The translations under genes were made by a program, and so were the position numbers. A DNA stretch of 64,000 bases. Source: Pseudomonadota bacterium. Lineage in GTDB: Bacteria; Pseudomonadota; Gammaproteobacteria; Acidiferrobacterales; UBA6901. Position 1 is the stretch's first letter, and every line of letters starts with the position of its first letter. The notes under the pieces were generated by a model. The model made no database searches and had not been told where the DNA came from. It saw only the letters and a list, made by a program, of their open reading frames with translations. The stretch lies in contig JAJYEX010000007.1 in the NCBI GenBank assembly GCA_021785515.1, positions 1 to 64,000 of the forward strand, read 5' to 3'. This document shows positions 1-64,000 of this stretch, piece after piece.

Positions 1-112
1 TGTTGCACTCCAGTCCGCCATGATACATTTCGATACATGGCAATGTTATTTCAGATCATGCACTTAGACGTATGGAAGCGGACGATAATGCATCGTTTTG
101 CAATTTTCTGAG

Positions 113-170
113 ACTTAAAATCCCTCGAAGGGCAACCTTCATGCCGGTTCGAGTCCGGCCCCGGGCACCA
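113..170 (+). other. 3' fragment of tRNA-Leu(UAA), probable att site
   Basis: The sequence reads as the second half of a class II tRNA-Leu. It has the end of the anticodon loop with TAA, a variable arm that folds as GAAGG-gcaa-CCTTC, a T-arm GCCGG-TTCGAGT-CCGGC, and an acceptor strand CCCGGGCA followed by CCA. The 5' half (acceptor, D-arm, 5' anticodon stem) is absent: the bases before it do not pair. Tyrosine recombinases typically duplicate exactly this segment, from anticodon loop to CCA, when an element enters a tRNA gene. An integrase remnant follows within 125 bp. I infer an attachment-site scar, not a functional tRNA. Confidence 0.8.
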
Positions 171-292
171 TCAAAACAATGAGTTATATGATATTGAGAA
201 ATGCTCTAATTCTCTCCATTCGCTATTTGCTGTAATCCGGTTGCAAAACCAGGTAGGGCTTCCTTTCAGATAAACCCCGATGGGGGCGCATT

Positions 293-601
293 ATGGCTTC
301 GTTCATTCCACGCAAAGGTCCAAACGGCAAGCGCGTCTGGCAGGTGCACAGACGCTGGAGAGGGCAACCCGCGCAGGTTCCCACATTCGACAACAAGATT
401 GCGGGGTGGGCCTGGGCGGCAGGCATCGAGCACGAGATTGGCCGAGGCGTGTTCGTATCGCGTGCCGACGCCGAGGGCACACTGCTGTCCGACGCGCTCC
501 AGCGCTATCTTGAAAAGATTGCCCCAATCAAAAAGGCCATTGAATCGCCCCGGTTTTCGCGGAGGCTGTTTCGTTTCGGCTATGCCGTCACCGCAGGGTG
601 A
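293..601 (+). pseudogene. Truncated tyrosine-recombinase integrase (N-terminal part)
   Basis: The 102-residue reading frame begins MASFIPRKGPNGKRVWQVH and continues through IEHEIGRGVFVSRADAE and LSDALQRYLEKIAPIKK. This is the usual N-terminal arm-binding and core-binding start of phage/island site-specific integrases. It breaks off after about 80 recognisable residues and the catalytic R-H-R-Y domain is missing, so the gene is dead. It lies just downstream of the tRNA-Leu 3' fragment, the normal position for an integrase at a tRNA attachment site. I infer a decayed genomic-island end. Confidence 0.7.
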
Positions 602-1210
602 CTAGCTAGTTGCCGGCAGTATGTTGATGTGCCAGTCGGAATACCCTGCAATTCCATCATGCGCATCGAGCGCTGACCTGTGCAGTCTCACAGTTCGGTT
701 CGTCGGTAGCGTGGTGCCAAAAGGTAGGGGTGGCGCAAGCTTGGCGGAAGTAGCAATTAACACGGCATTTTGCCGCCCAATAATGCGCCCATTAACGTAC
801 ACACAAACCCGAAGTTGCGTGGCGCGATAAACGCACGTCCAGCGGTAACCGGATGATGCGTCGTCTGGCCCAAGAAAGTGAAGAGGATGCAATCCGGATG
901 GTCTCCACTGCAAGTGATGAAAGCCAATAGGAGATGCTCGGGACATGCCTATGGCTGCTGCCGGTTGCCCGGAAGGAGGGGACCAGGCATCGGCCCGGAG
1001 CCTGGAATAGGTCTTGAAAATCGGCTTCCGCCGGGGCTGGGATATGACGGGGAGAAATGCCGCTTAGCCGTGCCTCATCGTGATGCACCACCCGCGCGAA
1101 TTAGGCGATTTTGCTGAATTAAGCCGGGGCGCGATCAGCCCGCTCTGGAGCAGGCAAAGTTGCTATCATTGAAATGGGCAATGGGCCAGATCGTGCGGAC
1201 GAAACAGCGA
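602..1210. other. Gene-free region next to integrase remnant
   Basis: No reading frame here has protein-like composition. The only structure I can support is a stretch at about 692-738 that recurs imperfectly at about 4310-4357. The rest is probably decayed island DNA. Confidence 0.4.
692..738 (+). repeat. Short dispersed repeat, copy A
   Basis: This stretch shares blocks such as GTCGGT, CGTGGT and GGGGTGG, in the same order and spacing, with 4310-4357. The two copies flank the two HNH nuclease genes. It may be a remnant of a mobile-element end; no associated transposase is visible. Confidence 0.4.
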
Positions 1211-2227
1211 ATGCGCTATTGGTGGGTGAACCAGAACCAGACCTTCCGCCAAGAGATCGACGGCGGCTATCTCTGGTCGCCGAAGCGCAATCGGAATGGT
1301 CACCGCAACCCCTTCTACGAATTCATGCGCGAGGTCGCTCCCGGAGACATCGTCTTCTCGTTCAGCGACACGCGCATCGCGGCGCTTGGCATCGTCAGCG
1401 GCTATTGCCGGGAGAGCCCGAAGCCGGAGGAGTTTGGTTCTGCGGGCATGAATTGGAGTCAGATTGGCTGGAAGGTTGGTGTCCGATGGCAGCGGCTTGC
1501 CAAGGCCATTCGTCCCAAGGATCACATGGACCGCTTGCGGCCGACTCTTGCGCCCAAATACGCTCCGCTCACTCCTGACGGTAACGGTCTACAGAATGTC
1601 TATCTCACGGAAATCAGCGCAGCCCTCGCATCAACACTTTTTGCATTAATCGGCAGCGAGGCGAGTCAGATCGTTGCCGTCGGGAACCAGGTCAGCACGA
1701 TCGAGTGTCACTCACCCGCACCAGAACCGGACATCGAGGAATGGGAACGGCGGGTCGAGGTGGACATCACCTCGGACGTGGCCATCCGGGAGACCGAAAG
1801 AACCGCCCTCGTCCAGGCGCGCCGCGGTCAAGGGCTCTTTCGGGACAAGGTGCGTTCGATTGAACGCGCCTGCCGTGTCACCAGGGTCGAGCGCATGGAG
1901 CATCTGATCGCCAGTCATATCCAGCCCTGGCGCGACAGCAGCAATGAGCAGCGGCTCGACGGCGAGAATGGGTTTCTACTGACACCGAACATTGATCACC
2001 TCTTTGACAAGGGCTTTATTTCCTTTGAGGACTCCGGACAGCTGATTGTGTCACCGGTTGCTGATTATAGGTCCCTTAATAAGATGGGCATCGATGCCGG
2101 GAATCGCATAAATGTTGGCCCATTTACGGAGGGTCAGCGCCGCTATCTGGACTTTCACCGGGACAACGTTCTGCGTATGGCTCGCGGAGTACATGTGCCC
2201 AACGATATGCAGATCAACAGATCATAA
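1211..2227 (+). CDS. EVE-domain HNH endonuclease, probable modification-dependent restriction enzyme
   Basis: The protein has about 338 residues from the ATG used here. The N-terminal 130 or so residues (MRYWWVNQNQTF, GGYLWSPKR, PGDIVFSF, ESPKPEEFG, WSQIGWKV) match the EVE/PUA-like fold, whose members bind modified bases. The C-terminal third carries an HNH motif: ASHIQPW, then GFLLTPNIDHLFDKGFISF. EVE-HNH fusions are known among nucleases that cut DNA with modified cytosine, so defence against modified phage DNA is the likely role. A TTG at 1160 and an ATG at 1181 are in-frame alternative starts; 1211 is chosen because the conserved domain begins there. A methyltransferase-HNH gene follows about 320 bp downstream. 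Confidence 0.8.
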   Translation: MRYWWVNQNQTFRQEIDGGYLWSPKRNRNGHRNPFYEFMREVAPGDIVFSFSDTRIAALGIVSGYCRESPKPEEFGSAGMNWSQIGWKVGVRWQRLAKAIRPKDHMDRLRPTLAPKYAPLTPDGNGLQNVYLTEISAALASTLFALIGSEASQIVAVGNQVSTIECHSPAPEPDIEEWERRVEVDITSDVAIRETERTALVQARRGQGLFRDKVRSIERACRVTRVERMEHLIASHIQPWRDSSNEQRLDGENGFLLTPNIDHLFDKGFISFEDSGQLIVSPVADYRSLNKMGIDAGNRINVGPFTEGQRRYLDFHRDNVLRMARGVHVPNDMQINRS

Positions 2228-2545
2228 GGTCTCGCCGAAACAGTCTGCCGCTGAGCTGCCCGAAATTTTCAATTTTGCACCCTTGGTCGGCGCCAAGCAC
2301 AAGAGATGGCCGGATGCGGGGTTATTGCAGTACAAATGGGCTTGGGCGGGTAAGGGTCGTCACGACAGCTCCGGCGTCCGGACGTTCTGTAACCAGGCCA
2401 GGGGCAGGGCGCGGCCCGACTGGGCCGTGACAGCCTTATCGCCACGTGGGGCGGGGTTTTTGTGGGTGAGCGGTCATGCCAAATGTGGACATGGTTCTTT
2501 CGCTTCGGAACTGACTCAGATCGGTACACGTTCAGGAGGCTCACC
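2228..2545. other. Intergenic region between the two HNH genes
   Basis: No gene is supported here. The 3' end carries a strong ribosome binding site, AGGAGG at 2534-2539, for the next gene. The upstream part shows no clear terminator or repeat. Confidence 0.35.
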
Positions 2546-4258
2546 ATGACGGGAGCGGGGTGGGACGGATACGAAGCACTAGCCACGGAGCTCGCTCGGG
2601 GATATGAATCTCTTCGGACCGAGGATCTTCATGGGGGATGGTCTGACCTGCTGCCGGATCCGCCCGCGGCTGTGCTCGACGTTGGGGCTGGGTCAGGACG
2701 CGATGCGGCATGGTTCTCCGCGCGCGGCTACGAAGTCATCGCGGTGGAGCCATCCGATGCTATGCGCGCCGAGGCGCAGAAGCGGCATCCTGGGACCCGG
2801 GTGCGGTGGCTCGCAGATAGTCTTCCTGCGCTGGCCGAAGTCTACCGGCTGGGCCTGACCTTCGACGTCATTCTGCTTAGTGCTGTCTGGATGCACGTTC
2901 CGCCCACAGAGCGGCAACGGGCCTTCCGAAAACTCATGATGCTGTTGCGCCCAAGCGGCCTGCTCGTCGTTACGCTGAGGCTGGGTCCTTCAGACCCGCA
3001 GCGGCGCATGTACCCGGTTTCCGCCGAGGAACTTGTTACGTTTGCCGCCTCCCATGCTGCGGCCTTGTCTCGCCACACGCACGAGCCGGATCGCAGTGGT
3101 CGAACCGACGTGCGTTGGGAGAGCGTGGTTCTGCGGCTTTCCGATGACGGTACAGGAGCATTGCCCCTCCTTAGGCACATTATCCTGAACGACCAGAAGT
3201 CGGCGACTTACAAGCTCGGGCTTCTGCGCGCCGTTGCCCGTGCCGCGGACGGTGCTTCGGGTATGGCATGCCCGCACGGCGATGAGCGTGTCTCCGTGCC
3301 GCTCGGGCTCATCGCGCTCAACTGGTTGCGACTCTACAAGCCCCTGATTGATGCCCGACTGCCGCAGCTGCCGAACAACCGTGAATCCCAGGGACTTGGG
3401 TTTGCGGGCGAAGGCTGGCAGCGCATTGCCAGCCTTTCGGCTTTGGATCTGCGTGTAGGCGCGCGCTTCCGTGGTGAAGGCGCCGGTGCCGTTCACGCGG
3501 CGCTGCGGGAGGCGGCCAGAACGATCACTGAGATGCCCGCACACTATCTGACGTGGCCCGGAACGTCCGAGCCCGTGATGATGGCACAGCGCATCAGGGC
3601 TGGTCGTGTCCCGGCTGAAATAATCATCGACGAAAGATACTTGCGCGCCTTTGGGGAGTTGCTCGTTCCGACACATCTTTGGCGTGCGCTTGCTCGCTAC
3701 GATGTCTGGATCGAGCCGGCCCTGGTGGCAGAATGGATCCGGCTGATGGAGATTTATGCGCTCCATCAGGATCGAAAGCTCGATCCTGCGGTCGTTGCCC
3801 GCGCCATGGTGTGGGCAGAGCCCGCGCGCGATGTGGCGGTCGCCCGACGCATCGCTCTGGATCTAATGGCTGCGATGCCGCTTTACTGCACATGGACCGG
3901 AAAGAGGCTCACTGAGCGCAGCCTTGATATCGATCACTGCATGCCCTGGTCGGCTTGGCCATGCGAAGATCTATGGAACCTGGTGCCGGCCGACCGGACA
4001 GTCAATCAGCATAAAAAACGCCAGAAGCTGCCTTCGGCGGGCGCTCTGGTGGCGGCGCGCGATCTCATGATGGGGTGGTGGGGCCGGGCGTACGTCCGAC
4101 AGGGCGAGGCTCTGTCTGAGCGGTTCTTCGCCGAAACCGCTGCGTCGCTTTCAATCGGACAGGCGCATATGAGTCTTGATTTGGTCTTTGATGGTGTCGA
4201 GGCTAGACGTATGGTATTACGGCTGGATCAGCAAGTAGAGGAGTGGACACCAGACTAG
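2546..4258 (+). CDS. SAM-dependent methyltransferase fused to HNH endonuclease
   Basis: The protein has about 570 residues. Near residue 45 it carries class I methyltransferase motif I, VLDVGAGSGRDAAWFSARG, followed by VIAVEPS and FDVILLSAVWMHV, the pattern of small-molecule/ubiE-like methyltransferases rather than classical DNA methylases. The middle 250 residues are not recognised. Near residue 450 there is an HNH module: YCTWTGKRL, LDIDHCMPWSAWPCEDLWNLVPADRTVNQHK. The start at 2546 has AGGAGG six bases upstream; an earlier in-frame start at 2462 would add junk-like sequence. With the upstream EVE-HNH gene it suggests a two-gene defence module. The true methylation target is unknown. Confidence 0.7.
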   Translation: MTGAGWDGYEALATELARGYESLRTEDLHGGWSDLLPDPPAAVLDVGAGSGRDAAWFSARGYEVIAVEPSDAMRAEAQKRHPGTRVRWLADSLPALAEVYRLGLTFDVILLSAVWMHVPPTERQRAFRKLMMLLRPSGLLVVTLRLGPSDPQRRMYPVSAEELVTFAASHAAALSRHTHEPDRSGRTDVRWESVVLRLSDDGTGALPLLRHIILNDQKSATYKLGLLRAVARAADGASGMACPHGDERVSVPLGLIALNWLRLYKPLIDARLPQLPNNRESQGLGFAGEGWQRIASLSALDLRVGARFRGEGAGAVHAALREAARTITEMPAHYLTWPGTSEPVMMAQRIRAGRVPAEIIIDERYLRAFGELLVPTHLWRALARYDVWIEPALVAEWIRLMEIYALHQDRKLDPAVVARAMVWAEPARDVAVARRIALDLMAAMPLYCTWTGKRLTERSLDIDHCMPWSAWPCEDLWNLVPADRTVNQHKKRQKLPSAGALVAARDLMMGWWGRAYVRQGEALSERFFAETAASLSIGQAHMSLDLVFDGVEARRMVLRLDQQVEEWTPD

Positions 4259-4309
4259 CGCTGTGTGGTGGTACGCCGTGTCGATAGCGCAATTAAGTTA
4301 TCCACTTTC

Positions 4310-4357
4310 GGTTCAGTTTGTCGGTGACGTGGTACTAAGGGGGCGGGGTGGTGCCAA
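4310..4357 (+). repeat. Short dispersed repeat, copy B
   Basis: Counterpart of 692-738. It immediately precedes the large structured repeat at 4363; copy 2 of that large repeat (15855) is not preceded by this stretch, so the two repeats are separate units. Confidence 0.4.
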
Positions 4358-4362
4358 CCGCG

Positions 4363-4643
4363 GCGCGCCAGGGAAAGCGAAGCGAGGGCGCGTAGTCCGC
4401 GGGAGGCATAGGGTTCAGGCGGGCGGCTCGCAAGGCCACCTTGGCCCAAGGACAACCGAAACGCCGTTTAAGCCATTGCGTATCGAGCGCCTGGCATGCA
4501 TCGGAAATGCATGCCGCTCGATGGGAAGGCACGGCCGCGGCAGTGCCGTAGCCGATGCGCAGGCACAAAGAGTGCGCTTAAGACCTAAGTGCGCGGGGGG
4601 AGACTGGGACGTCCCGCCGTGTTTATCGAGGGCCGGCGCACAT
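4363..4643 (+). repeat. Structured dispersed repeat, copy 1 (about 280 bp)
   Basis: It aligns along its whole length with 15855-16125, sharing long exact blocks such as GGACAACCGAAACGCCGTT and GGGCGCGTAGTCCGCG. A hairpin at 4484-4520 has a 5-bp outer stem (CGAGC/GCTCG), a 4-nt bulge, a perfect 9-bp inner stem GGCATGCAT/ATGCATGCC and a CGGAA loop. Copy 2 keeps the pairing with changed bases, which argues for selection on RNA or single-stranded DNA structure. No convincing protein is encoded on either strand. Its identity (non-coding RNA, recombination site or miniature element) is unknown. Confidence 0.6.
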
Positions 4644-4896
4644 ACGGGACTTCCAAAGAAAACTTCGCGCGTTCACACTTCCCTTTCTGGCAAAACACCG
4701 GAACAAGTGAACCGTAACCACCACCTGCCGTTCGCCTTTCTGGATCGCTTCGCGTGGCGGTCGCACTGCCGCTGGCCTGTTTCAGACGCCGGTGGCGGCG
4801 TGAGTGCGAATTCACCAGGGACAGGAAAATTTACGCGCGGGCTTTTTCTGTTTATATTGACATGATTGCAAATTATGAACCACGCGCGCACTTGCC

Positions 4897-6372
4897 ATGA
4901 CATATAGCTGCCCTCAGTATCGCGCGAGCCGCCTAGGGATCACGGCACTCACGTGCGCTATCTCATTCTTTGGTATCTCGTGCCAAGCAACCGCCGCACC
5001 GATGGCTGGGAAGCCGTGGAGTTCACCGGTGGCCATCAGCTCGGGCGGATGGGGCGTGTGGGATCCAGCAATTGCCTGCGATGGCGCGGGCGACGTGACA
5101 GCGGTCTGGGTGCAGAAAGTGGGCCTTACGGATGACGCATTCGGTCTCGCAACGCTGCCCGTCGGCATTAATCGCTGGACACCTCCGATCACCATCACCA
5201 TACGCTATAAAAACAGCGGCGTCTCGGTGTTGCAGCCGGCGGTCGTCCGCACGCGGGAACAGGTCGTAGTCGCGTGGCGTTATCAAAGTTCCGACCGCCT
5301 TAGCGCCGCAATCCTACGGCCCCCCGGACACCCGGTTGCAGGAACGATGCGTCTGCTAGCCGGGAGCAGCGCTTCGCGCCCTCCTGTGCTGATGCAGGAC
5401 GCTCGAGGTGACACCTTTGCGGCCTGGGTACAGCAGGACCACACCCGTTCTTCCCGAACCGTTTTCGTGGCCATCCGGCCCAAAGGAACAAGTTATTGGC
5501 GGGGTCCATTTAGGGTGAGTGGGCCGGCGCACAACATCTCCGGGGTTACTTTGGTCGCAAGCTCGAAGGGCACGGTCTTTGCGATATGGCCGCAACGGTC
5601 CCGCAGATATGTATCGATCAAAGCTGCCGTCCTGGATTCCGATGGAACAAACTACGCCCAGATCGAAACCATCATGCGGGCTCCGGCCTCGCGCACTTTT
5701 TTCCATGTTGCGGGCGCGCCCGGAGCGGCTGGTCGCATTGTGACCGCTTGGGGCACCTATGATCCCCGGTCCGGTCGCGACGTCATCATGGCCTCCCGGT
5801 ATGAGGAGAGAACCGGCTCCTGGACTGCGCCTGCCATCATCAGCTCCAGCACGCATGGCAATGCCCTCTACCCGATCGCGGCTGCCAATACCCGAGGAAC
5901 TATCCTTCTTGCCTGGCGAGAGCATCGAGCCCTGGGCGGAACCATCATTGACGCCGCCCTCCTACCGGCTGGCCGCCACACGTGGCGTTACACGGATCGA
6001 GTCGTAGCGTCTCGATCTGAAAAAGCGCGTATCGGACGACCTGCACTGACTGCGAACGACGCGGGAGACTTCATCGTCGCGTGGCGACAGTCTGTTGGCA
6101 ACCAGACACGTATAGATGCCTCTGTCCTGCCGGCAATGACGCGACAATGGACACATCCGATAATGATCAACAATCCGCACATCGGCGAGCACGCCACACT
6201 TGGCGGAATCGCTGCCCCGCTGAAAATGCTGCTGACAGCCACCTATGGCGCCCCGGCCGGACCTCAGGTGGGCAATCCGGTCCTTACAGATGCGGTGCAC
6301 GGACCTGTCATCGCCATTTGGGAGCAGGGCAATAGTCAACACACCGCCGTCTATGCAAGTTATTACCGATAG
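4897..6372 (+). CDS. Secreted repeat protein, probable beta-propeller
   Basis: This 491-residue protein has an N-terminal signal segment (about residues 14-34, ending near CQATAAP). The mature part contains a recurring short motif with a hydrophobic strand and a tryptophan: VTAVWVQ, VVVAWRY, TFAAWVQ, VFAIWPQ, IVTAWGTY, ILLAWREH, FIVAWRQ, VIAIWEQ. The roughly 50-60 residue spacing fits blades of a sialidase-like or similar propeller, exported to periplasm or surface. No catalytic residues are recognised. The start lacks a good ribosome binding site. It belongs to a group of exported repeat proteins scattered through the accessory region. Confidence 0.65.
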   Translation: MTYSCPQYRASRLGITALTCAISFFGISCQATAAPMAGKPWSSPVAISSGGWGVWDPAIACDGAGDVTAVWVQKVGLTDDAFGLATLPVGINRWTPPITITIRYKNSGVSVLQPAVVRTREQVVVAWRYQSSDRLSAAILRPPGHPVAGTMRLLAGSSASRPPVLMQDARGDTFAAWVQQDHTRSSRTVFVAIRPKGTSYWRGPFRVSGPAHNISGVTLVASSKGTVFAIWPQRSRRYVSIKAAVLDSDGTNYAQIETIMRAPASRTFFHVAGAPGAAGRIVTAWGTYDPRSGRDVIMASRYEERTGSWTAPAIISSSTHGNALYPIAAANTRGTILLAWREHRALGGTIIDAALLPAGRHTWRYTDRVVASRSEKARIGRPALTANDAGDFIVAWRQSVGNQTRIDASVLPAMTRQWTHPIMINNPHIGEHATLGGIAAPLKMLLTATYGAPAGPQVGNPVLTDAVHGPVIAIWEQGNSQHTAVYASYYR

Positions 6373-6779
6373 GGGCAGGACCGACATAGGCTTTCGGTGA
6401 CGGAGGCCGCCTCGCCCCTAGGACCCTCCGGGCCACCTCGGCGCAAGCGGGCGATGCCGGTTCATTGGCTGCAATGCGCAGTAAACGGCAATCGGATCAT
6501 TCGGGGGTATCATCGAAGTCGCCACACCTGGATCTGCCAGCGTTCGCCCAAGACCAGATAATGACCATGCTGGGAACCCGCTAAGGAACATCTGGACAAG
6601 TGACCGAATTATGATGCATGACGGCCAACGCAACGGGGCTTCGCCTGCCCGATGCCAATGAGGGAGTGCGGCTCGGGACCGGGACGCTCGCCGCGGTCGG
6701 CACCCCGCACGAGCGAATATCGGAAGCTAAACCGCAGGAGCGCGCAGCCCAGCTCGCCTGATCAACGTCGCATAAGGAT
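6373..6779. other. Gene-free interval
   Basis: I see no credible reading frame, terminator or repeat between the secreted propeller gene and the WD40-like gene. Confidence 0.3.
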
Positions 6780-6791
6780 ATGGGGAATCTC

Positions 6792-7964
6792 ATGAAGGAA
6801 AAAGAACGTTCCATAAAGCTGCACGGCATCCGGATCCTGGTGGCCGTCGCCCTGTGCGCGCTGCCGCTCATCGCCCAGGGTGCACTGCTCCGCTGGTTGG
6901 GCCTCACGGGGCAAAACCCGAAGGACGTCGCCACCAAGGTCGCCTCCCTGCGCGAACACGGCAATATTATTGGTCTCGCCTTCAGCCCCGACGGACACAC
7001 GCTGGCAACGACGGCGTATCAAAATCCTCGGATCCACATCTGGGACTGGCGGACCGGCCGGATTGTCCGCACGCTCAAGGGGCTGCGGGGTTCCGGGAAT
7101 GAGTACGTCACCGAGCCGCTGCGCTTCAGTCCCGATGGCCGCCTCCTCGCGCTGTGCGCCGGCGCGCTGGGTCACGTCGTGATCCAGGTCTGGAACCCCG
7201 AGACCGGGGCCGTGGTGCACGATATTCCGAATGCGAATCCGCACGGCAGCATCGATTGCCAATCGATCGCCTTCAGTCCGGATGGCAGGCGCCTGTTCGC
7301 GGTGTTCGATAGAAACACGTACAGCACCACGGACAGCCTCATCTCCTATAGCACCCGGACCTGGCAGCCTGTCTGGGGTGTGCCGACGCCATCGTTGCAA
7401 ATGACCACCTTAGCGGTCAGTCCGGATGGCCGGTTCCTGGCCGCTGGAGGCATACACGTTCCACCGAGAAGCAACAACCCTCCCATGAGTGAATTCGAAA
7501 CACGGATCGCCATCGTCGATGTCGCCCGCCACGCAATCGTGCGCCGCTTTACGGCTTTTTCGTCCCCTTTCGTACCGTTGAATCAACTCGCCTGGAGTCC
7601 CGATGGCGTGCATCTGGCTGCCGGCCTGTGGCTAGCCAACCCTGGCCCCGGCGATGCGGTGCGCATCTTCGATGCGCGCACCGGGGCCCTCGTCACCCGC
7701 GAGACCACGCCGAATGAGACCCATATCTACGGCCTGCACTACACCCCGAATGGCCAGTACCTCATCGAGAGCGCGATTGGGGGACACATCCGCATCTGGG
7801 ACGGGAAACATCAGCACCTGCTTCAGTCAATCGACGGTGTCGCCGAAAGCCTCGCCGTCTCCGCCGACAGCCGCTACCTGGCAATGGGTGGGTCCCATAA
7901 AGTGCTGGTGTGGCGACTCAAGCAGGCCCAACCCATCCATCCCATTGACCACAAGGAAGAATAA
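6792..7964 (+). CDS. WD40-like beta-propeller protein, membrane-anchored or exported
   Basis: The protein has about 390 residues. A hydrophobic N-terminal segment (IRILVAVALCALPLIAQGALL) acts as signal or anchor. It is followed by WD40/PD40-type blades: IGLAFSPDGHTLATTA...IHIWDWRTG, LRFSPDGRLLALCAG...IQVWNPETG, IAFSPDGRRLFAVF, LAVSPDGRFLAAGG, LAWSPDGVHLAAGL...VRIFDARTG, LHYTPNGQYLIESA...IRIWDGK and LAVSADSRYLAMGG...VLVWRLK. About seven blades would close one propeller. Such proteins are interaction scaffolds, so no enzymatic role is inferred. An alternative start lies at 6780; the AAGGATATGGGGA stretch can serve either. Confidence 0.75.
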   Translation: MKEKERSIKLHGIRILVAVALCALPLIAQGALLRWLGLTGQNPKDVATKVASLREHGNIIGLAFSPDGHTLATTAYQNPRIHIWDWRTGRIVRTLKGLRGSGNEYVTEPLRFSPDGRLLALCAGALGHVVIQVWNPETGAVVHDIPNANPHGSIDCQSIAFSPDGRRLFAVFDRNTYSTTDSLISYSTRTWQPVWGVPTPSLQMTTLAVSPDGRFLAAGGIHVPPRSNNPPMSEFETRIAIVDVARHAIVRRFTAFSSPFVPLNQLAWSPDGVHLAAGLWLANPGPGDAVRIFDARTGALVTRETTPNETHIYGLHYTPNGQYLIESAIGGHIRIWDGKHQHLLQSIDGVAESLAVSADSRYLAMGGSHKVLVWRLKQAQPIHPIDHKEE

Positions 7965-7966
7965 CC

Positions 7967-8074
7967 ATGGCAACCACTTCTCGAGTGGGTGCGACGGTGC
8001 AACGAATCACCGGGATGGGTCCGCGGAGGGTGTTGGATGTACGTCGCACTGCTGCGGTGGTCTTTTCCGGTTAG
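7967..8074 (+). CDS. Possible 35-residue small ORF after the WD40 gene
   Basis: An ATG two bases after the WD40 stop is preceded by AAGGAAGAATAACC, a usable ribosome binding site, and opens 35 codons (MATTSRVGATVQRIT...). The peptide is basic and unrecognised. It may instead be the start of a gene truncated by later rearrangement, so support is weak. Confidence 0.2.
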   Translation: MATTSRVGATVQRITGMGPRRVLDVRRTAAVVFSG

Positions 8075-8542
8075 CGAATGGCAGTTAGGTGGTCTGCGGT
8101 AGCTTACCTCAGCGTTACGGCTACCTCCCCGGCATCCGGCTGCTTTGGGCTCATCAGCGGTCGATACCCTCCCAAGATTCGACCGGCGGGTTTGGCCGAG
8201 CATGCGACAGCACGCAACACCGGTCGGCGACTCCTTGGCCTAAGCCGCCGGTGGCGTTAGTTCCATCAGAGGACTGCTAGCGGCCAAGAACGGCCAGTCA
8301 CCACATTCCCTTAACAGTCATTCAATCAAGAATAGCAGACACACGCAGTCGTAATAGTATACGCGGTGACCGTCATGGTTATGCTGCTGGTGTCGCGCCG
8401 GGAAAAAGTGACCACCGCCGCGATCTTGAAGAGGACGGCAGCCGATGGGATGATGCGAAGACGATTACACAATTAATTAATGGGAAATTATGAACTGGGG
8501 ATGGACTCGAAGCGGTCTTCACGTTCTTGTATTTCTAATAAT
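8075..8542. other. Gene-free interval before the insertion sequence
   Basis: AT-richer DNA with no supported gene lies up to the left inverted repeat of the ISL3-type element. Confidence 0.3.
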
Positions 8543-9921
8543 GGGTCATCGCGTAATCGTGTGGGTAAATTTTGGGTGAGCAAGGCCACTCCACTCCGTA
8601 ATTACCGAGGCCAGATGCCTTTGACGGGCAGCGGAGATTTGGCATGATTTCCGGATGCCTACTGTCAAACGCCAACGTCGGCTGCAGGATGCGTACCGCT
8701 TCGCCGGGTTCCGTCCGCTTGCCACCGTCCAGGGCGTCTTCGGCGATCCGAAGGCGCGTGTCATCACGCTTCGCCGGCGCGCAAAAAAACAGTCTGCGGC
8801 GCCTGCGGCCGGACGTATCCGGGTTGGTACGACCGCAAGATCCGAAGGGTCCGCGATCTGTCCTGCGGCGACACCCGTGTCTATCTCGACATCGAGGTGC
8901 GGCGTGTCGCCTGCCGACATTGCGGCAAGGTGAAGCGGGAGAAGCTCGATTTCCTCTGCGACAACCCGCTTTACACCAAGCGGTTTGCCTGGTACGTGGG
9001 TCGGCGTTGTCGAAGTGGCACGATCAAGGACATCGCTGAGGAGCTCAGGCTCGATTGGCATACGGTCAGGGACCTGGAGAAACAATACATGACGGCGCAG
9101 CTCGCCCGCGCAGGAAAACCCGCGCCGAAGGCCATCGGCATCGACGAGATCTCGATCAGGAAGGGGCATACCTACCGTATCGTGGTGAGCGATCTTCACC
9201 GGGGTCGCCCCATCTGGTTCGGCGGCGAAGACCGATCGCAGGCAAGCATGGACCAGTTCTATCGATTTCTCGGGGAAAAGAAGGCCAAACGCATCCGTCT
9301 GGCGGTGATGGACATGTGGAAGCCGTTTCGCACGGCGACAAACGAGAAAGCGCCCCAGGCGGCGGTCCTGTTCGACAAGTTCCACGTCCTGCGTCACCTG
9401 AACGAGGCGCTCGATCAGGTGCGAAAGAGCGAGTATGCGCGGCTCACGGGCAAGCAACGCCGCTACATCAAGGGCCAGAAATACACCCTGCTGTCGCACC
9501 GCGAAAACCTGGACCTCAACGGGAGAAAGGCCTTGAAGACGCTGCTCGCCGCCAACAAGCGATTGAACACCGCCTACCTCCTCAAGGAGTCCTTCGGGCA
9601 ACTGCGGGGCTATGAGCGTGAGGCCTACGCGCGCAGATTCTTCGAGAACTGGCGCGCCTCCCTCAAGTGGCAGCGTCTTAAACCCTACGAGAAATTTGCC
9701 GAAATGATCGATCGTCATTGGGATGGTATCGCCGCTTACTGCAAGCCCGAGAACAAGGTCTCGCTTGGCTTCGTCGAGGGGCTCAACAACAAGATCCGCG
9801 TCCTCCAACGCCGGGCATACGGGCTACGCGACGAGGAATATCTGCGGCTCAAGATACTGACGTGCATGTTGCCGGCCCTGTAAAATGGTCGAAAATCACC
9901 CACACGAATCCACGAATACCC
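8543..9921 (+). mobile_element. ISL3-family insertion sequence
   Basis: The element is bounded by inverted repeats. The left end, from 8543, begins GGGTCATCGCGTAATCG. The right end read inward from 9921 begins GGGTATTCGTGGATTCG. The two ends match at 19 of the first 24 positions, including TCGTGTGGGT. It contains one ISL3-type transposase split by a frameshift. ISL3 elements normally leave an 8-bp target duplication, but the flanks (CTAATAAT left, TTATCTTT right) do not match. The insertion is therefore old, rearranged, or its ends are misplaced by a few bases. Confidence 0.75.
8655..9883 (+). CDS. ISL3-family transposase, split by -1 frameshift
   Basis: Frame 1 runs from 8655 (MPTVKRQRRLQDAYRF) into a run of seven A at 8783-8789. 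The -1 frame then carries on as KKTVCGACGRTYPGWYDRK and through 9883, so the joined product has about 409 residues, a normal length for ISL3. It has an N-terminal zinc-finger pattern (CGACG and CRHCGK), a helix-turn-helix (IKDIAEELRLDWHTVRDLEK) and a DDE domain beginning AIGIDEISIRKGHTYRIVVSD with LAVMDMWKPF later. Without frameshifting, frame 1 stops at 8933. The A_AAA_AAA heptamer is in register for -1 slippage, but a plain indel is equally possible. Confidence 0.8.
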
Positions 9922-10641
9922 TTATCTTTATTATCCGCGCGCCGGAGAAAGCTAAGCGCGGATGCGTAATTCACGGTCAAGCATGGGGTTTTGAGGGAGT
10001 GGGGGGTACGGTCGTTGACGTGGGTTTTAATGAACGAGTCCAAACGCGGGAATTGTGCAGCACACCATCGAAGCAGATCTTAAGGCACGCTTCGGTTCGA
10101 TTTCTCCTGGGGAATACAGTCTTTGCAAGTGCGCCAGGGTACCGGAGGTTCGGTCGCGTGTGAGCCAAAGGCCGACGCATATTCGCGCAGTGAGGCGAAG
10201 TTGCCGTCGCGGTGGCGGTCATAGACCCGAGTGTCGGAGCCCATTGACTGGTCGAGGGCCTGCCTGCAAGATTAAAAGATCGACCAGCGCCATATCCTGT
10301 CGGCGACACCGAAAGAATGGTGGCGGGCGCCAGTCCCGAACAAAGCTGCGCGCGCGCTGCGAGCCGTGGACGTGCGAAGCACCGAGGCGAGTGGTCCCGG
10401 TAGGCGTGCCTCGACGGGCAAGGTAGAAGAAAGGCAGCACCCAAGCCTTGATGGCCAGATGTTTGGTGCACGCCGCAAGCATGCACTACTCGACCGCGGG
10501 CGCCCGCGGTCGAGTAGTGGCAAGGTTAAGGCGCAATGAGTGCGCAGGTTCAAGCCCAGTGCGTGAAAGGGACCTGGACGTCCTGTCGCACATCATGAAG
10601 GACAGGCGCACAACCAGCGTTGGAGAACGCGCGGCCGCTTC
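9922..10641. other. Gene-free interval with perfect palindrome
   Basis: Several overlapping frames exist but none has a recognisable or internally consistent protein. The notable element is the 36-bp palindrome at 10484-10519. Confidence 0.35.
10484..10519. repeat. 36-bp perfect palindrome
   Basis: The left arm CACTACTCGACCGCGGGC is followed with no spacer by its exact reverse complement, centred between 10501 and 10502. It lies about 120 bp beyond the stop of the ompA-like gene and has no T-tract, so it does not look like a standard terminator. A protein-binding site or recombination junction is possible. Confidence 0.75.
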
Positions 10642-11313
10642 CTACTGCGCAGTCTGGCTAGCCTTGATTGTCAACTCCACACGCCGGTTCTGCGCGCGTC
10701 CGGCTGCGGTCGCATTGGACGCCACTGGATCGGCTGCCCCCATGCCGCGGGTCGTTATCAAGTCTGCTGCCACACCCTTGTGCACGAGATAGGACTTCAC
10801 CGTGTCGGCGCGCTGCTCCGAAAGCTTTTGGTTGAACGCCGCCGGACCCTCGCTGTCGGTGTAGCCGGTAACTTCGATAGACTCTATGCCGTGCATGGTC
10901 TCGAGCCGGCTTGCGAGCTGATCCAGTTCGTGCCGGCCGGCCGGCTTGATCATCGACTTTCCGGAATCAAACAACGCGCCAGCCTTGAGGGTGACGTTCT
11001 CGATGGCCGGTGCGGGTGTCGGAGCCGGTGCGGGCGCCGGTGCTGGTGTCAGTGCCGCGACCGGTTTCGGCGTCGGAGCCGGCGCTGCCGTCTTCTTTGG
11101 CGCCATGCCCGGCTCGCACTCGGCCAGCGCCAGTGCCGGGGTCCACTCGCCCGTGCGCACGCAATGACCGTAGCCGTCCGAAACCAAATGGCCGCTTCCG
11201 TCGCCGACGTAGGCATCGTTGGCCATGCCGGTCAACGCCTGCGCTGGCTGGAACAAACCGATCGCTCCAGTCATGAACAGCCCCAAGGTAATCCGCTTCA
11301 CAGTATTGTTCAT
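10642..11313 (-). CDS. OmpA-family outer-membrane/peptidoglycan-binding protein
   Basis: This 223-residue protein has a signal peptide (MNNTVKRITLGLFMTGAIGLFQPAQA). A short domain with VSDGYGHCVRTGEWTPALALAECEPG follows, typical of OmpA-like proteins with a Cys pair. Next is a Pro-Ala linker (PAPTPKPVAALTPAPAPAPAPTPAPA), then an OmpA C-terminal domain: LFDSGKSMIKPAGRHELDQL, IEVTGYTDSEGPAAFNQKLSEQRADTVKSYLV, GAADPVASNATAAGRAQNRRVELTI. The D...R pair for diaminopimelate binding is present. It likely tethers envelope to peptidoglycan. AAAGGA upstream of the ATG supports the start. Confidence 0.9.
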   Translation of the reverse strand: MNNTVKRITLGLFMTGAIGLFQPAQALTGMANDAYVGDGSGHLVSDGYGHCVRTGEWTPALALAECEPGMAPKKTAAPAPTPKPVAALTPAPAPAPAPTPAPAIENVTLKAGALFDSGKSMIKPAGRHELDQLASRLETMHGIESIEVTGYTDSEGPAAFNQKLSEQRADTVKSYLVHKGVAADLITTRGMGAADPVASNATAAGRAQNRRVELTIKASQTAQ

Positions 11314-11852
11314 GGAGAAGTCCTTTTAGATGAGTTGGATTTGGGTGAAAATGCCGGAAAAGGCGGTACATTACACCCCGATCGATCGATTGGCCACCGC
11401 TTTTTTTTCAAGATTGCGGTGACATCAAAGACTTTTTGCCTATCGTTGCGGCAGCAATTGTTCGCAGGTTTTGATACTTCTCGTTTGCAGCGGATTCCTG
11501 AACAAGTTGCGGAGATACCTATATGGCTCGATTCGGACGGACCAATTTGGTTGGCTTTGGCGGTATCGATGGGCGGACGAACTGGGCGGAGGCGGCCATA
11601 CTGATGCGTCAATTTCATCCTCAAATTAGGGGGAAAGGGCCCGATGGCGATTTCGAGTACCTGATGGCTAAGACCGTTTTGCCACAGCAAGGCGGGTAAA
11701 ACGCCCCTCTCCGATCAGAAGTCTTTTTTTGCGAGTGGCCTTGCCCAGGCTCGCATCTCTCCGGCATGTTCTACGTATCGCGCCCGAACGCCGTGGTCGG
11801 CAATTTTATAAGTGTTCGCTCGTCCCATGTTATAAAAAAGTGAGTATGGTAA
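11314..11852. other. Gene-free interval upstream of ompA-like gene
   Basis: It should contain the promoter of the minus-strand ompA-like gene near its left end. I see no other gene here. Confidence 0.3.
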
Positions 11853-11885
11853 TAAAAAAGGCGGCGCAAATCATGCGCCGCCTCT
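11853..11885 (-). terminator. Rho-independent terminator of the large lipoprotein gene
   Basis: Read on the minus strand, a perfect 9-bp stem (GGCGGCGCA/TGCGCCGCC, with a 5-nt loop) is followed by a run of six T. It sits about 35 bp after the stop of the gene ending at 11918. Confidence 0.85.
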
Positions 11886-11917
11886 TAAAATGAGTTTAAT
11901 AAATTCCCTTGTTCAGA

Positions 11918-14900
11918 TTATGGGAATTGTGGCCCGTTGTACGGGAAATACTGAGGGCCCGCTGCGGCGCCCACCAGTTCGGATACCGTGCCATCACCAC
12001 CATTCGTCACCCACACATTGCCTGATGCGTCGATCGCCAAATCGTTAGGGTTTTTGCCGACAGAGAAGGTTTGCAGGGTAGCGCCGGATGGACTTAATTC
12101 GGTTACCGTATTGCTGCCATTGTTTGCTATCCAGACGTTGCCGGAATGGTCGATCGCCACGCCCGAAGGAGCCACGCCTACCACATAGGGCGAAGACGAC
12201 GTTGACGGTGCGGTCAATGAAACTACGGTGCCCGCAACGACAGTGCCCGGATTATTCGCTACCCATGCACTGCCGGACGCGTCAATGGCAATGCCTTCCG
12301 GGCCTGTGATGCTCGTCATGGAAAACCCATTGGACGAAGCGTACGCGCCTGAGCTTAAGAATTCCATTACCTCGCCGTAGCCGTACATATTACAGCCAAT
12401 CCACACATTGCTTGCGGAGTCGATTGCCACACCAGTCAGAACGCCGGTGCAGCCGCTAGTGTTAAGTGTCTTCGTTGCCGTGTAATTCGGTGCCTGGAGT
12501 TCAGTGGTTGCTGTCCAGATATTGCCGGCAGGGTCTATGACAATATACGGCGAGTAGTAGGAAGAAGAATATGATGTAAACGCTGTGCTTGCATAGCCCG
12601 AAGCTTTTACTAATTCGGTGATGGGGTTAGGGGTGCTGCTTGTGGGTGCCGCTATCACCCAAACATTGCCGGAGGCATCAATGGCAAGGCCTTCAGCCCC
12701 GGTGACACTAAATGTGCCTGATACGGTGCCGGATGAGGCATTCAATTCCTGCACTGCGTTGCTTCCGGTGTTGGCCACCCAAACATTACCGGCGGAGTCT
12801 ATCGCTATCCCCACAGGACCGCCACCCACCGTATAGGTGTTGACACCCCCCGGCGGAGGAGCAGCGGTCGTGAAACTCCATGTATAATTGTTTGCGAGCG
12901 CAATGCCATCAAGGCCATAGGCCCCGGTGTTGACGGTGGCTGTGTATTGCGTCCCGGTGCTAAGCAGGAAGGAGGGGGTAAAAGTCGCCGTATTGGTGGA
13001 AGTGTCGTACGTCAACGCGCCTGAGACGGCCGTTCCATTGGGACCAGTGAGGGTGAATGTTCCCGAAGTAATCGTCGAAGGATCCATTGCCGCGCTGAAG
13101 GTCACGGACACCGCCGAGGAGGTGTTGATGCCAGTCGCATTACTTACAGGGCTTACGGAGCTGACGCTCGGCGCGCTCAAGGAATAGCTTCCGCTGGTAA
13201 TCGCGACCGGATCAGGGACCTGGAAGAAGGCCTGTTGGCCTCCGGATGATTTGGGATTGATGACGATAACGCCATCGGCACCGTTATCACCTTTGCCGAT
13301 GACCCAGACGTTTCCAGACGGATCGAAGGCGATCTGCTGCGGTGTCTGCAAAACCTGAAATCCGGGCACGGTAGTGTTCAAATCGTATTGGTTTATCAGC
13401 GAGCCGTTCGACGAGCTATATTCGTAAACAGACGAGGAAGCAGCGCCGTATGGCGTGACCGCGACCCAGATGTTACCGGAAGGATCCACGGCCATCGTAG
13501 GCCCGGTGTAAGGAGCCTGGTCCCCGGATCCCAGGCTGGTTTCGTATCCTATGGGGTAATTGACAGCGGCTGCGCCCGGTGTCATTTCGCTGAGATTCGG
13601 CGTGCCGGTGCTCAAAACATCAAATGGAGCGTAGGCCCATAGATTGCCGGCAGGGCCTGTGGCGATTGAATCGAAGTTTTGCAGACCGGGTACGGGAACT
13701 CCGCTTGGCAGAGGGATGAGACCGCCCGTGGAAGAATTGACTTCCGCAGTGTTCACGCTGAAGTACTGCCCAACAGAGGCAGCAATGGTCTGGAAGTTGC
13801 CTCCTAATGCGACAACCCAGAGATTTCCGGCGCCGTCTACCGCGATGGAACCAGGAGTACTGATCTCGTTCGACTGGCTATAGGTATCGAAATACGTGAT
13901 ATATGGATTCGCGCCTTGATTCTGGCTACAGGTTGCGGCGTTGAGTTTTATTATCGCGCCGTTCCACCAGTTATAGGTGCTAGTCGTCCCATTTTCAAAA
14001 TAACTGCCTAAGCCGCCCCCCATCGGGCCGTACATAGTTCCAGAAGCGTATGGGGGTTTGGTTTCCGTTACCGGCGTGTAGTCATACCCGAGCGAGCTTG
14101 TCACCCACACATTGTTTGAATAATCGACAGCAACATAATTCACATCGTCAAAATCCGGTCCGTTTGCAGAGTTGTTGCCGGTATGCAAATAGCAGGTCTG
14201 CTCGGATGTCCCTGCCGGACTGAGTTCAGTTGCCACGCTGGCGCCAACGATCCATACATTGCCGTTGACATCAATAGCCATTGAAGTCGGGGACGGACCA
14301 GCGTTATAGGGCCCCGATACATTGCCTGACGAATCGATTTTCCTGACGGTGCCGTCGCCACTCGCAATCCACGTCGAAAAATTGGCAGGAATGTTAAACC
14401 CGGGCTTGATGTTACGTAGCCCCGCAGGCAGGGGAGGGGGCGTTTCGGCATTAGCTAATCCGGTCTGGTCGCCGTTGGACAAGGTGCCGCTTATGTTGAC
14501 GGTGCCGCCGCCGTTGCCGTTAAATTGAAAGCCGGAAAACACGAAATTTCCGTTTCCGCCGTTGCCGGTCAATGCGGCTTGCAGGGCGGCGCCTCCACCA
14601 TCTCCGGGGTAGCTCAAATAGGCAAGCAGGTCCTGCATCGCCTGGCCGTATTGTTCCCCTGTTTTCCCGGCAACGTCATTTGCAAGATCCTGAAGCAGGG
14701 TTAGGAGTTCGGTAATAAGCTGGGACTGCGCAGGATCGGACGACGATAAACCGTTCAAATTGCTTCCCGATATGCCCTTGAATAGCTGGGCCACATCGTA
14801 GAACATCTGCTCAAGATAGAAGTTCACTTGGGCGGAATTCAGGCTGGTGTTGATCGTTCCGTTGGCGTTAAACAGTGCTTCCCCTATCAGAGTGGTTAGG

Positions 14901-15298
14901 GGGGTGATGTAAACGGTGGGCGTGCCTCCGGGAAGAAGAAATCCAACCATCGTGGGTGCGGTATCATTTGAGCCGTTATTGCTGAATGTCCCGCCGGAAA
15001 CGTAGAGCAGATAGTAATCGGAAGAAACATAATTGGGGATGGTCAAACCGAAGCTTCCATCCGCTTGGGTGTAGCCGGTCCCGGCCTGGGAAAGACCCGA
15101 AGCAGTGGCCTGATACACGATGACCTGTGCGCCGGATACGGGACCGTCGATCACCTGGCCGCTGATGGCAAGGGGAGTCGAAGATGTGCGGGGGGAAGAT
15201 GAGATGGAAGAGCTTCCGCATCCGGAAAGCGCCATCAACAGCACCGGAAACAACAAGCACAAGAATACTTTCTTTATCACCCCGAATTTTGTTTTCAT
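11918..15298 (-). CDS. Large NHL/Vgb-type beta-propeller lipoprotein with Big_5 domain
   Basis: The protein has about 1126 residues from MKTKFGVIKKVFLCLLF. A lipobox (LMALSGC) gives a lipoprotein. Domains in order are a carboxypeptidase-regulatory-like Ig fold (LAISGQVIDGPVSGAQVIVYQ), a helical segment, and a first set of NHL/virginiamycin-B-lyase-like blades (repeated VDxxGNVWVxx). Next is a Big_5-type Ig domain (SPVSNATGINTSSAVSVTFSAAMDPSTIT...NYTWSFTT), then a second blade set ending VSELVGAAAGPQYFPYNGPQFP. Repeats such as IAIDxSGNVWVANxGSNxVxEL are diagnostic. It is a probable surface scaffold or sensor. An upstream in-frame ATG exists at 15412, but the signal peptide fixes the start at 15298. 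A clear terminator follows. Confidence 0.8.
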   Translation of the reverse strand: MKTKFGVIKKVFLCLLFPVLLMALSGCGSSSISSSPRTSSTPLAISGQVIDGPVSGAQVIVYQATASGLSQAGTGYTQADGSFGLTIPNYVSSDYYLLYVSGGTFSNNGSNDTAPTMVGFLLPGGTPTVYITPLTTLIGEALFNANGTINTSLNSAQVNFYLEQMFYDVAQLFKGISGSNLNGLSSSDPAQSQLITELLTLLQDLANDVAGKTGEQYGQAMQDLLAYLSYPGDGGGAALQAALTGNGGNGNFVFSGFQFNGNGGGTVNISGTLSNGDQTGLANAETPPPLPAGLRNIKPGFNIPANFSTWIASGDGTVRKIDSSGNVSGPYNAGPSPTSMAIDVNGNVWIVGASVATELSPAGTSEQTCYLHTGNNSANGPDFDDVNYVAVDYSNNVWVTSSLGYDYTPVTETKPPYASGTMYGPMGGGLGSYFENGTTSTYNWWNGAIIKLNAATCSQNQGANPYITYFDTYSQSNEISTPGSIAVDGAGNLWVVALGGNFQTIAASVGQYFSVNTAEVNSSTGGLIPLPSGVPVPGLQNFDSIATGPAGNLWAYAPFDVLSTGTPNLSEMTPGAAAVNYPIGYETSLGSGDQAPYTGPTMAVDPSGNIWVAVTPYGAASSSVYEYSSSNGSLINQYDLNTTVPGFQVLQTPQQIAFDPSGNVWVIGKGDNGADGVIVINPKSSGGQQAFFQVPDPVAITSGSYSLSAPSVSSVSPVSNATGINTSSAVSVTFSAAMDPSTITSGTFTLTGPNGTAVSGALTYDTSTNTATFTPSFLLSTGTQYTATVNTGAYGLDGIALANNYTWSFTTAAPPPGGVNTYTVGGGPVGIAIDSAGNVWVANTGSNAVQELNASSGTVSGTFSVTGAEGLAIDASGNVWVIAAPTSSTPNPITELVKASGYASTAFTSYSSSYYSPYIVIDPAGNIWTATTELQAPNYTATKTLNTSGCTGVLTGVAIDSASNVWIGCNMYGYGEVMEFLSSGAYASSNGFSMTSITGPEGIAIDASGSAWVANNPGTVVAGTVVSLTAPSTSSSPYVVGVAPSGVAIDHSGNVWIANNGSNTVTELSPSGATLQTFSVGKNPNDLAIDASGNVWVTNGGDGTVSELVGAAAGPQYFPYNGPQFP

Positions 15299-16719
15299 CG
15301 CTCCCCCCGGGCTTATGCCCCGATTCCAGAAAATTGACACAACTGCTGCTCCGGCCTCTTTGGCCTGCAGTCTTGTCTTCCTTGGGTGGTGTTGACCCGG
15401 AGCCGTTTTCATCCGGGATGTCCAAGAACGGGCAACTGCTTATTCAGAGTCGGTTCCTTCACCAGTACTGATGGTGGTGTCCGAGCGCTTTCGCGCACTG
15501 TCTGGAGATGCGGACTCTACAGGCCTCCACAGCGTATGTCTCATTGCCGGGCAAGACGCGGCTAACGCCGTCTATCCTTGCCAGTACGCTTACCCTAGAT
15601 GAAGCCCCATTGCGGCGTGGTGACCCGAGTACCTTCCGAAAGATTTGCTTACCTTCGGAGTTTCGGGGCCGTGTCCCTTAGTCGGTAGCCGTTAGTAGAT
15701 CACATGGTTACTTACAGATTGCTTACAGAAAGGGATAAAGCGGAACTATTTTGTTAAATTTCCCGCCACCGCTGTCCAGCGTACTGGCTATGCGCCCTTG
15801 TTACCTTGCTAACCCGTTGATTTTTCGCGACGCCATTCTTGATCCGCCGACGCTGCGCGCCAGGGAGAGCGAAGCGCGGGCGCGTAGTCCGCGGTAGGCG
15901 TAGGGTCCGGGCGGGCGGCCGAAGGCCACCTGCAAGGACAACCGAAACGCCGTTGAGCCATTGCGTATCGAGCGTCTGGCGCGCATCGGAAATGCGTGCC
16001 GCTCGATGAGCAGGGTGGCCGCGGCGTGCCGCAGCGGATGCGTAGGCACAACGGGTGCGCCGAGACCGAGTGCGCGAGTGCGACTTGGAGGTCCAGTCGC
16101 GCATCGCGAGGGCCGGCGCACAATCATCCTGCCCCCTGTCTTGGAATTTGCTGTCCGGGACGGCGGCCTGTACCACCAAACGGCAGAAACGTTTGTAACT
16201 GTTTCAAATGGGAATTTTTGGAGCCCTTTGCGCGCCCTGATGCCCATCACGCAACCAGCGAGATCCGTCGGATGCCGTCAAAAACAGGTTTTGCAAGATG
16301 TGTTTCGAGCAAAAGTGATTTTCCGCAATTGTTTCAAATTGTATAAAAAAGGGACCTGGAGAAGATCAACAAGCACTTAGCGCGGCTTACCGAAACTAAG
16401 ACTAAGACGGAAACTGAAATATTTTTTCCTGCAGCCTGCCAATAAAAATATTGTCCGAACCCTCATCAATCCGTAAGTGATCGGTAAGCCGCACTCAGTA
16501 TCATCGCCGCTCATTGGTGCAATTAACAGGCGCCAGCGCATGAAGTGCCATGGCCTGGGTGCCGATGTATCGTTTGGCGCCACGACAGAATTGTCGATGG
16601 GACGGGGCGGAATTTCACCACCTCTCAACCAGATGATCCCATCATGCATCGCAATCAGCGTACGCCACCGTAACCAATGTCGACAAGTAATGATGCTAGA
16701 AAAATGAGGGGGACACGCC
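15299..16719. other. 1.4-kb gene-free region with structured repeat copy 2
   Basis: It separates divergent lipoprotein genes and must hold both promoters. It includes the structured repeat at 15855-16125. No credible protein is visible on either strand. Confidence 0.4.
15855..16125 (+). repeat. Structured dispersed repeat, copy 2 (about 270 bp)
   Basis: Full-length relative of 4363-4643 in the same orientation. Its hairpin at 15969-16005 has stem GGCGCGCAT/ATGCGTGCC. Relative to copy 1, one T-A pair has become C-G and one A-T pair has become G-T. Pairing is thus preserved if the plus strand is the structured one, which suggests a plus-strand RNA or single-stranded DNA form. Confidence 0.6.
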
Positions 16720-18933
16720 ATGATCGCCTGCCAGAGTACTGACATCCACGTAAAGCGCGTTCGGTCATTTTCCAGGTTTCTGTCCGGCGGCGTGCTGGCT
16801 TTGAACGTTATGCTCACCGCCTGTGGTGGCGGAGGTGGGGGTGGAAGCGGAAGCGGAAGTGGAAGCAGCGGAAGCAGCGGAAGCAGCACAGGCAACACGC
16901 CAACCGGCGGTGTCACAACCGTCTACCCGCGCTTTGCCTACGTCGCCAACTCCAGCGACAACAGCGTGTCCACCTATGCCGTCGATGCCGCGAGCGGGCG
17001 TCTTAAGTTTATCGGCAAGGTTGCAACGGGAACGGCCCCTCAATCCGTTACCATCGACCCGAGCGGAAAGTACGCCTACGTCGCGAATAACGGCGGCGGC
17101 ACGGTCTCGCAGTACACGATCGGGTCGAATGGCAGCCTCACCTCTATCGGCACGGTCTCGGCGGGGGCGAGACCCTTTTCTGTTACCGTTGCCCCGAACG
17201 GGCAGTTCGCCTATGTCGCAAATCGCGGCGGTGGCACGGTCTCGCAGTACACGATCGGGTCGAATGGCAGTCTCACTGCGATGACTTCTGCCACGGTCGC
17301 TGCGCAAACAGGCCCGGCGTCAGTCGCCATCGACCCGAGCGGGCAGTACGCCTATGTAGCGAATTACTACAGCAACACCATATCGCAGTATACGATTGGC
17401 AGTAATGGCACCCTAACCGCCATGAACCCTGCCACGGTCGGGGCGGGGACAAATCCCTGTTCCATCACTATCGATCCGAGCGGCAAGTATGTCTATGTCG
17501 CCAATAACTTCGGTACCAATCTCTCGCAGTACACGATCGGGTCGAACGGCAGCCTCACCCCTATCGGCACGGTCGGGGCAGGATCGAATCCCAACGCCGT
17601 CGCCGTCGACCCGAGCGGGAAGTACGTCTATGTGGCGAATTACGGCAGCGACACGGTCTCGCAGTATACGATCGGGTCGAACGGCGGCCTAACCTCTATC
17701 GGCACGGTCGGGGCGGGATCGGGTCCCAACGCCGTCGCCGTCGACCCAAGCGGGAAGTACGTTTACGTCGCCAACGTCAGCGGCAGCACCGTCTCGCAAT
17801 ACACAATCGGTTCAGGCGGTGCGCTCACACCCAATGCGCCCGCCACGGTTGCCGGGCAGGCGGGTCCCTGGTCTTTAGCCATGAGTCATGGCACAAGCCC
17901 CGCTGTGGCGGTGGCGAAGTACGCGTATGTGGTGAATTCAGCGGGCAATGATATCTGGCAATATTCGATCGACAGCAGCGGTAATTTGACGCCGCTGGCT
18001 GCAGGCCCGGTCGCGGCGGGAAACAGTCCATGGGCGATCGCGATCGACCCAAACAACCAGTACGTCTACGTGGCGAATGCGTTGGATAACACTATCTCGC
18101 AATACACGATCGGCAGTAACGGTGACCTGACGCCTATGGTCACCGCCCCGACAGTTCCGACGGGAACGTTTCCGTACGATATCACCGTCGACCCGAGCGG
18201 GAAGTACGTCTACGTGACGGATTTTCAGGGCACCAATGGAGCGCCGTCGGAAAGCGTCACGCAGTACACCATTGGCAATAATGGCAGCCTGACGGCCATG
18301 ACCACTCCGACCGTCGCCGCAGGGCTTGCACCGACTGGCGTTGCCGTCGACCCCAGCGGCCAGTACGTCTACGTAACCAATGAACTGGCGCCAGGTACCG
18401 TATCGCAATTCACCATCGGTACGAACGGAGCTCTGACGGCCTTGGCAACGGTAGCTGCGGGAAACTTGCCGGTCAGCATCGCTGTCGATCCCAGCGGAAG
18501 GTTCGTTTATGCCACCAATAGCGTTGATAATAATGTTTCCCAGTACACCATCGGGCCAGGTGGCGGTCTGACTGTCATGACGACAGCCACTGTTGCAACC
18601 GGTCCTGGCCCCATCTCCGTCACGGTCACGCCAAACGGCCAGTACGTCTATGTCGCGAACAGCGGTTCCGCCAATGACAGCCTGTCGCAATACGCAATCG
18701 GCAGCGGTGGCGGTCTTACGCCCTTGACCGCTCCCGGTGTCGGACCACAAGAGTCGCCTTCCTCGGTCATTACCGATCCGAGCGGGGCCTATGTCTACGA
18801 AACGAACACAGGGAACAACATCATCTCCCAGTACAACATCGGCAGCGGTGGCGGCCTCTCGCTGATGGCAACTCCTTCGGTGGGGGCGGGGGCATCGCCA
18901 CAGACGATGGCAATCGTTGGAAGCTATCAGTAG
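16720..18933 (+). CDS. YVTN-type beta-propeller lipoprotein
   Basis: This 737-residue protein has a signal and lipobox near residue 35 (LNVMLTAC) followed by seven glycines and a Gly/Ser linker. The rest is about a dozen near-identical blades of roughly 45 residues with consensus PSGKYVYVANYGSDTVSQYTIGSNGxLTxIGTVxAGxxP, the YVTN/lactonase-like propeller repeat. Blade DNA is also nearly identical in places, for example CTCGCAGTACACGATCGGGT, which occurs several times, implying recent expansion. Two propellers or a long blade array are possible. It is exported to the outer membrane or surface; no lactonase active site is identified. Confidence 0.8.
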   Translation: MIACQSTDIHVKRVRSFSRFLSGGVLALNVMLTACGGGGGGGSGSGSGSSGSSGSSTGNTPTGGVTTVYPRFAYVANSSDNSVSTYAVDAASGRLKFIGKVATGTAPQSVTIDPSGKYAYVANNGGGTVSQYTIGSNGSLTSIGTVSAGARPFSVTVAPNGQFAYVANRGGGTVSQYTIGSNGSLTAMTSATVAAQTGPASVAIDPSGQYAYVANYYSNTISQYTIGSNGTLTAMNPATVGAGTNPCSITIDPSGKYVYVANNFGTNLSQYTIGSNGSLTPIGTVGAGSNPNAVAVDPSGKYVYVANYGSDTVSQYTIGSNGGLTSIGTVGAGSGPNAVAVDPSGKYVYVANVSGSTVSQYTIGSGGALTPNAPATVAGQAGPWSLAMSHGTSPAVAVAKYAYVVNSAGNDIWQYSIDSSGNLTPLAAGPVAAGNSPWAIAIDPNNQYVYVANALDNTISQYTIGSNGDLTPMVTAPTVPTGTFPYDITVDPSGKYVYVTDFQGTNGAPSESVTQYTIGNNGSLTAMTTPTVAAGLAPTGVAVDPSGQYVYVTNELAPGTVSQFTIGTNGALTALATVAAGNLPVSIAVDPSGRFVYATNSVDNNVSQYTIGPGGGLTVMTTATVATGPGPISVTVTPNGQYVYVANSGSANDSLSQYAIGSGGGLTPLTAPGVGPQESPSSVITDPSGAYVYETNTGNNIISQYNIGSGGGLSLMATPSVGAGASPQTMAIVGSYQ

Positions 18934-19614
18934 GAAGGCCAATGACACCACTGCATCATCGATGTCCAGCTGATAGCTGGCCTATCGGACGATTCGTCAA
19001 GCGGGAAATTAAGGTCCGTCGGTCTGTGCGAAATTGCAAAAAACCCGATGGACTGATGCGGTCTTTTTTGTTGCTACCTTCGCGCGACAACATGCTCCGT
19101 TTCACAGTGGCCTTATTGGGTCCGGCGTGCTGCAGCAACGCGGAAGGAAGCTTGTAATGCATGGGGTCTCCGGGCTGTGCAGCAACGCTGCGCTAAAGGT
19201 GGGGTGGCTCATCGGAATTGACTTTCAGGAGCAGGTCGCAAGCGCGTTCAGGCTGCTGCGGAAAAAAAAGCCACGGCGGTGAGCGTTGGAGGAAAAGCGG
19301 GAGAGCAGATTCGGGCAGATGAACATCCTGGAGACGAACAAAAGTCTGCAATAAGTGCATGGAGAACCTCCAAACGCTCATTCCAGAAGTCGTTCTGTTT
19401 GCTATCTGTAAGTCGACACCGGCTTTTCTGCGCCGGCCGTAGGTCATGACGCACCGCAAACCCAGACGGAAATATCGCTATCCCGGGAGGGATCAGCGTT
19501 GAAGCATGAACAGTCAGAAGTGTGATCCGGTTGAAAGACCGAATACTGTTTGACGAGCTGGAAGTCTCACGCGATGGTGAACAGCAGAACTACCGCATAC
19601 GAGGAGAACACGCT
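18934..19614. other. Gene-free interval
   Basis: No gene is supported. The right part (about 19511-19555) holds a sequence that recurs at about 20637-20675. Confidence 0.3.
19511..19555 (+). repeat. Upstream repeat, copy A
   Basis: It begins AGAAGTGTGATCC and continues with spaced matches (GTT, GCCGAAT or ACCGAAT, then ACGAGC) shared with about 20637-20678. The copies bracket the two small exported-protein genes. Confidence 0.4.
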
Positions 19615-19773
19615 ATGAAAAACAAATGGTTTCGAGCATTGCCATTTCTGTTATTCCTGGGGTTAACCGCCTGTGGTGGTGGAGGCGGTGGAGGCGGAGG
19701 GGCAGCGGCGCCATCGTCTTCATCTTCTGCTTGCACGTGGGGCACTTCTAGCTGGGGTTGCAACTGGCAGTAA
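19615..19773 (+). CDS. Small poly-glycine lipoprotein
   Basis: The protein has 52 residues. MKNKWFRALPFLLFLGLTAC is a complete lipoprotein signal with lipobox LTAC, followed by nine glycines and a short tail with two cysteines (ACTWGTSSWGCNWQ). GAGGAG lies upstream of the ATG. An in-frame start at 19522 would hide the signal peptide. The mature peptide is about 32 residues and its function is unknown. The same LTAC-polyGly leader occurs in neighbouring large lipoproteins, which suggests a shared or duplicated leader. Confidence 0.6.
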   Translation: MKNKWFRALPFLLFLGLTACGGGGGGGGGAAAPSSSSSACTWGTSSWGCNWQ

Positions 19774-19833
19774 GAGGTGGTCTCGGTAATACACCGGGTT
19801 CCTGCCAGTTAAATTCAATAGCTATTGGAGAAT

Positions 19834-20457
19834 ATGATCATGAAATTATCGTCACATCTCAAATCGATTTATACGCAACTCATCGCTACGGCGATTCTCG
19901 CTGGCGGGATCGGTCAGAGTTACGCTGCGGTTACTATCCCAAACACTTTCTCAGCTGGTACGCCGGCAGTCGCAGCTCAGGTCAACGACAATTTTACGGC
20001 CGTGGGGAACCAAATGCCTGCAGTGAAGCAGGTACCTGCTACGGATTGGATTACTGGCGTGTCGACAACGTCTGCTAACCTTCAATCGATTACGATCACT
20101 CCGCCGGGAAGCGGTTTTGTCATAGTGACAGCCAGCGGAACCGTGACATACAATTACACCACTGGTACGTCTGCCGAAATATGCATGGATTTAGGTATTA
20201 TTAGCGCTGACACGAGCGGTTGCTCCCCAGCTGGGTCGCCCGCTGCTAACGTTGCATTTCGATCCTTCCTGCCCTCCACATTTCCCAGCAGCGATATTTA
20301 TGGCTACAGCGCGACGTATAGCCTGGTCAATGTCTTTCCAGTTACCGCAGGGGTTGCGCAATCTTATTATCTCAATGGATTTGCAACGGGCACGTCGTCC
20401 ACGGCTTTATTCCACCCGATCCTAACCGTTTTATTTGTCCCCAATGCACTGCCATGA
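19834..20457 (+). CDS. Exported protein of unknown function
   Basis: The protein has about 207 residues. A signal peptide (IYTQLIATAILAGGIGQSYAA) is followed by IPNTFSAGTPAVAAQVNDNFTAVGNQM. That motif is seen at the start of many exported bacterial proteins ahead of a trimeric or tail-spike-like region. The rest is Ser/Thr-rich beta-strand sequence with one Cys pair (ICMDLGIISADTSGC). Start candidates are ATGs at 19825, 19834 and 19840. It lies 60 bp after the small lipoprotein and is probably co-transcribed. Confidence 0.6.
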   Translation: MIMKLSSHLKSIYTQLIATAILAGGIGQSYAAVTIPNTFSAGTPAVAAQVNDNFTAVGNQMPAVKQVPATDWITGVSTTSANLQSITITPPGSGFVIVTASGTVTYNYTTGTSAEICMDLGIISADTSGCSPAGSPAANVAFRSFLPSTFPSSDIYGYSATYSLVNVFPVTAGVAQSYYLNGFATGTSSTALFHPILTVLFVPNALP

Positions 20458-20636
20458 CAGTTCAATGGGAAAGTCTGGGGATTGGCCAGGAACGCCGATT
20501 GAATGAGAAGAGCCGGAGCGATTCTGGCCGTTCAGGTAACGTGTGTCATCGAAGCCGGAGTCAAGAAATCACGGTGCGGCCGCTGATTCGTCGGGGGCTT
20601 TTCGGAGGTTGGTGCCAAGCCTAGCGTAAATAACGC

Positions 20637-20678
20637 AGAAGTGTGATCCAGTTCACAGGCCGAATCTAGGACGAGCGA
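20637..20678 (+). repeat. Upstream repeat, copy B
   Basis: Partner of 19511-19555. It is followed by decayed insertion-sequence DNA. Confidence 0.35.
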
Positions 20679-20866
20679 TGAATGCCACCGAGTTTAGCCG
20701 CCGCGGTATAGCGACATTGATGCAACGGATTGCAATTGAAGGAGAAGGCTGACCACCGAGACAGGAGCCTACGCTCGAAAGTTGTGTATGACCTGAAGTA
20801 AGAAGGCGGCGTATTCTGATGGTCGACCAAGATCATCACCTTTAAGCTAAAGAGTGAATACGCCGC

Positions 20867-21043
20867 ATGAAGAACGATAAGGTAGTCGCACTCAAGAATC
20901 CAGGGGTCCCGGGCGAAGTCCGGGACGCCTTGACCGAAGTGCTTCGGGAAGGAGCGCAACAGTTGCTTGCCCAAGCCATTGAAACGGAAGTGGCGGAGTT
21001 TTTCGACCGGTATCATTGCTTCAATCAAAGCCTTGAATCCTGA
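20867..21043 (+). pseudogene. IS256-family transposase, N-terminal remnant
   Basis: The frame MKNDKVVALKNPGVPGEVRDALTEVLREGAQQLLAQAIETEVAEFFDRY is the start of an IS256-type mutator transposase. The similarity ends near 21010 and the frame stops at 21043, leaving 58 residues of an expected 400 or so. The DNA just before it includes GAATACGCCGC and its inverted relative GGCGGCGTATTC at about 20804, consistent with the element's left terminal repeat region. Non-functional. Confidence 0.65.
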
Positions 21044-21109
21044 AATCCGTTTGCCAGGACCCTTGCAAGTCCCGTCTGCCCTGTCCGTTGAAGCCCATCC
21101 AGGCACCGG

Positions 21110-22633
21110 CTACGGCGTGATCTCGAATACCGTACCATAGCTGCTGCTGTTCGTGCCGCCGGTCTGCGTCGTGCTGTAGAGGTTTCCGCTTGTATCCATG
21201 ATGAGGTCGGAATCAGGGTACGCTCCATCGGTCCTGGCGAAGGAGTGCAGAACGGTCTCAGTATAACCGCTTGCTCCCTTAGCAAGCTCGAATACCGCGC
21301 CAGCATTGTTCGGGCCGCCGCCATACCTCGTTGTGCCATAGAGGTCCCCGCTCGCATCCATGATGACGCCGGCAAAGGGGTTCTGCCCATCTGTCCCGCC
21401 GAGAGCGCCAAAAGAGTACAGGATCTTTTCGGCATAGCCGCTTGCCCCCTTCACGAGTTCGAATACCGTGCCGGTGTTGTTCGCGCCGCCGCCCCACGTT
21501 GTGCCATAGAGGTCCCCGCTCGGATCCATAGCGACACCGGAAAAAAAGGGATGCTGCCCATCTCCGCTGGCGCCAAAGGAGTATAGGAGCTGTTCGGTAT
21601 AGCCGCTTGCGCCCTTTACGAGTTCGAATACCGTGCCGGTGTTGTTTGTGCCGCCGTTCTGCGTGGTGCTGTAGAGGTTTCCGCTCGTATCCGTGATGAG
21701 GCCGGCATTGGGATCCAGTCCATCAGTGCCGGTGAAGGAGTGCAGAATGGCTTCGGTATCGCGGCCGTTCGACAGCGTGAGCTCGAATACCGTGCCGTCG
21801 TTCGTTCCGCCGCCGCCCGCCGTCGTGCCATAAAGGTTTCCGCCGGCGTCCATGATGAGGCCGGCCGCAGGATTCTGCCCGTCCCCGCTGCTGGCGCCAA
21901 AGGAGTACAGGACCTTTTCGGTATAGCTACTGGCCCCTTTTACGAGCTCGAAAACGGTACCATAACCGCCGACTGTGCTGCCGTACGCACCGCCGTTTTC
22001 TGTCGTGCCATAGAGGTTTCCGCCGGCGTCCATGATGAGGCCCGCCATGGGGTTTCGCCCATCCGGAAGGGTGTCAAAGGAGTACAGGATCTTTTCCGTG
22101 TAGCCGCCTGCCCCCTTCACGAGTTCGAAAACGGTACCATAGCCGCCGACCGTGCCGCCGTATGCACCGCCTAGCTGCGTCGTGCCATAGAGGTTTCCGC
22201 TGGTGTCCATGATGAGGCTGGTATACGGGTTCTCCCCATCCGGGAGGGCGCCAAAGGGGTACAGGACGGCTTCGGCCGCCGCTGCCACCGTACAGCTGAC
22301 CTGCACGTTGGTGACGTTGGCCGTGGCCGTGCCCGTGCCGTTGGTGACGGTGCAGGTCTCATTGGGGGCCTGGGTAAGGACGGTGACAGCATAGGATGAT
22401 CCGAAGGGGACTCCCTGCGAGAAGGTGAAGGTTCCGTTCTTATTTACTGCTAGGTTATCGCCACCGTTATCTTGCAGCGTCAGCTGGGTGGCGCTCGTCC
22501 AGGAGGTGAATCCGCTCAAGGTACCCGAGATTGAGTCGGTCGGCGCGGCTGAAGAACCCCCACCCCCACAGGCGGTCAAAAACGCCGTGAGCGAGAGAGC
22601 GACGATGACGCGGGACAGCGTGGTAAACGTCAT
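21110..22633 (-). CDS. GloVer tandem-repeat lipoprotein (TIGR03803-type)
   Basis: The protein has about 507 residues. MTFTTLSRVIVALSLTAFLTAC plus GGGG gives a lipoprotein. An Ig-like region (ISGTLSGFTSWTSATQLTLQDNGGDNLAVNKNGTFTFSQGVPFGSSYAVTV) is followed by about eight blades with the GloVer consensus LIMDxxGNLYGTTxxGGxxxxGTVFELVKGASGYTEKxLYSFG. These form a choice-of-anchor propeller on the cell surface. A long in-frame extension to 22816 lacks a leader, so 22633 is used; AGGG lies upstream. A palindrome matching the one upstream of the luxR-type gene lies about 295 bp upstream of this start. Confidence 0.8.
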   Translation of the reverse strand: MTFTTLSRVIVALSLTAFLTACGGGGSSAAPTDSISGTLSGFTSWTSATQLTLQDNGGDNLAVNKNGTFTFSQGVPFGSSYAVTVLTQAPNETCTVTNGTGTATANVTNVQVSCTVAAAAEAVLYPFGALPDGENPYTSLIMDTSGNLYGTTQLGGAYGGTVGGYGTVFELVKGAGGYTEKILYSFDTLPDGRNPMAGLIMDAGGNLYGTTENGGAYGSTVGGYGTVFELVKGASSYTEKVLYSFGASSGDGQNPAAGLIMDAGGNLYGTTAGGGGTNDGTVFELTLSNGRDTEAILHSFTGTDGLDPNAGLITDTSGNLYSTTQNGGTNNTGTVFELVKGASGYTEQLLYSFGASGDGQHPFFSGVAMDPSGDLYGTTWGGGANNTGTVFELVKGASGYAEKILYSFGALGGTDGQNPFAGVIMDASGDLYGTTRYGGGPNNAGAVFELAKGASGYTETVLHSFARTDGAYPDSDLIMDTSGNLYSTTQTGGTNSSSYGTVFEITP

Positions 22634-22926
22634 AGTGATTTTCCCTGAACCAGTCGCTATTCGGGCTGGCCAGCCTGTGCACGGCAAGCGTCCGCAAAGT
22701 CCGTCATCAGATAGCCCCTGCGTCCTCGCGACCATCAGGGAAAAGCCGGTGACCTCCGTTTTCTCGCCGAAGACCCGGCCCAAGACCGCGCCACGGGTTG
22801 CTCTGCCCACCCGCACTGGCGCAATCGCGCACCTGAAAACAGTTCAATCGTCGAACGTACTTGCATCGACGAAACGCATCACAGCCATTTCAATTTCACA
22901 CTACGCTGCATGGGTCCGGACTTGCA

Positions 22927-22944
22927 ATGGGTCGATCGACCCAT
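22927..22944. promoter_or_regulatory. Putative regulator-binding palindrome 1
   Basis: The sequence is a perfect 18-bp palindrome, ATGGGTCGATCGACCCAT. It lies between the GloVer lipoprotein gene and the end of the LuxR-type regulator gene. A close relative occurs at 24120-24137, upstream of the regulator gene. Confidence 0.55.
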
Positions 22945-23036
22945 ATGACGGGTGCACCACCGGGTGGGATGCATTTGGATGAAAGCTAAGGAGCGCCAGG
23001 GTGTCTGATTAATCAGCGGCGCGAATGCGCCAGGTC

Positions 23037-24005
23037 TTATTCGTGCCCCGAACCGGCGCGCAGCGCCGCGATCAGTTCCGTGCGGTTTCGCACGTTGAGC
23101 TTTTTGTAAATCGCATTCACGTGTTTCGTCACGGTGTGTGCCGAAATGTTAAGGTGATTGGCGACCTCTGCATACGTAAGGCCCTTTGCGAGGTACCGGG
23201 TCACCTGTCTCTGCGTCGGGCTTAAACGCGCTTCCCGCGATTTCCGGCGCAACTCCAGATGCCAGAGATCCAGGATCGGCGTGGCTTTAAGCGCTATCTT
23301 TTTGCCCTCGTATACCCATGCACCACCAAGCATGAGCCGCTCATGGAGTTCCGTTGGCAAAACGGTGGACGGCTGCAATGGCCATTCGCAGCGCAGAAGC
23401 TCGCGCGCGCCACACTCCATCTGGTGCAGTTGGCCAAAGCGGTCGCAGATTGCCGAGAGATAAGGGCCATGCTTGGGTCGGTAGAAGTAGGAGAGAAGAT
23501 TGATGTTCCATGCCTGGATGAGATGCGGTACGGCAAACTGCGCAAGCGCGCATTCATTTTCCAGAAATGCGGGTTCCGTGGGCGGGCGGTAGAGGCTGAC
23601 AAAGTGATGACACCTGGTTTCGTCGTTTTGGCGACGGGTGCACAAGGCGTGCCCGATATTAAATGATTGGCAATGTTTGACCAATGGGTCAGGATAACGG
23701 TTCTTGCCATCCTCCGTCGTGAGACTGCGCAGTGCAAGGCTTTCGGAGGCTGTCCCCTCGACCAGAACGTTAAGCGTCGGGTCGAGATGGCGGGCGTCGT
23801 CCCAGCGGGAGATGAACTCCTGAGGAAGATTGTACAGAAACACGCTGTTAAGTCGCACGCCGGGCGTGCCGATTGCCCAGATGCCGCACTGGAAGGCGAC
23901 GACTTCCTGAATCTGTTCGAGCGCCCATTTCTGAAACCGGTCAGCGCGGCACCGTCGTCCCTCAGCGTAGAGCCGAAGAACCACCTGGCATAATGTCTGA
24001 TACAT
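23037..24005 (-). CDS. LuxR-family transcriptional regulator
   Basis: This 322-residue protein has a C-terminal GerE/LuxR helix-turn-helix at about residues 256-315: LSPTQRQVTRYLAKGLTYAEVANHLNISAHTVTKHVNAIYKKLNVRNRTELIAAL. The N-terminal 240 residues resemble a GAF-like sensory region and have no recognised acyl-homoserine-lactone pocket or receiver aspartate, so the signal is unknown. It is the last gene of the accessory region. Two related palindromes flank it, one about 115 bp upstream of its start. That suggests autoregulation plus control of the neighbouring lipoprotein gene. Confidence 0.85.
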   Translation of the reverse strand: MYQTLCQVVLRLYAEGRRCRADRFQKWALEQIQEVVAFQCGIWAIGTPGVRLNSVFLYNLPQEFISRWDDARHLDPTLNVLVEGTASESLALRSLTTEDGKNRYPDPLVKHCQSFNIGHALCTRRQNDETRCHHFVSLYRPPTEPAFLENECALAQFAVPHLIQAWNINLLSYFYRPKHGPYLSAICDRFGQLHQMECGARELLRCEWPLQPSTVLPTELHERLMLGGAWVYEGKKIALKATPILDLWHLELRRKSREARLSPTQRQVTRYLAKGLTYAEVANHLNISAHTVTKHVNAIYKKLNVRNRTELIAALRAGSGHE

Positions 24006-24119
24006 CTTAATCTACGTCATGTCCATATGAATTAGTTGCTTCGATAAAAATGATTTTGCCGGGAAATTTCCTGCTGATTTTCAGATTAAAAGTATGTCAC
24101 TTCAGCTGCTCACTGTCAT

Positions 24120-24137
24120 ATAGGTTGATCGACCTAT
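24120..24137. promoter_or_regulatory. Putative regulator-binding palindrome 2
   Basis: ATAGGTTGATCGACCTAT is an 18-bp near-palindrome with only the 7/12 pair mismatched. It matches 22927-22944 under the consensus ATRGGTYGATCGACCYAT. It is positioned about 115 bp upstream of the LuxR-type gene start. Confidence 0.55.
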
Positions 24138-24799
24138 GCGACGGCAAATCCGTCGGTTGAAATACGATTTCGGTGCCGCAGAAGCGCACGTGAGCATCGC
24201 CATGCCCGCGTGCAACGTGATGAGCCTGTTTCACAGGCAGTCTTGAAAGCCACCCCAGACAAACCCCCTGCGAGTGATCTGCAGCGCGCGCTAAAAGCCC
24301 CTCGCTACAAGCTTTTCGCCAAGGCGAGGTACTTGACCCGCGCGGGGAGGAGAAACGTCTTGAAACGGGCGCGCGCCGTGCGCAGCCGCAATGGGTTACC
24401 TGACTATGGGATCGTTCGAAAGCCTTTACGACCCCGGTGCACTTCTTCCACGAATCGTTCACTTAGCCCAACGGGCGGACCGCACATCCGGGTTCATTGT
24501 CCTTTTTGCCGGCGCAATCTCGTCGCGACTCGGGCGAGACCGTGAATTTCCAACGCCGTGACATTTCGGGGACAGGCGGGATCATCCGCCTCATATTTCC
24601 TGTGTATGCTGCGTGCTGTGCTCGGGGTATGTATGAAAACCGGCATGTCGACCGGAAAACCGGCGTCAAAACAGCGCGTAATGCAGCCGAAAAAATTTTG
24701 ACGCACGTCAAGATGCGCGAAACGGGTGGCAGGTATAAGAAAGTAGACAGCAACAAGAATCCGGCATGGTCCGAGATCGTGGATAAAAGGAGATTCGTT
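24138..24799. other. Gene-free transition between accessory and core DNA
   Basis: No credible gene is visible on either strand. It carries the promoter and ribosome binding site (AAAGGAG at 24786-24792) of the next operon at its right end. Confidence 0.35.
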
Positions 24800-25111
24800 A
24801 TGGCAACGGCAACTGAATCGGCGAGAAAAAAACTTGTCGAGGATTTCCGGGCGCTTACCGCGGACACTGAAGAGTTGTTACGTGCCACGGCGTCCATCAC
24901 CGGAGAACGCGCAAGCGCTGCGCGCACCAAGGTGGAAGAGCGGCTTCGGGCGGCGAAGGAAGCCGTCGGGGAATTTCGGGACGATCTCGCCGAACGCGGG
25001 CGCGTTGCCGCTGAGGCCGCGGATCGCGCGGTGCGTGATCATCCCTGGGAATCGGTGGCGGTCGCTGCCGGTATCGGTTTTCTGCTGGGCATGCTGACGG
25101 CGCGGCGCTGA
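24800..25111 (+). CDS. DUF883/ElaB-YqjD family membrane-anchored protein
   Basis: The protein has 103 residues. A long, charged, Ala/Glu-rich helix (residues 5-80: ARKKLVEDFRALTADTEELLRATASITGERASAARTKVEERL and on) is followed by DHPWESVAVAAGIGFLLGMLTARR, the C-terminal transmembrane anchor diagnostic of ElaB/YqjD/YgaM proteins. Family members sit in the inner membrane and can bind ribosomes in stationary phase. AAAGGAG precedes the ATG. It is first of a three-gene operon like yqjD-yqjE-yqjK of enterobacteria. Confidence 0.88.
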   Translation: MATATESARKKLVEDFRALTADTEELLRATASITGERASAARTKVEERLRAAKEAVGEFRDDLAERGRVAAEAADRAVRDHPWESVAVAAGIGFLLGMLTARR

Positions 25112-25116
25112 CCGGC

Positions 25117-25503
25117 ATGGTTCCACCTGATGCCAGTCCGGTCGGGATTCTGCAGTTGCTGCGACGGATATTGTCTACGCTGATTGAGATACTCCGCACC
25201 CGGGCCCAGCTGGCGGTAACGGAGATTGAAGAACAGGCGCTGCGCGCGACGCAGCTTTTGCTGCTCGCTCTGCTGATCCTGTTTTTTCTCAGCTTCGCTG
25301 TTCTGCTCGGCACGCTGGCCGTTGTGACGGCGTTCTGGAACAGTCATCCGGTGGGGGTTCTGGCCGGATGCGCGGGGCTTTATCTGCTGGTCGCGGCGGT
25401 GCTTGGCGTGGTTCTGTATCGTGGAGTGCGGACGCGCCCGCGTCTGCTGGCGGCCACCCTGGCGGAACTCGCGCGCGATGGCGAGGAGTTCCGCCCGCGA
25501 TGA
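25117..25503 (+). CDS. YqjE-like phage-holin-superfamily membrane protein
   Basis: The protein has 128 residues. An amphipathic N-terminus (ILSTLIEILRTRAQLAVTEIEEQALR) is followed by two transmembrane segments at about residues 47-72 (LLLLALLILFFLSFAVLLGTLAVVTAF) and 80-105 (GVLAGCAGLYLLVAAVLGVVLYRG). This is the Holin-X/YqjE pattern. It starts 5 bp after the previous stop, and its stop overlaps the next start by 4 bp, so the genes are translationally coupled. Role unknown; membrane stress is suspected in the family. Confidence 0.85.
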   Translation: MVPPDASPVGILQLLRRILSTLIEILRTRAQLAVTEIEEQALRATQLLLLALLILFFLSFAVLLGTLAVVTAFWNSHPVGVLAGCAGLYLLVAAVLGVVLYRGVRTRPRLLAATLAELARDGEEFRPR

Positions 25504-25808
25504 GCGCGCGACTGGCGGCGCTGGTGCGCAGGCGCCAACACCTGACTGCCCGGGTGACACAGGAGCGTGAAACGCTGAGGGCCGACATGCGGCTTATGCG
25601 GGAATCAGCGACGCTGACGGGCATGGCCGTCGGCGCTGGCGTGGTGATACGCCGGCATCCCGTGCCGCTTATGGTTCTGGCTGGCGTGCTGTGGTGGCGG
25701 CGACAGTACGTGTATTCCGTATTGCGATGGGCGGGAGCAATGGCGCCGACCATGCGCGCTTGCGGAATGTTCCGTCTTGTACGTGATATTTGGCGCTCCG
25801 GGCGCTGA
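25500..25808 (+). CDS. YqjK-like small protein
   Basis: This 102-residue, highly basic protein has an N-terminal arginine-rich coiled helix (ALVRRRQHLTARVTQERETLRADMRLMRES) and a hydrophobic segment (HPVPLMVLAGVLWW). It overlaps the yqjE-like gene by ATGA. Size, context and helix pattern fit YqjK; direct sequence evidence is modest. Confidence 0.65.
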   Translation: MSARLAALVRRRQHLTARVTQERETLRADMRLMRESATLTGMAVGAGVVIRRHPVPLMVLAGVLWWRRQYVYSVLRWAGAMAPTMRACGMFRLVRDIWRSGR

Positions 25809-25852
25809 TCGGCGTGACACGGCGCACCGGCCGATAGCGGATCCGGGTCCGG

Positions 25853-26893
25853 TCAGTCCCGATGCCGGGGCGAGCCGCGAAGCAATGCAGTCACCATGCC
25901 CCATACCCGCAGTGGCGGAAGAGTCTGGTAACAGGCGGGGGTGACGGGCGCATCCGCGCGGTAGTAACAGACCCGTCGCAGGCATGGCGCACAGGCGAAG
26001 TCGGCCGATGCATGGTACTGAGCCTTGCCCACCGTACCGGTTAGGCCCGGATTGGTGGCGCCGTAGATCGTGACAGATGGTACAGACAGCGCCGCAGCGC
26101 AATGGGCAAGTCCGGTGTCAACGCCAACCACCCCCTGCGCGCCAGCCAGGACACCCGCCAGCTGGGTGAGGTTCATGGGGGGCAGAACCCGTGCGTTTGT
26201 GGCGCTCGCTGCAATGCGCTGGGCGCGATCGGCTTCCTCCCGGCTTCCCGCCGGCAACAGTACGCGCAGGCCGGCATCGTTTGCCAGACGGGCCAGTTCC
26301 ATCCAGTAGCGTTCCGGCCATTGCTTGGTGGGCCAGGCGGTTCCGTGCAGAAAAACCAGATACGCCGTATCCTGCGGGCAACTTGCCGCCGGCGCGCGTG
26401 AAATCCCATAGTCAATGCCGTCTTCGGGCATTGTGTAGTCCAGCGCCAGAGCGAACAGTCTGCGCAGACGCAACACCGCATGGCAATTCCGGTCAACAGT
26501 GTGGCGATGTCCGTAGAAAAGCGCCGCCAGGGGTTCGCGTGCCGAAGCGAATCCGAAGCCGTGACGCTCTCCGCGTCCGCAGGCGGCGAGAACGCCGCTT
26601 TTGATCAGGCCTTGCGCATCAACGATCCGGTCATAGCGGCGTGAACGCAGGAAGGACAGCGCCTGCAGCCACTCGGTTCGATGTGCTGACCGCAGAAAGC
26701 CGTGGCGCCAGCGCCGCAGGGCAACCGGGATCACCGTGTCTATGGCCGGGTGCCAGGCGGGTATTTCCGCGTATGCCTCCTCGATCAGCCAGTCGAATCG
26801 GGCCTGCGGCAGGGCGCGGGCAGCGTCCGTAAGGGCTGGCAGGACATGCAAGACATCGCCCAGGGAGGAGGTCTTGATAACCAGGACTCTCAT
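25853..26893 (-). CDS. waaC: Lipopolysaccharide heptosyltransferase I
   Basis: The protein has 346 residues. MRVLVIKTSSLGDVLHVLPALTDAARALP is the classic WaaC start, with GT9 fold features through KSGVLAACGRGERHGFGFASAREPLA and GVDTGLAHCAAALSVPSVTIYGATNPGLTGTVG. It transfers the first L-glycero-D-manno-heptose onto Kdo of the LPS inner core at the cytoplasmic face of the inner membrane. The ATG at 26893 overlaps the waaF stop by 4 bp (ATGA). The in-frame extension to 26992 is unrelated sequence inside waaF. The C-terminal region has several Cys (CAPCLRRVCYY). Confidence 0.9.
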   Translation of the reverse strand: MRVLVIKTSSLGDVLHVLPALTDAARALPQARFDWLIEEAYAEIPAWHPAIDTVIPVALRRWRHGFLRSAHRTEWLQALSFLRSRRYDRIVDAQGLIKSGVLAACGRGERHGFGFASAREPLAALFYGHRHTVDRNCHAVLRLRRLFALALDYTMPEDGIDYGISRAPAASCPQDTAYLVFLHGTAWPTKQWPERYWMELARLANDAGLRVLLPAGSREEADRAQRIAASATNARVLPPMNLTQLAGVLAGAQGVVGVDTGLAHCAAALSVPSVTIYGATNPGLTGTVGKAQYHASADFACAPCLRRVCYYRADAPVTPACYQTLPPLRVWGMVTALLRGSPRHRD

Positions 26894-27921
26894 CGCTGCA
26901 GCACCACCGCATCGATGCGTTCCTCGACCCATTCGGGTTCGAGCTGACGCAGGCAGTTGGTGTGGCCGAGCGGACAGACACGCTTGAAACACGGACTGCA
27001 GGGCAGGCCCAGAGACAGAATTGTTGCCTGCGCGCTCAGCGGCGGCGTGAATCCAGGGTCGGACGATCCATACAGCGCGATCAATGGTCGTCCAAGACTG
27101 GCGGCCACGTGCATCAACCCCGAATCGTTGCTCACGACCACGCTCGCCAGCGAAAGCAGGTCAACCGCCTCTCCCAGCGTCGTGCGCCCGGCCAGATCCG
27201 CGCAGTCGGACCCGGACAGGACGCGCACGCGGGCCGTTACCGACCGGTCGCGCTCCGAACCGAAAAGCCAGACTCGCCAGCCGCGGGCTGCATAGCGGGA
27301 GGCAAGGCGGCCATAGTGTTCCTCCGGCCAGCGTTTGGCCGGCCCGAATTCGGCGCCGGGACAGAGGGCCAGTATTGGTTTCCCGGAGTGATGAAGCCCG
27401 AGGCGGGCCTGTGCCGCATCAACGCTGTTGGGCGAGACGGTGAGTCTTGGAACCGGAAGCGGCGCGGGCAGGGTCGCGCCGCGGTCCAGACCGAGCGCCA
27501 CGAAGCGATCAACGGTTCGTGGCAGGCTTGCCGTGTCCAGCCTGCGGGCATCGTTGAGCAGACCCCAGCGCAGTTCCCCGACGTAGCCCGTACGCAGCGG
27601 AATCGCAGCCCACCATGGCACCAGTGCCGACTTGAACGAGTTCGGCAGTATGATCGCCTGTGTGTAGTGCTGGGATCGCAGGGATCGGCCGGTCCGCCAC
27701 CGCGTTGCCAGCCCAAGCTGGCCGTGGCTCGTCTTCAGTGGCCAGGTGCGACGGATTTCAGGCATACGTGTGAGCAGGGGTTCGCTCCAGGCGGGTGCCA
27801 GCACATCGATGGCCGCGTCCGGATGATGCTGTCGCAGAATCTGGAACAGACTGTGGGCCATGACCATGTCGCCGACCCAGGAGGGACCCACGACCAGAAT
27901 CGAAGAGAAAGGGCGGTCCAC
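26890..27921 (-). CDS. waaF: Lipopolysaccharide heptosyltransferase II
   Basis: This 343-residue GT9 protein begins ILVVGPSWVGDMVMAHSLFQILRQHHPDAAIDVLAPAWSEPLLTRMPEI, diagnostic of WaaF. It continues through LPNSFKSALVPWWAAIPLRTGY, PGAEFGPAKRWPEEHYG and VVSNDSGLMHVAASLGRPLIALYGSSDPGFTPP. It adds the second heptose of the inner core. It is first of the two-gene waaFC unit, coupled by ATGA to waaC. Confidence 0.92.
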   Translation of the reverse strand: MDRPFSSILVVGPSWVGDMVMAHSLFQILRQHHPDAAIDVLAPAWSEPLLTRMPEIRRTWPLKTSHGQLGLATRWRTGRSLRSQHYTQAIILPNSFKSALVPWWAAIPLRTGYVGELRWGLLNDARRLDTASLPRTVDRFVALGLDRGATLPAPLPVPRLTVSPNSVDAAQARLGLHHSGKPILALCPGAEFGPAKRWPEEHYGRLASRYAARGWRVWLFGSERDRSVTARVRVLSGSDCADLAGRTTLGEAVDLLSLASVVVSNDSGLMHVAASLGRPLIALYGSSDPGFTPPLSAQATILSLGLPCSPCFKRVCPLGHTNCLRQLEPEWVEERIDAVVLQR

Positions 27922-28194
27922 GCAGCGCTATAGGGATACAGCCCGGGCGGCTGTCACGGGCAGGAGGTTTTCGTGCAGACGGTGTCCGGCTCCCCGCATG
28001 ACCAAGGCGGAGCGGGGCGCATAGTTCACGAGTTCGAGCCGGTTTTCCATTAGAATAAGGCGATCGCCTGATGGTATCCCGCCCGGGGAGCCCTGGTGCC
28101 CGCCGAAAGAGATATAGAATCGAGGCGAAATATAAATGATAGTACCTTGTTTTTCAATATATTTATTAATTAAACCCTAACCTGGAACAGTCGC
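27922..28194. other. Divergent intergenic region waaF / cysG
   Basis: It holds promoters for both directions. The part next to cysG (28110-28190) is AT-rich, with ATATATTTATTAATTAAA, a plausible promoter or UP region. GGCGATCGCC at about 28070 is a perfect 10-bp palindrome. Confidence 0.35.
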
Positions 28195-29610
28195 ATGGAT
28201 TTTCTTCCGATTTTTCTTACGGTCCGAAATCAGCCCTGTCTGGTCGTAGGCGGCGGCGAAGTCGCCGCCAGGAAAGCCGGGGTATTGCTGCAGGCCGGCG
28301 CCCGGGTCCTGGTCGTAGCGCCCAAGCTGGGCGGTGCGATGTCGGCCCTGCTGGCGCAACAGCGTATCGAGTATCGTGCGGACCGGTTCGACGCAGAGCA
28401 GGTCAGGGGTGTCGCCGTGGTGATCGCGGCCACTGACGACGAAGAGGTCAATCGTGCCGTGGCGCAGGCGGCCCGCGGCTTTCATGTCCCGGTGAACGTG
28501 GTGGATCGGCCGGAACTGTGTTCCTTTGTGATGCCCTCCATTATTGACCGCTCGCCACTGGTGCTGGCGGTGTCGACAGGTGGTGCGGCGCCGGTGCTGG
28601 CGCGTCTGCTCCGGGCCAGGCTGGAAACGCTCATTCCGGCATCCTACGGGCGCCTGGCGGCGATGATGGGGGAGTTCCGCGCCAAGGTGCGGCAGCGATT
28701 CCAGCGCGCGGCGGACCGGCGCGTCTTCTGGGAACGAGTCGTGGAGGGCGTGGTTGCCGAGCAGGTGTATGCAGGGCAGGACACGGCGGCGCGGATGACC
28801 CTGCAGCAGGCTCTGGACAGTGACAGCGGGGGACTGGCGCGCGGCGAGGTGTACCTCGTCGGGGGTGGTCCGGGAGATCCGGATCTGCTGACGTTCCGGG
28901 CTCTGCGGCTCATGCAGCGCGCCGATGTCGTGGTGTACGACCGTCTTGTCGCCCCGGCGGTGCTGGATCTTGTCCGCCGAGATGCCGAGCGCATCTACGT
29001 TGGCAAGGAACGGGACAATCATGCAGTTCCACAGGAAGGCATCAACCAGCTGCTCGTACGCCTGGCAAGAGAAGGCAAGCGCGTAGTGCGTCTCAAAGGC
29101 GGCGATCCATTCATATTCGGACGTGGTGGCGAGGAAATCGAAACCCTGATGGCCGAAGGCATCGCCTTCCAGGTGGTTCCGGGAATCACCGCGGCCGCCG
29201 GCTGTGCCTCCTATGCCGGCATACCGTTGACCCACCGGGACTATTCGCAGGCCGTGGTGTTCGTTACCGGACACCTTCAGGACGGCAGTGTCAACCTGAA
29301 CTGGAAGGCGCTGGCGCAGCCGCGGCAGACCATCGTGTTCTACATGGGCCTGCACGGAATTGCAGTGCTGTGCCGGGAGCTCATCGGTCACGGTCTGCCG
29401 CCCGCAACGCCTGCCGCACTGGTGGAGCAGGGCACGACCATCAACCAGCGCGTCTATGTCGGAACCCTTGAGACCCTTCCGGATATCGTCCGGCATAACG
29501 ACATCCATGCCCCGACCCTCATCATCGTAGGCGAAGTGGTGCGACTTCACGAGAAACTGGCCTGGTTCATGCCCGCGGTCGCCGGAGGTGGCGCGACGTC
29601 CACGCCGTAA
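28195..29610 (+). CDS. cysG: Siroheme synthase (trifunctional CysG)
   Basis: This 471-residue protein has the N-terminal precorrin-2 dehydrogenase/sirohydrochlorin ferrochelatase module: MDFLPIFLTVRNQPCLVVGGGEVAARKAGVLLQAGA, then NVVDRPELCSFVMPSIIDRSPLVLAVSTGGAAPVLARLLR. The SUMT domain starts near residue 218: GEVYLVGGGPGDPDLLTFRALRLMQRADVVVYDRL, then VVRLKGGDPFIFGRGGEE, VVPGITAAAGCASYAGIPLTHRDYSQ and VFVTGH. It makes siroheme from uroporphyrinogen III. Next to a dsr cluster it most likely supplies siroheme for DsrAB, amidated by DsrN. It converges on the response-regulator gene with a 10-bp gap. Confidence 0.95.
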   Translation: MDFLPIFLTVRNQPCLVVGGGEVAARKAGVLLQAGARVLVVAPKLGGAMSALLAQQRIEYRADRFDAEQVRGVAVVIAATDDEEVNRAVAQAARGFHVPVNVVDRPELCSFVMPSIIDRSPLVLAVSTGGAAPVLARLLRARLETLIPASYGRLAAMMGEFRAKVRQRFQRAADRRVFWERVVEGVVAEQVYAGQDTAARMTLQQALDSDSGGLARGEVYLVGGGPGDPDLLTFRALRLMQRADVVVYDRLVAPAVLDLVRRDAERIYVGKERDNHAVPQEGINQLLVRLAREGKRVVRLKGGDPFIFGRGGEEIETLMAEGIAFQVVPGITAAAGCASYAGIPLTHRDYSQAVVFVTGHLQDGSVNLNWKALAQPRQTIVFYMGLHGIAVLCRELIGHGLPPATPAALVEQGTTINQRVYVGTLETLPDIVRHNDIHAPTLIIVGEVVRLHEKLAWFMPAVAGGGATSTP

Positions 29611-29620
29611 CGGGCGGGTT

Positions 29621-30301
29621 TCAGCCGGTACGCTGATTGCCGCCCTTCTGGCGGTTGGCCAGGTCATGCTCCACGGCCATCACTGCCGCTTCCACGCGCG
29701 ATCTGACGCCGAGCTTGCGCAGTATCGACTTGACGTGCAGCTTGACCGTTCCGTCGGTGATGTACAGAACCCGTGCAATCGCCTTGTTGCTGCGGCCCTC
29801 GGCCAGATGCCGCAGAATCTCCTGCTCGCGGGGCGTCAGCTCCGCCAGGGGAGCGGCGGGAGATGGCGTGTTCTTCTGCTGGCCCTGCACCAGACGTGTC
29901 AGTGAACCGATGAGTTCCTTCGCAACCACGTTGTCGCCGCGCACTGCATCCTGGAGTGCCGGGACCAGATCCTCGGGATCCATGTCCTTCAGCAGGTACC
30001 CTTGGGCACCGCCGCGCAGTGCCGTCTGTAGATCTGCCTCATCGCGGCTCATTGTCAGCATCAGTATCGGCGCCTCGACGCCTGCGCTACGCAGCCGGGT
30101 CAGTACCTCAAGCCCGTTCATGTCCGGCATTTTCACATCCAGCAGGATGATGTCCGGCGCAAGTTCCGGCGTAAGGGCCAGTCCTTCGGCGCCGGTTCCC
30201 ACGGAGGCGACAACCTCGATGCCGCGACTCTCAAGCAGCTGTTCAAGTCCTTTCCGGACAAGTGTGTGGTCATCGATCAGGACGACGCGCATGGCGGTCA
30301 C
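29621..30301 (-). CDS. NarL/FixJ-family response regulator
   Basis: This 226-residue protein has a receiver domain with phosphoacceptor Asp55 (PDIILLDVKMPDMNGLEVL), acidic pair D10/D11, and Lys near 108 (GAQGYLLKDMDPEDL). A C-terminal GerE helix-turn-helix lies at about residues 155-215 (LTPREQEILRHLAEGRSNKAIARVLYITDGTVKLHVKSILRKLGVRSR). Overall it resembles NarL. It starts on ATGA overlapping the sensor kinase stop. With the kinase and adjacent dsr genes it is a candidate regulator of sulfur oxidation. Confidence 0.92.
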   Translation of the reverse strand: MTAMRVVLIDDHTLVRKGLEQLLESRGIEVVASVGTGAEGLALTPELAPDIILLDVKMPDMNGLEVLTRLRSAGVEAPILMLTMSRDEADLQTALRGGAQGYLLKDMDPEDLVPALQDAVRGDNVVAKELIGSLTRLVQGQQKNTPSPAAPLAELTPREQEILRHLAEGRSNKAIARVLYITDGTVKLHVKSILRKLGVRSRVEAAVMAVEHDLANRQKGGNQRTG

Positions 30302-31947
30302 CTCGCGGCCATCTGCCGGTTTCGCAGCATGGTCTGCGACGGTCCGGCGAAGCTCAGACTGATGCGCGTGCCTTCCCCCGGTTCGCTTTCGATCGTAAGT
30401 GTGCCCGGAAGACGTTGAGCGCGTTCACGCATTATCGAGAGCCCGACATGCTCGCCGCGCTGGGAGTAGGGCGCCGACACGATTCCAAGACCATCGTCCT
30501 CGATCAAAAGCTGGTAATTGTTGTTTTCATCGGACTTGAGCATGATCCGCGTATTAAGCGCATTGCTGTGTTTGCGGATGTTCGCCAGCGCCTCCTGAAT
30601 AATCCGGAAGACCTGGATCTCCTGGGCGGGGGACAGCGCCAGTTCGCTGCATTCGTTATGGAAGAACGCGGCGATCCCGGTTTCCTCCTTGAAGTTCACG
30701 ACCATGTCGGCGATGGCGGGAATAAGGCCACGCTGGTCCATGCGCGAGCGGAAGTTGGCCAGCAGGTCACGCAGGTTTGCGTGCGCCTCCACCAGCGCGA
30801 GGTGCAGGCGGCGCACTTCATTCTCGGCGCTTGCGATGTCCTTCCGGAACAGCATCTCGCCCAGCATTTTGATGTGTATGCGCATGCTGACCAGTGACTG
30901 CGCGAGCGAATCGTGCAGTTCGTTGCCAATCATGTTGCGCTCTTCAATGATAGCCAGACGGCGGGCGTCGTTGTCGAGGCGCGCCTTTTCTATGGCCAGC
31001 CCCAGGTGGTTGCTGATGCTGGAGAGCAGTTCGCGCAGGTCATCACCCAGGCTCGAAATTGGCTGGTCGAGAAAGAGATTGTAGATGCCGAGGATGCGGT
31101 CCTGGTAGTGGATCGGTACCACCACCACTTCCCGGCAGCCGTTGCGAAACGGGCCGTTTCCTCCCTTCTGGGCGCAACGACCGGCATCGTGGACGATGCG
31201 GATCTGGCCGTCACGGGCTGACCAGCCGCATTCGCAATCGTCGGTGTCAACCAGCATGTCCTGTTCCACGACGGACGGATCCAGACCGCGGCAGGCCACT
31301 AAACGGGTCTGTCCGTTGTCGGTCAGCAGACGCACCGTGGCGGCACGGGCACTGACCAGGTCCATAAAGGTGTCGAGGAAACCCTCCAAAAGCTCCTCCA
31401 GACTGCGCGAGGTGTTCAGGCTGGACGCGACGTCGTACAGGATCTCGAGCGAGCGGGTCTTGCGACCGAGACGTTCCGTCTGGGCCTGCACCTGGGCGTC
31501 CATTTCCCGGGTGAGAAGTTTAAGTTCCTCTCCGAGGCTATTGATGTCGCGCGCAAGATCGGCAAATTCTCCGGCTGGAGGCACGGGGATACGGGCTGAA
31601 AGATTGCCGCCACGTACGTGGATCGCCCAGTTCCGCAGGTGAGTGAGCGGCTCCAGCAGCTGGCGGTTGACCCGTTGCAGCAGCACCACAACGGTCGCCG
31701 CTGCCAGTGCGAGCAGGCCGATCTGGGCGTAGATCAGGTGCGGGTGCTGACGATCTCCTGCAAGAGCGAGAAACTCAGTCACCAGGGTCAGGAGCAGCGC
31801 GGCTGTCAGCAGCAACAGCGGTCCTCCCGCGCGGCGCCGAAGCCAGCGGGTTGCCTTGTGCTGCCAGCCGTCGGCAGGTCTTATCAACCAGGGTGCCAAA
31901 GGCATAGAACTCGGCTGAGGTGGCGTATTTTCAGGTTCGGGTGTCAT
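30298..31947 (-). CDS. NarX-like sensor histidine kinase with Cys-rich GAF region
   Basis: This 549-residue protein has two transmembrane helices at about 42-62 and 72-91 with only a very short periplasmic loop, so the nitrate-binding P-box domain of NarX is missing. HAMP (about 92-145) and a coiled linker follow. The GAF-like central module holds C238, C240, C258 and C271 (DTDDCECGWS, AGRCAQKG, RNGCREV). The HisKA_3 domain has H345 in NELHDSLAQSL, and the HATPase_c domain has EALANIRKHS and EDDGLGI. The four cysteines could bind an iron-sulfur cluster or sense thiol redox, as in the central module of NarX relatives. The signal is likely cytoplasmic. Confidence 0.9.
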   Translation of the reverse strand: MTPEPENTPPQPSSMPLAPWLIRPADGWQHKATRWLRRRAGGPLLLLTAALLLTLVTEFLALAGDRQHPHLIYAQIGLLALAAATVVVLLQRVNRQLLEPLTHLRNWAIHVRGGNLSARIPVPPAGEFADLARDINSLGEELKLLTREMDAQVQAQTERLGRKTRSLEILYDVASSLNTSRSLEELLEGFLDTFMDLVSARAATVRLLTDNGQTRLVACRGLDPSVVEQDMLVDTDDCECGWSARDGQIRIVHDAGRCAQKGGNGPFRNGCREVVVVPIHYQDRILGIYNLFLDQPISSLGDDLRELLSSISNHLGLAIEKARLDNDARRLAIIEERNMIGNELHDSLAQSLVSMRIHIKMLGEMLFRKDIASAENEVRRLHLALVEAHANLRDLLANFRSRMDQRGLIPAIADMVVNFKEETGIAAFFHNECSELALSPAQEIQVFRIIQEALANIRKHSNALNTRIMLKSDENNNYQLLIEDDGLGIVSAPYSQRGEHVGLSIMRERAQRLPGTLTIESEPGEGTRISLSFAGPSQTMLRNRQMAAR

Positions 31948-32137
31948 TCGACTCCCTCCGTGCCATGCCGCCCCAACTCTGGTCTAGGGATAATGCGACT
32001 ATTCCTTGTGTTGCCGCTCCACAGAGGGTGGTGGGGTCGAAAAGCCAACTGATATAGAGGGATGTTATATAGAACAGCCGGAAAAATAGCAACCCTGGCC
32101 TGTCACAAAGGCGCCGGCCCGGTGGGCCAGATGCCCG

Positions 32138-33592
32138 TTAAGGGGGCTGACTGGCGTAAATTCCCGGCTGGAAGAGCTCTTTTCCCGATCGCGTGAGGGC
32201 GGTTGTGTACGGGCCAATCGCATTTTCGAGCTCTTCTGTCCATGACGGATGGCTGTAGTTCATGTCGGTGAAAAACCACAGTCCGCGATCCGACTGGCAG
32301 GCCGCCGCCAGCATGTGAATCTGCTCCCCGGCCTCGTTTCCGACGATGCACCCGCCCAGCAGCTGCCCGGTTTCCTCATCGTGCACCACCTCGATGAAGC
32401 CCTCGAAATCATGCTTGGCGCGGGATTTTGCGGAAGCGCCGAAGTTGGTGCGCACGACGTCCGGACTGAAGCCTGCCTCTTCCGCCTGATCCTCCGTCAG
32501 GCCGACCGCGGCAATTTCCAGAGCCGAATCGATCACGATGGGCACGGTATGATAATTGCGCGGAAGACGGCTGTTTTTCAGGGCGTTGGCCAGGACGATC
32601 TTGGCATCGTGCAAGGCCGCGTTGGCGGTCATCGGACCGGGCTTTGCGTCGCCCACCGCATAGATGCCCGAAACGCTTGTCTCGAGATACTCATCGGTCT
32701 CGATGAAGCCCTGGGCGGTGGTGTGGACGCCGGCCTCACGCAGGCCCATGTCCGCAGGGCGCGGCTGACGGCCGATTGCGACCAGTATCAGTTCAAAAGT
32801 CTCCGTCCTGCCGTCGGTGAAGGTGACCAGTGTGCCGTCCACGGTCTGCTGGCAGGAGGCAACGGTAACCTCGGTGCGCACGTCGACCCCAAGGCGGTCA
32901 AGCTTGCGTGCCAGCAGCGCGCTGGCACGCACCGGAATGCTGCGCTTGTTGAGCAGACGATCCGAGACCTCGGCGATCGTCACGCGCGAACCGAACTGGC
33001 TCATCATGTAGCCGAGCTCGCTGCCGATGGCCCCGCCACCGACGCACAGTACCGATGCCGGCAGGGCCCTGTGCCCGTGCATGAAATGGCTCGAATGGAT
33101 GATGCGTCGGCCGTCGGCCGGGCAGGCCGGATGTTCGCACGCACCGGCACCGGTGGCAATCACAATGCTTCCCGCATGGAGCTGGATCGCAGTGGTCGGG
33201 CCTGAAGTTGGCGATACCTCGATCGCCCTGGTACCGCGAAGTCTGGCGTGGCCGTGATAGACCGTGACGCCAAAGCGGTTCAGCCACACCGGAAAATTGT
33301 CTCGAATTCCCTGCACCACGGTATCCTTGTGTTTGAGGGCAGCGGTGAAGTCGCCCACGACACGTCCCGTCAGGCCGCGACCCTGGAGCTGTTCGATGTC
33401 CTCGAGGAGGCTGGCAATGTGCAGGAGCGCCTTCTTGGGAATGCAGCCCTGGTTGAGGCAGGTGCCGCCCGGATCCCCGCGCTCGATCAGTGCCACCCGC
33501 GCGCCGAGCTGGGCGGCGCCGAGCGCAGTCTTGTAGCCGCCGGGACCGCTCCCGACGACTATCACGTCATAGGAGTTGGGCGATCCGGTCAT
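32138..33592 (-). CDS. Dihydrolipoamide dehydrogenase-like flavoprotein
   Basis: The protein has 484 residues. It has an FAD-binding GSGPGGYKTALGAAQLGA, the redox-active disulfide GGTCLNQGCIPKKALLH, NAD-binding VGGGAIGSELGYMMSQFG, and a second FAD motif GIYAVGDAKPGPMTANAALHDA. The C-terminal interface lacks the usual HAHPT segment but has FTDMNYSHPSWTEE, i.e. HP at the expected His-Glu site. It starts in a 4-bp overlap with dsrR and so is the last gene of the dsr unit. No lipoyl protein or E2 gene is nearby. It probably serves sulfur oxidation or an off-window lipoate-binding sulfur carrier, not the pyruvate dehydrogenase complex. Confidence 0.85.
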   Translation of the reverse strand: MTGSPNSYDVIVVGSGPGGYKTALGAAQLGARVALIERGDPGGTCLNQGCIPKKALLHIASLLEDIEQLQGRGLTGRVVGDFTAALKHKDTVVQGIRDNFPVWLNRFGVTVYHGHARLRGTRAIEVSPTSGPTTAIQLHAGSIVIATGAGACEHPACPADGRRIIHSSHFMHGHRALPASVLCVGGGAIGSELGYMMSQFGSRVTIAEVSDRLLNKRSIPVRASALLARKLDRLGVDVRTEVTVASCQQTVDGTLVTFTDGRTETFELILVAIGRQPRPADMGLREAGVHTTAQGFIETDEYLETSVSGIYAVGDAKPGPMTANAALHDAKIVLANALKNSRLPRNYHTVPIVIDSALEIAAVGLTEDQAEEAGFSPDVVRTNFGASAKSRAKHDFEGFIEVVHDEETGQLLGGCIVGNEAGEQIHMLAAACQSDRGLWFFTDMNYSHPSWTEELENAIGPYTTALTRSGKELFQPGIYASQPP

Positions 33593-33918
33593 GATTCCTG
33601 GCGTGCGGCATCGTCCGCGGGGCGATGACTTTCGTCATTGGGGTTCATGAAGATGAAGCGAAACTCGCCGGGATTGATTTCCACGAAGTCCAGGGTGGCG
33701 CCCACCAGCAATCCGGCGCAGGCGGGAGAAATCAGTATATTGATGCCCTCGCAGGTGATCACGTGGTCATCGCTGCCGGGATCATCAAACCCCATGCCAT
33801 ATTCCATCGTCCCATCGTCGTCGCGGCGCGCGGCCAGACGCAGATAGACGTCGGTACCGTTGTCTTTGCCGGAGGACTTGAGTATCTGGGTTGCGGCCTG
33901 GGTGGTGACTGTAATCAT
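33589..33918 (-). CDS. dsrR: DsrR, IscA-like A-type scaffold lacking canonical cysteines
   Basis: This 109-residue protein has the A-type fold, from MITVTTQAATQILKSSGKDNGTDVYLRLAARRDDDG and YGMGFDDPG through GATLDFVEINPGEFRFIFMNPN. The three iron-sulfur cysteines of IscA (one central, the CGCG-type pair near the C-terminus) are absent; only two other Cys occur (ITCEG, SPACAG). Loss of those cysteines is a known feature of DsrR, thought to affect dsr expression after transcription. The position after dsrN fits. Confidence 0.88.
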   Translation of the reverse strand: MITVTTQAATQILKSSGKDNGTDVYLRLAARRDDDGTMEYGMGFDDPGSDDHVITCEGINILISPACAGLLVGATLDFVEINPGEFRFIFMNPNDESHRPADDAARQES

Positions 33919-33974
33919 GAATATGGATTCCGTATGGGTTAAGGCTCGGTGGGGACCTGCGCCGGCAGCCGGCT

Positions 33975-35357
33975 TTATCCAGCGGCCCGCATCCGGCTGC
34001 AGGAGCGCACGAACGCGACGAAGCGCGATGTCCAGTGATTGGATGAGAGGTCGCGCATATGGGTGTAGCAGGCAAGGGTGTTCTTGTACAGCATGCCATC
34101 GTGGCGTCCGTCGATACCGGTGCCGCGCGCAACGTCGTAGGCGTAATGCAGGCCCGGATCGATGTTCTCGAGTGACGAGTAATGGAATTCATGGCCGCGT
34201 ATTTCCGCAGCAGACACCGGTGGCCATGGTCCGGCGCCCGTCGGACGCAGCCGCACGTAGCCGCGACCCTGCGGCCGGTCGTGCATGACGGTATCGGCCG
34301 GCAGCGCACCGACCATCTCGCAATGCCGTCCGTCCCAGCTCAGACTGCGGCTCAAGTACATGAGTCCGCCGCACTCGGCGTATACGGGCATACCGCCCTC
34401 AATGGCATTTCGCAGGTCCTGGCGCAGTGACCGGTTGGATTCCAGCGCCTGCATGTGTGTTTCCGGGAATCCGCCACCGATGAATATCCCGTCCACCGGC
34501 GGCAGCCGCGGATCGTTTAGGGTGTCGAAGGGAATCAGTTCAGCACCGGCCTGACGCAGGGCATCCAGATCGCCCGGATAATAAAAACCGAACGCCGCGT
34601 CGCGTGCATAGCCGATGCGGACATCCGGCGCAGGGGCTGGAGGGCGCAGAAATGCCGGAGTCGCTGCTACAGGCGTTGCGCCGGCCGCGGCCTCGACGAC
34701 GCGGTCGAGATCTACCTGCCCCGCGACGAGCCTAACAATAGCGTCGATCTTGGCCTGGGCGCCGCTGGCTTCGTTGGCCGGCACCAGCCCGAGATGACGT
34801 TCCATCATGGCCATTTCCGGGTGGTGGTGTACGGCGCCCAGCACCTGGACGTCGGTATAGTGCTCGATGACAGCGCGCAGCTTGGATTCGTGGCGCAAAC
34901 CGCCCAGCTGGTTCAGTATCACGCCGGCAATGCGTACCTGTGAATCAAAGGCCTGATAGCCAAGGATCAGTGGTGCGATGCCGCGCGTCATGCCGCGGGC
35001 ATCGATCACCAGAACGACCGGCAGTCCGAGAAGCTTGGCAAGTGCGGCATTGCTGTTGCTGCCGTCGAGATCCAGGCCGTCGTACAGCCCCTTGTTTCCT
35101 TCCACCAGGGCCAGATCGGCACCGCGGCCGCAGCGGGCGAAGTTCGCCTCGATTTCCGCCGGCGGCATAAGGTAAAAGTCGAGATTCTCGCATGGGCGCC
35201 CGCTGGCCAGGCTGAGCCACATCGGATCGATGTAGTCGGGTCCCTTTTTGTAGGGCTGGACCGCAAGCCCGCGCTGATGAAGGGCTGCGCACAGTCCGAT
35301 TGCCAGCGTCGTCTTGCCGGAGGATTTATGGGCTGCGGAGACGAGCAGGCGGTTCAT
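33975..35357 (-). CDS. dsrN: DsrN, siro(heme)amide-forming cobyrinate a,c-diamide synthase homologue
   Basis: The protein has 460 residues. The CbiA/CobB N-terminal P-loop domain (LLVSAAHKSSGKTTLAIGLCAALHQRG; KGPDYIDPMW; VEGNKGLYDG) is followed by a class I glutamine amidotransferase domain with nucleophile in YAECGGLMYLS and the late catalytic His in RGHEFHYSS. In dsr operons it is believed to amidate siroheme for DsrAB using glutamine and ATP. The alternative assignment, cobyrinate synthase of cobalamin synthesis, is disfavoured because no cob genes are present and it sits between dsrP and dsrR. Confidence 0.93.
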   Translation of the reverse strand: MNRLLVSAAHKSSGKTTLAIGLCAALHQRGLAVQPYKKGPDYIDPMWLSLASGRPCENLDFYLMPPAEIEANFARCGRGADLALVEGNKGLYDGLDLDGSNSNAALAKLLGLPVVLVIDARGMTRGIAPLILGYQAFDSQVRIAGVILNQLGGLRHESKLRAVIEHYTDVQVLGAVHHHPEMAMMERHLGLVPANEASGAQAKIDAIVRLVAGQVDLDRVVEAAAGATPVAATPAFLRPPAPAPDVRIGYARDAAFGFYYPGDLDALRQAGAELIPFDTLNDPRLPPVDGIFIGGGFPETHMQALESNRSLRQDLRNAIEGGMPVYAECGGLMYLSRSLSWDGRHCEMVGALPADTVMHDRPQGRGYVRLRPTGAGPWPPVSAAEIRGHEFHYSSLENIDPGLHYAYDVARGTGIDGRHDGMLYKNTLACYTHMRDLSSNHWTSRFVAFVRSCSRMRAAG

Positions 35358-35491
35358 GCCGGCCGTTCACGCGGCTGCGAATGGCGCGGCAGTGCTCCCC
35401 GGACCGTGCCTGCCGGCCGACCTGCCAATCTGCGTGCCTCCGATCTCATGCAGGGCCTCCGGCTGTCGCACACCGGAAGCCGACACGCGGG

Positions 35492-36733
35492 TCAGGCGTG
35501 TGCGGCCTCCGTCGCCTCGCTTTTGCTCTTGTGATGCGGATCGACGTCGGCGTCCGCCAGACTCGCGGGCAGGTAGGGCAGAACCTTGATCGCAAAGGTC
35601 GCCAGGCCCATCGCGAGCGCAACGCCACTGAGACCAAGGGTGATTTCCGGAAGGCTGGGACGGTAGTGTCCGACCACTCCGTCGAAGAAGCTGCTGCTCA
35701 CGATCTTTCCGGGGAAAATGATGAGCGGAAACGCCTCACCGCCAATGATGATCACGTAGATCTGGCAGAACGCGCCCACCAGAACCAAAGCGGCCGCCAC
35801 GGCGATCATGCGGCGCGAACCGCCGTTGACGCGAGGATGAAAGAGGATTATGAGCGGTACGATGCCACCGATCAGGACCTGCCCGACCCAGAAAAGTGCC
35901 GTGTATACGCCGCCGTTCAACAGTATGAATTTCTCGAACGCATGATGCGCTGTCATATACAGGTTAGTCAGGTGGTACACCGTGACGAAATACAGCACGG
36001 CCGCGACGAACACGCCCAGCAGATTTTTCAGCCGGCGCATGATGGCGTCGCCCAGAGGCCGGCCGGTAAGGTTATAGGCCGCCATGGTATAGAGGATGAA
36101 TATCGCCAGGCCGAACGAAAAGGACATGATGATGAACATCGGCGCGAGCAGGGCGGAATCATAGGCCTCACGCGCGATCAGAAAGCCGAAAATCGAACCC
36201 GTACCGGTCGTCAGGGTAAGGCGCCAAATGAACGCAAACATGCCGGCTGTCTTCGTATACCGGTTCATGCGCCGTTCCATCATCGTCCAGAGGTAGACGG
36301 TAACGACTGCAATGAAGCCGGTGTACAGGAAAATGTTCCAGGCGAAGATCGATTTGAAGTTGTAGGTCGTCATGGCGACGATCAACCGGTCCGGTTTGCC
36401 CAGATCCAGCACGAGCACGGTGAGGCCCCCGATCAGCAGCGAGATGGCAAGCAGTCCGGACAGCCGCGCAAGCGGCTTGTACATGTCCCGCCCGAAGACC
36501 GAGGCGATCGACGCAACATTCAGGACGCCGGAAGCGGAGACGATCATGAATACCGCGAAGACGTGGGGAATTCCCCACACGATCTGGTTGTTCATGCCGG
36601 TCACATGATGACCGTTTGTTTCCATGTAGTATCCGGCGTACAGCCCGGCCAGGACCAGCACGCCGAACAGGGCGAGCAGTGCGTAATAGCCCAGGCTGCG
36701 GCCTTCTATTTCGCGAAAGTCTGTGAATTTCAT
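35492..36733 (-). CDS. dsrP: DsrP, NrfD/PsrC-type membrane quinone-interacting subunit
   Basis: This 413-residue integral membrane protein has about ten hydrophobic helices, beginning at about residues 15-36 (YYALLALFGVLVLAGLYAGYY) and continuing through VFAVFMIVSASGVLNVAS, LLAISLLIGGLTVLVLDLG and FLYTGFIAVVTVYLW. The motif LDLGKPDRL is typical of NrfD. It is the membrane partner of periplasmic DsrJ and DsrO in DsrMKJOP, linking sulfur redox to the quinone pool. A cytoplasmic His/Lys-rich tail ends the protein. Confidence 0.93.
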   Translation of the reverse strand: MKFTDFREIEGRSLGYYALLALFGVLVLAGLYAGYYMETNGHHVTGMNNQIVWGIPHVFAVFMIVSASGVLNVASIASVFGRDMYKPLARLSGLLAISLLIGGLTVLVLDLGKPDRLIVAMTTYNFKSIFAWNIFLYTGFIAVVTVYLWTMMERRMNRYTKTAGMFAFIWRLTLTTGTGSIFGFLIAREAYDSALLAPMFIIMSFSFGLAIFILYTMAAYNLTGRPLGDAIMRRLKNLLGVFVAAVLYFVTVYHLTNLYMTAHHAFEKFILLNGGVYTALFWVGQVLIGGIVPLIILFHPRVNGGSRRMIAVAAALVLVGAFCQIYVIIIGGEAFPLIIFPGKIVSSSFFDGVVGHYRPSLPEITLGLSGVALAMGLATFAIKVLPYLPASLADADVDPHHKSKSEATEAAHA

Positions 36734-36778
36734 CTGATGGCCCGGTTTCTGTTTCGGTCTTGGGATCTGGGTGGGTGG

Positions 36779-37507
36779 TTACAGGCCCTGATAGCGGACT
36801 CCGGTATCGAGGGCGAGCTGGGGACGGATTTCCTCGGACGGCTCGGTGGCCAGGCGTTTGGCGATCTCGCTCGTCGGATCCTTCATGTCACCGAAGGTCA
36901 TCGCCTTGCCGCCGTCGTAATTGCAGGCTTCCACGCAGGCCGGAATCTTGCCCGCGTCCACCCGCTGTACGCACATGGTGCAGGCTTCCACAGTACCCTT
37001 GCCCCGCGGAATGTCCGGCAGCTGGTCGTGCAGGTTCTCGTGAACGAAGGAGCGGGCCTTGTACGGGCAGGCCATCATGCAGTAGCGGCAGCCGATGCAG
37101 ATGTGACGGTCGACAAGCACTATCCCGTCGGCGCGCCGGAATGAAGCGCCGGTCGGGCAGACATCGACGCAGGGCGGATCCTCGCAGTGCTGGCACATCA
37201 TGGGCAGGGTCTGTACGTAGCCGGTCTGTTCATCACGCAGTGTCACGGTGCGTATCCACTGCGGCCTGATGTCGAGCCGTACGTCCTGCTGCAAGCCGTT
37301 TTCCTTGTTACAGGCGGTAACGCAGGCCGAACAGCCCTGTGCGCAGCGCGTGGTGTCGACCAGTATGCCCCAACGCTTGAGGTTGGTGACGCCCTGATCA
37401 GGATTGCGGGCCTCGGCCAGTGCGATAAGACGCAGGCCCGGGGCGAGCGCCATGCTGGCCACCACCGACCCGCCCACTGCCAGAAACTGTCTACGGTCAA
37501 TGCTCAT
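36779..37507 (-). CDS. dsrO: DsrO, periplasmic 4x[4Fe-4S] ferredoxin subunit
   Basis: This 242-residue protein has a twin-arginine signal (MSIDRRQFLAVGGSVVASMALAPG). Cys clusters follow: CAQGCSACVTACNKEN, CQHCEDPPCVDVCPTGAS, CIGCRYCMMACPYKAR and CTMCVQRVDAGKIPACVEAC, sixteen cysteines for four clusters. It transfers electrons between DsrJ and DsrP outside the membrane. It overlaps the end of dsrJ by 11 bp. Confidence 0.94.
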   Translation of the reverse strand: MSIDRRQFLAVGGSVVASMALAPGLRLIALAEARNPDQGVTNLKRWGILVDTTRCAQGCSACVTACNKENGLQQDVRLDIRPQWIRTVTLRDEQTGYVQTLPMMCQHCEDPPCVDVCPTGASFRRADGIVLVDRHICIGCRYCMMACPYKARSFVHENLHDQLPDIPRGKGTVEACTMCVQRVDAGKIPACVEACNYDGGKAMTFGDMKDPTSEIAKRLATEPSEEIRPQLALDTGVRYQGL

Positions 37508-38015
37508 TGCTGGCCACCACAGGATCAGATTGAAGCTGTGTGATTTCCGTCTCCTTCACCATCTCGGCGATGCGCGAATTTGTTGGCGCCAGGGCCATGA
37601 CGGAATTTGCGCCCGTGCTCTCGGGGTGCGACGAATGACAGCTGAAGCAGTCTATCCGGACCGCTGCATATTCGTGGCAGCTGGCACAAAACCCGTGTTT
37701 GCCAAGGACACTTTGCGTCTTCGGGTCGGCGTGGCAGTCGACACAGTTTGTCAGCAGAAAGCGTTTGGTACGGATCCCGTCATGGACGGTAAGGAAGCGC
37801 TGGTGAAGCAGAAACTGCATGTGGTAGCGGCGCATTACGGACAGCGGTGCCACACATTTGGTGCCCTTGCCAAGATAGACCCCGGCAAGCGGGGAGGGGA
37901 CCGGTTTCGACGGCCCCCCGGAAATCGCGTAGGCCGCCGCAAAGAATACGGCGACCGCCACGACCGCCGTGACCCACGCTCCCAGCTTCAGTTTCATGTG
38001 GTGACTCATCGCCAT
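37497..38015 (-). CDS. dsrJ: DsrJ, triheme cytochrome c
   Basis: This 172-residue protein has an uncleaved N-terminal signal-anchor (LGAWVTAVVAVAVFFAAAYAIS). Exactly three CxxCH haem sites follow: CVDCH, CASCH and CFSCH. The DsrJ family has one haem with unusual His/Cys ligation; other Cys in this protein include KCVAP. It is the periplasmic subunit of DsrMKJOP and possibly the site where a sulfur substrate is handled. Confidence 0.94.
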   Translation of the reverse strand: MAMSHHMKLKLGAWVTAVVAVAVFFAAAYAISGGPSKPVPSPLAGVYLGKGTKCVAPLSVMRRYHMQFLLHQRFLTVHDGIRTKRFLLTNCVDCHADPKTQSVLGKHGFCASCHEYAAVRIDCFSCHSSHPESTGANSVMALAPTNSRIAEMVKETEITQLQSDPVVASNEH

Positions 38016-38044
38016 AATGATTCAGCCCCGGCCGCGAATACCGA

Positions 38045-40012
38045 CTAGTGGTCGCCCATTCCCATCTTGATGTAGCCGGTGGGGCAGACGTCCGAGCAGA
38101 TGTGACAGCCAACGCACAGATCGTAGTCGGTATAGACGTAGCGTCCGGTCGTGGCCTTGGCTTTCGGTGTGCGCTTGACTGCGGTCTGAGGGCAATAGAT
38201 GACGCAGTTATCGCACTCGAAACACAGACCGCAGCTCATGCAGCGCTTGGCTTCGCTGACCGCCTTGTCGTCGGCCAGAGGCATGATGCGTTCGGCAAAG
38301 TGGCCGATAACCTCGTTTGCCGACGGCACCCTTTCTTCGCGCTTGTTGCGGGGCTCGTAGCCGAAGTGTCCGAGAAACAGCTCATTGGACTGGATCACTT
38401 CCGAGGCTGACCGATCCTCGTAGTTATGCACGGCGTAGTTGAGCTCGGAAGTACCGCGCAGATCCCCACGCTGATCGGCGTTGAATTCGTCGGGCTGCAG
38501 GCCGGATTCCCGGAGCTTGGTGAGCAGGTTGAAGTGGTGCACATCGACTTTCGGACGCTTGGCCAGTTCCCGGCTGCTGAAATAGCTGTCGATGGTGTCC
38601 GCGGTTACGGCCGCCTGGCCGATCGCAGTGGTGAGCAGATGCGGGCGCACGATGTCGCCGCAGGCGAAATAGCCAGGCTTGTTCGGGACCTGGTAGAACC
38701 GGTCGGCGTTGATCAGCCCCTTGCCGTTATTGACCGACTCGAGTCCCTTCAGGTCGCCGCCCTGACCGATGGCCGAGACGATGAGATCGCAGGGGATGTC
38801 GAATTCGGTCCCGGGAATCGTCGCAAAATCCTTCGACGCCGGATCCACCTTGGCCATGCGCAGCGCCGTGGCGCGGCCGCTGCCGTCGCGCACCACTTCG
38901 ATGGGCTTGAGGCTGGCCAGAATCTTCACGCCCTCGTGCAGGGCGTCGTCGATCTCATGCTTTGCCGCGTTCATCTTGTCGACCGGCAGCAGCGAGGTCA
39001 AAGTGACATCCGCGCCATCGCGGGCGGCGGCGGTGGCAACGTCCTGGGCGGTGTGGCCGAGGATCACGCTTTCCGGCAGATCGTCATCTTTCGTGGCCTT
39101 GATGTAGCCGAGGCGGCGCGCAACCGACACCACGTCGATCGACGTGTCGCCACCGCCGACGACCACGATTTTCTTGCTCACGTAGCGCAGACGGCCCTGG
39201 TTGAACGCCTCCAGAAACGCCACGCCGGTCAGGCAGTTGGGTGCATCGGCTCCCGGAACCGGCAGCGGACGGCCGGACTGGGCACCCAGCGCGAACAGGA
39301 TCGCGTCGTATTCCTTCTCCAGCTTCTCCAGCGAAATGTCCTTGCCGACCCGTACGTTGGTGCGTACTTCCACGCCCATGCCCACAATGCGGTTGATTTC
39401 GCCGTCGAGCACGTCGCGCGGCATGCGGTACCCGGGAATGCCATAGCGCATCATGCCGCCGAGTTCCGAGTACTTCTCGAAAATCGTGCACGCATGGCCG
39501 CGGCGGCGCAGCTGATAGGCAGCGGCGAGGCCGGCAGGGCCTCCGCCGATGATGGCCACTTTCTTGCCCGAGGCACGTTCTGGCGCCGTGAACGTCAGCT
39601 TGTTCTTGAGGGCGGAATCGCCGATGAACTGTTCGACGGAGTTGATCCCGACGTGATCCTCCAGAACGTTACGGTTACAGCCCTTTTCGCAGGGAGCGGG
39701 GCAGACCCGGCCCATGACTGACGGGAAGGGGTTGGCGTCGGTCAGGCGCCGGAAGGCGTATTCCGGCATCGTCATGCCCTTGTTCGGCTTCTCGACACCA
39801 CGCACGACGTTCAGCCAGCCGCGGATGTCCTCGCCAGACGGACAGCTTGCCTGGCAGGGAGGAGTCTTGTGGACGTAAGTCGGGCACTTGTCAGATTCGT
39901 CGGCCGTGAATATCCGTTCCTGAATAGAATCCCACTCGTGTTCGCCGTCCTTGAATCTGCGCTGTGTAAAGCCTTCTTTCGCCTCGCCCGGCTTGTTCGC
40001 GGGTGTCGCCAT
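38045..40012 (-). CDS. dsrL: DsrL, NAD(P)H-linked iron-sulfur flavoprotein
   Basis: The protein has 655 residues. N-terminal Cys motif CQASCPSGEDIRGWLN is as in GltD-type proteins, followed by FAD site IGGGPAGLAAAYQLRRRGHACTIFEKYSELGGMMRYGIP and NAD(P) site VVVGGGDTSIDVVSVARRLG. The extra C-terminal ferredoxin domain holds CMSCGLCFECDNCVIYCP and CVGCHICSDVCPTG. In sulfur oxidisers DsrL accepts electrons from DsrAB acting in the oxidative direction and reduces NAD(P)+. Its presence supports oxidative use of this locus. Confidence 0.95.
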   Translation of the reverse strand: MATPANKPGEAKEGFTQRRFKDGEHEWDSIQERIFTADESDKCPTYVHKTPPCQASCPSGEDIRGWLNVVRGVEKPNKGMTMPEYAFRRLTDANPFPSVMGRVCPAPCEKGCNRNVLEDHVGINSVEQFIGDSALKNKLTFTAPERASGKKVAIIGGGPAGLAAAYQLRRRGHACTIFEKYSELGGMMRYGIPGYRMPRDVLDGEINRIVGMGVEVRTNVRVGKDISLEKLEKEYDAILFALGAQSGRPLPVPGADAPNCLTGVAFLEAFNQGRLRYVSKKIVVVGGGDTSIDVVSVARRLGYIKATKDDDLPESVILGHTAQDVATAAARDGADVTLTSLLPVDKMNAAKHEIDDALHEGVKILASLKPIEVVRDGSGRATALRMAKVDPASKDFATIPGTEFDIPCDLIVSAIGQGGDLKGLESVNNGKGLINADRFYQVPNKPGYFACGDIVRPHLLTTAIGQAAVTADTIDSYFSSRELAKRPKVDVHHFNLLTKLRESGLQPDEFNADQRGDLRGTSELNYAVHNYEDRSASEVIQSNELFLGHFGYEPRNKREERVPSANEVIGHFAERIMPLADDKAVSEAKRCMSCGLCFECDNCVIYCPQTAVKRTPKAKATTGRYVYTDYDLCVGCHICSDVCPTGYIKMGMGDH

Positions 40013-40061
40013 CGAGAATCTCCTCGTTATGCGTCGCTGAAAAGGGATGGATGTATAGACA

Positions 40062-41552
40062 TCATTCTTTAGTGCCCAGCTGTATCGCCTTGCTGACGAG
40101 GCCGTGCACGCTGCCGATCATGTCCATCGGAAACTGGTAATAGGGCAGAACCTTCGCAAACTGGGTCTTGCATATGGCGCAGATAGCAGCCAGGTAATTG
40201 ACGCCGTGGTCTTCGACCACATGCTTCAGGGCTTGCATGCGTGGTTGTGCGCCCTTGACCCGCAGTTCCATCAGGTCGTCAGTCAGCAGTCCGCCGCCGC
40301 CACCGCAGCAGAAGGTGCTCTCGTGAATGCTTCCCGGTTCCATGTCGTGGAACTTGTTGACGGACGCCCTGATAACCGCGCGCGGAATGATGAACTGGCC
40401 GCCCGGCATCGTGCCCATGCGCGAGGCGCGAGCCACGTTGCACGAATCGTGGTAGGTGACCACCTTGTCATCGTTGGCCGACTTGTCCAGGTTGAGTGCC
40501 CCGCGCTGGATGAGGTCGTAGGTGAACTCGCAGATGTGCTGCGGCACCGGATAACGCGGATCAAGAAAATCGAACGGCCCAATGAGCGTGTTCCAGAAGC
40601 TGTAGGCCACACGCCAGGCGTGTCCGCATTCCCCGACCACGATGCGCTTGACCCCGAGGTCGAGCGCGGCCTCGCGAATACGGAAGGCCACCTTGTGAAG
40701 ATTTTCATGGCTGCCTATGAACATCGAGAAGTTGGCCGCCTCGGACGCGTGCGAACTCAGGGTCCATCTTATGCCGGCCTGATGAAACACCTTGGCATAG
40801 CCGATGAGGCCGTCGATATGCGGTTCGGCAAAGAAGTCGGCCGACGGCGTGATGACCAGGACTTCGGCACCTTTTTCGTCGAGCGGAAACTTCACGTCGA
40901 CGCCGGTTTCGTCCTTCACATCCTCCTCAAGGCCGTCGAGGGTGTTGCGCAGGGCGGGTTCCGGCAGGCCCAGGTTGTTGCCGATGCTAAAGACCTTGCC
41001 GATGATCTCGTTGCAGTACTTCTGGCCGACGCTGATGCTGTCCATGATCTCGCGGGCCGCCATGGATATCTCGGCGGTGTCGATGCCGTAAGGACAGAAG
41101 ACCGAACAGCGGCGGCACTGGGAGCATTGGTGAAAGTAGCTGTACCACTCGTCCAGCACTTCCTTGGTCATATCCCGCGCGCCGACGAGCTTCGGAAACA
41201 GCCGGCCGGAGAGGGTGTAGTAGCGCCGGTAGACGCTGCGCAGCAGATCCTGGCGCGCAACCGGCATGTTCTTCGGATCGCTCGTGCCGAGGTAGTAGTG
41301 GCACTTGTCCGTGCAGGCCCCGCACTTGACGCAGGAGTCGAGGAAGACGCGCAGGGCGCGGGATTCGTCGACCAGTTCCCCGAGCTTCTTGACGGCCTGC
41401 TTCTCCCAGTTTTCCGGGAGTTCACCGGGGAATCCGAGTGCTTTCTGAAGGTCCGGTTTGGCAACGAACGGCTTGCTGTGGGCCATCGTTCCCGCATGCA
41501 CCAGCGGAATGACAGGGTATTCGCGCAGCGCAGGTGTTTCGAAGTTTGCCAT
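40062..41552 (-). CDS. dsrK: DsrK, HdrD-like CCG-domain iron-sulfur subunit
   Basis: This 496-residue protein has two [4Fe-4S] binding motifs (CVKCGACTDKCHYY and CSQCRRCSVFCPYG). CCG-type domains follow with VVGECGHAWR and, near residue 420, FCCGGGGGLLTDD, ending in a second Cys-rich stretch (ICAICKTQFAKV). It is the cytoplasmic catalytic subunit of DsrMKJOP and interacts with DsrC to form or oxidise the DsrC trisulfide. It is separated from dsrM by 11 bp. Confidence 0.95.
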   Translation of the reverse strand: MANFETPALREYPVIPLVHAGTMAHSKPFVAKPDLQKALGFPGELPENWEKQAVKKLGELVDESRALRVFLDSCVKCGACTDKCHYYLGTSDPKNMPVARQDLLRSVYRRYYTLSGRLFPKLVGARDMTKEVLDEWYSYFHQCSQCRRCSVFCPYGIDTAEISMAAREIMDSISVGQKYCNEIIGKVFSIGNNLGLPEPALRNTLDGLEEDVKDETGVDVKFPLDEKGAEVLVITPSADFFAEPHIDGLIGYAKVFHQAGIRWTLSSHASEAANFSMFIGSHENLHKVAFRIREAALDLGVKRIVVGECGHAWRVAYSFWNTLIGPFDFLDPRYPVPQHICEFTYDLIQRGALNLDKSANDDKVVTYHDSCNVARASRMGTMPGGQFIIPRAVIRASVNKFHDMEPGSIHESTFCCGGGGGLLTDDLMELRVKGAQPRMQALKHVVEDHGVNYLAAICAICKTQFAKVLPYYQFPMDMIGSVHGLVSKAIQLGTKE

Positions 41553-41563
41553 GTCTCGAGCGC

Positions 41564-42313
41564 CTATCGGCCACCGGGGTTGTGAATCGAAGCGGACCAG
41601 CCGGCAACGTGCCGCTGCTCCCGCGGATTGTCGACCTGGTTACGGGTCGGGCTGAAAAACACCCCTGGGGCGTGCAGCAGCTTGCTCATGGGGAATACGA
41701 TCATGAGCGTTGCCACCAGCGCCAGATGGACAAGCAGGACCGGGTCGGCAGGAAGCGGCTGCGGATTGAACGAAAGCAGACCGAGAAAGAATTCCTTCAG
41801 CCCGATGATGTTGGTGTGGAACACGAACTTCATCATCAGCCCGCTTAGTGCGATCGCGACAAGCAGCGCCAGCATCAGGTGATCCGACAGGTTGCTGATG
41901 TAGCGCACGCGGTCAACCACGAAGCGCCGTCCCCACAGGCCGAGGAGTCCGACGACCATGATGAAACCGGCATAGATGCCGAACGGCTGCTCAAGCACCA
42001 CCCAGCTCCAGACCGGCTGGGTGAAATAGCGCAGATGCTGCAGCAGCACGAGAAGCAGGGCGAAATGGAAAAGAATTCCGAAAAGCCAGATCCACTTGTT
42101 CGACTTGAACAGACTCTCAAACACCGTCACTTCACGCAGCATCCGTCCGACGACGCCCAGGCGGGTGACCGGTGCCGGAGTCGTGGGAATCTTCAGCGGT
42201 GCCGGAGTGCATGCAAAGACGTACACCTTGTACGCCAGGCCGCCCACCAGCACCACCGTGGCTACGTAGAAGAGGACTGCATAGATTATCGTCACAGTCG
42301 ACATGGTCCCCAC
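41564..42313 (-). CDS. dsrM: DsrM, haem b membrane subunit (NarI-like)
   Basis: The protein has 249 residues with about five transmembrane helices (for example IIYAVLFYVATVVLVGGLAYKVYVF and LFGILFHFALLLVLLQHLRYF). It has His residues in helices typical of diheme NarI-type cytochromes b (FHFALLLVLLQHLRY; LSDHLMLALLVAIALSG; LLVHLALVATLMIVFPMSKLLHAPG). It moves electrons between DsrK and quinone. The tail SPTRNQVDNPREQRHVAGWSA is characteristic. Confidence 0.94.
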   Translation of the reverse strand: MGTMSTVTIIYAVLFYVATVVLVGGLAYKVYVFACTPAPLKIPTTPAPVTRLGVVGRMLREVTVFESLFKSNKWIWLFGILFHFALLLVLLQHLRYFTQPVWSWVVLEQPFGIYAGFIMVVGLLGLWGRRFVVDRVRYISNLSDHLMLALLVAIALSGLMMKFVFHTNIIGLKEFFLGLLSFNPQPLPADPVLLVHLALVATLMIVFPMSKLLHAPGVFFSPTRNQVDNPREQRHVAGWSASIHNPGGR

Positions 42314-42364
42314 CCGTTCTTTCGCCCTTGTCTGGTTGTATCTACCTGAAGCTGGCGCCGGATA

Positions 42365-42697
42365 TCAGACGCACCCGGTCGGCTTCGGAAGGCCGGCGTA
42401 TTTGCAGGCCTGCTTGGCGGGGCCGTAGGGAAACAGTTCGTAGAGGTACTTGCTGTTGCCTTTGTCGGGGCCGAGCTTCTTGCCGATGGCCTTGGTAAGC
42501 ACGCGCACGGCCGGAGCAATCTGGTATTCCTCGTAGTACTCGCGCAGGAAGTTGATGACTTCCCAGTGGTTCTCCGTCAGATTGCAGTTATCGACCTTCG
42601 CCATCTCTTTGGCCAGGTCCTCGTTCCAGTCCGTCCGGTTGGTCAGATATCCTTCCTCGTCGGTCTCATAGCTCTGTCCGTTTACTACGATAGGCAT
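42365..42697 (-). CDS. dsrC: DsrC, sulfur carrier with both conserved cysteines
   Basis: The protein has 110 residues. MPIVVNGQSYETDEEGYLTNRTDWNEDLAKEMAK and TENHWEVINFLREYYEEYQIAPAVRVLTKAIGKKLG lead to the C-terminal arm KQACKYAGLPKPTGCV with CysB at C98 and penultimate CysA at C109. This is a fully functional DsrC that carries sulfur to DsrAB as persulfide/trisulfide. An additional DsrC-like paralogue without cysteines is encoded at 49864, across the divergent region. Confidence 0.97.
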   Translation of the reverse strand: MPIVVNGQSYETDEEGYLTNRTDWNEDLAKEMAKVDNCNLTENHWEVINFLREYYEEYQIAPAVRVLTKAIGKKLGPDKGNSKYLYELFPYGPAKQACKYAGLPKPTGCV

Positions 42698-42735
42698 GGT
42701 CGTTTCCTCTTCAGATTAACAACAATAGGTACTGC

Positions 42736-43035
42736 TCACAGCCAGGATTGCACGTTTCGGTGTTCCGCCACGAGATCAACGAAACCGCCGTAGTCTACAA
42801 GCTTGATGCCATCGATCGCCCTGTCCTGCATGCCGCGGGCCTCGATGTCAGGGTAGAGCGCGTAGATTGTCACGTCCTTCATCGCCTTCCTGACCTTGTC
42901 GGTGACGGTTGTGCCCTTCAGGGCACCGTAAACACCGTCCTCGATGAGCAGAATGGCACTTCCTTTCTTCGCGTACTGCAGGCAGCGCTCCAGGGTGTTT
43001 CGTTCCATGGGCGACTTGTTCACGGTATGTAGCAT
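42736..43035 (-). CDS. dsrH: DsrH, sulfur-relay subunit (TusB-like)
   Basis: This 99-residue protein (MLHTVNKSPMERNTLERCLQYAKKGSAILLIEDGVYGALKGTTV) has the DsrH/TusB fold and the conserved Cys18. It assembles with DsrE and DsrF as an E2F2H2 hexamer that passes sulfur to DsrC. It is encoded 12 bp after dsrF. Confidence 0.94.
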   Translation of the reverse strand: MLHTVNKSPMERNTLERCLQYAKKGSAILLIEDGVYGALKGTTVTDKVRKAMKDVTIYALYPDIEARGMQDRAIDGIKLVDYGGFVDLVAEHRNVQSWL

Positions 43036-43047
43036 GCTCGTTCTCCG

Positions 43048-43455
43048 TCAGAAGCTCAGCACGATGTCCTGCCCGTCCATGAGGTCGGACATTTCCGCCG
43101 CAGACAGCAGGGTCACGGGGACGATCAGATCCTCGGGCGTGAGGCCGCGGGCTGCCAGTGATTCCTTTTCGACGTACAGCTTTTCGATGTCGTAACCTTC
43201 CAGCGCACGGTAGGTGGGGGAGAAGTTCTTGACGTCGATCGTCTTGGTGTGTTGCCCTTTCACCAGCTGGTACACGCCATCATCCAGGAACACCAGGCTC
43301 ACGTCCTGGTCGAATGCCGCCGCGATCAGCACTACCTCGAGGGACTCGAGTGCATAGATGGTCCCGTAGGGCGCCTTGCGGTTTACGTAGAGGAATTTCT
43401 TTACGACGCCTGAGACATCTTCTTGCATCTCAACGCCGCCTGTTGTTTCGCTCAT
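43048..43455 (-). CDS. dsrF: DsrF, sulfur-relay subunit (TusC-like)
   Basis: This 135-residue protein has the core FLYVNRKAPYGTIYALESLEVVLIAAAFDQDVSLVFLDDGVYQLVKGQ, the DsrF/TusC signature. It has no cysteine in the active-site region, in line with a structural role in DsrEFH. A short N-terminal extension (MSETTGGVEMQEDVSGVV) precedes the domain; a later in-frame Met is an alternative start. Confidence 0.93.
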   Translation of the reverse strand: MSETTGGVEMQEDVSGVVKKFLYVNRKAPYGTIYALESLEVVLIAAAFDQDVSLVFLDDGVYQLVKGQHTKTIDVKNFSPTYRALEGYDIEKLYVEKESLAARGLTPEDLIVPVTLLSAAEMSDLMDGQDIVLSF

Positions 43456-43484
43456 CGATATCTCTCCAATCCTGGCAGGTCATG

Positions 43485-43850
43485 TCAGTCGCCGAATACG
43501 ACCAGGCGATCGGCCTGGATCCCGGATTCGATCAGTTGCCCCAGGCCGGAGATCCGGAATCCTTCTGCAAGATTCTCATCGCGGATGCCGCGCCGCAGCG
43601 CCGCGGCAACGCACACGACCAGATCGACCTGGTTCTCCGCTGCCAGCTTGCTCCAGCGGGCAACGATGTTGCGATCGTCCTGCGGTGGCTCGGTGAGCCG
43701 CGTGGCGTTGTTCACGCCGTCGTGGTAGAAGAAAACGCGGTGGATCTGGTGACCCTTCTCAAGTGCTGCCTTGGCGAACAGATAGGCCGTATCGGACGCT
43801 TCGTGCGTATATGGCCCTTCGTTCACCATGATGCCGAACTTCATGTACAT
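43485..43850 (-). CDS. dsrE: DsrE, sulfurtransferase subunit of DsrEFH (TusD-like)
   Basis: This 121-residue protein (KFGIMVNEGPYTHEASDTAYLFAKAALEKGHQIHRVFFYHDGV) has the persulfide-carrying cysteine in VDLVVCVAAALRRGI. It accepts sulfur and passes it to DsrC. DsrEFH marks sulfur-oxidising dsr loci. It is separated from dsrB by 276 bp, which contain a perfect FNR-type box, so the E-onward genes may have a second promoter. Confidence 0.94.
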   Translation of the reverse strand: MYMKFGIMVNEGPYTHEASDTAYLFAKAALEKGHQIHRVFFYHDGVNNATRLTEPPQDDRNIVARWSKLAAENQVDLVVCVAAALRRGIRDENLAEGFRISGLGQLIESGIQADRLVVFGD

Positions 43851-44046
43851 CCCCCCCTTGTGCTGTCTCTTGCGATTTGTGCTCGCAAGCGGTGGCGTAC
43901 CTCAGCTTCTCCTTACCTTGATGCATTTCTGCATTCCCCTGGCGACATCCCGTGCCTGGTACCGGCTACCGGCGGACTGCAACCGACGCCCTGGTTGCCA
44001 ACCGCCCAGTGCGGGGCATTCTACGCGTAACTGTCAATCATCCTAT

Positions 44047-44060
44047 TTGATCCAGATCAA
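44047..44060. promoter_or_regulatory. Perfect FNR/CRP-family box upstream of dsrE
   Basis: TTGATCCAGATCAA matches the FNR/Anr consensus TTGAT-N4-ATCAA at all ten positions and is a perfect palindrome apart from the spacer. It lies about 190 bp upstream of the dsrE start. It suggests oxygen- or redox-responsive control of an internal dsr promoter. No FNR gene is in the window. Confidence 0.65.
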
Positions 44061-44088
44061 CCCGACGCGCAGTATTTATTCCGCGGCA

Positions 44089-44115
44089 CCGGACCGGACA
44101 CTGTGTCCGGTCCGG
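44089..44115 (-). other. Strong hairpin immediately after dsrB
   Basis: A 13-nt arm CCGGACCGGACAC and its exact reverse complement are separated by one base, 12 bp past the dsrB stop. No T-tract follows on the minus strand, so it is more likely an RNA-stabilising or attenuating structure that separates dsrAB mRNA from the downstream genes. Confidence 0.6.
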
Positions 44116-44126
44116 CTGGTCCTCGG

Positions 44127-45206
44127 TCAGAAGCGGATATGCGTGGAGGCGTTCAAGCTCGCACGCGATCCACGCCAGTTGTCGATGTGGAACTTGGTGA
44201 ACGGCAGGCCGGTCAGCTCGAAGAAGCGGGGCCAGCCGATGCGGGTCACCCAGTCACCGACGCGTTCCCAGTCCTTCGCATCCTCCTTGTAGACGCGCAG
44301 GATGTTCTTGACGATGGCCGCAGCTTCCGGCCAGCGCGGCGGATTGTTCGGGATGCCGGCCGCCACAAGCTTGTGGAACATCGGCTTGGAGCGGGCATTG
44401 GAGTTCTTGCCGCCCACCCAGATCGCGATCTTGGAGTGCTCGGGATCGTTGATCTGCATCGGCGGGCAGGGCGGATAGCAGGCCCCGCAGCAGACGCATT
44501 TCTTCTCGTCGACCTCGAGTGAAGGCTTGCCGTTGACCATTGCCGGGCGAATCGCCGCCACCGGGCAGCGGGCCACCACGGACGGCCGTTCGCAGACATT
44601 GGCCACGAGGTCGTGGTTGATCTTCGGCGGCTTGGTGTGCTGGATGTTGATGGCGATATCGCCCTGCCCGCCGCAGTTGATCTGGCAGCAGGAGGTCGTT
44701 ATGTGCACACGGTTCGGCATCTCCTCGTGGATGAACTCCTCATAGAGCTCATCCATCAGCGACTTCACCACGCCCGAGGCGTCGGTGCCGGGGATGTCGC
44801 AGTGCAGCCAGCCCTGGGTGTGGGAGATCATGGTGACCGAGTTGCCTGTGCCGCCGACTGGATAGCCGGCATCGGTGAGCGCTTCGATCAGCGGTTCGAC
44901 CCTTTCGGCCTTGTCGACCATGATTTCCAGGTTGCTGCGGATGGTGAAGCGCACGTAACCGTCGGCATACCTGTCGACGATGTCGCACAACAGGTTGATC
45001 TCGTACGGACCAAGCTGGCGCTGGGTGCCGGCCCGTACCGTCCAGATCTCGTCGCCGCTGTGTGCCACATGATGCAGCACACCGGGACGCGGACGGTCGT
45101 GATATTTCCAGTTACCGTAGTTCTTGATCATCAGCGGGTGCATGTACTGGAACCCATCCGGGCATCCGCTCTCGATCGGTTGACGCATTGCGGCTTGTTC
45201 AGCCAT
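44127..45206 (-). CDS. dsrB: DsrB, reverse dissimilatory sulfite reductase beta subunit
   Basis: This 359-residue protein has siroheme/[4Fe-4S] Cys motifs TTSCCQINCGG (C173, C174, C178) and VCERPSVVARCP (C205, C214). The inserted ferredoxin domain has CVCCGACYPPCPPM (C237-C247). With DsrA it forms the cytoplasmic siro(heme)amide enzyme that oxidises DsrC-bound sulfur to sulfite. Sulfur oxidation rather than sulfite reduction is inferred from dsrEFH and dsrL in the same operon. Confidence 0.97.
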   Translation of the reverse strand: MAEQAAMRQPIESGCPDGFQYMHPLMIKNYGNWKYHDRPRPGVLHHVAHSGDEIWTVRAGTQRQLGPYEINLLCDIVDRYADGYVRFTIRSNLEIMVDKAERVEPLIEALTDAGYPVGGTGNSVTMISHTQGWLHCDIPGTDASGVVKSLMDELYEEFIHEEMPNRVHITTSCCQINCGGQGDIAINIQHTKPPKINHDLVANVCERPSVVARCPVAAIRPAMVNGKPSLEVDEKKCVCCGACYPPCPPMQINDPEHSKIAIWVGGKNSNARSKPMFHKLVAAGIPNNPPRWPEAAAIVKNILRVYKEDAKDWERVGDWVTRIGWPRFFELTGLPFTKFHIDNWRGSRASLNASTHIRF

Positions 45207-45287
45207 GGAACCTCCAATCTGTCGACGTTTCGTTCAGTTCGGATCCGCCTGCGCGGACCTCTTCTGTCATCCTGGTGCCGCGTTCGG

Positions 45288-46583
45288 TCAGCCAGCTGCC
45301 TGCTGCTTGCGGTCGAACCACTTCTCGGCCTCCTTGTCCCACTCATCTGTGCGGATGTAGGAGATGGTTCGCGGATGGTTGATCATGTTGGGATCGACCT
45401 CTCGGCCAATACCTTCAAGGAAATTGACGAGGCCGATGCGCTCGATCATCTCGCCGCAACGTTCGTGCTCCAGGCCGTTCTCAGCCCAGAAGTCGATCGT
45501 GTTGACAGCGATTTCCTTCAGCTGCTCGTAGTCTTCATCAGTCTCGAGCGCCATGAACGGTACGATGACCGTACCCATGGTGTCGCCGATTTTCAGGGTG
45601 CGCTTGCCACCGATCAGGACGGTGACGCCTTTTTCCTTGCCTGGCGACAGCGCCTTGGTCATGACGTTGATGCAGTGCATGCAGCGCACGCAGTTGCGGT
45701 TGTCGACGTCGAGCGTGTCATCATCATTGAGCGACAGCGCCTGGGTCGGGCAACGGCTGACGACGTTGTCGATGACGTACTTGCGGCCGCGGGAAGCCAC
45801 GAATGCCCGGACTTCCTTCTGGTCGACCTGCATGTCGTCACGCCAGGTCCCGATTACGGCCATATCGGCACGCTGGATCGAGTTCATGCAGTCGTTGGGG
45901 CAGCCGGACACCTTGAACTTGAACTTGTAGGGCAGGGCCGGACGGTGCATGTCGTCGATGAAGTTGTTGACCAGCAGCCGGTGGATCTTCTGCTCGTTGC
46001 AGTTCGACTGTTCACAACGGGCGGCACCCACGCAAGACATTGCCGTGCGTACGCACGGGCCCGCGCCCCCGAGATCGAAGCCGTATGCATTGACCTCGTC
46101 GAAGAAGTGCTGCGTGTTCTCGGACGTGGTGCCGATGAACATGATATTGCCGGTTTGCCCGTGAAAGGCGATCAGCCCAGAGCCCCACTTGTTCCAGGAA
46201 TCGGACAGCTGGCGCAGGATCTTGGTGGTGTAGTGGTTTCCGGCGGGAGGCTGCACCCGCAGCGTGTGGAACTCCTTGGATTCCGGAAACATCTTGGCGA
46301 CTTCGGAGAAGCGCGGAATGATACCGCCGCCGTAGCCGAACACGCTGACCGTTCCGCCTTTCCAGTAGCCGGTGCGCGTCTTATAAGAATGCTCCAGCTG
46401 TCCCAGGAGATCGACCATCATGTTGTTCTCGTGAGCGAGCCGCTTCAGGCCAGTAACGAAACTGGGCCACGGACCGCTCTCGAGCTGGTCGAGCATGGGG
46501 GTGTTGTGGAACGGCTTGGTCGACTTTTTGTCCTTGGGGACAAAGGTCGCGTGTTTCGCCGGATTCTTGGGTGTCTTTTGCAT
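45288..46583 (-). CDS. dsrA: DsrA, reverse dissimilatory sulfite reductase alpha subunit
   Basis: This 431-residue protein has Cys-x5-Cys (C184, C190 in AMSCVGAARCEQSNC) and Cys-x3-Cys (C228, C232 in SGCPNDCMNS), which ligate the siroheme-coupled [4Fe-4S] cluster. The ferredoxin insertion has NRNCVRCMHCINVM. It is the first gene of the dsr operon, and its promoter lies in the 500-bp region shared with the divergent dioxygenase operon. Confidence 0.97.
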   Translation of the reverse strand: MQKTPKNPAKHATFVPKDKKSTKPFHNTPMLDQLESGPWPSFVTGLKRLAHENNMMVDLLGQLEHSYKTRTGYWKGGTVSVFGYGGGIIPRFSEVAKMFPESKEFHTLRVQPPAGNHYTTKILRQLSDSWNKWGSGLIAFHGQTGNIMFIGTTSENTQHFFDEVNAYGFDLGGAGPCVRTAMSCVGAARCEQSNCNEQKIHRLLVNNFIDDMHRPALPYKFKFKVSGCPNDCMNSIQRADMAVIGTWRDDMQVDQKEVRAFVASRGRKYVIDNVVSRCPTQALSLNDDDTLDVDNRNCVRCMHCINVMTKALSPGKEKGVTVLIGGKRTLKIGDTMGTVIVPFMALETDEDYEQLKEIAVNTIDFWAENGLEHERCGEMIERIGLVNFLEGIGREVDPNMINHPRTISYIRTDEWDKEAEKWFDRKQQAAG

Positions 46584-47088
46584 CGTTCACTGCCTCCTGT
46601 GCGTACGGAAGGACTTTCATCAAGCTGGTCTGCGCTTCTTACCGGTGCAAACTCAGCATCGTTGACTCGTTTCGCGACACTACGGCCACGCGGATCCATT
46701 CCACATGCCGGTGCCAGTAAGCTCGCCCGGTGTTTGACTGCCGGTCAGAGCAGATCCGAGTCAGCGCGGGGCAATCCGTGTCTGCCAAGGCGCCAGCTCA
46801 GTTCGGGATGCGAGTCTAGTGGCCCGGGTTGCCGCAAAAACATCCTTCATTAGGGGGATAAATAGGGCTACTTAACCTACCTATCGGGATAGCCTGTTGG
46901 GTTGACGCAGAGGCCTCATACGATAGACACTTGTTAATATCTATTATAAACAATGATCTAGAGTGATTCTGAACGGATCGGGACCTACCCATAAGAGATA
47001 TAGGTTCGGGTGGTGACCAGCCCCGCATGGAGGTCGAATATCTCGTCGGCGGGGACCGATATTTGTAGAATGTCGCCGGTTCCGGAAA
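46584..47088. promoter_or_regulatory. Divergent control region dsrA / dioxygenase operon
   Basis: This roughly 500-bp gene-free region drives two sulfur-related operons in opposite directions. The right half (46850-47010) is AT-rich. It contains a repeated 10-mer, ACCTACCYAT, at 46875-46884 and 46983-46992. It also contains the inverted repeats CTATC-gg-GATAG (46881-46892) and ACCTA...TAGGT (46983-47005). Both 10-mers include a TACYYMT heptamer of the kind bound by NarL. Confidence 0.5.
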
Positions 47089-48093
47089 GTGGTGGCGGTC
47101 CGGCACACGGGTCAGGCAGGGTACTCAGGGGTGCCTTTGGCTAAATTGCTCCAGCAGTCAAATCCAGGTTCCGGTGGGGTCGGGTTGAAAGCGAGTCTGT
47201 TTTCTTTAGGTGACGACGCGGCTTACCAGCGCTGGCGGGCCTGGAAGCTCGACGGTTATCCCGCACGGGCCGAAGACCTGATCGTCGAAGTCGGGGATCC
47301 CCGGGAGTTGACGCAGGCAGAACAAGCCGAGATGAGGCGCGTATGCGCCAAGACCAATATGGTCATCTATGCTGCCCGGGATGCCAGGGAAGAGGATAAG
47401 GCCATCCCGCGGGCGATGGGTGCGCGGTTTGGCCTGCACCGGCTGGACGCGAATCTGCTGGCCGACGAAGACAGCATCTCCTCGCTGGAAGTGGTGCCAA
47501 GCAAGTCCGGTCGAGGCTACATTCCCTATTCCAATCGCCGGTTGCTGTGGCACACCGACGGCTATTACAATCCACCCGCGCAGGCGATTGAGAGCATGGT
47601 CCTGCATTGCGTGCGCCCGGCAGCGACCGGGGGCGAGAACGCCCTGCTTGACCATGAGCTGGTCTATATCCTGATGCGTGACGCCGCGCCTCAGTACGTG
47701 CAGGCGCTCATGGCGCACGACGCCATGACGATCCCCGCGAATGTCGAGGGGGGCAGCGAGCAGCGGCCGGCCCAGAGCGGACCCGTATTTCTGGTGAGTC
47801 GCAACGGCGCCAGTCTGCTCATGCGCTATACCGCGCGTACCCGCAGCATCATCTGGAAGCCCGACGCCGTCACCAGGGAAGCGGTTCTGTTTCTGGAGCA
47901 GCTGCTGGAAACCGGATCGCCCTATATATTCCGCCACCGGCTGGATGCCGGCCAGGGTCTGCTGTGCAACAACGTGCTGCATAACCGCAGCGGCTTTACA
48001 GACGGTGAGGACCGCAGTACAAGTAGATTGCTCTACCGTGCGCGGTCGTTCGACCGGGTAGCCGGTACCGAATTTGACACGATCTATTGCTAG
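47089..48093 (+). CDS. TauD/TfdA-family Fe(II)/2-oxoglutarate dioxygenase-like protein
   Basis: The protein has up to 334 residues. The iron-binding HxD is in LLWHTDGYYNPP and the distal His in LLCNNVLHNRSGFTDG; the 2OG-binding Arg may be in TSRLLYRAR. The typical TauD middle (VRPAATGGENALLDHELVY) is present. Substrate unknown. The GTG at 47089 gives a poor first 32 residues; a TTG at 47185 (KASLFSLGDDAAYQRWR) after GGTGGGG is a plausible true start. It is first of an operon diverging from dsrA, so a role with organic sulfur or a protein/RNA substrate of the sulfur pathway is inferred. Confidence 0.8.
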   Translation: MVAVRHTGQAGYSGVPLAKLLQQSNPGSGGVGLKASLFSLGDDAAYQRWRAWKLDGYPARAEDLIVEVGDPRELTQAEQAEMRRVCAKTNMVIYAARDAREEDKAIPRAMGARFGLHRLDANLLADEDSISSLEVVPSKSGRGYIPYSNRRLLWHTDGYYNPPAQAIESMVLHCVRPAATGGENALLDHELVYILMRDAAPQYVQALMAHDAMTIPANVEGGSEQRPAQSGPVFLVSRNGASLLMRYTARTRSIIWKPDAVTREAVLFLEQLLETGSPYIFRHRLDAGQGLLCNNVLHNRSGFTDGEDRSTSRLLYRARSFDRVAGTEFDTIYC

Positions 48094-48102
48094 GGCGGTG
48101 CC

Positions 48103-48303
48103 ATGCTATATCTGAGTGAAATTCTGATCCAGAATCACGATATCGACAGCTTCGAAGACCTGCTGGGCGTGGTGACGCAGCGTGCCCAGGGCGGCGAGAT
48201 TTTCTTCCGCATTGACGTGAAGCCGCAGTTTGCCGACACCCCGGCGAACTGGGAGGACCGGCTGGAAGGCGCATTCGTCGGCGTCAATTCGATCACGCGC
48301 TGA
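48103..48303 (+). CDS. Small conserved-looking protein of unknown function
   Basis: This 66-residue acidic protein (MLYLSEILIQNHDIDSFEDLLGVVTQRAQGGEIFFRIDVKPQFADTPANWEDRLEGAFVGV) starts 10 bp after the dioxygenase stop. It has no Cys, signal peptide or membrane segment. I do not recognise a family. Codon use and tight spacing support a real gene. Confidence 0.65.
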   Translation: MLYLSEILIQNHDIDSFEDLLGVVTQRAQGGEIFFRIDVKPQFADTPANWEDRLEGAFVGVNSITR

Positions 48304-48367
48304 GTGCGGTCCGCACCGGATGAACCGCTTTGTGCAGGCTGATGTCTCCCCGGAGATTAGTTAAAGC

Positions 48368-49075
48368 ATGAAATACCTCAAGGAACAGACCGGCATCATG
48401 GATGCCGATGGCAGCGAGGACACGCTCGGTTCGCAGCTGCTCGTTGAGCAGCGCCTGAGCGATGTGCTCGACCGCCTGCGTGTGCTCGCGTCCGATCGTG
48501 ATCCGCTGGGCGTTGCCGACCTGGAGCTCGATGCTGGCCGGCTGCTGGTGGAGCTCGAACGGGATGAAGAGGCCTGGGAACGGGGCCGGAGAGCATTTGA
48601 TCTCTATGTCTCACAGGAATCCTGGGAAGGGGCGGTCCAGTCCTGTGACGTGATGTTTCAGGCCGACCGTGAGGAATCCCTGGCTGCGCTGGGGCAGGGA
48701 TTGTGGCTCACAATCACCTTTCCGATGGATCCGGAACTGTCAGTCGCCATGCTGCAGCATGTCGTGGACGAAACGCCGCCCGATTCCGATGGTGCCGCCG
48801 TGGCAGCCGTTGTTGCCCGCTATCTGGTCGACATGCGGGCCGAAGGCCGGCAGCGCGAGGATCTGGAATTCTATACGGACCAGATGCTGGCCACCGTCGC
48901 GCGGCGACACAGCGGTATCGAGGATCAGAAAGGTTTTGATGCGTGGTTCCGTCGCCTGGAGCTGGACGATCCGGCGCGGTTCCTGCCGCGGATGCGCAAT
49001 GTGGTCGATGTGCTGGTCCAGAACGAGTGGTGGATCGACCGTGAGGACCTGCAGAGCCGGCTTCCGGTTCACTGA
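48368..49075 (+). CDS. Unknown helical protein of the dsr-linked operon
   Basis: This 235-residue acidic, mostly helical protein has TPR-like pairs (LELDAGRLLVELERDEEAWERGRRAFDLYVSQESWEGAVQSCDVMFQADREESLAALGQGLWL). The C-terminal part includes VVARYLVDMRAEGRQREDLEFYTDQMLATVARRHSGIEDQKGFDAWFRRL. There is a single Cys (QSCDVMFQ), no signal peptide and no catalytic motif. It is probably cytoplasmic and an adaptor. It lies between the 66-residue gene and the Cas6-like gene. Confidence 0.7.
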   Translation: MKYLKEQTGIMDADGSEDTLGSQLLVEQRLSDVLDRLRVLASDRDPLGVADLELDAGRLLVELERDEEAWERGRRAFDLYVSQESWEGAVQSCDVMFQADREESLAALGQGLWLTITFPMDPELSVAMLQHVVDETPPDSDGAAVAAVVARYLVDMRAEGRQREDLEFYTDQMLATVARRHSGIEDQKGFDAWFRRLELDDPARFLPRMRNVVDVLVQNEWWIDREDLQSRLPVH

Positions 49076-49091
49076 GTGGTACAGATAAGTC

Positions 49092-49775
49092 ATGTACTGG
49101 ACCGAGCATAATCCGGCTGAAACCTACCGTATTTCCGACGAGGTTGTGGACGTCTCCTACGCGATTTCGTGTCGCTGTCTGGCGGTGGACCACGCCCATG
49201 CCCTGCGCCAGGCGCTGCAACACGCGTTGCCATGGCTGACGGACGAGGAGGGTGCCGGCATCCATCCGCTGCACGGCGCGGAATCCGGCAACGGCTGGGT
49301 GCGTCCGGAGAACCCGGATGATCTTCTCTATCTGTCGCGGCGAACGCGGCTGGTTCTGCGTTTGCCGCAGCATCGGATTGCCGATGCGGCGGCCCTGAGC
49401 AGCCGGAATCTGGATATCGCCGGCCATCAGCTCGGTGTGGGCGATCATTCTCTGCGCCAGCTGAGCCCGCTCACCACGATCTTCGCGCGCTACGTGGTGG
49501 TCGAGGCGGGGGCCGACGAGCAGGTGTTTCTGCAGACAGTCATGCGGCAGCTGGATGGAATGGGCATCCACCCGAAAAAGGCGCTGTGCGGGATGGAAAG
49601 GACGCTGTTCACGCCTGATGGCCGGGTGCGCGCACGCAGCCTGATGCTTGCGGACCTGAGCGTGGAGGAGTCCGTGCGTCTGCAGCAACGGGGCCTCGGG
49701 CCCGAACGTCAGCTCGGTTGCGGCCTGTTCGTTCCACACAAGAATGTCGATGAGGTGCGCGACCCCGAACGCTAA
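49092..49775 (+). CDS. Cas6/Cmx6-like RAMP-fold protein without CRISPR context
   Basis: This 227-residue protein resembles type I-MYXAN Cas6 (Cmx6). The N-terminal RAMP half has VSYAISCRCLAVDHAHALRQALQHALPWL, the place where Cas6 carries its catalytic His (H34 or H36 here). The middle has GIHPLHG and LYLSRRTRLVLRLP, with LDIAGHQLGVGDHSLRQLSPLTTIFARYVVV. A C-terminal block SVEESVRLQQRGLGPERQLGCGLFVPHKN ends in the glycine-rich GxG...GCGxF loop of Cas6. No other cas gene or repeat array is in the window. Its neighbours are a DsrC-like gene and a rhodanese gene. RNA binding or cleavage is inferred, not shown. Confidence 0.7.
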   Translation: MYWTEHNPAETYRISDEVVDVSYAISCRCLAVDHAHALRQALQHALPWLTDEEGAGIHPLHGAESGNGWVRPENPDDLLYLSRRTRLVLRLPQHRIADAAALSSRNLDIAGHQLGVGDHSLRQLSPLTTIFARYVVVEAGADEQVFLQTVMRQLDGMGIHPKKALCGMERTLFTPDGRVRARSLMLADLSVEESVRLQQRGLGPERQLGCGLFVPHKNVDEVRDPER

Positions 49776-49863
49776 ATCGGGACCGATCTGCGTCCCGCGC
49801 CTGATGGCACGTAACGCAAATTTATGGAGTTCATGTGAAACAAAATAAAAGAGGGATAAACGT

Positions 49864-50205
49864 ATGACTTATGAAGTAAATGGTAAGTCGCTGGAGACCA
49901 CGGCGACCGGCTATCTCGTGAATCAGGACGACTGGGACAAGGACGTGGCGGAAGTGATTGCCAAGTCCGAGGGGCTCGATCTGACGCAGGACCATTGGGA
50001 CGTGATCGAGTACCTGCGCGATGAGTATTTCAATCACGGCGGAGAGTTGCCCAACAACCGTCACATGATGAAGGGAATGCAGGAAGTATGGTCCGACCGC
50101 AAGGTCGACTCAAAAATGCTGTTTGATTTGTTTCCGGGCAACCCCTCCAAGCAGGCGGGCAAGATAGCCGGCCTGCCGGAAAGCATGCGCAAGGGTGGAT
50201 ATTGA
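49864..50205 (+). CDS. DsrC/TusE-like protein lacking all cysteines
   Basis: The protein has 113 residues. It is clearly homologous to DsrC: YEVNGKSLETTATGYLVNQDDWDKDVAEVIAKSEGLDLTQDHWDVIEYLRDEY and LFDLFPGNPSKQAGKIAGLPESMRKGGY. Compared with the real DsrC at 42365, CysB has become Gly (KQAGK) and the penultimate CysA has become Gly (KGGY). The protein has no Cys at all, so it cannot carry persulfide. DsrC-family proteins without these cysteines have been proposed to be regulatory. It retains the helix-turn-helix-like DsrC core. It is cotranscribed with the Cas6-like gene 88 bp upstream. Confidence 0.9.
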   Translation: MTYEVNGKSLETTATGYLVNQDDWDKDVAEVIAKSEGLDLTQDHWDVIEYLRDEYFNHGGELPNNRHMMKGMQEVWSDRKVDSKMLFDLFPGNPSKQAGKIAGLPESMRKGGY

Positions 50206-50266
50206 ATCGCCGGTTGCCTGCAACGTGTCAGGGGGGCGGTATCGTGGCCCTGGGCAGGTGGTAAGC

Positions 50267-51157
50267 ATGTTCAGGACGCTTGTGGATACTTCGATCCTGC
50301 GCAGTCATCTCGATGATCCGGCGTGGGTGATCGTCGATTGCCGGTTCACGCTTACCGACACCGGGGCTGGTGCCAGGGCTTATGCGGCGGGTCACATCCC
50401 GGGAGCGCGCTACGCCCACCTCGATCTCGACCTGTCCTCGGAGATTGGACCGGGAACCGGACGTCATCCACTGCCGGATCCGGTGCTGCTGGCGGAGAAA
50501 CTCGGATCCTGGGGTATCGGTGCGGGCAGCCAGGTTGTGGTATACGACGACAGCCTGGGTGCCATGGCATCGCGCCTGTGGTGGCTGTTGCGCTGGTTGG
50601 GACACGACGCCGTGGCGTTGCTCGACGGCGGGATCCAGAAATGGCGGCGTGAGGGCCTTCCGGTTTCGGCCGCCGTTACCGTGCCTGTTCCCGTGCGGTT
50701 CGAGCCGCTTCGCGACGACCGTCTGTGGGTAAGCAGCGAGTTCGTGCGCGACGTGGTGGCCCGCCGAGAATGCCTGCTGATCGACGCACGCGCGGAGGAG
50801 CGTTTCCGCGGCGATATCGAACCGCTGGACCCGGTTGCGGGCCACGTTCCGGGCGCGGTGAACCATCCGTTCGAGGACAATCTCGATCTGGGCGGGCAGT
50901 TTCTGGAGCCAGCAGCGCTGCATTCCCTGTACCTGGGCATTCTCAAGGATGTGCCGCCGGAGCGCGTCATCCAGATGTGCGGCTCGGGAGTGACGGCCTG
51001 TCATAACCTGCTTGCCATGGAGCATGCCGGTCTGCGCGCTGGGCGGCTCTATGCCGGTTCCTGGAGCGAATGGATCGCCGATCCACGCCGGCCGGTGGCG
51101 CGGGGAGATGCGCAAAACGAAGAGATCCTGCCACTGGGAGCTGGCGCTGTCCGCTGA
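50267..51157 (+). CDS. Tandem-rhodanese sulfurtransferase (SseA-like)
   Basis: The protein has 296 residues. Two rhodanese domains are present: inactive N-terminal (DDPAWVIVDCRF, AAGHIPGARYAHLDLDLSS) and active C-terminal (LLIDARAEERFRGDIEPLDPVAGHVPGAVN). The active loop is CGSGVTACHN. CGSGVT-type loops are typical of 3-mercaptopyruvate sulfurtransferases, though thiosulfate may also be used. The start at 50267 is preceded by AGGTGG; an in-frame ATG at 50195 overlaps the DsrC-like gene and adds implausible sequence. As last gene of the operon it may supply persulfide sulfur. Confidence 0.88.
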   Translation: MFRTLVDTSILRSHLDDPAWVIVDCRFTLTDTGAGARAYAAGHIPGARYAHLDLDLSSEIGPGTGRHPLPDPVLLAEKLGSWGIGAGSQVVVYDDSLGAMASRLWWLLRWLGHDAVALLDGGIQKWRREGLPVSAAVTVPVPVRFEPLRDDRLWVSSEFVRDVVARRECLLIDARAEERFRGDIEPLDPVAGHVPGAVNHPFEDNLDLGGQFLEPAALHSLYLGILKDVPPERVIQMCGSGVTACHNLLAMEHAGLRAGRLYAGSWSEWIADPRRPVARGDAQNEEILPLGAGAVR

Positions 51158-51177
51158 GCGGGCCGCCTGGCCGCCAT

Positions 51178-51600
51178 CTACCTGGCGAACAGACGGTCCG
51201 GATCGGAGAAGGCCTTGAACTCGAGCGCATTGCCGCTCGGATCCTGAACGAAAAAGGTGGCCTGTTCACCGGACTGTCCGCGGAAGCGGATACCCGGATC
51301 GATCAGGAACTGCTGTCCGGAGGCGCGCAGGCGCTGTGCCAAGGCCTGCCATTCGTCCATGGGAAGCACGATCCCGAAATGCGGCACCGGAACGTCCTGG
51401 CCGTCGACTGGATTGTGCACCCGCACGGCAACCGCGTCCGGGTCGACATGAGCGACGATTTGGTGGCCATAGAGATTGAAGTCAACCCAGCTGTGATCGC
51501 TGCGTCCCTCGGGGCAGCCGAGCACGCCGCCGTAGAAGGCGCGCGCGGCGGCCAGGTCGTGGACGGGGAAGGCGTAATGGAATGGGTTTGCGACCGTCAT
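51178..51600 (-). CDS. VOC (glyoxalase/bleomycin-resistance) family protein
   Basis: This 140-residue protein begins [52 protein letters not shown] and ends [20 protein letters not shown]...[23 protein letters not shown], a single VOC fold. Metal-binding residues are probably H8, H81-type (VPHFG) and the late Glu (LEFK). Substrate unknown. The frame stays open upstream to 51894, but that sequence is antisense to msrB. Confidence 0.85.
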
Positions 51601-51611
51601 GCGGCGACAGC

Positions 51612-52010
51612 CTAGCGCCCGCGCTCCAGTCGCAGCGCGGCGGAATTGATGCAGTAGCGCAGACCGGTGGGCGCCGGACCGTCTTCGAAAACGTGACCGA
51701 GGTGCGCCTGGCAGCGGCTGCAATGGACTTCCACGCGCGTCATGGACAGGCTGCGGTCCTCCGTGGTGGCGACGTTTTGCGGCGCGTGCGGTTCCCAGAA
51801 GCTGGGCCAGCCCGTCCCGGAATCGAATTTGGCATGGGAGTCGAACAGTTCCGTGCCGCAGCACACGCAGCGGTAGATGCCTTCGTCCTTGCACGCGTGG
51901 TACTGTCCGGTGAAGGGCCGCTCCGTTCCCTTTTCGCGGGTCACGCGGTACTCCTCAGACGTGAGCAGTCGGCGCCATTCGGCGTCAGTCTTGTCGATCC
52001 TGCGATCCAT
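51612..52010 (-). CDS. msrB: Peptide-methionine (R)-S-oxide reductase MsrB
   Basis: This 132-residue protein has the catalytic Cys in [11 protein letters not shown] and two zinc CxxC motifs (CVCCG and [12 protein letters not shown]). The central [13 protein letters not shown] is diagnostic. It reduces methionine-R-sulfoxide in oxidised proteins; it is cytoplasmic, with no signal. Transcribed with the PKHD-type oxygenase gene 27 bp upstream. Confidence 0.96.
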
Positions 52011-52037
52011 GGCTATTCTCCGTTTTCCGGCGCGTGG

Positions 52038-52712
52038 TCAGAACTCGCTCCACATGCGCACCAGGTTCACGTAGGTGGTATTGACGCGTGCCGTCTCGGG
52101 CGCGTCCGGGGATTTTTCAAGCAAGGCCTCGCGTGCCAGATTGAGTTCATACAGTAATTCGCGCCGTGCCGGGTCACGCACCAGGCTCTGGGCCCAGGTC
52201 ACCGCCACCAGGCGTTCGCCGCGCGTTACCGGCGCCACGTGGTGGAGACTGGAGGCCGGGTACATGATCGCGTCACCGGCCGGAAGCTTCACGCTGTTGC
52301 TGCCGAATGCGGTGCGGATCTCGAGTTCGCCGCCGTCGTACGCCTGCGGGCCGCTCAGAAAGATCGTGATGGCGATGTCCGAGCGGTAGAGGGCGCCGTC
52401 GGTGCCCATCACCGGATCATCGACATGGTCTCCATAGGTGCGACCCGGGAGGTAGCGCGCATAGTACGGGGCGGCGACTTTCAGCGGCAGCGCGCCGTTG
52501 CGGTATACCGGGTGCTGCACGAGTCTGCCCATTACCAGGTTGTCGAGCTGCGCGAGTTCCTGCGATTTGCGGTCAGCCTCCTCGTTGTTCTTCACGCGGC
52601 GCGCGGCGGATCCTGCGGACAGCCGGCCGTCAACGAAACGTGCCGCAGCGAGAATTGCGGTCGCGGCAGCCACTTCATCCGGAGCCAGTACTGCGGACAG
52701 GTGCAGCATCAT
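52038..52712 (-). CDS. PKHD-type Fe(II)/2-oxoglutarate hydroxylase (PiuC-like)
   Basis: This 224-residue protein (MMLHLSAVLAPDEVAAATAILAAARFVDGR) carries the Fe site HVDDPVM (HxD) and LHHVAPVTRGERLVAVTWAQS (distal His and 2OG-binding Arg). The segment IFLSGPQAYDGGELEI is typical of PiuC/YbiX hydroxylases. In other bacteria such genes are linked to iron uptake; here it lies in a run of oxygenase and redox genes. The long in-frame extension to 53357 is antisense-like junk over the TrpD-like gene. Confidence 0.9.
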   Translation of the reverse strand: MMLHLSAVLAPDEVAAATAILAAARFVDGRLSAGSAARRVKNNEEADRKSQELAQLDNLVMGRLVQHPVYRNGALPLKVAAPYYARYLPGRTYGDHVDDPVMGTDGALYRSDIAITIFLSGPQAYDGGELEIRTAFGSNSVKLPAGDAIMYPASSLHHVAPVTRGERLVAVTWAQSLVRDPARRELLYELNLAREALLEKSPDAPETARVNTTYVNLVRMWSEF

Positions 52713-52722
52713 GGCGGGGTTC

Positions 52723-53841
52723 TCAGGACGGCAGACGCGCGCGGGCCGCGCCGGAGTCGAGCACGCGCCGCACCGCACCTGCCGCTGCCGCCAGGGAATC
52801 GTGACGTCCCAGTTGCCACAGGCAGATGGCCCCGGTGTAGACCAGGCTGTCGCGTACCGCTCCGGCCGCACCCGCCAGTGCTGCAAGGCCGGCCTGCGCT
52901 GCGGCCGCGGCAACGGCACCGGTGTCGGGCCGTACGCTTTCATCGCCCTCCGGCGGCGCCAGCTCAGCAGGCAGCGGTGCGGCGCGCAGCGGCTGGTCGA
53001 TGTCGAGCGTGAGCGGGTCCAGATCGAGGGACTGTTCCTCGGCGCGGCCGTGGTAGAAGTACAGCTTGCCGGCCTGCCGCAGGGAGGGAATGACCCCGCC
53101 CTCGATGCCGCGCACGAGCAGCGCCGAGTCGAATCCGGCGTGGCGGGCAAGCATGGCGTAGACCCGGGCATAGGGCTTGTGGACATAGCCGGTAAGCAAA
53201 CAGGTCCGCCGCCGGCCGCGCACAGGCCCGAGGAGCGTCTCCGCGGTTGTGAGCACCGGCCGCTTGACGATAAGGCGGCGCAGACCGCCGAGCCCGTACA
53301 GCTCGGGACAGAAGCGGCTCTGGTCGAGGTACGACCAGCCTGTGGCGGGATCCGCAAGACGGGCCGCGGCCTGCTGCGGGGTGAGGTCGACCGGTACGCC
53401 GGCGGCGCGCAGCACCTGGCGGTGTGTCACCCCGTATTTCGGTCCCATGCTCTCGACCCCGTGCGTGACCGCCGGTACGCCGCAGGCGGCCAGCAGTGCC
53501 GGCAGGAATGGCGAGGCCGGCAGGCAGCGCGCGTAACCATCATAGGGATCTGCAACATCGATCAACTCATCGACATCGGCGGTGACAGTGACCGTTTTTT
53601 CGAGCAGCGCATCGAGGATCCCCAGGTTTTCCTCATCGGTCTCGCGCTTCATTCGCAGGGCAATCAGGAATACGGCGGCCTGTACCGGATCCGCGCGGTT
53701 CTCGAGAACGAGGCGCATCGCGTTGTGCGCCTCTTCCTGTGAGAGATCCTTGCTCAGTTCCGGGCCGGTCGCGATTCGCTGGATGACGGAACTGAGGGCG
53801 GCCTCGCGGCCGGGCGTGACGGCGTCGGGGTACTGACTCAT
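52723..53841 (-). CDS. Anthranilate phosphoribosyltransferase-like protein (TrpD2/YbiB type)
   Basis: This 372-residue protein has the glycosyltransferase-family-3 helical domain (ELSKDLSQEEAHNAMRLVLENRADPVQAAVFLIALRMKRETDEENLGILDALL). The large-domain part has DPYDGYARCLPASPFLPALLAACGVPAVTHGVESMGPKYGVTHRQVLRAAG. The KHGN-type substrate loop of true TrpD reads THGVESMGPKYG here, so anthranilate transfer is unlikely; YbiB-like members bind nucleic acids. The last 80 residues are alanine-rich. No trp genes are nearby. Confidence 0.8.
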   Translation of the reverse strand: MSQYPDAVTPGREAALSSVIQRIATGPELSKDLSQEEAHNAMRLVLENRADPVQAAVFLIALRMKRETDEENLGILDALLEKTVTVTADVDELIDVADPYDGYARCLPASPFLPALLAACGVPAVTHGVESMGPKYGVTHRQVLRAAGVPVDLTPQQAAARLADPATGWSYLDQSRFCPELYGLGGLRRLIVKRPVLTTAETLLGPVRGRRRTCLLTGYVHKPYARVYAMLARHAGFDSALLVRGIEGGVIPSLRQAGKLYFYHGRAEEQSLDLDPLTLDIDQPLRAAPLPAELAPPEGDESVRPDTGAVAAAAAQAGLAALAGAAGAVRDSLVYTGAICLWQLGRHDSLAAAAGAVRRVLDSGAARARLPS

Positions 53842-53942
53842 CAGAAAAACTCCTCAACATGATCGCGGTCGGGCAAGGCGGGATTATACCGCCGCTGGCC
53901 CTCCCGCCAGAACAGGCAGGCGGCGCGTGCGCCGGCCCCGCT

Positions 53943-54257
53943 TTAGGTGATGGCCACCAGAATGTCGTCACCTTCCACGCGGACGGGGTAGGTGCGCAGG
54001 TTCTCCTGTGCCGGATCCTCCATCGCCTGGCCGGTGCGCACGTTGAAACGGCTCCCGTGCAGGGGGCATTTCACAAATTCGCCCCGCAATGATCCGGTGG
54101 ACAGAGATGCATCTTCGTGAGTACAGGTGTCGTCCACCGCGTAATAGTTTCCATCGACATTGGCGAGGAGGATGCGTCGGCTGTCGAGCAGTACGCGCTG
54201 CATGGCGCCAGGCCGGATGGCATGTGTAGATGCCACTTTCACATATGTGGTTTTCAT
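53943..54257 (-). CDS. Rieske-type [2Fe-2S] ferredoxin
   Basis: This 104-residue protein has Rieske motifs CTHEDASLSTGSL (C-x-H) and CPLHGSRFNVRTG (C-x2-H), ending VRVEGDDILVAIT. It is a soluble small ferredoxin of the oxygenase type, not an anchored bc1 subunit. The start MKTTYVKVAS is chosen; an in-frame upstream Met at 54308 adds a junk-like leader. It likely donates electrons to an oxygenase. Confidence 0.92.
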   Translation of the reverse strand: MKTTYVKVASTHAIRPGAMQRVLLDSRRILLANVDGNYYAVDDTCTHEDASLSTGSLRGEFVKCPLHGSRFNVRTGQAMEDPAQENLRTYPVRVEGDDILVAIT

Positions 54258-54335
54258 AAGGATCCGGGGTTTGTGGGCCGGCCGATTATACATCGGGACG
54301 CAGCGCAACCAATCCGCCCGCGGCGGCAGCCGGCA

Positions 54336-55058
54336 TCAGCGCACGAACATCGACAGCCCGCTGGCAAGGATGATCCAGGCCACCACCCGCCGAAACAGCG
54401 TTTCTTTGACGCGGAAGTGCAGATGGTTGCTGAACCAGAGCGCCACGGCCAGAAACGGCCCGGAATCGAGCATCAGGCGGGCGATACCCGGAGTAATGGT
54501 GTGGGCGAACAGGTAGCCGGTGGCACGCAACAGGTTGAGGGACAGAAAGAACGCCAGGGCGTAGTTGCGCACAACAGTCTTGTCGTTGAAGGTGGCGAGC
54601 AGTCGGGTCATGGCGATGGGACCGCTGATGCCGAACAGTGCCTGGGACATTCCGGAAAAGGTATCGAGCACGCGGGCGCCGGCCGGGTGCAGGCGCCACT
54701 TGCGCGGACCGGTCAGCAGATGCACGCCCGCAAGGGTGACGAGGGTCGCAAGAAGGATGCGGAAGAGCCGGCCCGGAACATGATAGAAAAGAAAGAACCC
54801 GGCTATTCCGCCGACGGCGGCGAAGGCCAGCATGCCACCAAGAAAACGCAGGCGCACGGTGCGGGGTGAACGCATCAGGCCGATGGTGCCGACCAGGATC
54901 TGGGGCAGGACCGAGTAGACCACGAGCGTCTTGGCATCGTAGAACAGGGTCAGAGCAGCGAGCATCATGATCGTACCGGCGAGCCCGAACACGATTTCAA
55001 ACGAATACGTGAACGCGCAGACTGCGGTGAGAATCAGGGCAGGCGGAGCCGGGATCAC
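54336..55058 (-). CDS. TauE/SafE (TSUP) family membrane transporter
   Basis: This 240-residue protein has about seven hydrophobic helices. It has the TSUP half-repeats: FSYEIV-type start (TYSFEIVFGLAGTIMMLAALTLFYDAKTLVVYSVLPQILVGTIGL) and the second half (VLDTFSGMSQALFGISGPIAMTRLL). Family members move sulfite, sulfoacetate or similar organosulfur anions, so export or import of a sulfur anion is plausible beside the dsr locus. Confidence 0.85.
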   Translation of the reverse strand: MIPAPPALILTAVCAFTYSFEIVFGLAGTIMMLAALTLFYDAKTLVVYSVLPQILVGTIGLMRSPRTVRLRFLGGMLAFAAVGGIAGFFLFYHVPGRLFRILLATLVTLAGVHLLTGPRKWRLHPAGARVLDTFSGMSQALFGISGPIAMTRLLATFNDKTVVRNYALAFFLSLNLLRATGYLFAHTITPGIARLMLDSGPFLAVALWFSNHLHFRVKETLFRRVVAWIILASGLSMFVR

Positions 55059-55079
55059 GGTGCGCGGGCAGCCGCCACC

Positions 55080-55652
55080 TCAAGCAAAGCAGACCCACGT
55101 GGTCGCGATGTACTTCGTGCCCTGCTGCAGGGTGACTCCGCGGTGGCCGTGGGTCCAGAACGGGGGGAACAGCAGCAACTTGCCTTCCTGCGGTGTGATT
55201 CGCACGTCCTGGGCATGAAATTCGGTTTCGCCGCCCGGTCCGGGCACATCATTGAGGTACCAGATTGCCACCAGCTGCCGCTGGCTGAATTCCCCGGGGC
55301 CGCTGTCCACGTGCCAGTGGTAATGCTCTCCGGGGCCGGTACGTTGCAGGTTGTATCCCATGTCCTTGAAGGCATTGGCTGCGAAAAATGGATGCTGCAG
55401 AGCCAGCATCCGGACATGCTGCATCAGCGAACGCACCAGTATGCCGTCGATGTCTTTCCAGTCTGGCCGGCCGCTGACGCGCAGATCAGTCGATTTCTTG
55501 ATCGACTGTTCGATGTCGGCGGCCTGGCCGATGCGTCCCGGGTATTGCTGGTCCGGCTTGGCCTCGAACCGCCGGATCATCTCGCGGCACACGTCGCCCG
55601 CAAGAGCCTGGTGAACTTCATAGATGAAGCTGTGGGGTTTGACTTCGATCAT
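55080..55652 (-). CDS. Prolyl-4-hydroxylase-type 2OG-Fe(II) oxygenase
   Basis: This 190-residue protein has the Fe/2OG core HYHWHVDSGPG (HxD), LVAIWYLNDVPGPGGETEF, and PEGKLLLFPPFWTHGHRGV-type ending (distal His) with KYIATTWV (2OG partner). It starts MIEVKPHSFIYEVHQALAGDVCREMIRRFEAKPDQQYPG. Substrate unknown; single-domain P4H-like proteins may hydroxylate peptides. It is 22 bp upstream of the TSUP gene and probably co-transcribed. Confidence 0.88.
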   Translation of the reverse strand: MIEVKPHSFIYEVHQALAGDVCREMIRRFEAKPDQQYPGRIGQAADIEQSIKKSTDLRVSGRPDWKDIDGILVRSLMQHVRMLALQHPFFAANAFKDMGYNLQRTGPGEHYHWHVDSGPGEFSQRQLVAIWYLNDVPGPGGETEFHAQDVRITPQEGKLLLFPPFWTHGHRGVTLQQGTKYIATTWVCFA

Positions 55653-55734
55653 GGGAATGGTGCCAGTCGCAGCGGATTATCGGCTGTGCGGGAGGCAGGG
55701 TCAAACAGTCACGCCGGCCGGCGGAACAGGGCCG

Positions 55735-56313
55735 TCAGTCTGCAGACCCCAGCAGCTGTTCAAAGCGTGCATCAAGCGCTTCCAAGCGCAGCTGCTGAGC
55801 CTCCTCGGCGCTCGTCATGAGCGGCGATTCGACCCAGCGGCCGGTCGCCGGGTCGCGGGTCGCGAACCGGTAGGCCTGGCCGACGCGGTATATCTGGGTG
55901 ACGTCCCGTTCGGCCCGGGCGACGGCGTCTGGCTGGTTGAGGGCGGGCTTTGGGGGCGTGCGGTCTGGGCCCGGGCTGCCGGCCGGACCCGGACCGAATA
56001 TGAGTTCGGTGGCAAGCGGATCACCGCTGGTGTCTATGCGCACAGCGCTCACGCCGGATCCGCGCCCGAGGATATACCCGGCCATCAGCATCACCAGTGG
56101 CCTGTTGTTGCTGCTCAACGCACCGAGAAGCTTGTCGGCGGCGATCTGACAGCGCTGGGTCTGGCTTGGGCGTTCAATGAATTCCGGACCCATGCGCCAG
56201 CCACGGTCCATGTCGCTGTCCATCTTGTCGAAAAATTCCTCCGCTTCCGCCAGCAGGCCGGCAGGCACGTCGATGTCGTGCTCGCGTTCGTCGATGATAA
56301 CCCTGAGTTTCAT
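55735..56313 (-). CDS. Conserved-looking protein of unknown function
   Basis: The protein has 192 residues. The N-terminal domain MKLRVIIDEREHDIDVPAGLLAEAEEFFDKMDSDMDRGWRMGPEFIERPSQTQRCQIAADKLLGALSSNNRPLVMLMAGYIL is well structured. Next is a low-complexity, proline-rich linker, then a second small domain (DVTQIYRVGQAYRFATRDPATGRWVESPLMTSAEEAQQLRLEALDARFEQLL). No family recognised. There are no membrane segments. Confidence 0.7.
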   Translation of the reverse strand: MKLRVIIDEREHDIDVPAGLLAEAEEFFDKMDSDMDRGWRMGPEFIERPSQTQRCQIAADKLLGALSSNNRPLVMLMAGYILGRGSGVSAVRIDTSGDPLATELIFGPGPAGSPGPDRTPPKPALNQPDAVARAERDVTQIYRVGQAYRFATRDPATGRWVESPLMTSAEEAQQLRLEALDARFEQLLGSAD

Positions 56314-56391
56314 GCTGGTTCTCGCGCTGCTGCCGGTACCGTGTACACCATAACAGGCTGGGCCGGCGCCGGGAAGCCCGGGCAGAGCGTC

Positions 56392-57432
56392 TTAACGGAC
56401 AGCCGGTTCGAGCAGTCCCTCGACGGTCTCACCCGACAGCGATCCGTCACGGCGGTAGACATCGAGCATCGACCGGGCCGCGGACAACCAGCGGTCCCGG
56501 CCTGCGGAAATCGCCCGATGCAGGGCCTGCCGGTCGCGTTTTTCGGCCCACAGCCGGTAGGCTGCGAGTACATCGGGATACAGCTCCCGGCGCATGCCGG
56601 AGAACGTAGCGAAGTAGAAATGCAGGGCCGTCGCGTTGTCTTCGTCGAGCAGGGCGGGCAGGGTCGAGAGACAGTCGGCGATCAGGTCGCGCACCGCGCG
56701 TGCCATGATCTCGGCCTTGGAGCGAGACAGCGTCAGCAGCATCGCGTTCCAGTCCTCACCCAGCAGTTCACCGGCCATGCCCTCGCCGAGCTCATGCAGA
56801 ATCATGGCCTCGGTCTCGGTCACCGTCATGCGCTCCAGGCCGAACGCGGGATCGCTATCAAAACCGGAACCGGCCAGCGCCCTGGCCATGGCTTCATTTC
56901 GACGGTTCCATCGCCATTCCTCGATTTTTTCCCACAGAAAGCGGCGTACCGATTCGCGGCATATGAAGATGTCGCGGCCGAGCAGCATGGCCGGCGGTGC
57001 CACCAGGTCGCGCGCGTATTCGCACGAGGAAACGTATACCGAAAAACCCGAACGTGATTCGGTGCGCTCCAGCGCGCCGAGGAAGAAGTGGGGTTTGTTG
57101 TAGCGCCCGTAGCCCGCGCTGTAGACATAGCCGCGCGGCACGAGGTCGCGGTTGACCGTGGCGGAGTCGAACGGATCAGCGCGATCGGCGCCCAGCGGCA
57201 GGGCCTCATACGAACTCGAGGCCAGACCGTCCCACATGCGTTCCCGCTCTTCCAGCCAGGTACCGACCTGATCGCTGGGCAGCGGTCCCTCCAGAGGGAT
57301 CTCGTGTTCCCAGCGGTAGAATTCACGCATCCGCAGCAGGTAGATGCACAGCGTGTAGTCCCCCGCATGCTGCGCGTCAGACACATGGCAGTTGTGCTGG
57401 ACCGTGCTGATGAGTGTGCCGAGATTCCACAT
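56392..57432 (-). CDS. Conserved protein of unknown function (possibly Sfum_1244 family)
   Basis: This 346-residue protein begins MWNLGTLISTVQHNCHVSDAQHAGDYTLCIYLLRMREFYRWEHEIPLEGPL, a start I associate from memory with the Sfum_1244-type family; treat this as tentative. There is no signal peptide, membrane segment or catalytic motif. C-terminal helices (LLTLSRSKAEIMARAVRDLIADCLSTLPALLDEDNATALHFYFATFSGMRRELYPDVLAAYRLW) dominate. Orientation and spacing suggest transcription with the 192-residue gene. Confidence 0.7.
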   Translation of the reverse strand: MWNLGTLISTVQHNCHVSDAQHAGDYTLCIYLLRMREFYRWEHEIPLEGPLPSDQVGTWLEERERMWDGLASSSYEALPLGADRADPFDSATVNRDLVPRGYVYSAGYGRYNKPHFFLGALERTESRSGFSVYVSSCEYARDLVAPPAMLLGRDIFICRESVRRFLWEKIEEWRWNRRNEAMARALAGSGFDSDPAFGLERMTVTETEAMILHELGEGMAGELLGEDWNAMLLTLSRSKAEIMARAVRDLIADCLSTLPALLDEDNATALHFYFATFSGMRRELYPDVLAAYRLWAEKRDRQALHRAISAGRDRWLSAARSMLDVYRRDGSLSGETVEGLLEPAVR

Positions 57433-57558
57433 GATGGTGTCAGCCCTGGTCGCGGTTCCGGGCGGGGCGCCGGCTTCCCATGTTTAAGTATAGGCGCAGC
57501 GGTCCGCCGGGGACCAGTGCGCGCGGCCGTGCTGTCGGCGTGCCGGATGGCTGATGTA

Positions 57559-58680
57559 TCAGCGGGCCCAGTGCGCCATGATCTGGTCGCAGGCAGCGCA
57601 CACGCGGCTGGCCGGCATTTCATCGAGGCAGCGGGCGTGGCTGTCGAGACGGTCGTCACAACCCTCGCGATGACAGGGTACACATTCCCCCAGACCCTGA
57701 AGCAGAATGACGTTGTTTACCTGCTGCAGCGGCTGCGTACGGCGATACGGGCCGGGATCAGCTGTACAGCCGGTCGGCCATGGACCCCATTTTACCGGGT
57801 TGGTCGGGCCGTACAGCGCCACGGTAGGCGTGCCGGCCGCGGCAGCGAGGTGGGTGATCGCGGTGTCGGGTCCGACATACAGCCGCGCGCGCCCGAGCAG
57901 GGTCGCGAGACCGGCGAGATCCAGTTGCCCGGCCAGGTTGGTCACGCCGTCGCGCTGTCCGCCAAGCGTTTCGGCGATGTAGTTCGATTCCTCCGCTCCC
58001 GGCCCGCCGGTGACGACAACCCTGAGGCCCGTGGCGTGCAGATGGGCGACAAGTGCCTGCCAGCCCGCCGGGTGCCAGCGCTTGTAGTGGAACATGGGGG
58101 CCGGATGCAGCACGGCGAACGGTTGGTTGCGCCAGCCAAAGGGAACCGCCTGCTCGATCACCCCGTCATCGACAGGCCCCGGGGGAACCACCGTGTAGTC
58201 CCGAGCGATTCCGAGCAGGTCGGCAAGCCGCAGGTTCTGCACCACTGTGTGGGTATCCCGGTCATCAAAGGGTATCGAGCTGCGCAGCAGATGCCGCTTC
58301 CAGGCCCCGCGGCTGCCAGCCTGGGGCACGGGGGCGACACGGTCGCGCGCCGCCAGCACTGCGTAGGTGATTGGCCGGTCCCCGGTCTGGGTGGAAATGG
58401 CGAGGTCGTAGCGGCGTCCCGTCCGGACAATCAGCCTGCGATACTGCCCGGGGTCAGGACGCTCGGGTACGGTAATGATGTCATCGACATCCGGATTGCC
58501 AGCAAGTATCCCGGCCGTGGAGGTGTGGACCAGCACGTCAATGCGCGCCTGCGGATAACCGCGGCGCAGCGATCGCAGCAAGGGGGTGGTCAGCAGCACG
58601 TCGCCGATGCGGCGCGTGGCGATGACCAATATGCGGTTGGTGTCGAATTTGGTCACAGGATTTCGGTTCACTTCCGGCAT
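57559..58680 (-). CDS. GT9-family heptosyltransferase
   Basis: The protein has 373 residues from MPEVNRNPVTKFDTNRILVIATRRIGDVLLTTPLLRSLRRGYPQARIDVLVHTSTAGILAGNPDVDDIITV. GT9 C-terminal motif LYVGPDTAITHLAAAAGTPTVALYGPTNPVKWGPW is present, followed by a Cys-rich tail (CVPCHREGCDDRLDSHARCLDEM, VCAACDQIM). It is most like a third heptosyltransferase (WaaQ type) acting on the LPS core. An upstream in-frame Met at 58827 overlaps the methyltransferase gene and is rejected as start. Confidence 0.85.
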   Translation of the reverse strand: MPEVNRNPVTKFDTNRILVIATRRIGDVLLTTPLLRSLRRGYPQARIDVLVHTSTAGILAGNPDVDDIITVPERPDPGQYRRLIVRTGRRYDLAISTQTGDRPITYAVLAARDRVAPVPQAGSRGAWKRHLLRSSIPFDDRDTHTVVQNLRLADLLGIARDYTVVPPGPVDDGVIEQAVPFGWRNQPFAVLHPAPMFHYKRWHPAGWQALVAHLHATGLRVVVTGGPGAEESNYIAETLGGQRDGVTNLAGQLDLAGLATLLGRARLYVGPDTAITHLAAAAGTPTVALYGPTNPVKWGPWPTGCTADPGPYRRTQPLQQVNNVILLQGLGECVPCHREGCDDRLDSHARCLDEMPASRVCAACDQIMAHWAR

Positions 58681-58756
58681 CAGGCGCTCTGCACCATTGT
58701 CCCGCGGATCATCGTGCGGGACCGTCGTGACCGGAGCACCCCCGACCGCCCCGATC

Positions 58757-59536
58757 TCAATCCTTGACCGCAAAGGCGATAAGCGACTTGCGCAATCCCG
58801 GCAGCGCATCGCGTAGTCCGCTTCCAAGCGACAGGACGCGGGCTACGCCGGGGCGCACGCGCCGCGACTTGAGAAAATCCACGCGTGGTGCCGCAAAGCC
58901 CGCTTCACTCAGCAGCATCCTGAGCTCGTCGCAGGTGAATTCACGGTTGTGACGCACCGGATAGAAGGAGCGTCCATGCGCAAGAACCGGCTCTGCATGC
59001 AGGTAGTGGGTGCGGTAGTCCCAGGTGATGTTCTTGCCACGCAGCAGTCGCCAGCGGTTGCGCCAGCAGGCCACGTTGGGAACGTCGATCTCCAGCAAGC
59101 CGCCCGGTTTGAGCACGCGGTGCATCTCGCGTACTGCCGGAAGGTGCGAGTGGGAAAAATGTTCCAGCACCTGGCAGCAGGTGATGCCGTCGAAATACCC
59201 GTCGGGGTAGGGCAGGGGTTCGACTTCGACGTTGCACTGGCGGAATGCCACGGTACGTGCCGCCGCCGGAAACTGGTCGCGGCGGTCGCAATAGTCGACG
59301 GCATGGCATTCATGACCACGCAGCGCCAGCAGTGCCAGCAGCAAGCCGCGTCCCGATCCGATGTCGAGAATGCGCGCACGTCCTGCCATGGCTGCCGCGA
59401 TCAGGCTGAAGCGGTCGACGCTGCCGTGGAACTGGTCCTCCAGTTCCGTGTCCGTGCGCTCATACAGACGTCCGCTGCGTCTGAGCGCCAGGGCATCGCG
59501 CAGCACCATACGATGGGACACGGTTATAGGCTCCAT
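58757..59536 (-). CDS. Class I SAM-dependent methyltransferase
   Basis: The protein has 259 residues. Motif I is RILDIGSGRGLLLALLALRGHECHAVD, with FDGITCCQVLEHFSHSHLPAVREMHRVLKPGGLLEIDVPN typical of methyltransferase domain 11/23. In this cluster it probably methylates a sugar or carrier-linked glycan. Its start may be at MVLRDALAL, nine codons later. Confidence 0.85.
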   Translation of the reverse strand: MEPITVSHRMVLRDALALRRSGRLYERTDTELEDQFHGSVDRFSLIAAAMAGRARILDIGSGRGLLLALLALRGHECHAVDYCDRRDQFPAAARTVAFRQCNVEVEPLPYPDGYFDGITCCQVLEHFSHSHLPAVREMHRVLKPGGLLEIDVPNVACWRNRWRLLRGKNITWDYRTHYLHAEPVLAHGRSFYPVRHNREFTCDELRMLLSEAGFAAPRVDFLKSRRVRPGVARVLSLGSGLRDALPGLRKSLIAFAVKD

Positions 59537-59623
59537 AGCAGCTTGAAGGATCGCGGCCGCGGTCCGCGATGATGCGCGCGAGTGTACACGCGCGGTGCCT
59601 GCCGCTCCAGCACGAACCGCGCG

Positions 59624-60469
59624 TCAGGGGCTGCCATCGTGCGCCCTTGCGCTGTCCGCAGCGTACCGGTCCAGGCCGCGCTGGGCACGCACGACGCGCG
59701 AGGTGCGGGTCGCGGCGAGCCGGCGCTGATTGTCGGGTAGAGCAACGCGTTCCCTCTCGTGGTGCCACAGGTGCAGCAGCGGCGCCGCGTAACGGGCGCT
59801 CTTGTGGCGCACGCCGCCGGCCAGCAGCCGTACCGCGAGGTCAGAGTCCTCCATGCCCCATCCGCTGTAGGCCTCGTCGAATCCGTTGACCCGCACCAGG
59901 TCCGCGCGCCACACCGCGAGATTGCAGGTCCGCGCGCTGCGCCAGTCGAGCGGCCGCAGTTTGCGCAGCCATCCCCAGCCGGGCAGACGCAGCAGCGGCA
60001 GCAGCCGGTTGATGTCGCGCCGCCGCCAGGCGTGCAGCCAGCGCCCGATCCGCCATGTCTGGATCGGGAGAGATTCACGCAAGGTCTGGTAGGTGAATGC
60101 TTCGCTCAGCAGCACCCGGCTGCCGGCGACAAACCAGCCCGGTTCGGCGAGACGCCGGTGTGCGGCAACATAGCCGGGGAGCGGAACACAGTCGCCGTCG
60201 GAGAAAATCACGTACTCGGCGCCGGTCCGGGAGAGCGCCAGATTGCGCACCGCGGCCGCACGGAAACCGCAGTCCTCCTGCCATACGTGGTGGATGGGAA
60301 AGGGTGAGCGCTCCTGATAGGCGTGGACCGTGCGCGCAGTGGCCTCGGTCGATCCGTCGTCGGCCACGAAAAGTTCGAAGTCCTGATCGCTCTGCGCCAG
60401 GTAGCCGTCGAGGACGGCCGCCAGGGCGTCGGGACGGTTGTAGGTGGTGACGATGACGGCGATGCGCAT
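59624..60469 (-). CDS. GT2-family glycosyltransferase
   Basis: This 281-residue GT-A fold protein has MRIAVIVTTYNRPDALAAVLDGYLAQSDQDFELFVADDGSTEATARTV, the DxD-like metal motif YVIFSDGDCVPLPGY, and GWGMEDSDLAVRLL for the late acidic site. The C-terminal GT27/ galactosyl-transferase-like part (WRADLVRVNGFDEAYSGWGMED) is typical of O-antigen or core sugar transferases. Its ATG overlaps the upstream gene stop (TAATG). Confidence 0.9.
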   Translation of the reverse strand: MRIAVIVTTYNRPDALAAVLDGYLAQSDQDFELFVADDGSTEATARTVHAYQERSPFPIHHVWQEDCGFRAAAVRNLALSRTGAEYVIFSDGDCVPLPGYVAAHRRLAEPGWFVAGSRVLLSEAFTYQTLRESLPIQTWRIGRWLHAWRRRDINRLLPLLRLPGWGWLRKLRPLDWRSARTCNLAVWRADLVRVNGFDEAYSGWGMEDSDLAVRLLAGGVRHKSARYAAPLLHLWHHERERVALPDNQRRLAATRTSRVVRAQRGLDRYAADSARAHDGSP

Positions 60470-61224
60470 TACGTGGGCGGGACCTTGCGGTCGAGCAGCA
60501 TGAGCTTGAGATACCGGTAGTACGTACCCTCGGCGTTCGAGACGGCAAGCATGAATCCCTCACGGCCATCGAGGAAGCCGGCGTGCAGCACGTAGGTACG
60601 CAGAAACGCCCACATGCCGTGCCCGACAGCGCGGCCGAGGGAGCCTCTGCGGCCGCGCGCGCGCAGCATGGCGGCGCTGGCCGTCGAGTAACGGTCGATC
60701 TTGTCGAGGACCTCCTCAAGGTCGCTGAACGCCTCATGCTGCAGCGGCTCCTTCAGGGTGCCGGTGCGGCCGTCGACCAGCAGGCGCTCATGTACCGCGT
60801 CGTCGCTGAAGCGCGCCTGCCCGCGGCGGAACAGGCGCACGACGTAATCCGGCCACCAGCCGCCGTGGCGCAGGAACCGCCCGCAATAGCTCGAGCGCCG
60901 CGGCAGCCGGTAGGCGGCGCAACCCGCCGCATCCTTGAGGGTGTGCTCGATCTCCGTGCGCAGCGCCGGTGTCAGGTACTCGTCGGCATCGATCGACAGC
61001 ACCCAGTCCCCGCGCGCATGTCCAAGCGCCCGGTTCTTCTGAGGACCGAAACCGGGCCAGTCGGTGACATGGACCTGGTCGGTGAATTCGCGGCAGATGG
61101 ATGCCGTGGCGTCGCTGCTTCCGGAATCGACCACAACGATTTCGTCCGCCCAGGCGACCGACTGCAGGCAGCGGCGGATCGTCGCCGATTCGTCCCGGGT
61201 GATGATGATGACCGACAGGCTCAC
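60469..61224 (-). CDS. GT2-family LPS core glycosyltransferase (WaaE/KdtX-like)
   Basis: The protein has 251 residues from a GTG that overlaps the ligase stop as GTGA. SLSVIIITRDESATIRRCLQSVAWADEIVVVDSGSSDATASICREFTDQVHVTDWPGFGPQKNRALGHARGDWVLSIDADEYLTPAL is the WaaE-family signature with DAD as metal motif. It adds a glucose-type residue to the inner-core heptose in the family. A long upstream frame to 61782 is antisense or out-of-frame within the ligase gene. Confidence 0.88.
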   Translation of the reverse strand: MSLSVIIITRDESATIRRCLQSVAWADEIVVVDSGSSDATASICREFTDQVHVTDWPGFGPQKNRALGHARGDWVLSIDADEYLTPALRTEIEHTLKDAAGCAAYRLPRRSSYCGRFLRHGGWWPDYVVRLFRRGQARFSDDAVHERLLVDGRTGTLKEPLQHEAFSDLEEVLDKIDRYSTASAAMLRARGRRGSLGRAVGHGMWAFLRTYVLHAGFLDGREGFMLAVSNAEGTYYRYLKLMLLDRKVPPT

Positions 61225-62444
61225 GCGACCCCGGTTCGCGGCTGCTGTCCCTTCCAGCCCGCATACAGCAGCGCGCCCAGCCATATGAAGAACAGGCGCT
61301 CGGTGTTGTCGATCAGCAGGGAATTCACCGCACAGCCGCTGACGTAAGTGAGCACCAGGGCCCGCGCGAGGCGGCGGTCGTCGGGTGCCAACCGCGCGGC
61401 GGCGCGCCACTGGGTGTAGAACAGGTTGAGCATCAGCACGAGCCCCACGACCCCCAGCTCGATCATGATCAGCAGGTACTGGTTGTGCGGATTGGCTGTC
61501 ATGGGCAGGTGGGTTCCGCGAATCTGGTGCGCGTAGGCCCGCACAAAGCCGCCGGTGCCCACACCGATAACCGGATGGCGGCGGAGGATGGCCAGGCTGT
61601 TCTGCAGAAAGCTCATTCTCAGGCCGATGGACGTATGCAGATCCCGTCCGTCGCGCCAGCCGACGGCATGCAGGACGATCGCCTGCAACCGCATGTGCAG
61701 CGTGGATGACGTGAAATAGCCGATGCTCCCCAGCGCCAGGACGGCCAGCGCGGCGATGGCCAGTCCGCGCCGACCCATCCATTCGTATGCGAAGTACAAT
61801 GCCAGCACCGCCAGTGCCAGATAACCGCTGCGCCCCTGGACCAGGAACAGCACATCATAGGTTGCAAGCACCGCGAGCACGACCCACACAGCGCGTGCCG
61901 GACGTGTCAGCGCCGAGCGCGCGCGCACCACGCACAGGTAGGCGAGGTAGGCCATGAGAATATTCTGGGTGATGTGATCCCGGAAGATGGCGGCATCAGA
62001 GGGGGTGCCCCAGATCCAGTGGTATACCGGCAGCAACCGCAATGCCAGCATGTACGACAGCACCAGCGTCAGCAGCATGGCCGCGACGAAGGCGGCGAGC
62101 CCGTAACGGCGGATGCGCGGGTCGCCAAACAGGGGGATCAGCAGTGCCACATAGAGCAGGTCGGCGTACTTGCCGCCGTAGTTGAGGGCTTCGGCAGCTG
62201 TGCCCCTGCCGTAGAGCATGCCGATCGCGACCATGGCGAGCAGCGCCAGCGCTGCCAGCGCAACCGGGTTGCGGCCGATGACGGCGAATTTCTCGCGGAA
62301 TCCGGCCCCCGCGAGCCACAGTGCCAGAATCAGCACCAGCAGCACCGCGTCCAGGGCGGTGGAAATGGGGATGGAGAATCCCAGAGCCACCGCGAGCCAG
62401 CAGGCGGCGCGGTCAGCCCGTTCGCTAATGATGGCGTGGCGCAC
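61221..62444 (-). CDS. O-antigen ligase / Wzy-type polymerase membrane protein
   Basis: The protein has about 407 residues from the GTG used here. There are ten or more hydrophobic helices (LAVALGFSIPISTALDAVLLVLILALWLAG, VALAALALLAMVAIGMLYG). The large loop and Wzy_C motif GVGTGGFVRAYAHQIRGTHLPMTANPHNQYLLIMIELGVVGLVLML are diagnostic of O-antigen ligase/polymerase. It probably joins undecaprenyl-linked O-antigen to the lipid A core on the periplasmic face. The frame is open to 62870, but the first 140 residues there look non-genic. Confidence 0.85.
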   Translation of the reverse strand: MRHAIISERADRAACWLAVALGFSIPISTALDAVLLVLILALWLAGAGFREKFAVIGRNPVALAALALLAMVAIGMLYGRGTAAEALNYGGKYADLLYVALLIPLFGDPRIRRYGLAAFVAAMLLTLVLSYMLALRLLPVYHWIWGTPSDAAIFRDHITQNILMAYLAYLCVVRARSALTRPARAVWVVLAVLATYDVLFLVQGRSGYLALAVLALYFAYEWMGRRGLAIAALAVLALGSIGYFTSSTLHMRLQAIVLHAVGWRDGRDLHTSIGLRMSFLQNSLAILRRHPVIGVGTGGFVRAYAHQIRGTHLPMTANPHNQYLLIMIELGVVGLVLMLNLFYTQWRAAARLAPDDRRLARALVLTYVSGCAVNSLLIDNTERLFFIWLGALLYAGWKGQQPRTGVA

Positions 62445-62891
62445 AGGGGTCGCAGTAGTCGGGTTCAGTGCCGGCAGTGGTTTCGAGGGGAGCGTATCGC
62501 CGTATCTGGCTGCGCCAGGAGTCCGGACAAGGCACCCGGGCGGGGTCTCGAAGCCATCGATATGCGCATTGTGCCATGAAATCAAGAACCGGATGGGGTG
62601 GCCGTTTGCCTTCGGGCGCGTGATGCCGAACCCGCGGCGGTGACTTGCCGTGCCACCGATCGCTGCGGGGACAGGGGGACTCAGCGGCCGGATTGTATGC
62701 AAAAAATCGCGGGCGCGCATCCGTGTGTGCGGCCGGGCCGGGAAACCGGGTCTGCGCCGTATGCCCGCCAGTGCGCCCAGGCGCCGGAGCGTACCGGCGT
62801 GACCGTGGTTGAAAACCTGGAGACTGCCTGAGTAATATAGCGGCCCGTGCCTGGCAACAATTAACCACATTTTTCAAGAGGATAAGTTTTC
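62445..62891. other. Divergent intergenic region
   Basis: No gene is supported. It carries the ligase promoter leftward and, at its right end, AGAGGA ten bases before the 65-residue gene. Confidence 0.3.
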
Positions 62892-63089
62892 ATGAGCAAC
62901 CTATACCACGAGACACTGACCAAGATGGAAAAGACGGGCGTGGACAAGGAATATGTCAACGGCTGGGCCTGCGGCTACTTCCACAACCCGAAGCGCGAGG
63001 AACAGCGCGTGAATGACGCCTACGAGGCGGGCTACAACGACGGGGTCGCGCAGAAGACCGACGGCTTCAAGGCGTGGGTGAAGAAATAA
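62892..63089 (+). CDS. Small protein of unknown function
   Basis: This 65-residue protein (MSNLYHETLTKMEKTGVDKEYVNGWACGYFHNPKREEQRVNDAYEAGYNDGVAQKTDGFKAWVKK) is highly charged and soluble. AYEAGYNDGVA resembles the AYxxGYxxG motif of ribosome modulation factor, but the rest does not match well. A good ribosome binding site (AAGAGGA) and strong codon use suggest a well-expressed gene. Confidence 0.75.
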   Translation: MSNLYHETLTKMEKTGVDKEYVNGWACGYFHNPKREEQRVNDAYEAGYNDGVAQKTDGFKAWVKK

Positions 63090-63140
63090 GGGCTGCGGTG
63101 TGACCTGCCCAGGGATGGGCGGCCCCTGCGGAATGGGGCG

Positions 63141-63575
63141 TCAGCGCGCGGCGGATTCCGCCATCTGGTACCACTTGCGCGCCTGCGCCTCGTCCTTATC
63201 GACACCCAGCCCCTGTTCGTAGATCATGCCGAGCGTCATCTGCGATCCCGTCATGCCCTGATCGGCCGCGCGGCGCAGCCATTCAATCGCCTTGGCCGGG
63301 TTGCGTTCCACGCATTCGCCGTAGAGATACATGAACCCCAGGCCGTGCTGGGCCAGGGCGTAGCCCTGGTCGGCCGCGGCCTGCATCCATTTGAGGGCCA
63401 TCAGATCGTTCTTGACCATGCCGAGACCGTTCTGGCACATGATGGCCAGGCGGTGTTGCGCCTGCGGGTCGCCCTGTTCGGCGATTGGCAGCAGCAGCTG
63501 CCATGCGCGCGCGAATTCCTTGGCTTCGAATGCGGCCATCCCGCTTGCCAGTTCAATATCGAGTCCCGACATCAT
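63141..63575 (-). CDS. Sel1-like repeat protein
   Basis: This 144-residue protein has three to four Sel1/TPR-like repeats: AFEAKEFARAWQLLLPIAEQGDPQAQHRLAIMCQNGLG, NDLMALKWMQAAADQGYALAQHGLGFMYLYGECV, NPAKAIEWLRRAADQGMTGSQMTLGMIYEQGLG and DEAQARKWYQMAE. There is no signal peptide. A cytoplasmic adaptor role is typical of the family. Confidence 0.9.
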   Translation of the reverse strand: MMSGLDIELASGMAAFEAKEFARAWQLLLPIAEQGDPQAQHRLAIMCQNGLGMVKNDLMALKWMQAAADQGYALAQHGLGFMYLYGECVERNPAKAIEWLRRAADQGMTGSQMTLGMIYEQGLGVDKDEAQARKWYQMAESAAR

Positions 63576-63723
63576 TGCCTTGCCTGCCCCGTGTTGACGA
63601 ACGGCCTCTACTTTAGCAGAGCGCTCCGGCAGTCGCGAATCGCCTTGCTCCGGTTTGCCGCGGAGGGTTCTGCGTCAGCGGATGTGCCTCTATAATAGGG
63701 CAGTCCGAAGATGTGGGGGTTCG

Positions 63724-64000
63724 ATGGCAATACGGGTCAAGACCAGGTTCCGTTCCAAAGGGCCGAAAACCATGGCCGATCGCGCCAGCGTTGTCGGGGT
63801 GACGATATGGCGCGTGGCGCACGAGGTCGGGCGGCATATGGAAAAGGAAGAATTCCGCATCAGTTCCGACGCCCAGTACACGGCAGTGCTGACCGAGTTC
63901 ATAGCCTTTCTGCTGCAGGTCACGGATCGCATTGTCTATGGCCAGCTGAGCGAGGAGCAGCGCGCGGAATTCATGAATGCGCTGGGTGTGCACCTGGCCA
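63724..64000 (+). CDS. Unknown protein, truncated by the window edge
   Basis: The open frame begins MAIRVKTRFRSKGPKTMADRASVVGVTIWRVAHEVGRHMEKEEFRISSDAQYTAVLTEFIAFLLQVTDRIVYGQLSEEQRAEFMNALGVHLA and runs past the window end. The 92 visible residues are helical, with no motif I recognise. Composition is gene-like on this strand, whereas the antisense frame is not. Confidence 0.6.
   Translation, partial: MAIRVKTRFRSKGPKTMADRASVVGVTIWRVAHEVGRHMEKEEFRISSDAQYTAVLTEFIAFLLQVTDRIVYGQLSEEQRAEFMNALGVHLA

Follow-up and report, generated by a model that had tools for sequence, protein, structure and literature searches.

Genes at the dsr locus

The window analyzed here is a 64,000-nucleotide stretch of a gammaproteobacterial contig, and carries a dsr operon on its minus strand. 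The genes dsrA (45288-46583; TIGR02064, 595 bits) and dsrB (44127-45206; TIGR02066, 518 bits) are followed by four small ORFs (42365-43850) whose place and size correspond to dsrE, dsrF, dsrH and the canonical dsrC, and then by dsrM, dsrK, a dsrL-like gene, dsrJ, dsrO, dsrP and a dsrN-like gene (33975-42313), named from profiles and position. Among these, dsrEFH were assigned by order and length only, dsrM, dsrJ and dsrP scored below the profile cut-offs, and dsrL and dsrN were named from generic models and position. The product of the canonical dsrC (42365-42697) ends in AGLPKPTGCV, unlike the RKGGY of the cysteine-less paralogue described below. The window contains a complete oxidative dsr operon, dsrABEFHCMKLJOPN, with dsrEFH, dsrL and dsrN named partly by order. 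A second dsrAB with 71% DsrA identity was found in the window's own genome at G000:C11:635675-637967 (locus L169), and several relatives have one likewise; the surrounding 16 kb showed no other dsr gene and no cas6 block.

Divergent from the operon, the plus strand carries a block in the order tauD-like, s66, orf235, cas6, cysteine-less dsrC paralogue and rhodanese; the divergent dsr operon and the first three genes of the block go unmentioned in the earlier note. The first gene (47089-48093) encodes a TauD/TfdA-family 2-oxoglutarate oxygenase with an intact H155-x-D157...H298 site and R313; the oxygenase is probably active, because these residues are kept in 62/62 loci. The second, s66 (48103-48303), encodes a conserved 66-aa protein (MLYLSEILIQ...DTPxNWEDRLExAF), with the tauD-like gene on one side and orf235/cas6 on the other, that had no relative in Pfam or the PDB and is new in this analysis. 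The conserved ~200-nt "spacer" 3' of the tauD-like gene was considered as a non-coding RNA substrate and ruled out, as it encodes s66. The conserved ORF orf235 (48368-49075) encodes a 235-aa all-helical, TPR-like protein, for which a Foldseek structure search gave no match below E=0.001. Its identification as CRISPR Cse2 was rejected, since only 3/36 members matched and the best E value (0.012) was at chance level.

The earlier note had placed a DsrC-like gene and a rhodanese gene beside cas6 in the same orientation, and both are present. The DsrC-family paralogue (49864-50205; 113 aa) matches PF04358 and TIGR03342, and its tail reads KGGY in 62/62 loci and RKGGY in 61/62. In contrast to the DsrC sulfur carrier, it has no C-terminal cysteines in 61/62 loci, and is thus not a sulfur carrier. 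Cysteine-less DsrC-family members of this kind have gone by the name RspA, with a suspected regulatory role. The rhodanese/3-mercaptopyruvate sulfurtransferase-like gene (50195-51157) is linked in the window's order, and is mostly missing from the block outside that order. In Thiodictyon syntrophicum, a DsrC-like gene (THSYN_22565) lies near the dsr cluster THSYN_22490-22545 (PMC5944118) and would fit the RspA-like gene of the block. That paper also refers to work showing DNA binding by A. vinosum DsrC upstream of the dsr cluster (PMC5944118).

Further features were recorded around the block. In the dsrA/tauD intergenic region (46584-47088 of the window), two words are shared across families, GGGATATA in 16/57 and AGTCTAG in 17/57 (shuffled maximum 6 and 12, respectively), and these are possible regulator or promoter sites. 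A second conserved group on the minus strand (51612-55652) comprises genes for MsrB, a phosphoribosyltransferase/TrpD2-like protein, a Rieske protein, a TauE exporter, a 2-oxoglutarate oxygenase (PF13640) and a further conserved ORF that was labeled 2OG52 without a profile scan; parts of this group persist even in 1 Mb genomes (L131, L132). An Rfam group-II-D1D4-2 intron match (42.2 bits) lies at 19198-19320 on the plus strand.

Fold, clade and conserved residues of the Cas6 homologue

The gene at 49092-49775 (plus strand, ATG start) encodes a 227-aa protein that the earlier note had taken, by eye, for a Cas6/Cmx6-type RAMP homologue, and profile and structure searches bear this out. It matched PF09559 (Cas6) in Pfam with E=1.8e-65 (221 bits, cut-off 26.7) and TIGR02807 (cas6_cmx6) in NCBIfam with 142.3 bits (cut-off 98.85), its PDB match was 8fcj_B (6e-15), and PADLOC also labels it Cas6. 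An AlphaFold model built from 62 relatives (mean pLDDT 90) was compared with solved structures using Foldseek. The closest was the Cas6 of a type I-B CAST Cascade (8fcj_B; E=4e-16, Z=25.1, rmsd 1.9 over 196 residues, 27% identity), and the leading matches beyond it were a long series that was all Cas6/RAMP. The predicted structure has the tandem ferredoxin-like RAMP fold, where the comparison proposed in the earlier note could have returned another. The gene is under purifying selection, with dN/dS within genera of 0.06-0.19.

Both motifs named in the earlier note were located, DHAHAL at residues 33-38 and the C-terminal Gly-rich loop at residues 196-213 (RLQQRGLGPERQLGCGLF). In the alignments, all 74 dsr-linked and all 5 CRISPR Cas6 proteins have His34, the Gly-rich loop is retained in every dsr-linked member, and G209 and G211 are kept in 62/62 proteins. 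A second histidine, H58, is found in 70/74 dsr-linked proteins and aligns with the histidine of "GIHP" in 8fcj_B. By alignment, H34 is the putative catalytic residue; 8fcj_B, the nearest solved structure, has Asn at this position. The retained core suggests a capacity for RNA recognition, perhaps with cleavage.

In the phylogenetic tree, the 74 dsr-linked proteins, which include those of Thiomargarita and Ca. Parabeggiatoa, were split from CRISPR Cas6 with support of 100/99, the CRISPR side being five cyanobacterial sequences only. A single deep clade fits the earlier description of the protein as "domesticated", but the direction from CRISPR to dsr is an inference from a tree with only those five on the CRISPR side. 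Several traits are specific to the dsr-linked clade and absent from CRISPR Cas6, namely the invariant W3, W69 and R84, the NGWxRP insert and the PHK tail. The type I-MYXAN Cas6/Cmx6 proteins, encoded on plasmids of Gloeothece, Synechocystis and Nostoc, share the family, the fold, an end-to-end alignment, His34 and the Gly-rich loop with the dsr-linked proteins, whereas the latter differ in an N-terminal WxE stretch, the insert, the tail and a lower pI, and identity is only 25-30%. The I-MYXAN cas6 genes adjoin cas3-cas8-cas7-cas5, mostly with cas1, in full operons on cyanobacterial plasmids, and no dsr-linked cas6 was seen in such a setting. The 8fcj Cas6 is a subunit of an RNA-guided complex and, besides the Asn in place of His34, has no NGWxRP insert.

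Distribution with dsr and CRISPR genes

To profile the occurrence of cas6, we focused on 321 genomes of the window's class. Both cas6 and dsrA were present in 97, cas6 only in 7, dsrA only in 6 and neither in 211 (Fisher test, p=2e-65); the test counts genomes as independent although they are related, which, given the effect size and the many families, is a caveat and not an explanation. The two genes lie within 8 kb of each other in 71/97 genomes (median 2.8 kb), and a closer set of 60 relatives showed the same pattern. The partner genes are tied to cas6 as well: cas6 and orf235 gave counts of 82/22/1/216 (in the order both, cas6 only, orf235 only, neither; p=2e-54), so cas6 is also present in 82/83 genomes with orf235. 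Likewise, cas6 accompanies s66 in 76/77 genomes, the remaining genome having a contig that breaks off next to s66. A survey of the phylum found only two further cas6 genomes, both of the same class and both dsr-linked, the sampling depth of the other classes not being visible in it.

Most of the inspected exceptions among the 13 genomes with only one of the two genes stop at a contig edge. In the dsrA-only genomes G126, G135, G165, G178 and G265, the dsrA match begins within ~600 bases of a contig start or (G178) the contig ends beside s66, and in the cas6-only loci L134, L135 and L136 the edge is reached beside the tauD-like gene. The absence of cas6 from G009, a dsrA-only genome of family f4, is real, because the dsr operons of this family are complete enough to show it. 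In the stretches read, the f4 loci (L159-L168) have dsrAB...MK(L) operons and no cas6, s66 or tauD-like block; f4 represents a real natural loss of cas6.

The order dsrB-dsrA on the minus strand, then tauD-s66-(orf235)-cas6-rspA on the plus strand, recurs in many families of the class, and the synteny of the block is kept in most of about 75 loci. The cas6 gene persists in genomes of 1.0-1.4 Mb, and four loci from genomes of 1.0-1.1 Mb (L130-L133) keep it with the tauD-like, s66 and rspA genes. Two further genomes have the block in a changed order (L181, L182), and G164 and G280 contain cas6, dsrA, s66 and orf235 although cas6 lies far from dsrA and from the paired s66 and orf235.

The CRISPR side gave a different picture. 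No direct-repeat array was found in the 64-kb window, as the earlier note had stated, and beyond the window, where CRISPR was judged through Cas1 and Cas7 only, neither Cas1 nor Cas7/DevR was found in the window's own genome. An intact type I-MYXAN locus elsewhere in the genome, which the note had named as evidence against its proposal, was thus not seen. Across the 321 genomes, cas6 and cas1 showed no association (45/59/74/143 in the same order; p=0.14), so that cas6 co-occurs with dsr in genomes with and without Cas1. The nearest cas1 to a cas6 on one contig, among the matches listed, is 22 kb away. Neither the repeat-free window sequence, nor the genome without Cas1 and DevR, nor the comparison over 321 genomes places this Cas6 in, or in the service of, a CRISPR-Cas locus. 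Elsewhere, a PF09559-type Cas6 on a Gloeobacter morelensis plasmid (L155; NZ_CP063846.1, 7974-8765) has no other annotated cas genes nearby. It lies close to a DNA methyltransferase gene and to genes of the PAPS-reductase family, and may be a further case of this family serving outside CRISPR.

Possible RNA targets and roles of the dsr-linked Cas6

To seek an RNA target, leaders and spacers of the locus were folded. The dsrA-dsrB spacer had a mean z of -1.8 against shuffles, the others -0.2 to -0.7, and a hairpin that is strong by energy occurs there in ~2/3 of the cas6-containing loci. Covariation, with changes on both sides, was seen at 7/10 pairs in 14 loci hand-picked for having the hairpin. 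The cas6-minus operons of f4, which is one lineage, mostly have a much shorter dsrA-dsrB spacer without the hairpin. A covariance model of the hairpin gave no match in the window or its own genome and only few in loci outside the training set, and the spacers of L130-L133 are only 2-38 nt long, with no room for it. As a general Cas6 substrate the hairpin was rejected, being missing from the window, its own genome and the smallest genomes; it stays a lead only, and may be an unrelated mRNA-stability element. RNAalifold found nothing on multi-family spacer alignments because the spacers do not align, and no Rfam family was detected in 46560-50300.

The dsr-linked Cas6 is almost certainly a CRISPR-independent component of the dsr system. 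Since this homologue is a standard, CRISPR-independent part of a sulfur-oxidation cluster, it must have a non-CRISPR job, one that probably involves some cellular RNA, and the recurrence of the same partners suggests that the module is regulatory and linked to sulfur. RNA is, by a small measure, the favored ligand, and a Cas6 acting outside CRISPR as a dedicated RNA-binding protein and permanent member of the oxidative (reverse) Dsr module is a reading on which we are evenly divided. That the protein cleaves RNA is plausible but tentative, and that its target is a transcript of the dsr locus is somewhat unlikely. In the mechanism we propose, the Gly-rich loop would recognize a stem-loop in a cellular transcript, and the H34 center would hold or cut it; the protein would be an RNA-binding protein and probably a single-turnover endoribonuclease. 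The TauD-like protein, s66, the cysteine-less DsrC/RspA and often orf235 could couple this action to sulfur status, and dsr expression would be tuned after transcription.

The fold might instead have been reused without RNA, serving the Dsr module as a protein scaffold or in its assembly; the invariant Trp3, Trp69 and the PHK tail would then form the interface to the TauD-like protein, s66, RspA and orf235. Most dsr-linked proteins are acidic (median pI 6.2, against 9.3-9.6 in six CRISPR/plasmid Cas6 proteins), their invariant W3, W69 and R84 and the NGWxRP insert have no counterpart in CRISPR Cas6, and the partners are enzymes and helical-repeat proteins, not known RNA proteins. Because the acidic charge speaks against RNA binding, we keep the scaffold as a lesser but serious possibility; net charge is, however, confounded by proteome make-up in this comparison, and a pure scaffold would not need the H34 and the Gly-rich loop that every member keeps.

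An RNA-modification complex, in which an RNA-binding Cas6 fold would work with a TusE/DsrC-like protein, a sulfurtransferase and the 2-oxoglutarate oxygenase on tRNA or rRNA, would account for the TusE/DsrC-family gene, the rhodanese gene and the active-site-intact TauD-like oxygenase adjoining cas6. This is improbable, as the paralogue without C-terminal cysteines (61/62 loci) cannot carry sulfur as TusE does, and the rhodanese gene is no constant member of the block. Still less credible, and very nearly dismissed, is an ordinary crRNA-processing Cas6 that serves arrays elsewhere in the genome. The NCBIfam and PADLOC name and the 45/104 cas6 genomes that also have Cas1 would agree with it, but not the lack of association with Cas1, the own genome without Cas1 and Cas7/DevR, the repeat-free window, the distance to the nearest cas1 noted above and the constant dsr synteny.

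That these proteins are called Cas6 in databases is already known, and sulfur-oxidation genes in these genomes thus carry a CRISPR label. The open-access literature we searched contained no report linking Cas6 to dsr. At its widest, our proposal is that a whole Cas6 clade left or never joined CRISPR and became the endoribonuclease of sulfur oxidation in bacteria. Together with a 2-oxoglutarate oxygenase, a cysteine-less DsrC-like protein and the new 66-aa protein, it would form a dsr-specific system that responds to sulfur by controlling a cellular RNA, and would matter enough to withstand reduction of the genome to ~1 Mb; in this full form the proposal is speculative and rather doubtful. The s66 protein, the oxygenase and the cysteine-less DsrC offer tangible starting points for a portion of the dsr locus that has had no explanation, and the role is testable in a culturable sulfur oxidizer. 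Cas6 is usually regarded as a CRISPR enzyme, and its presence, in ~100/321 sampled genomes of one class, within an energy pathway that is central to the sulfur cycle calls for a non-CRISPR function.
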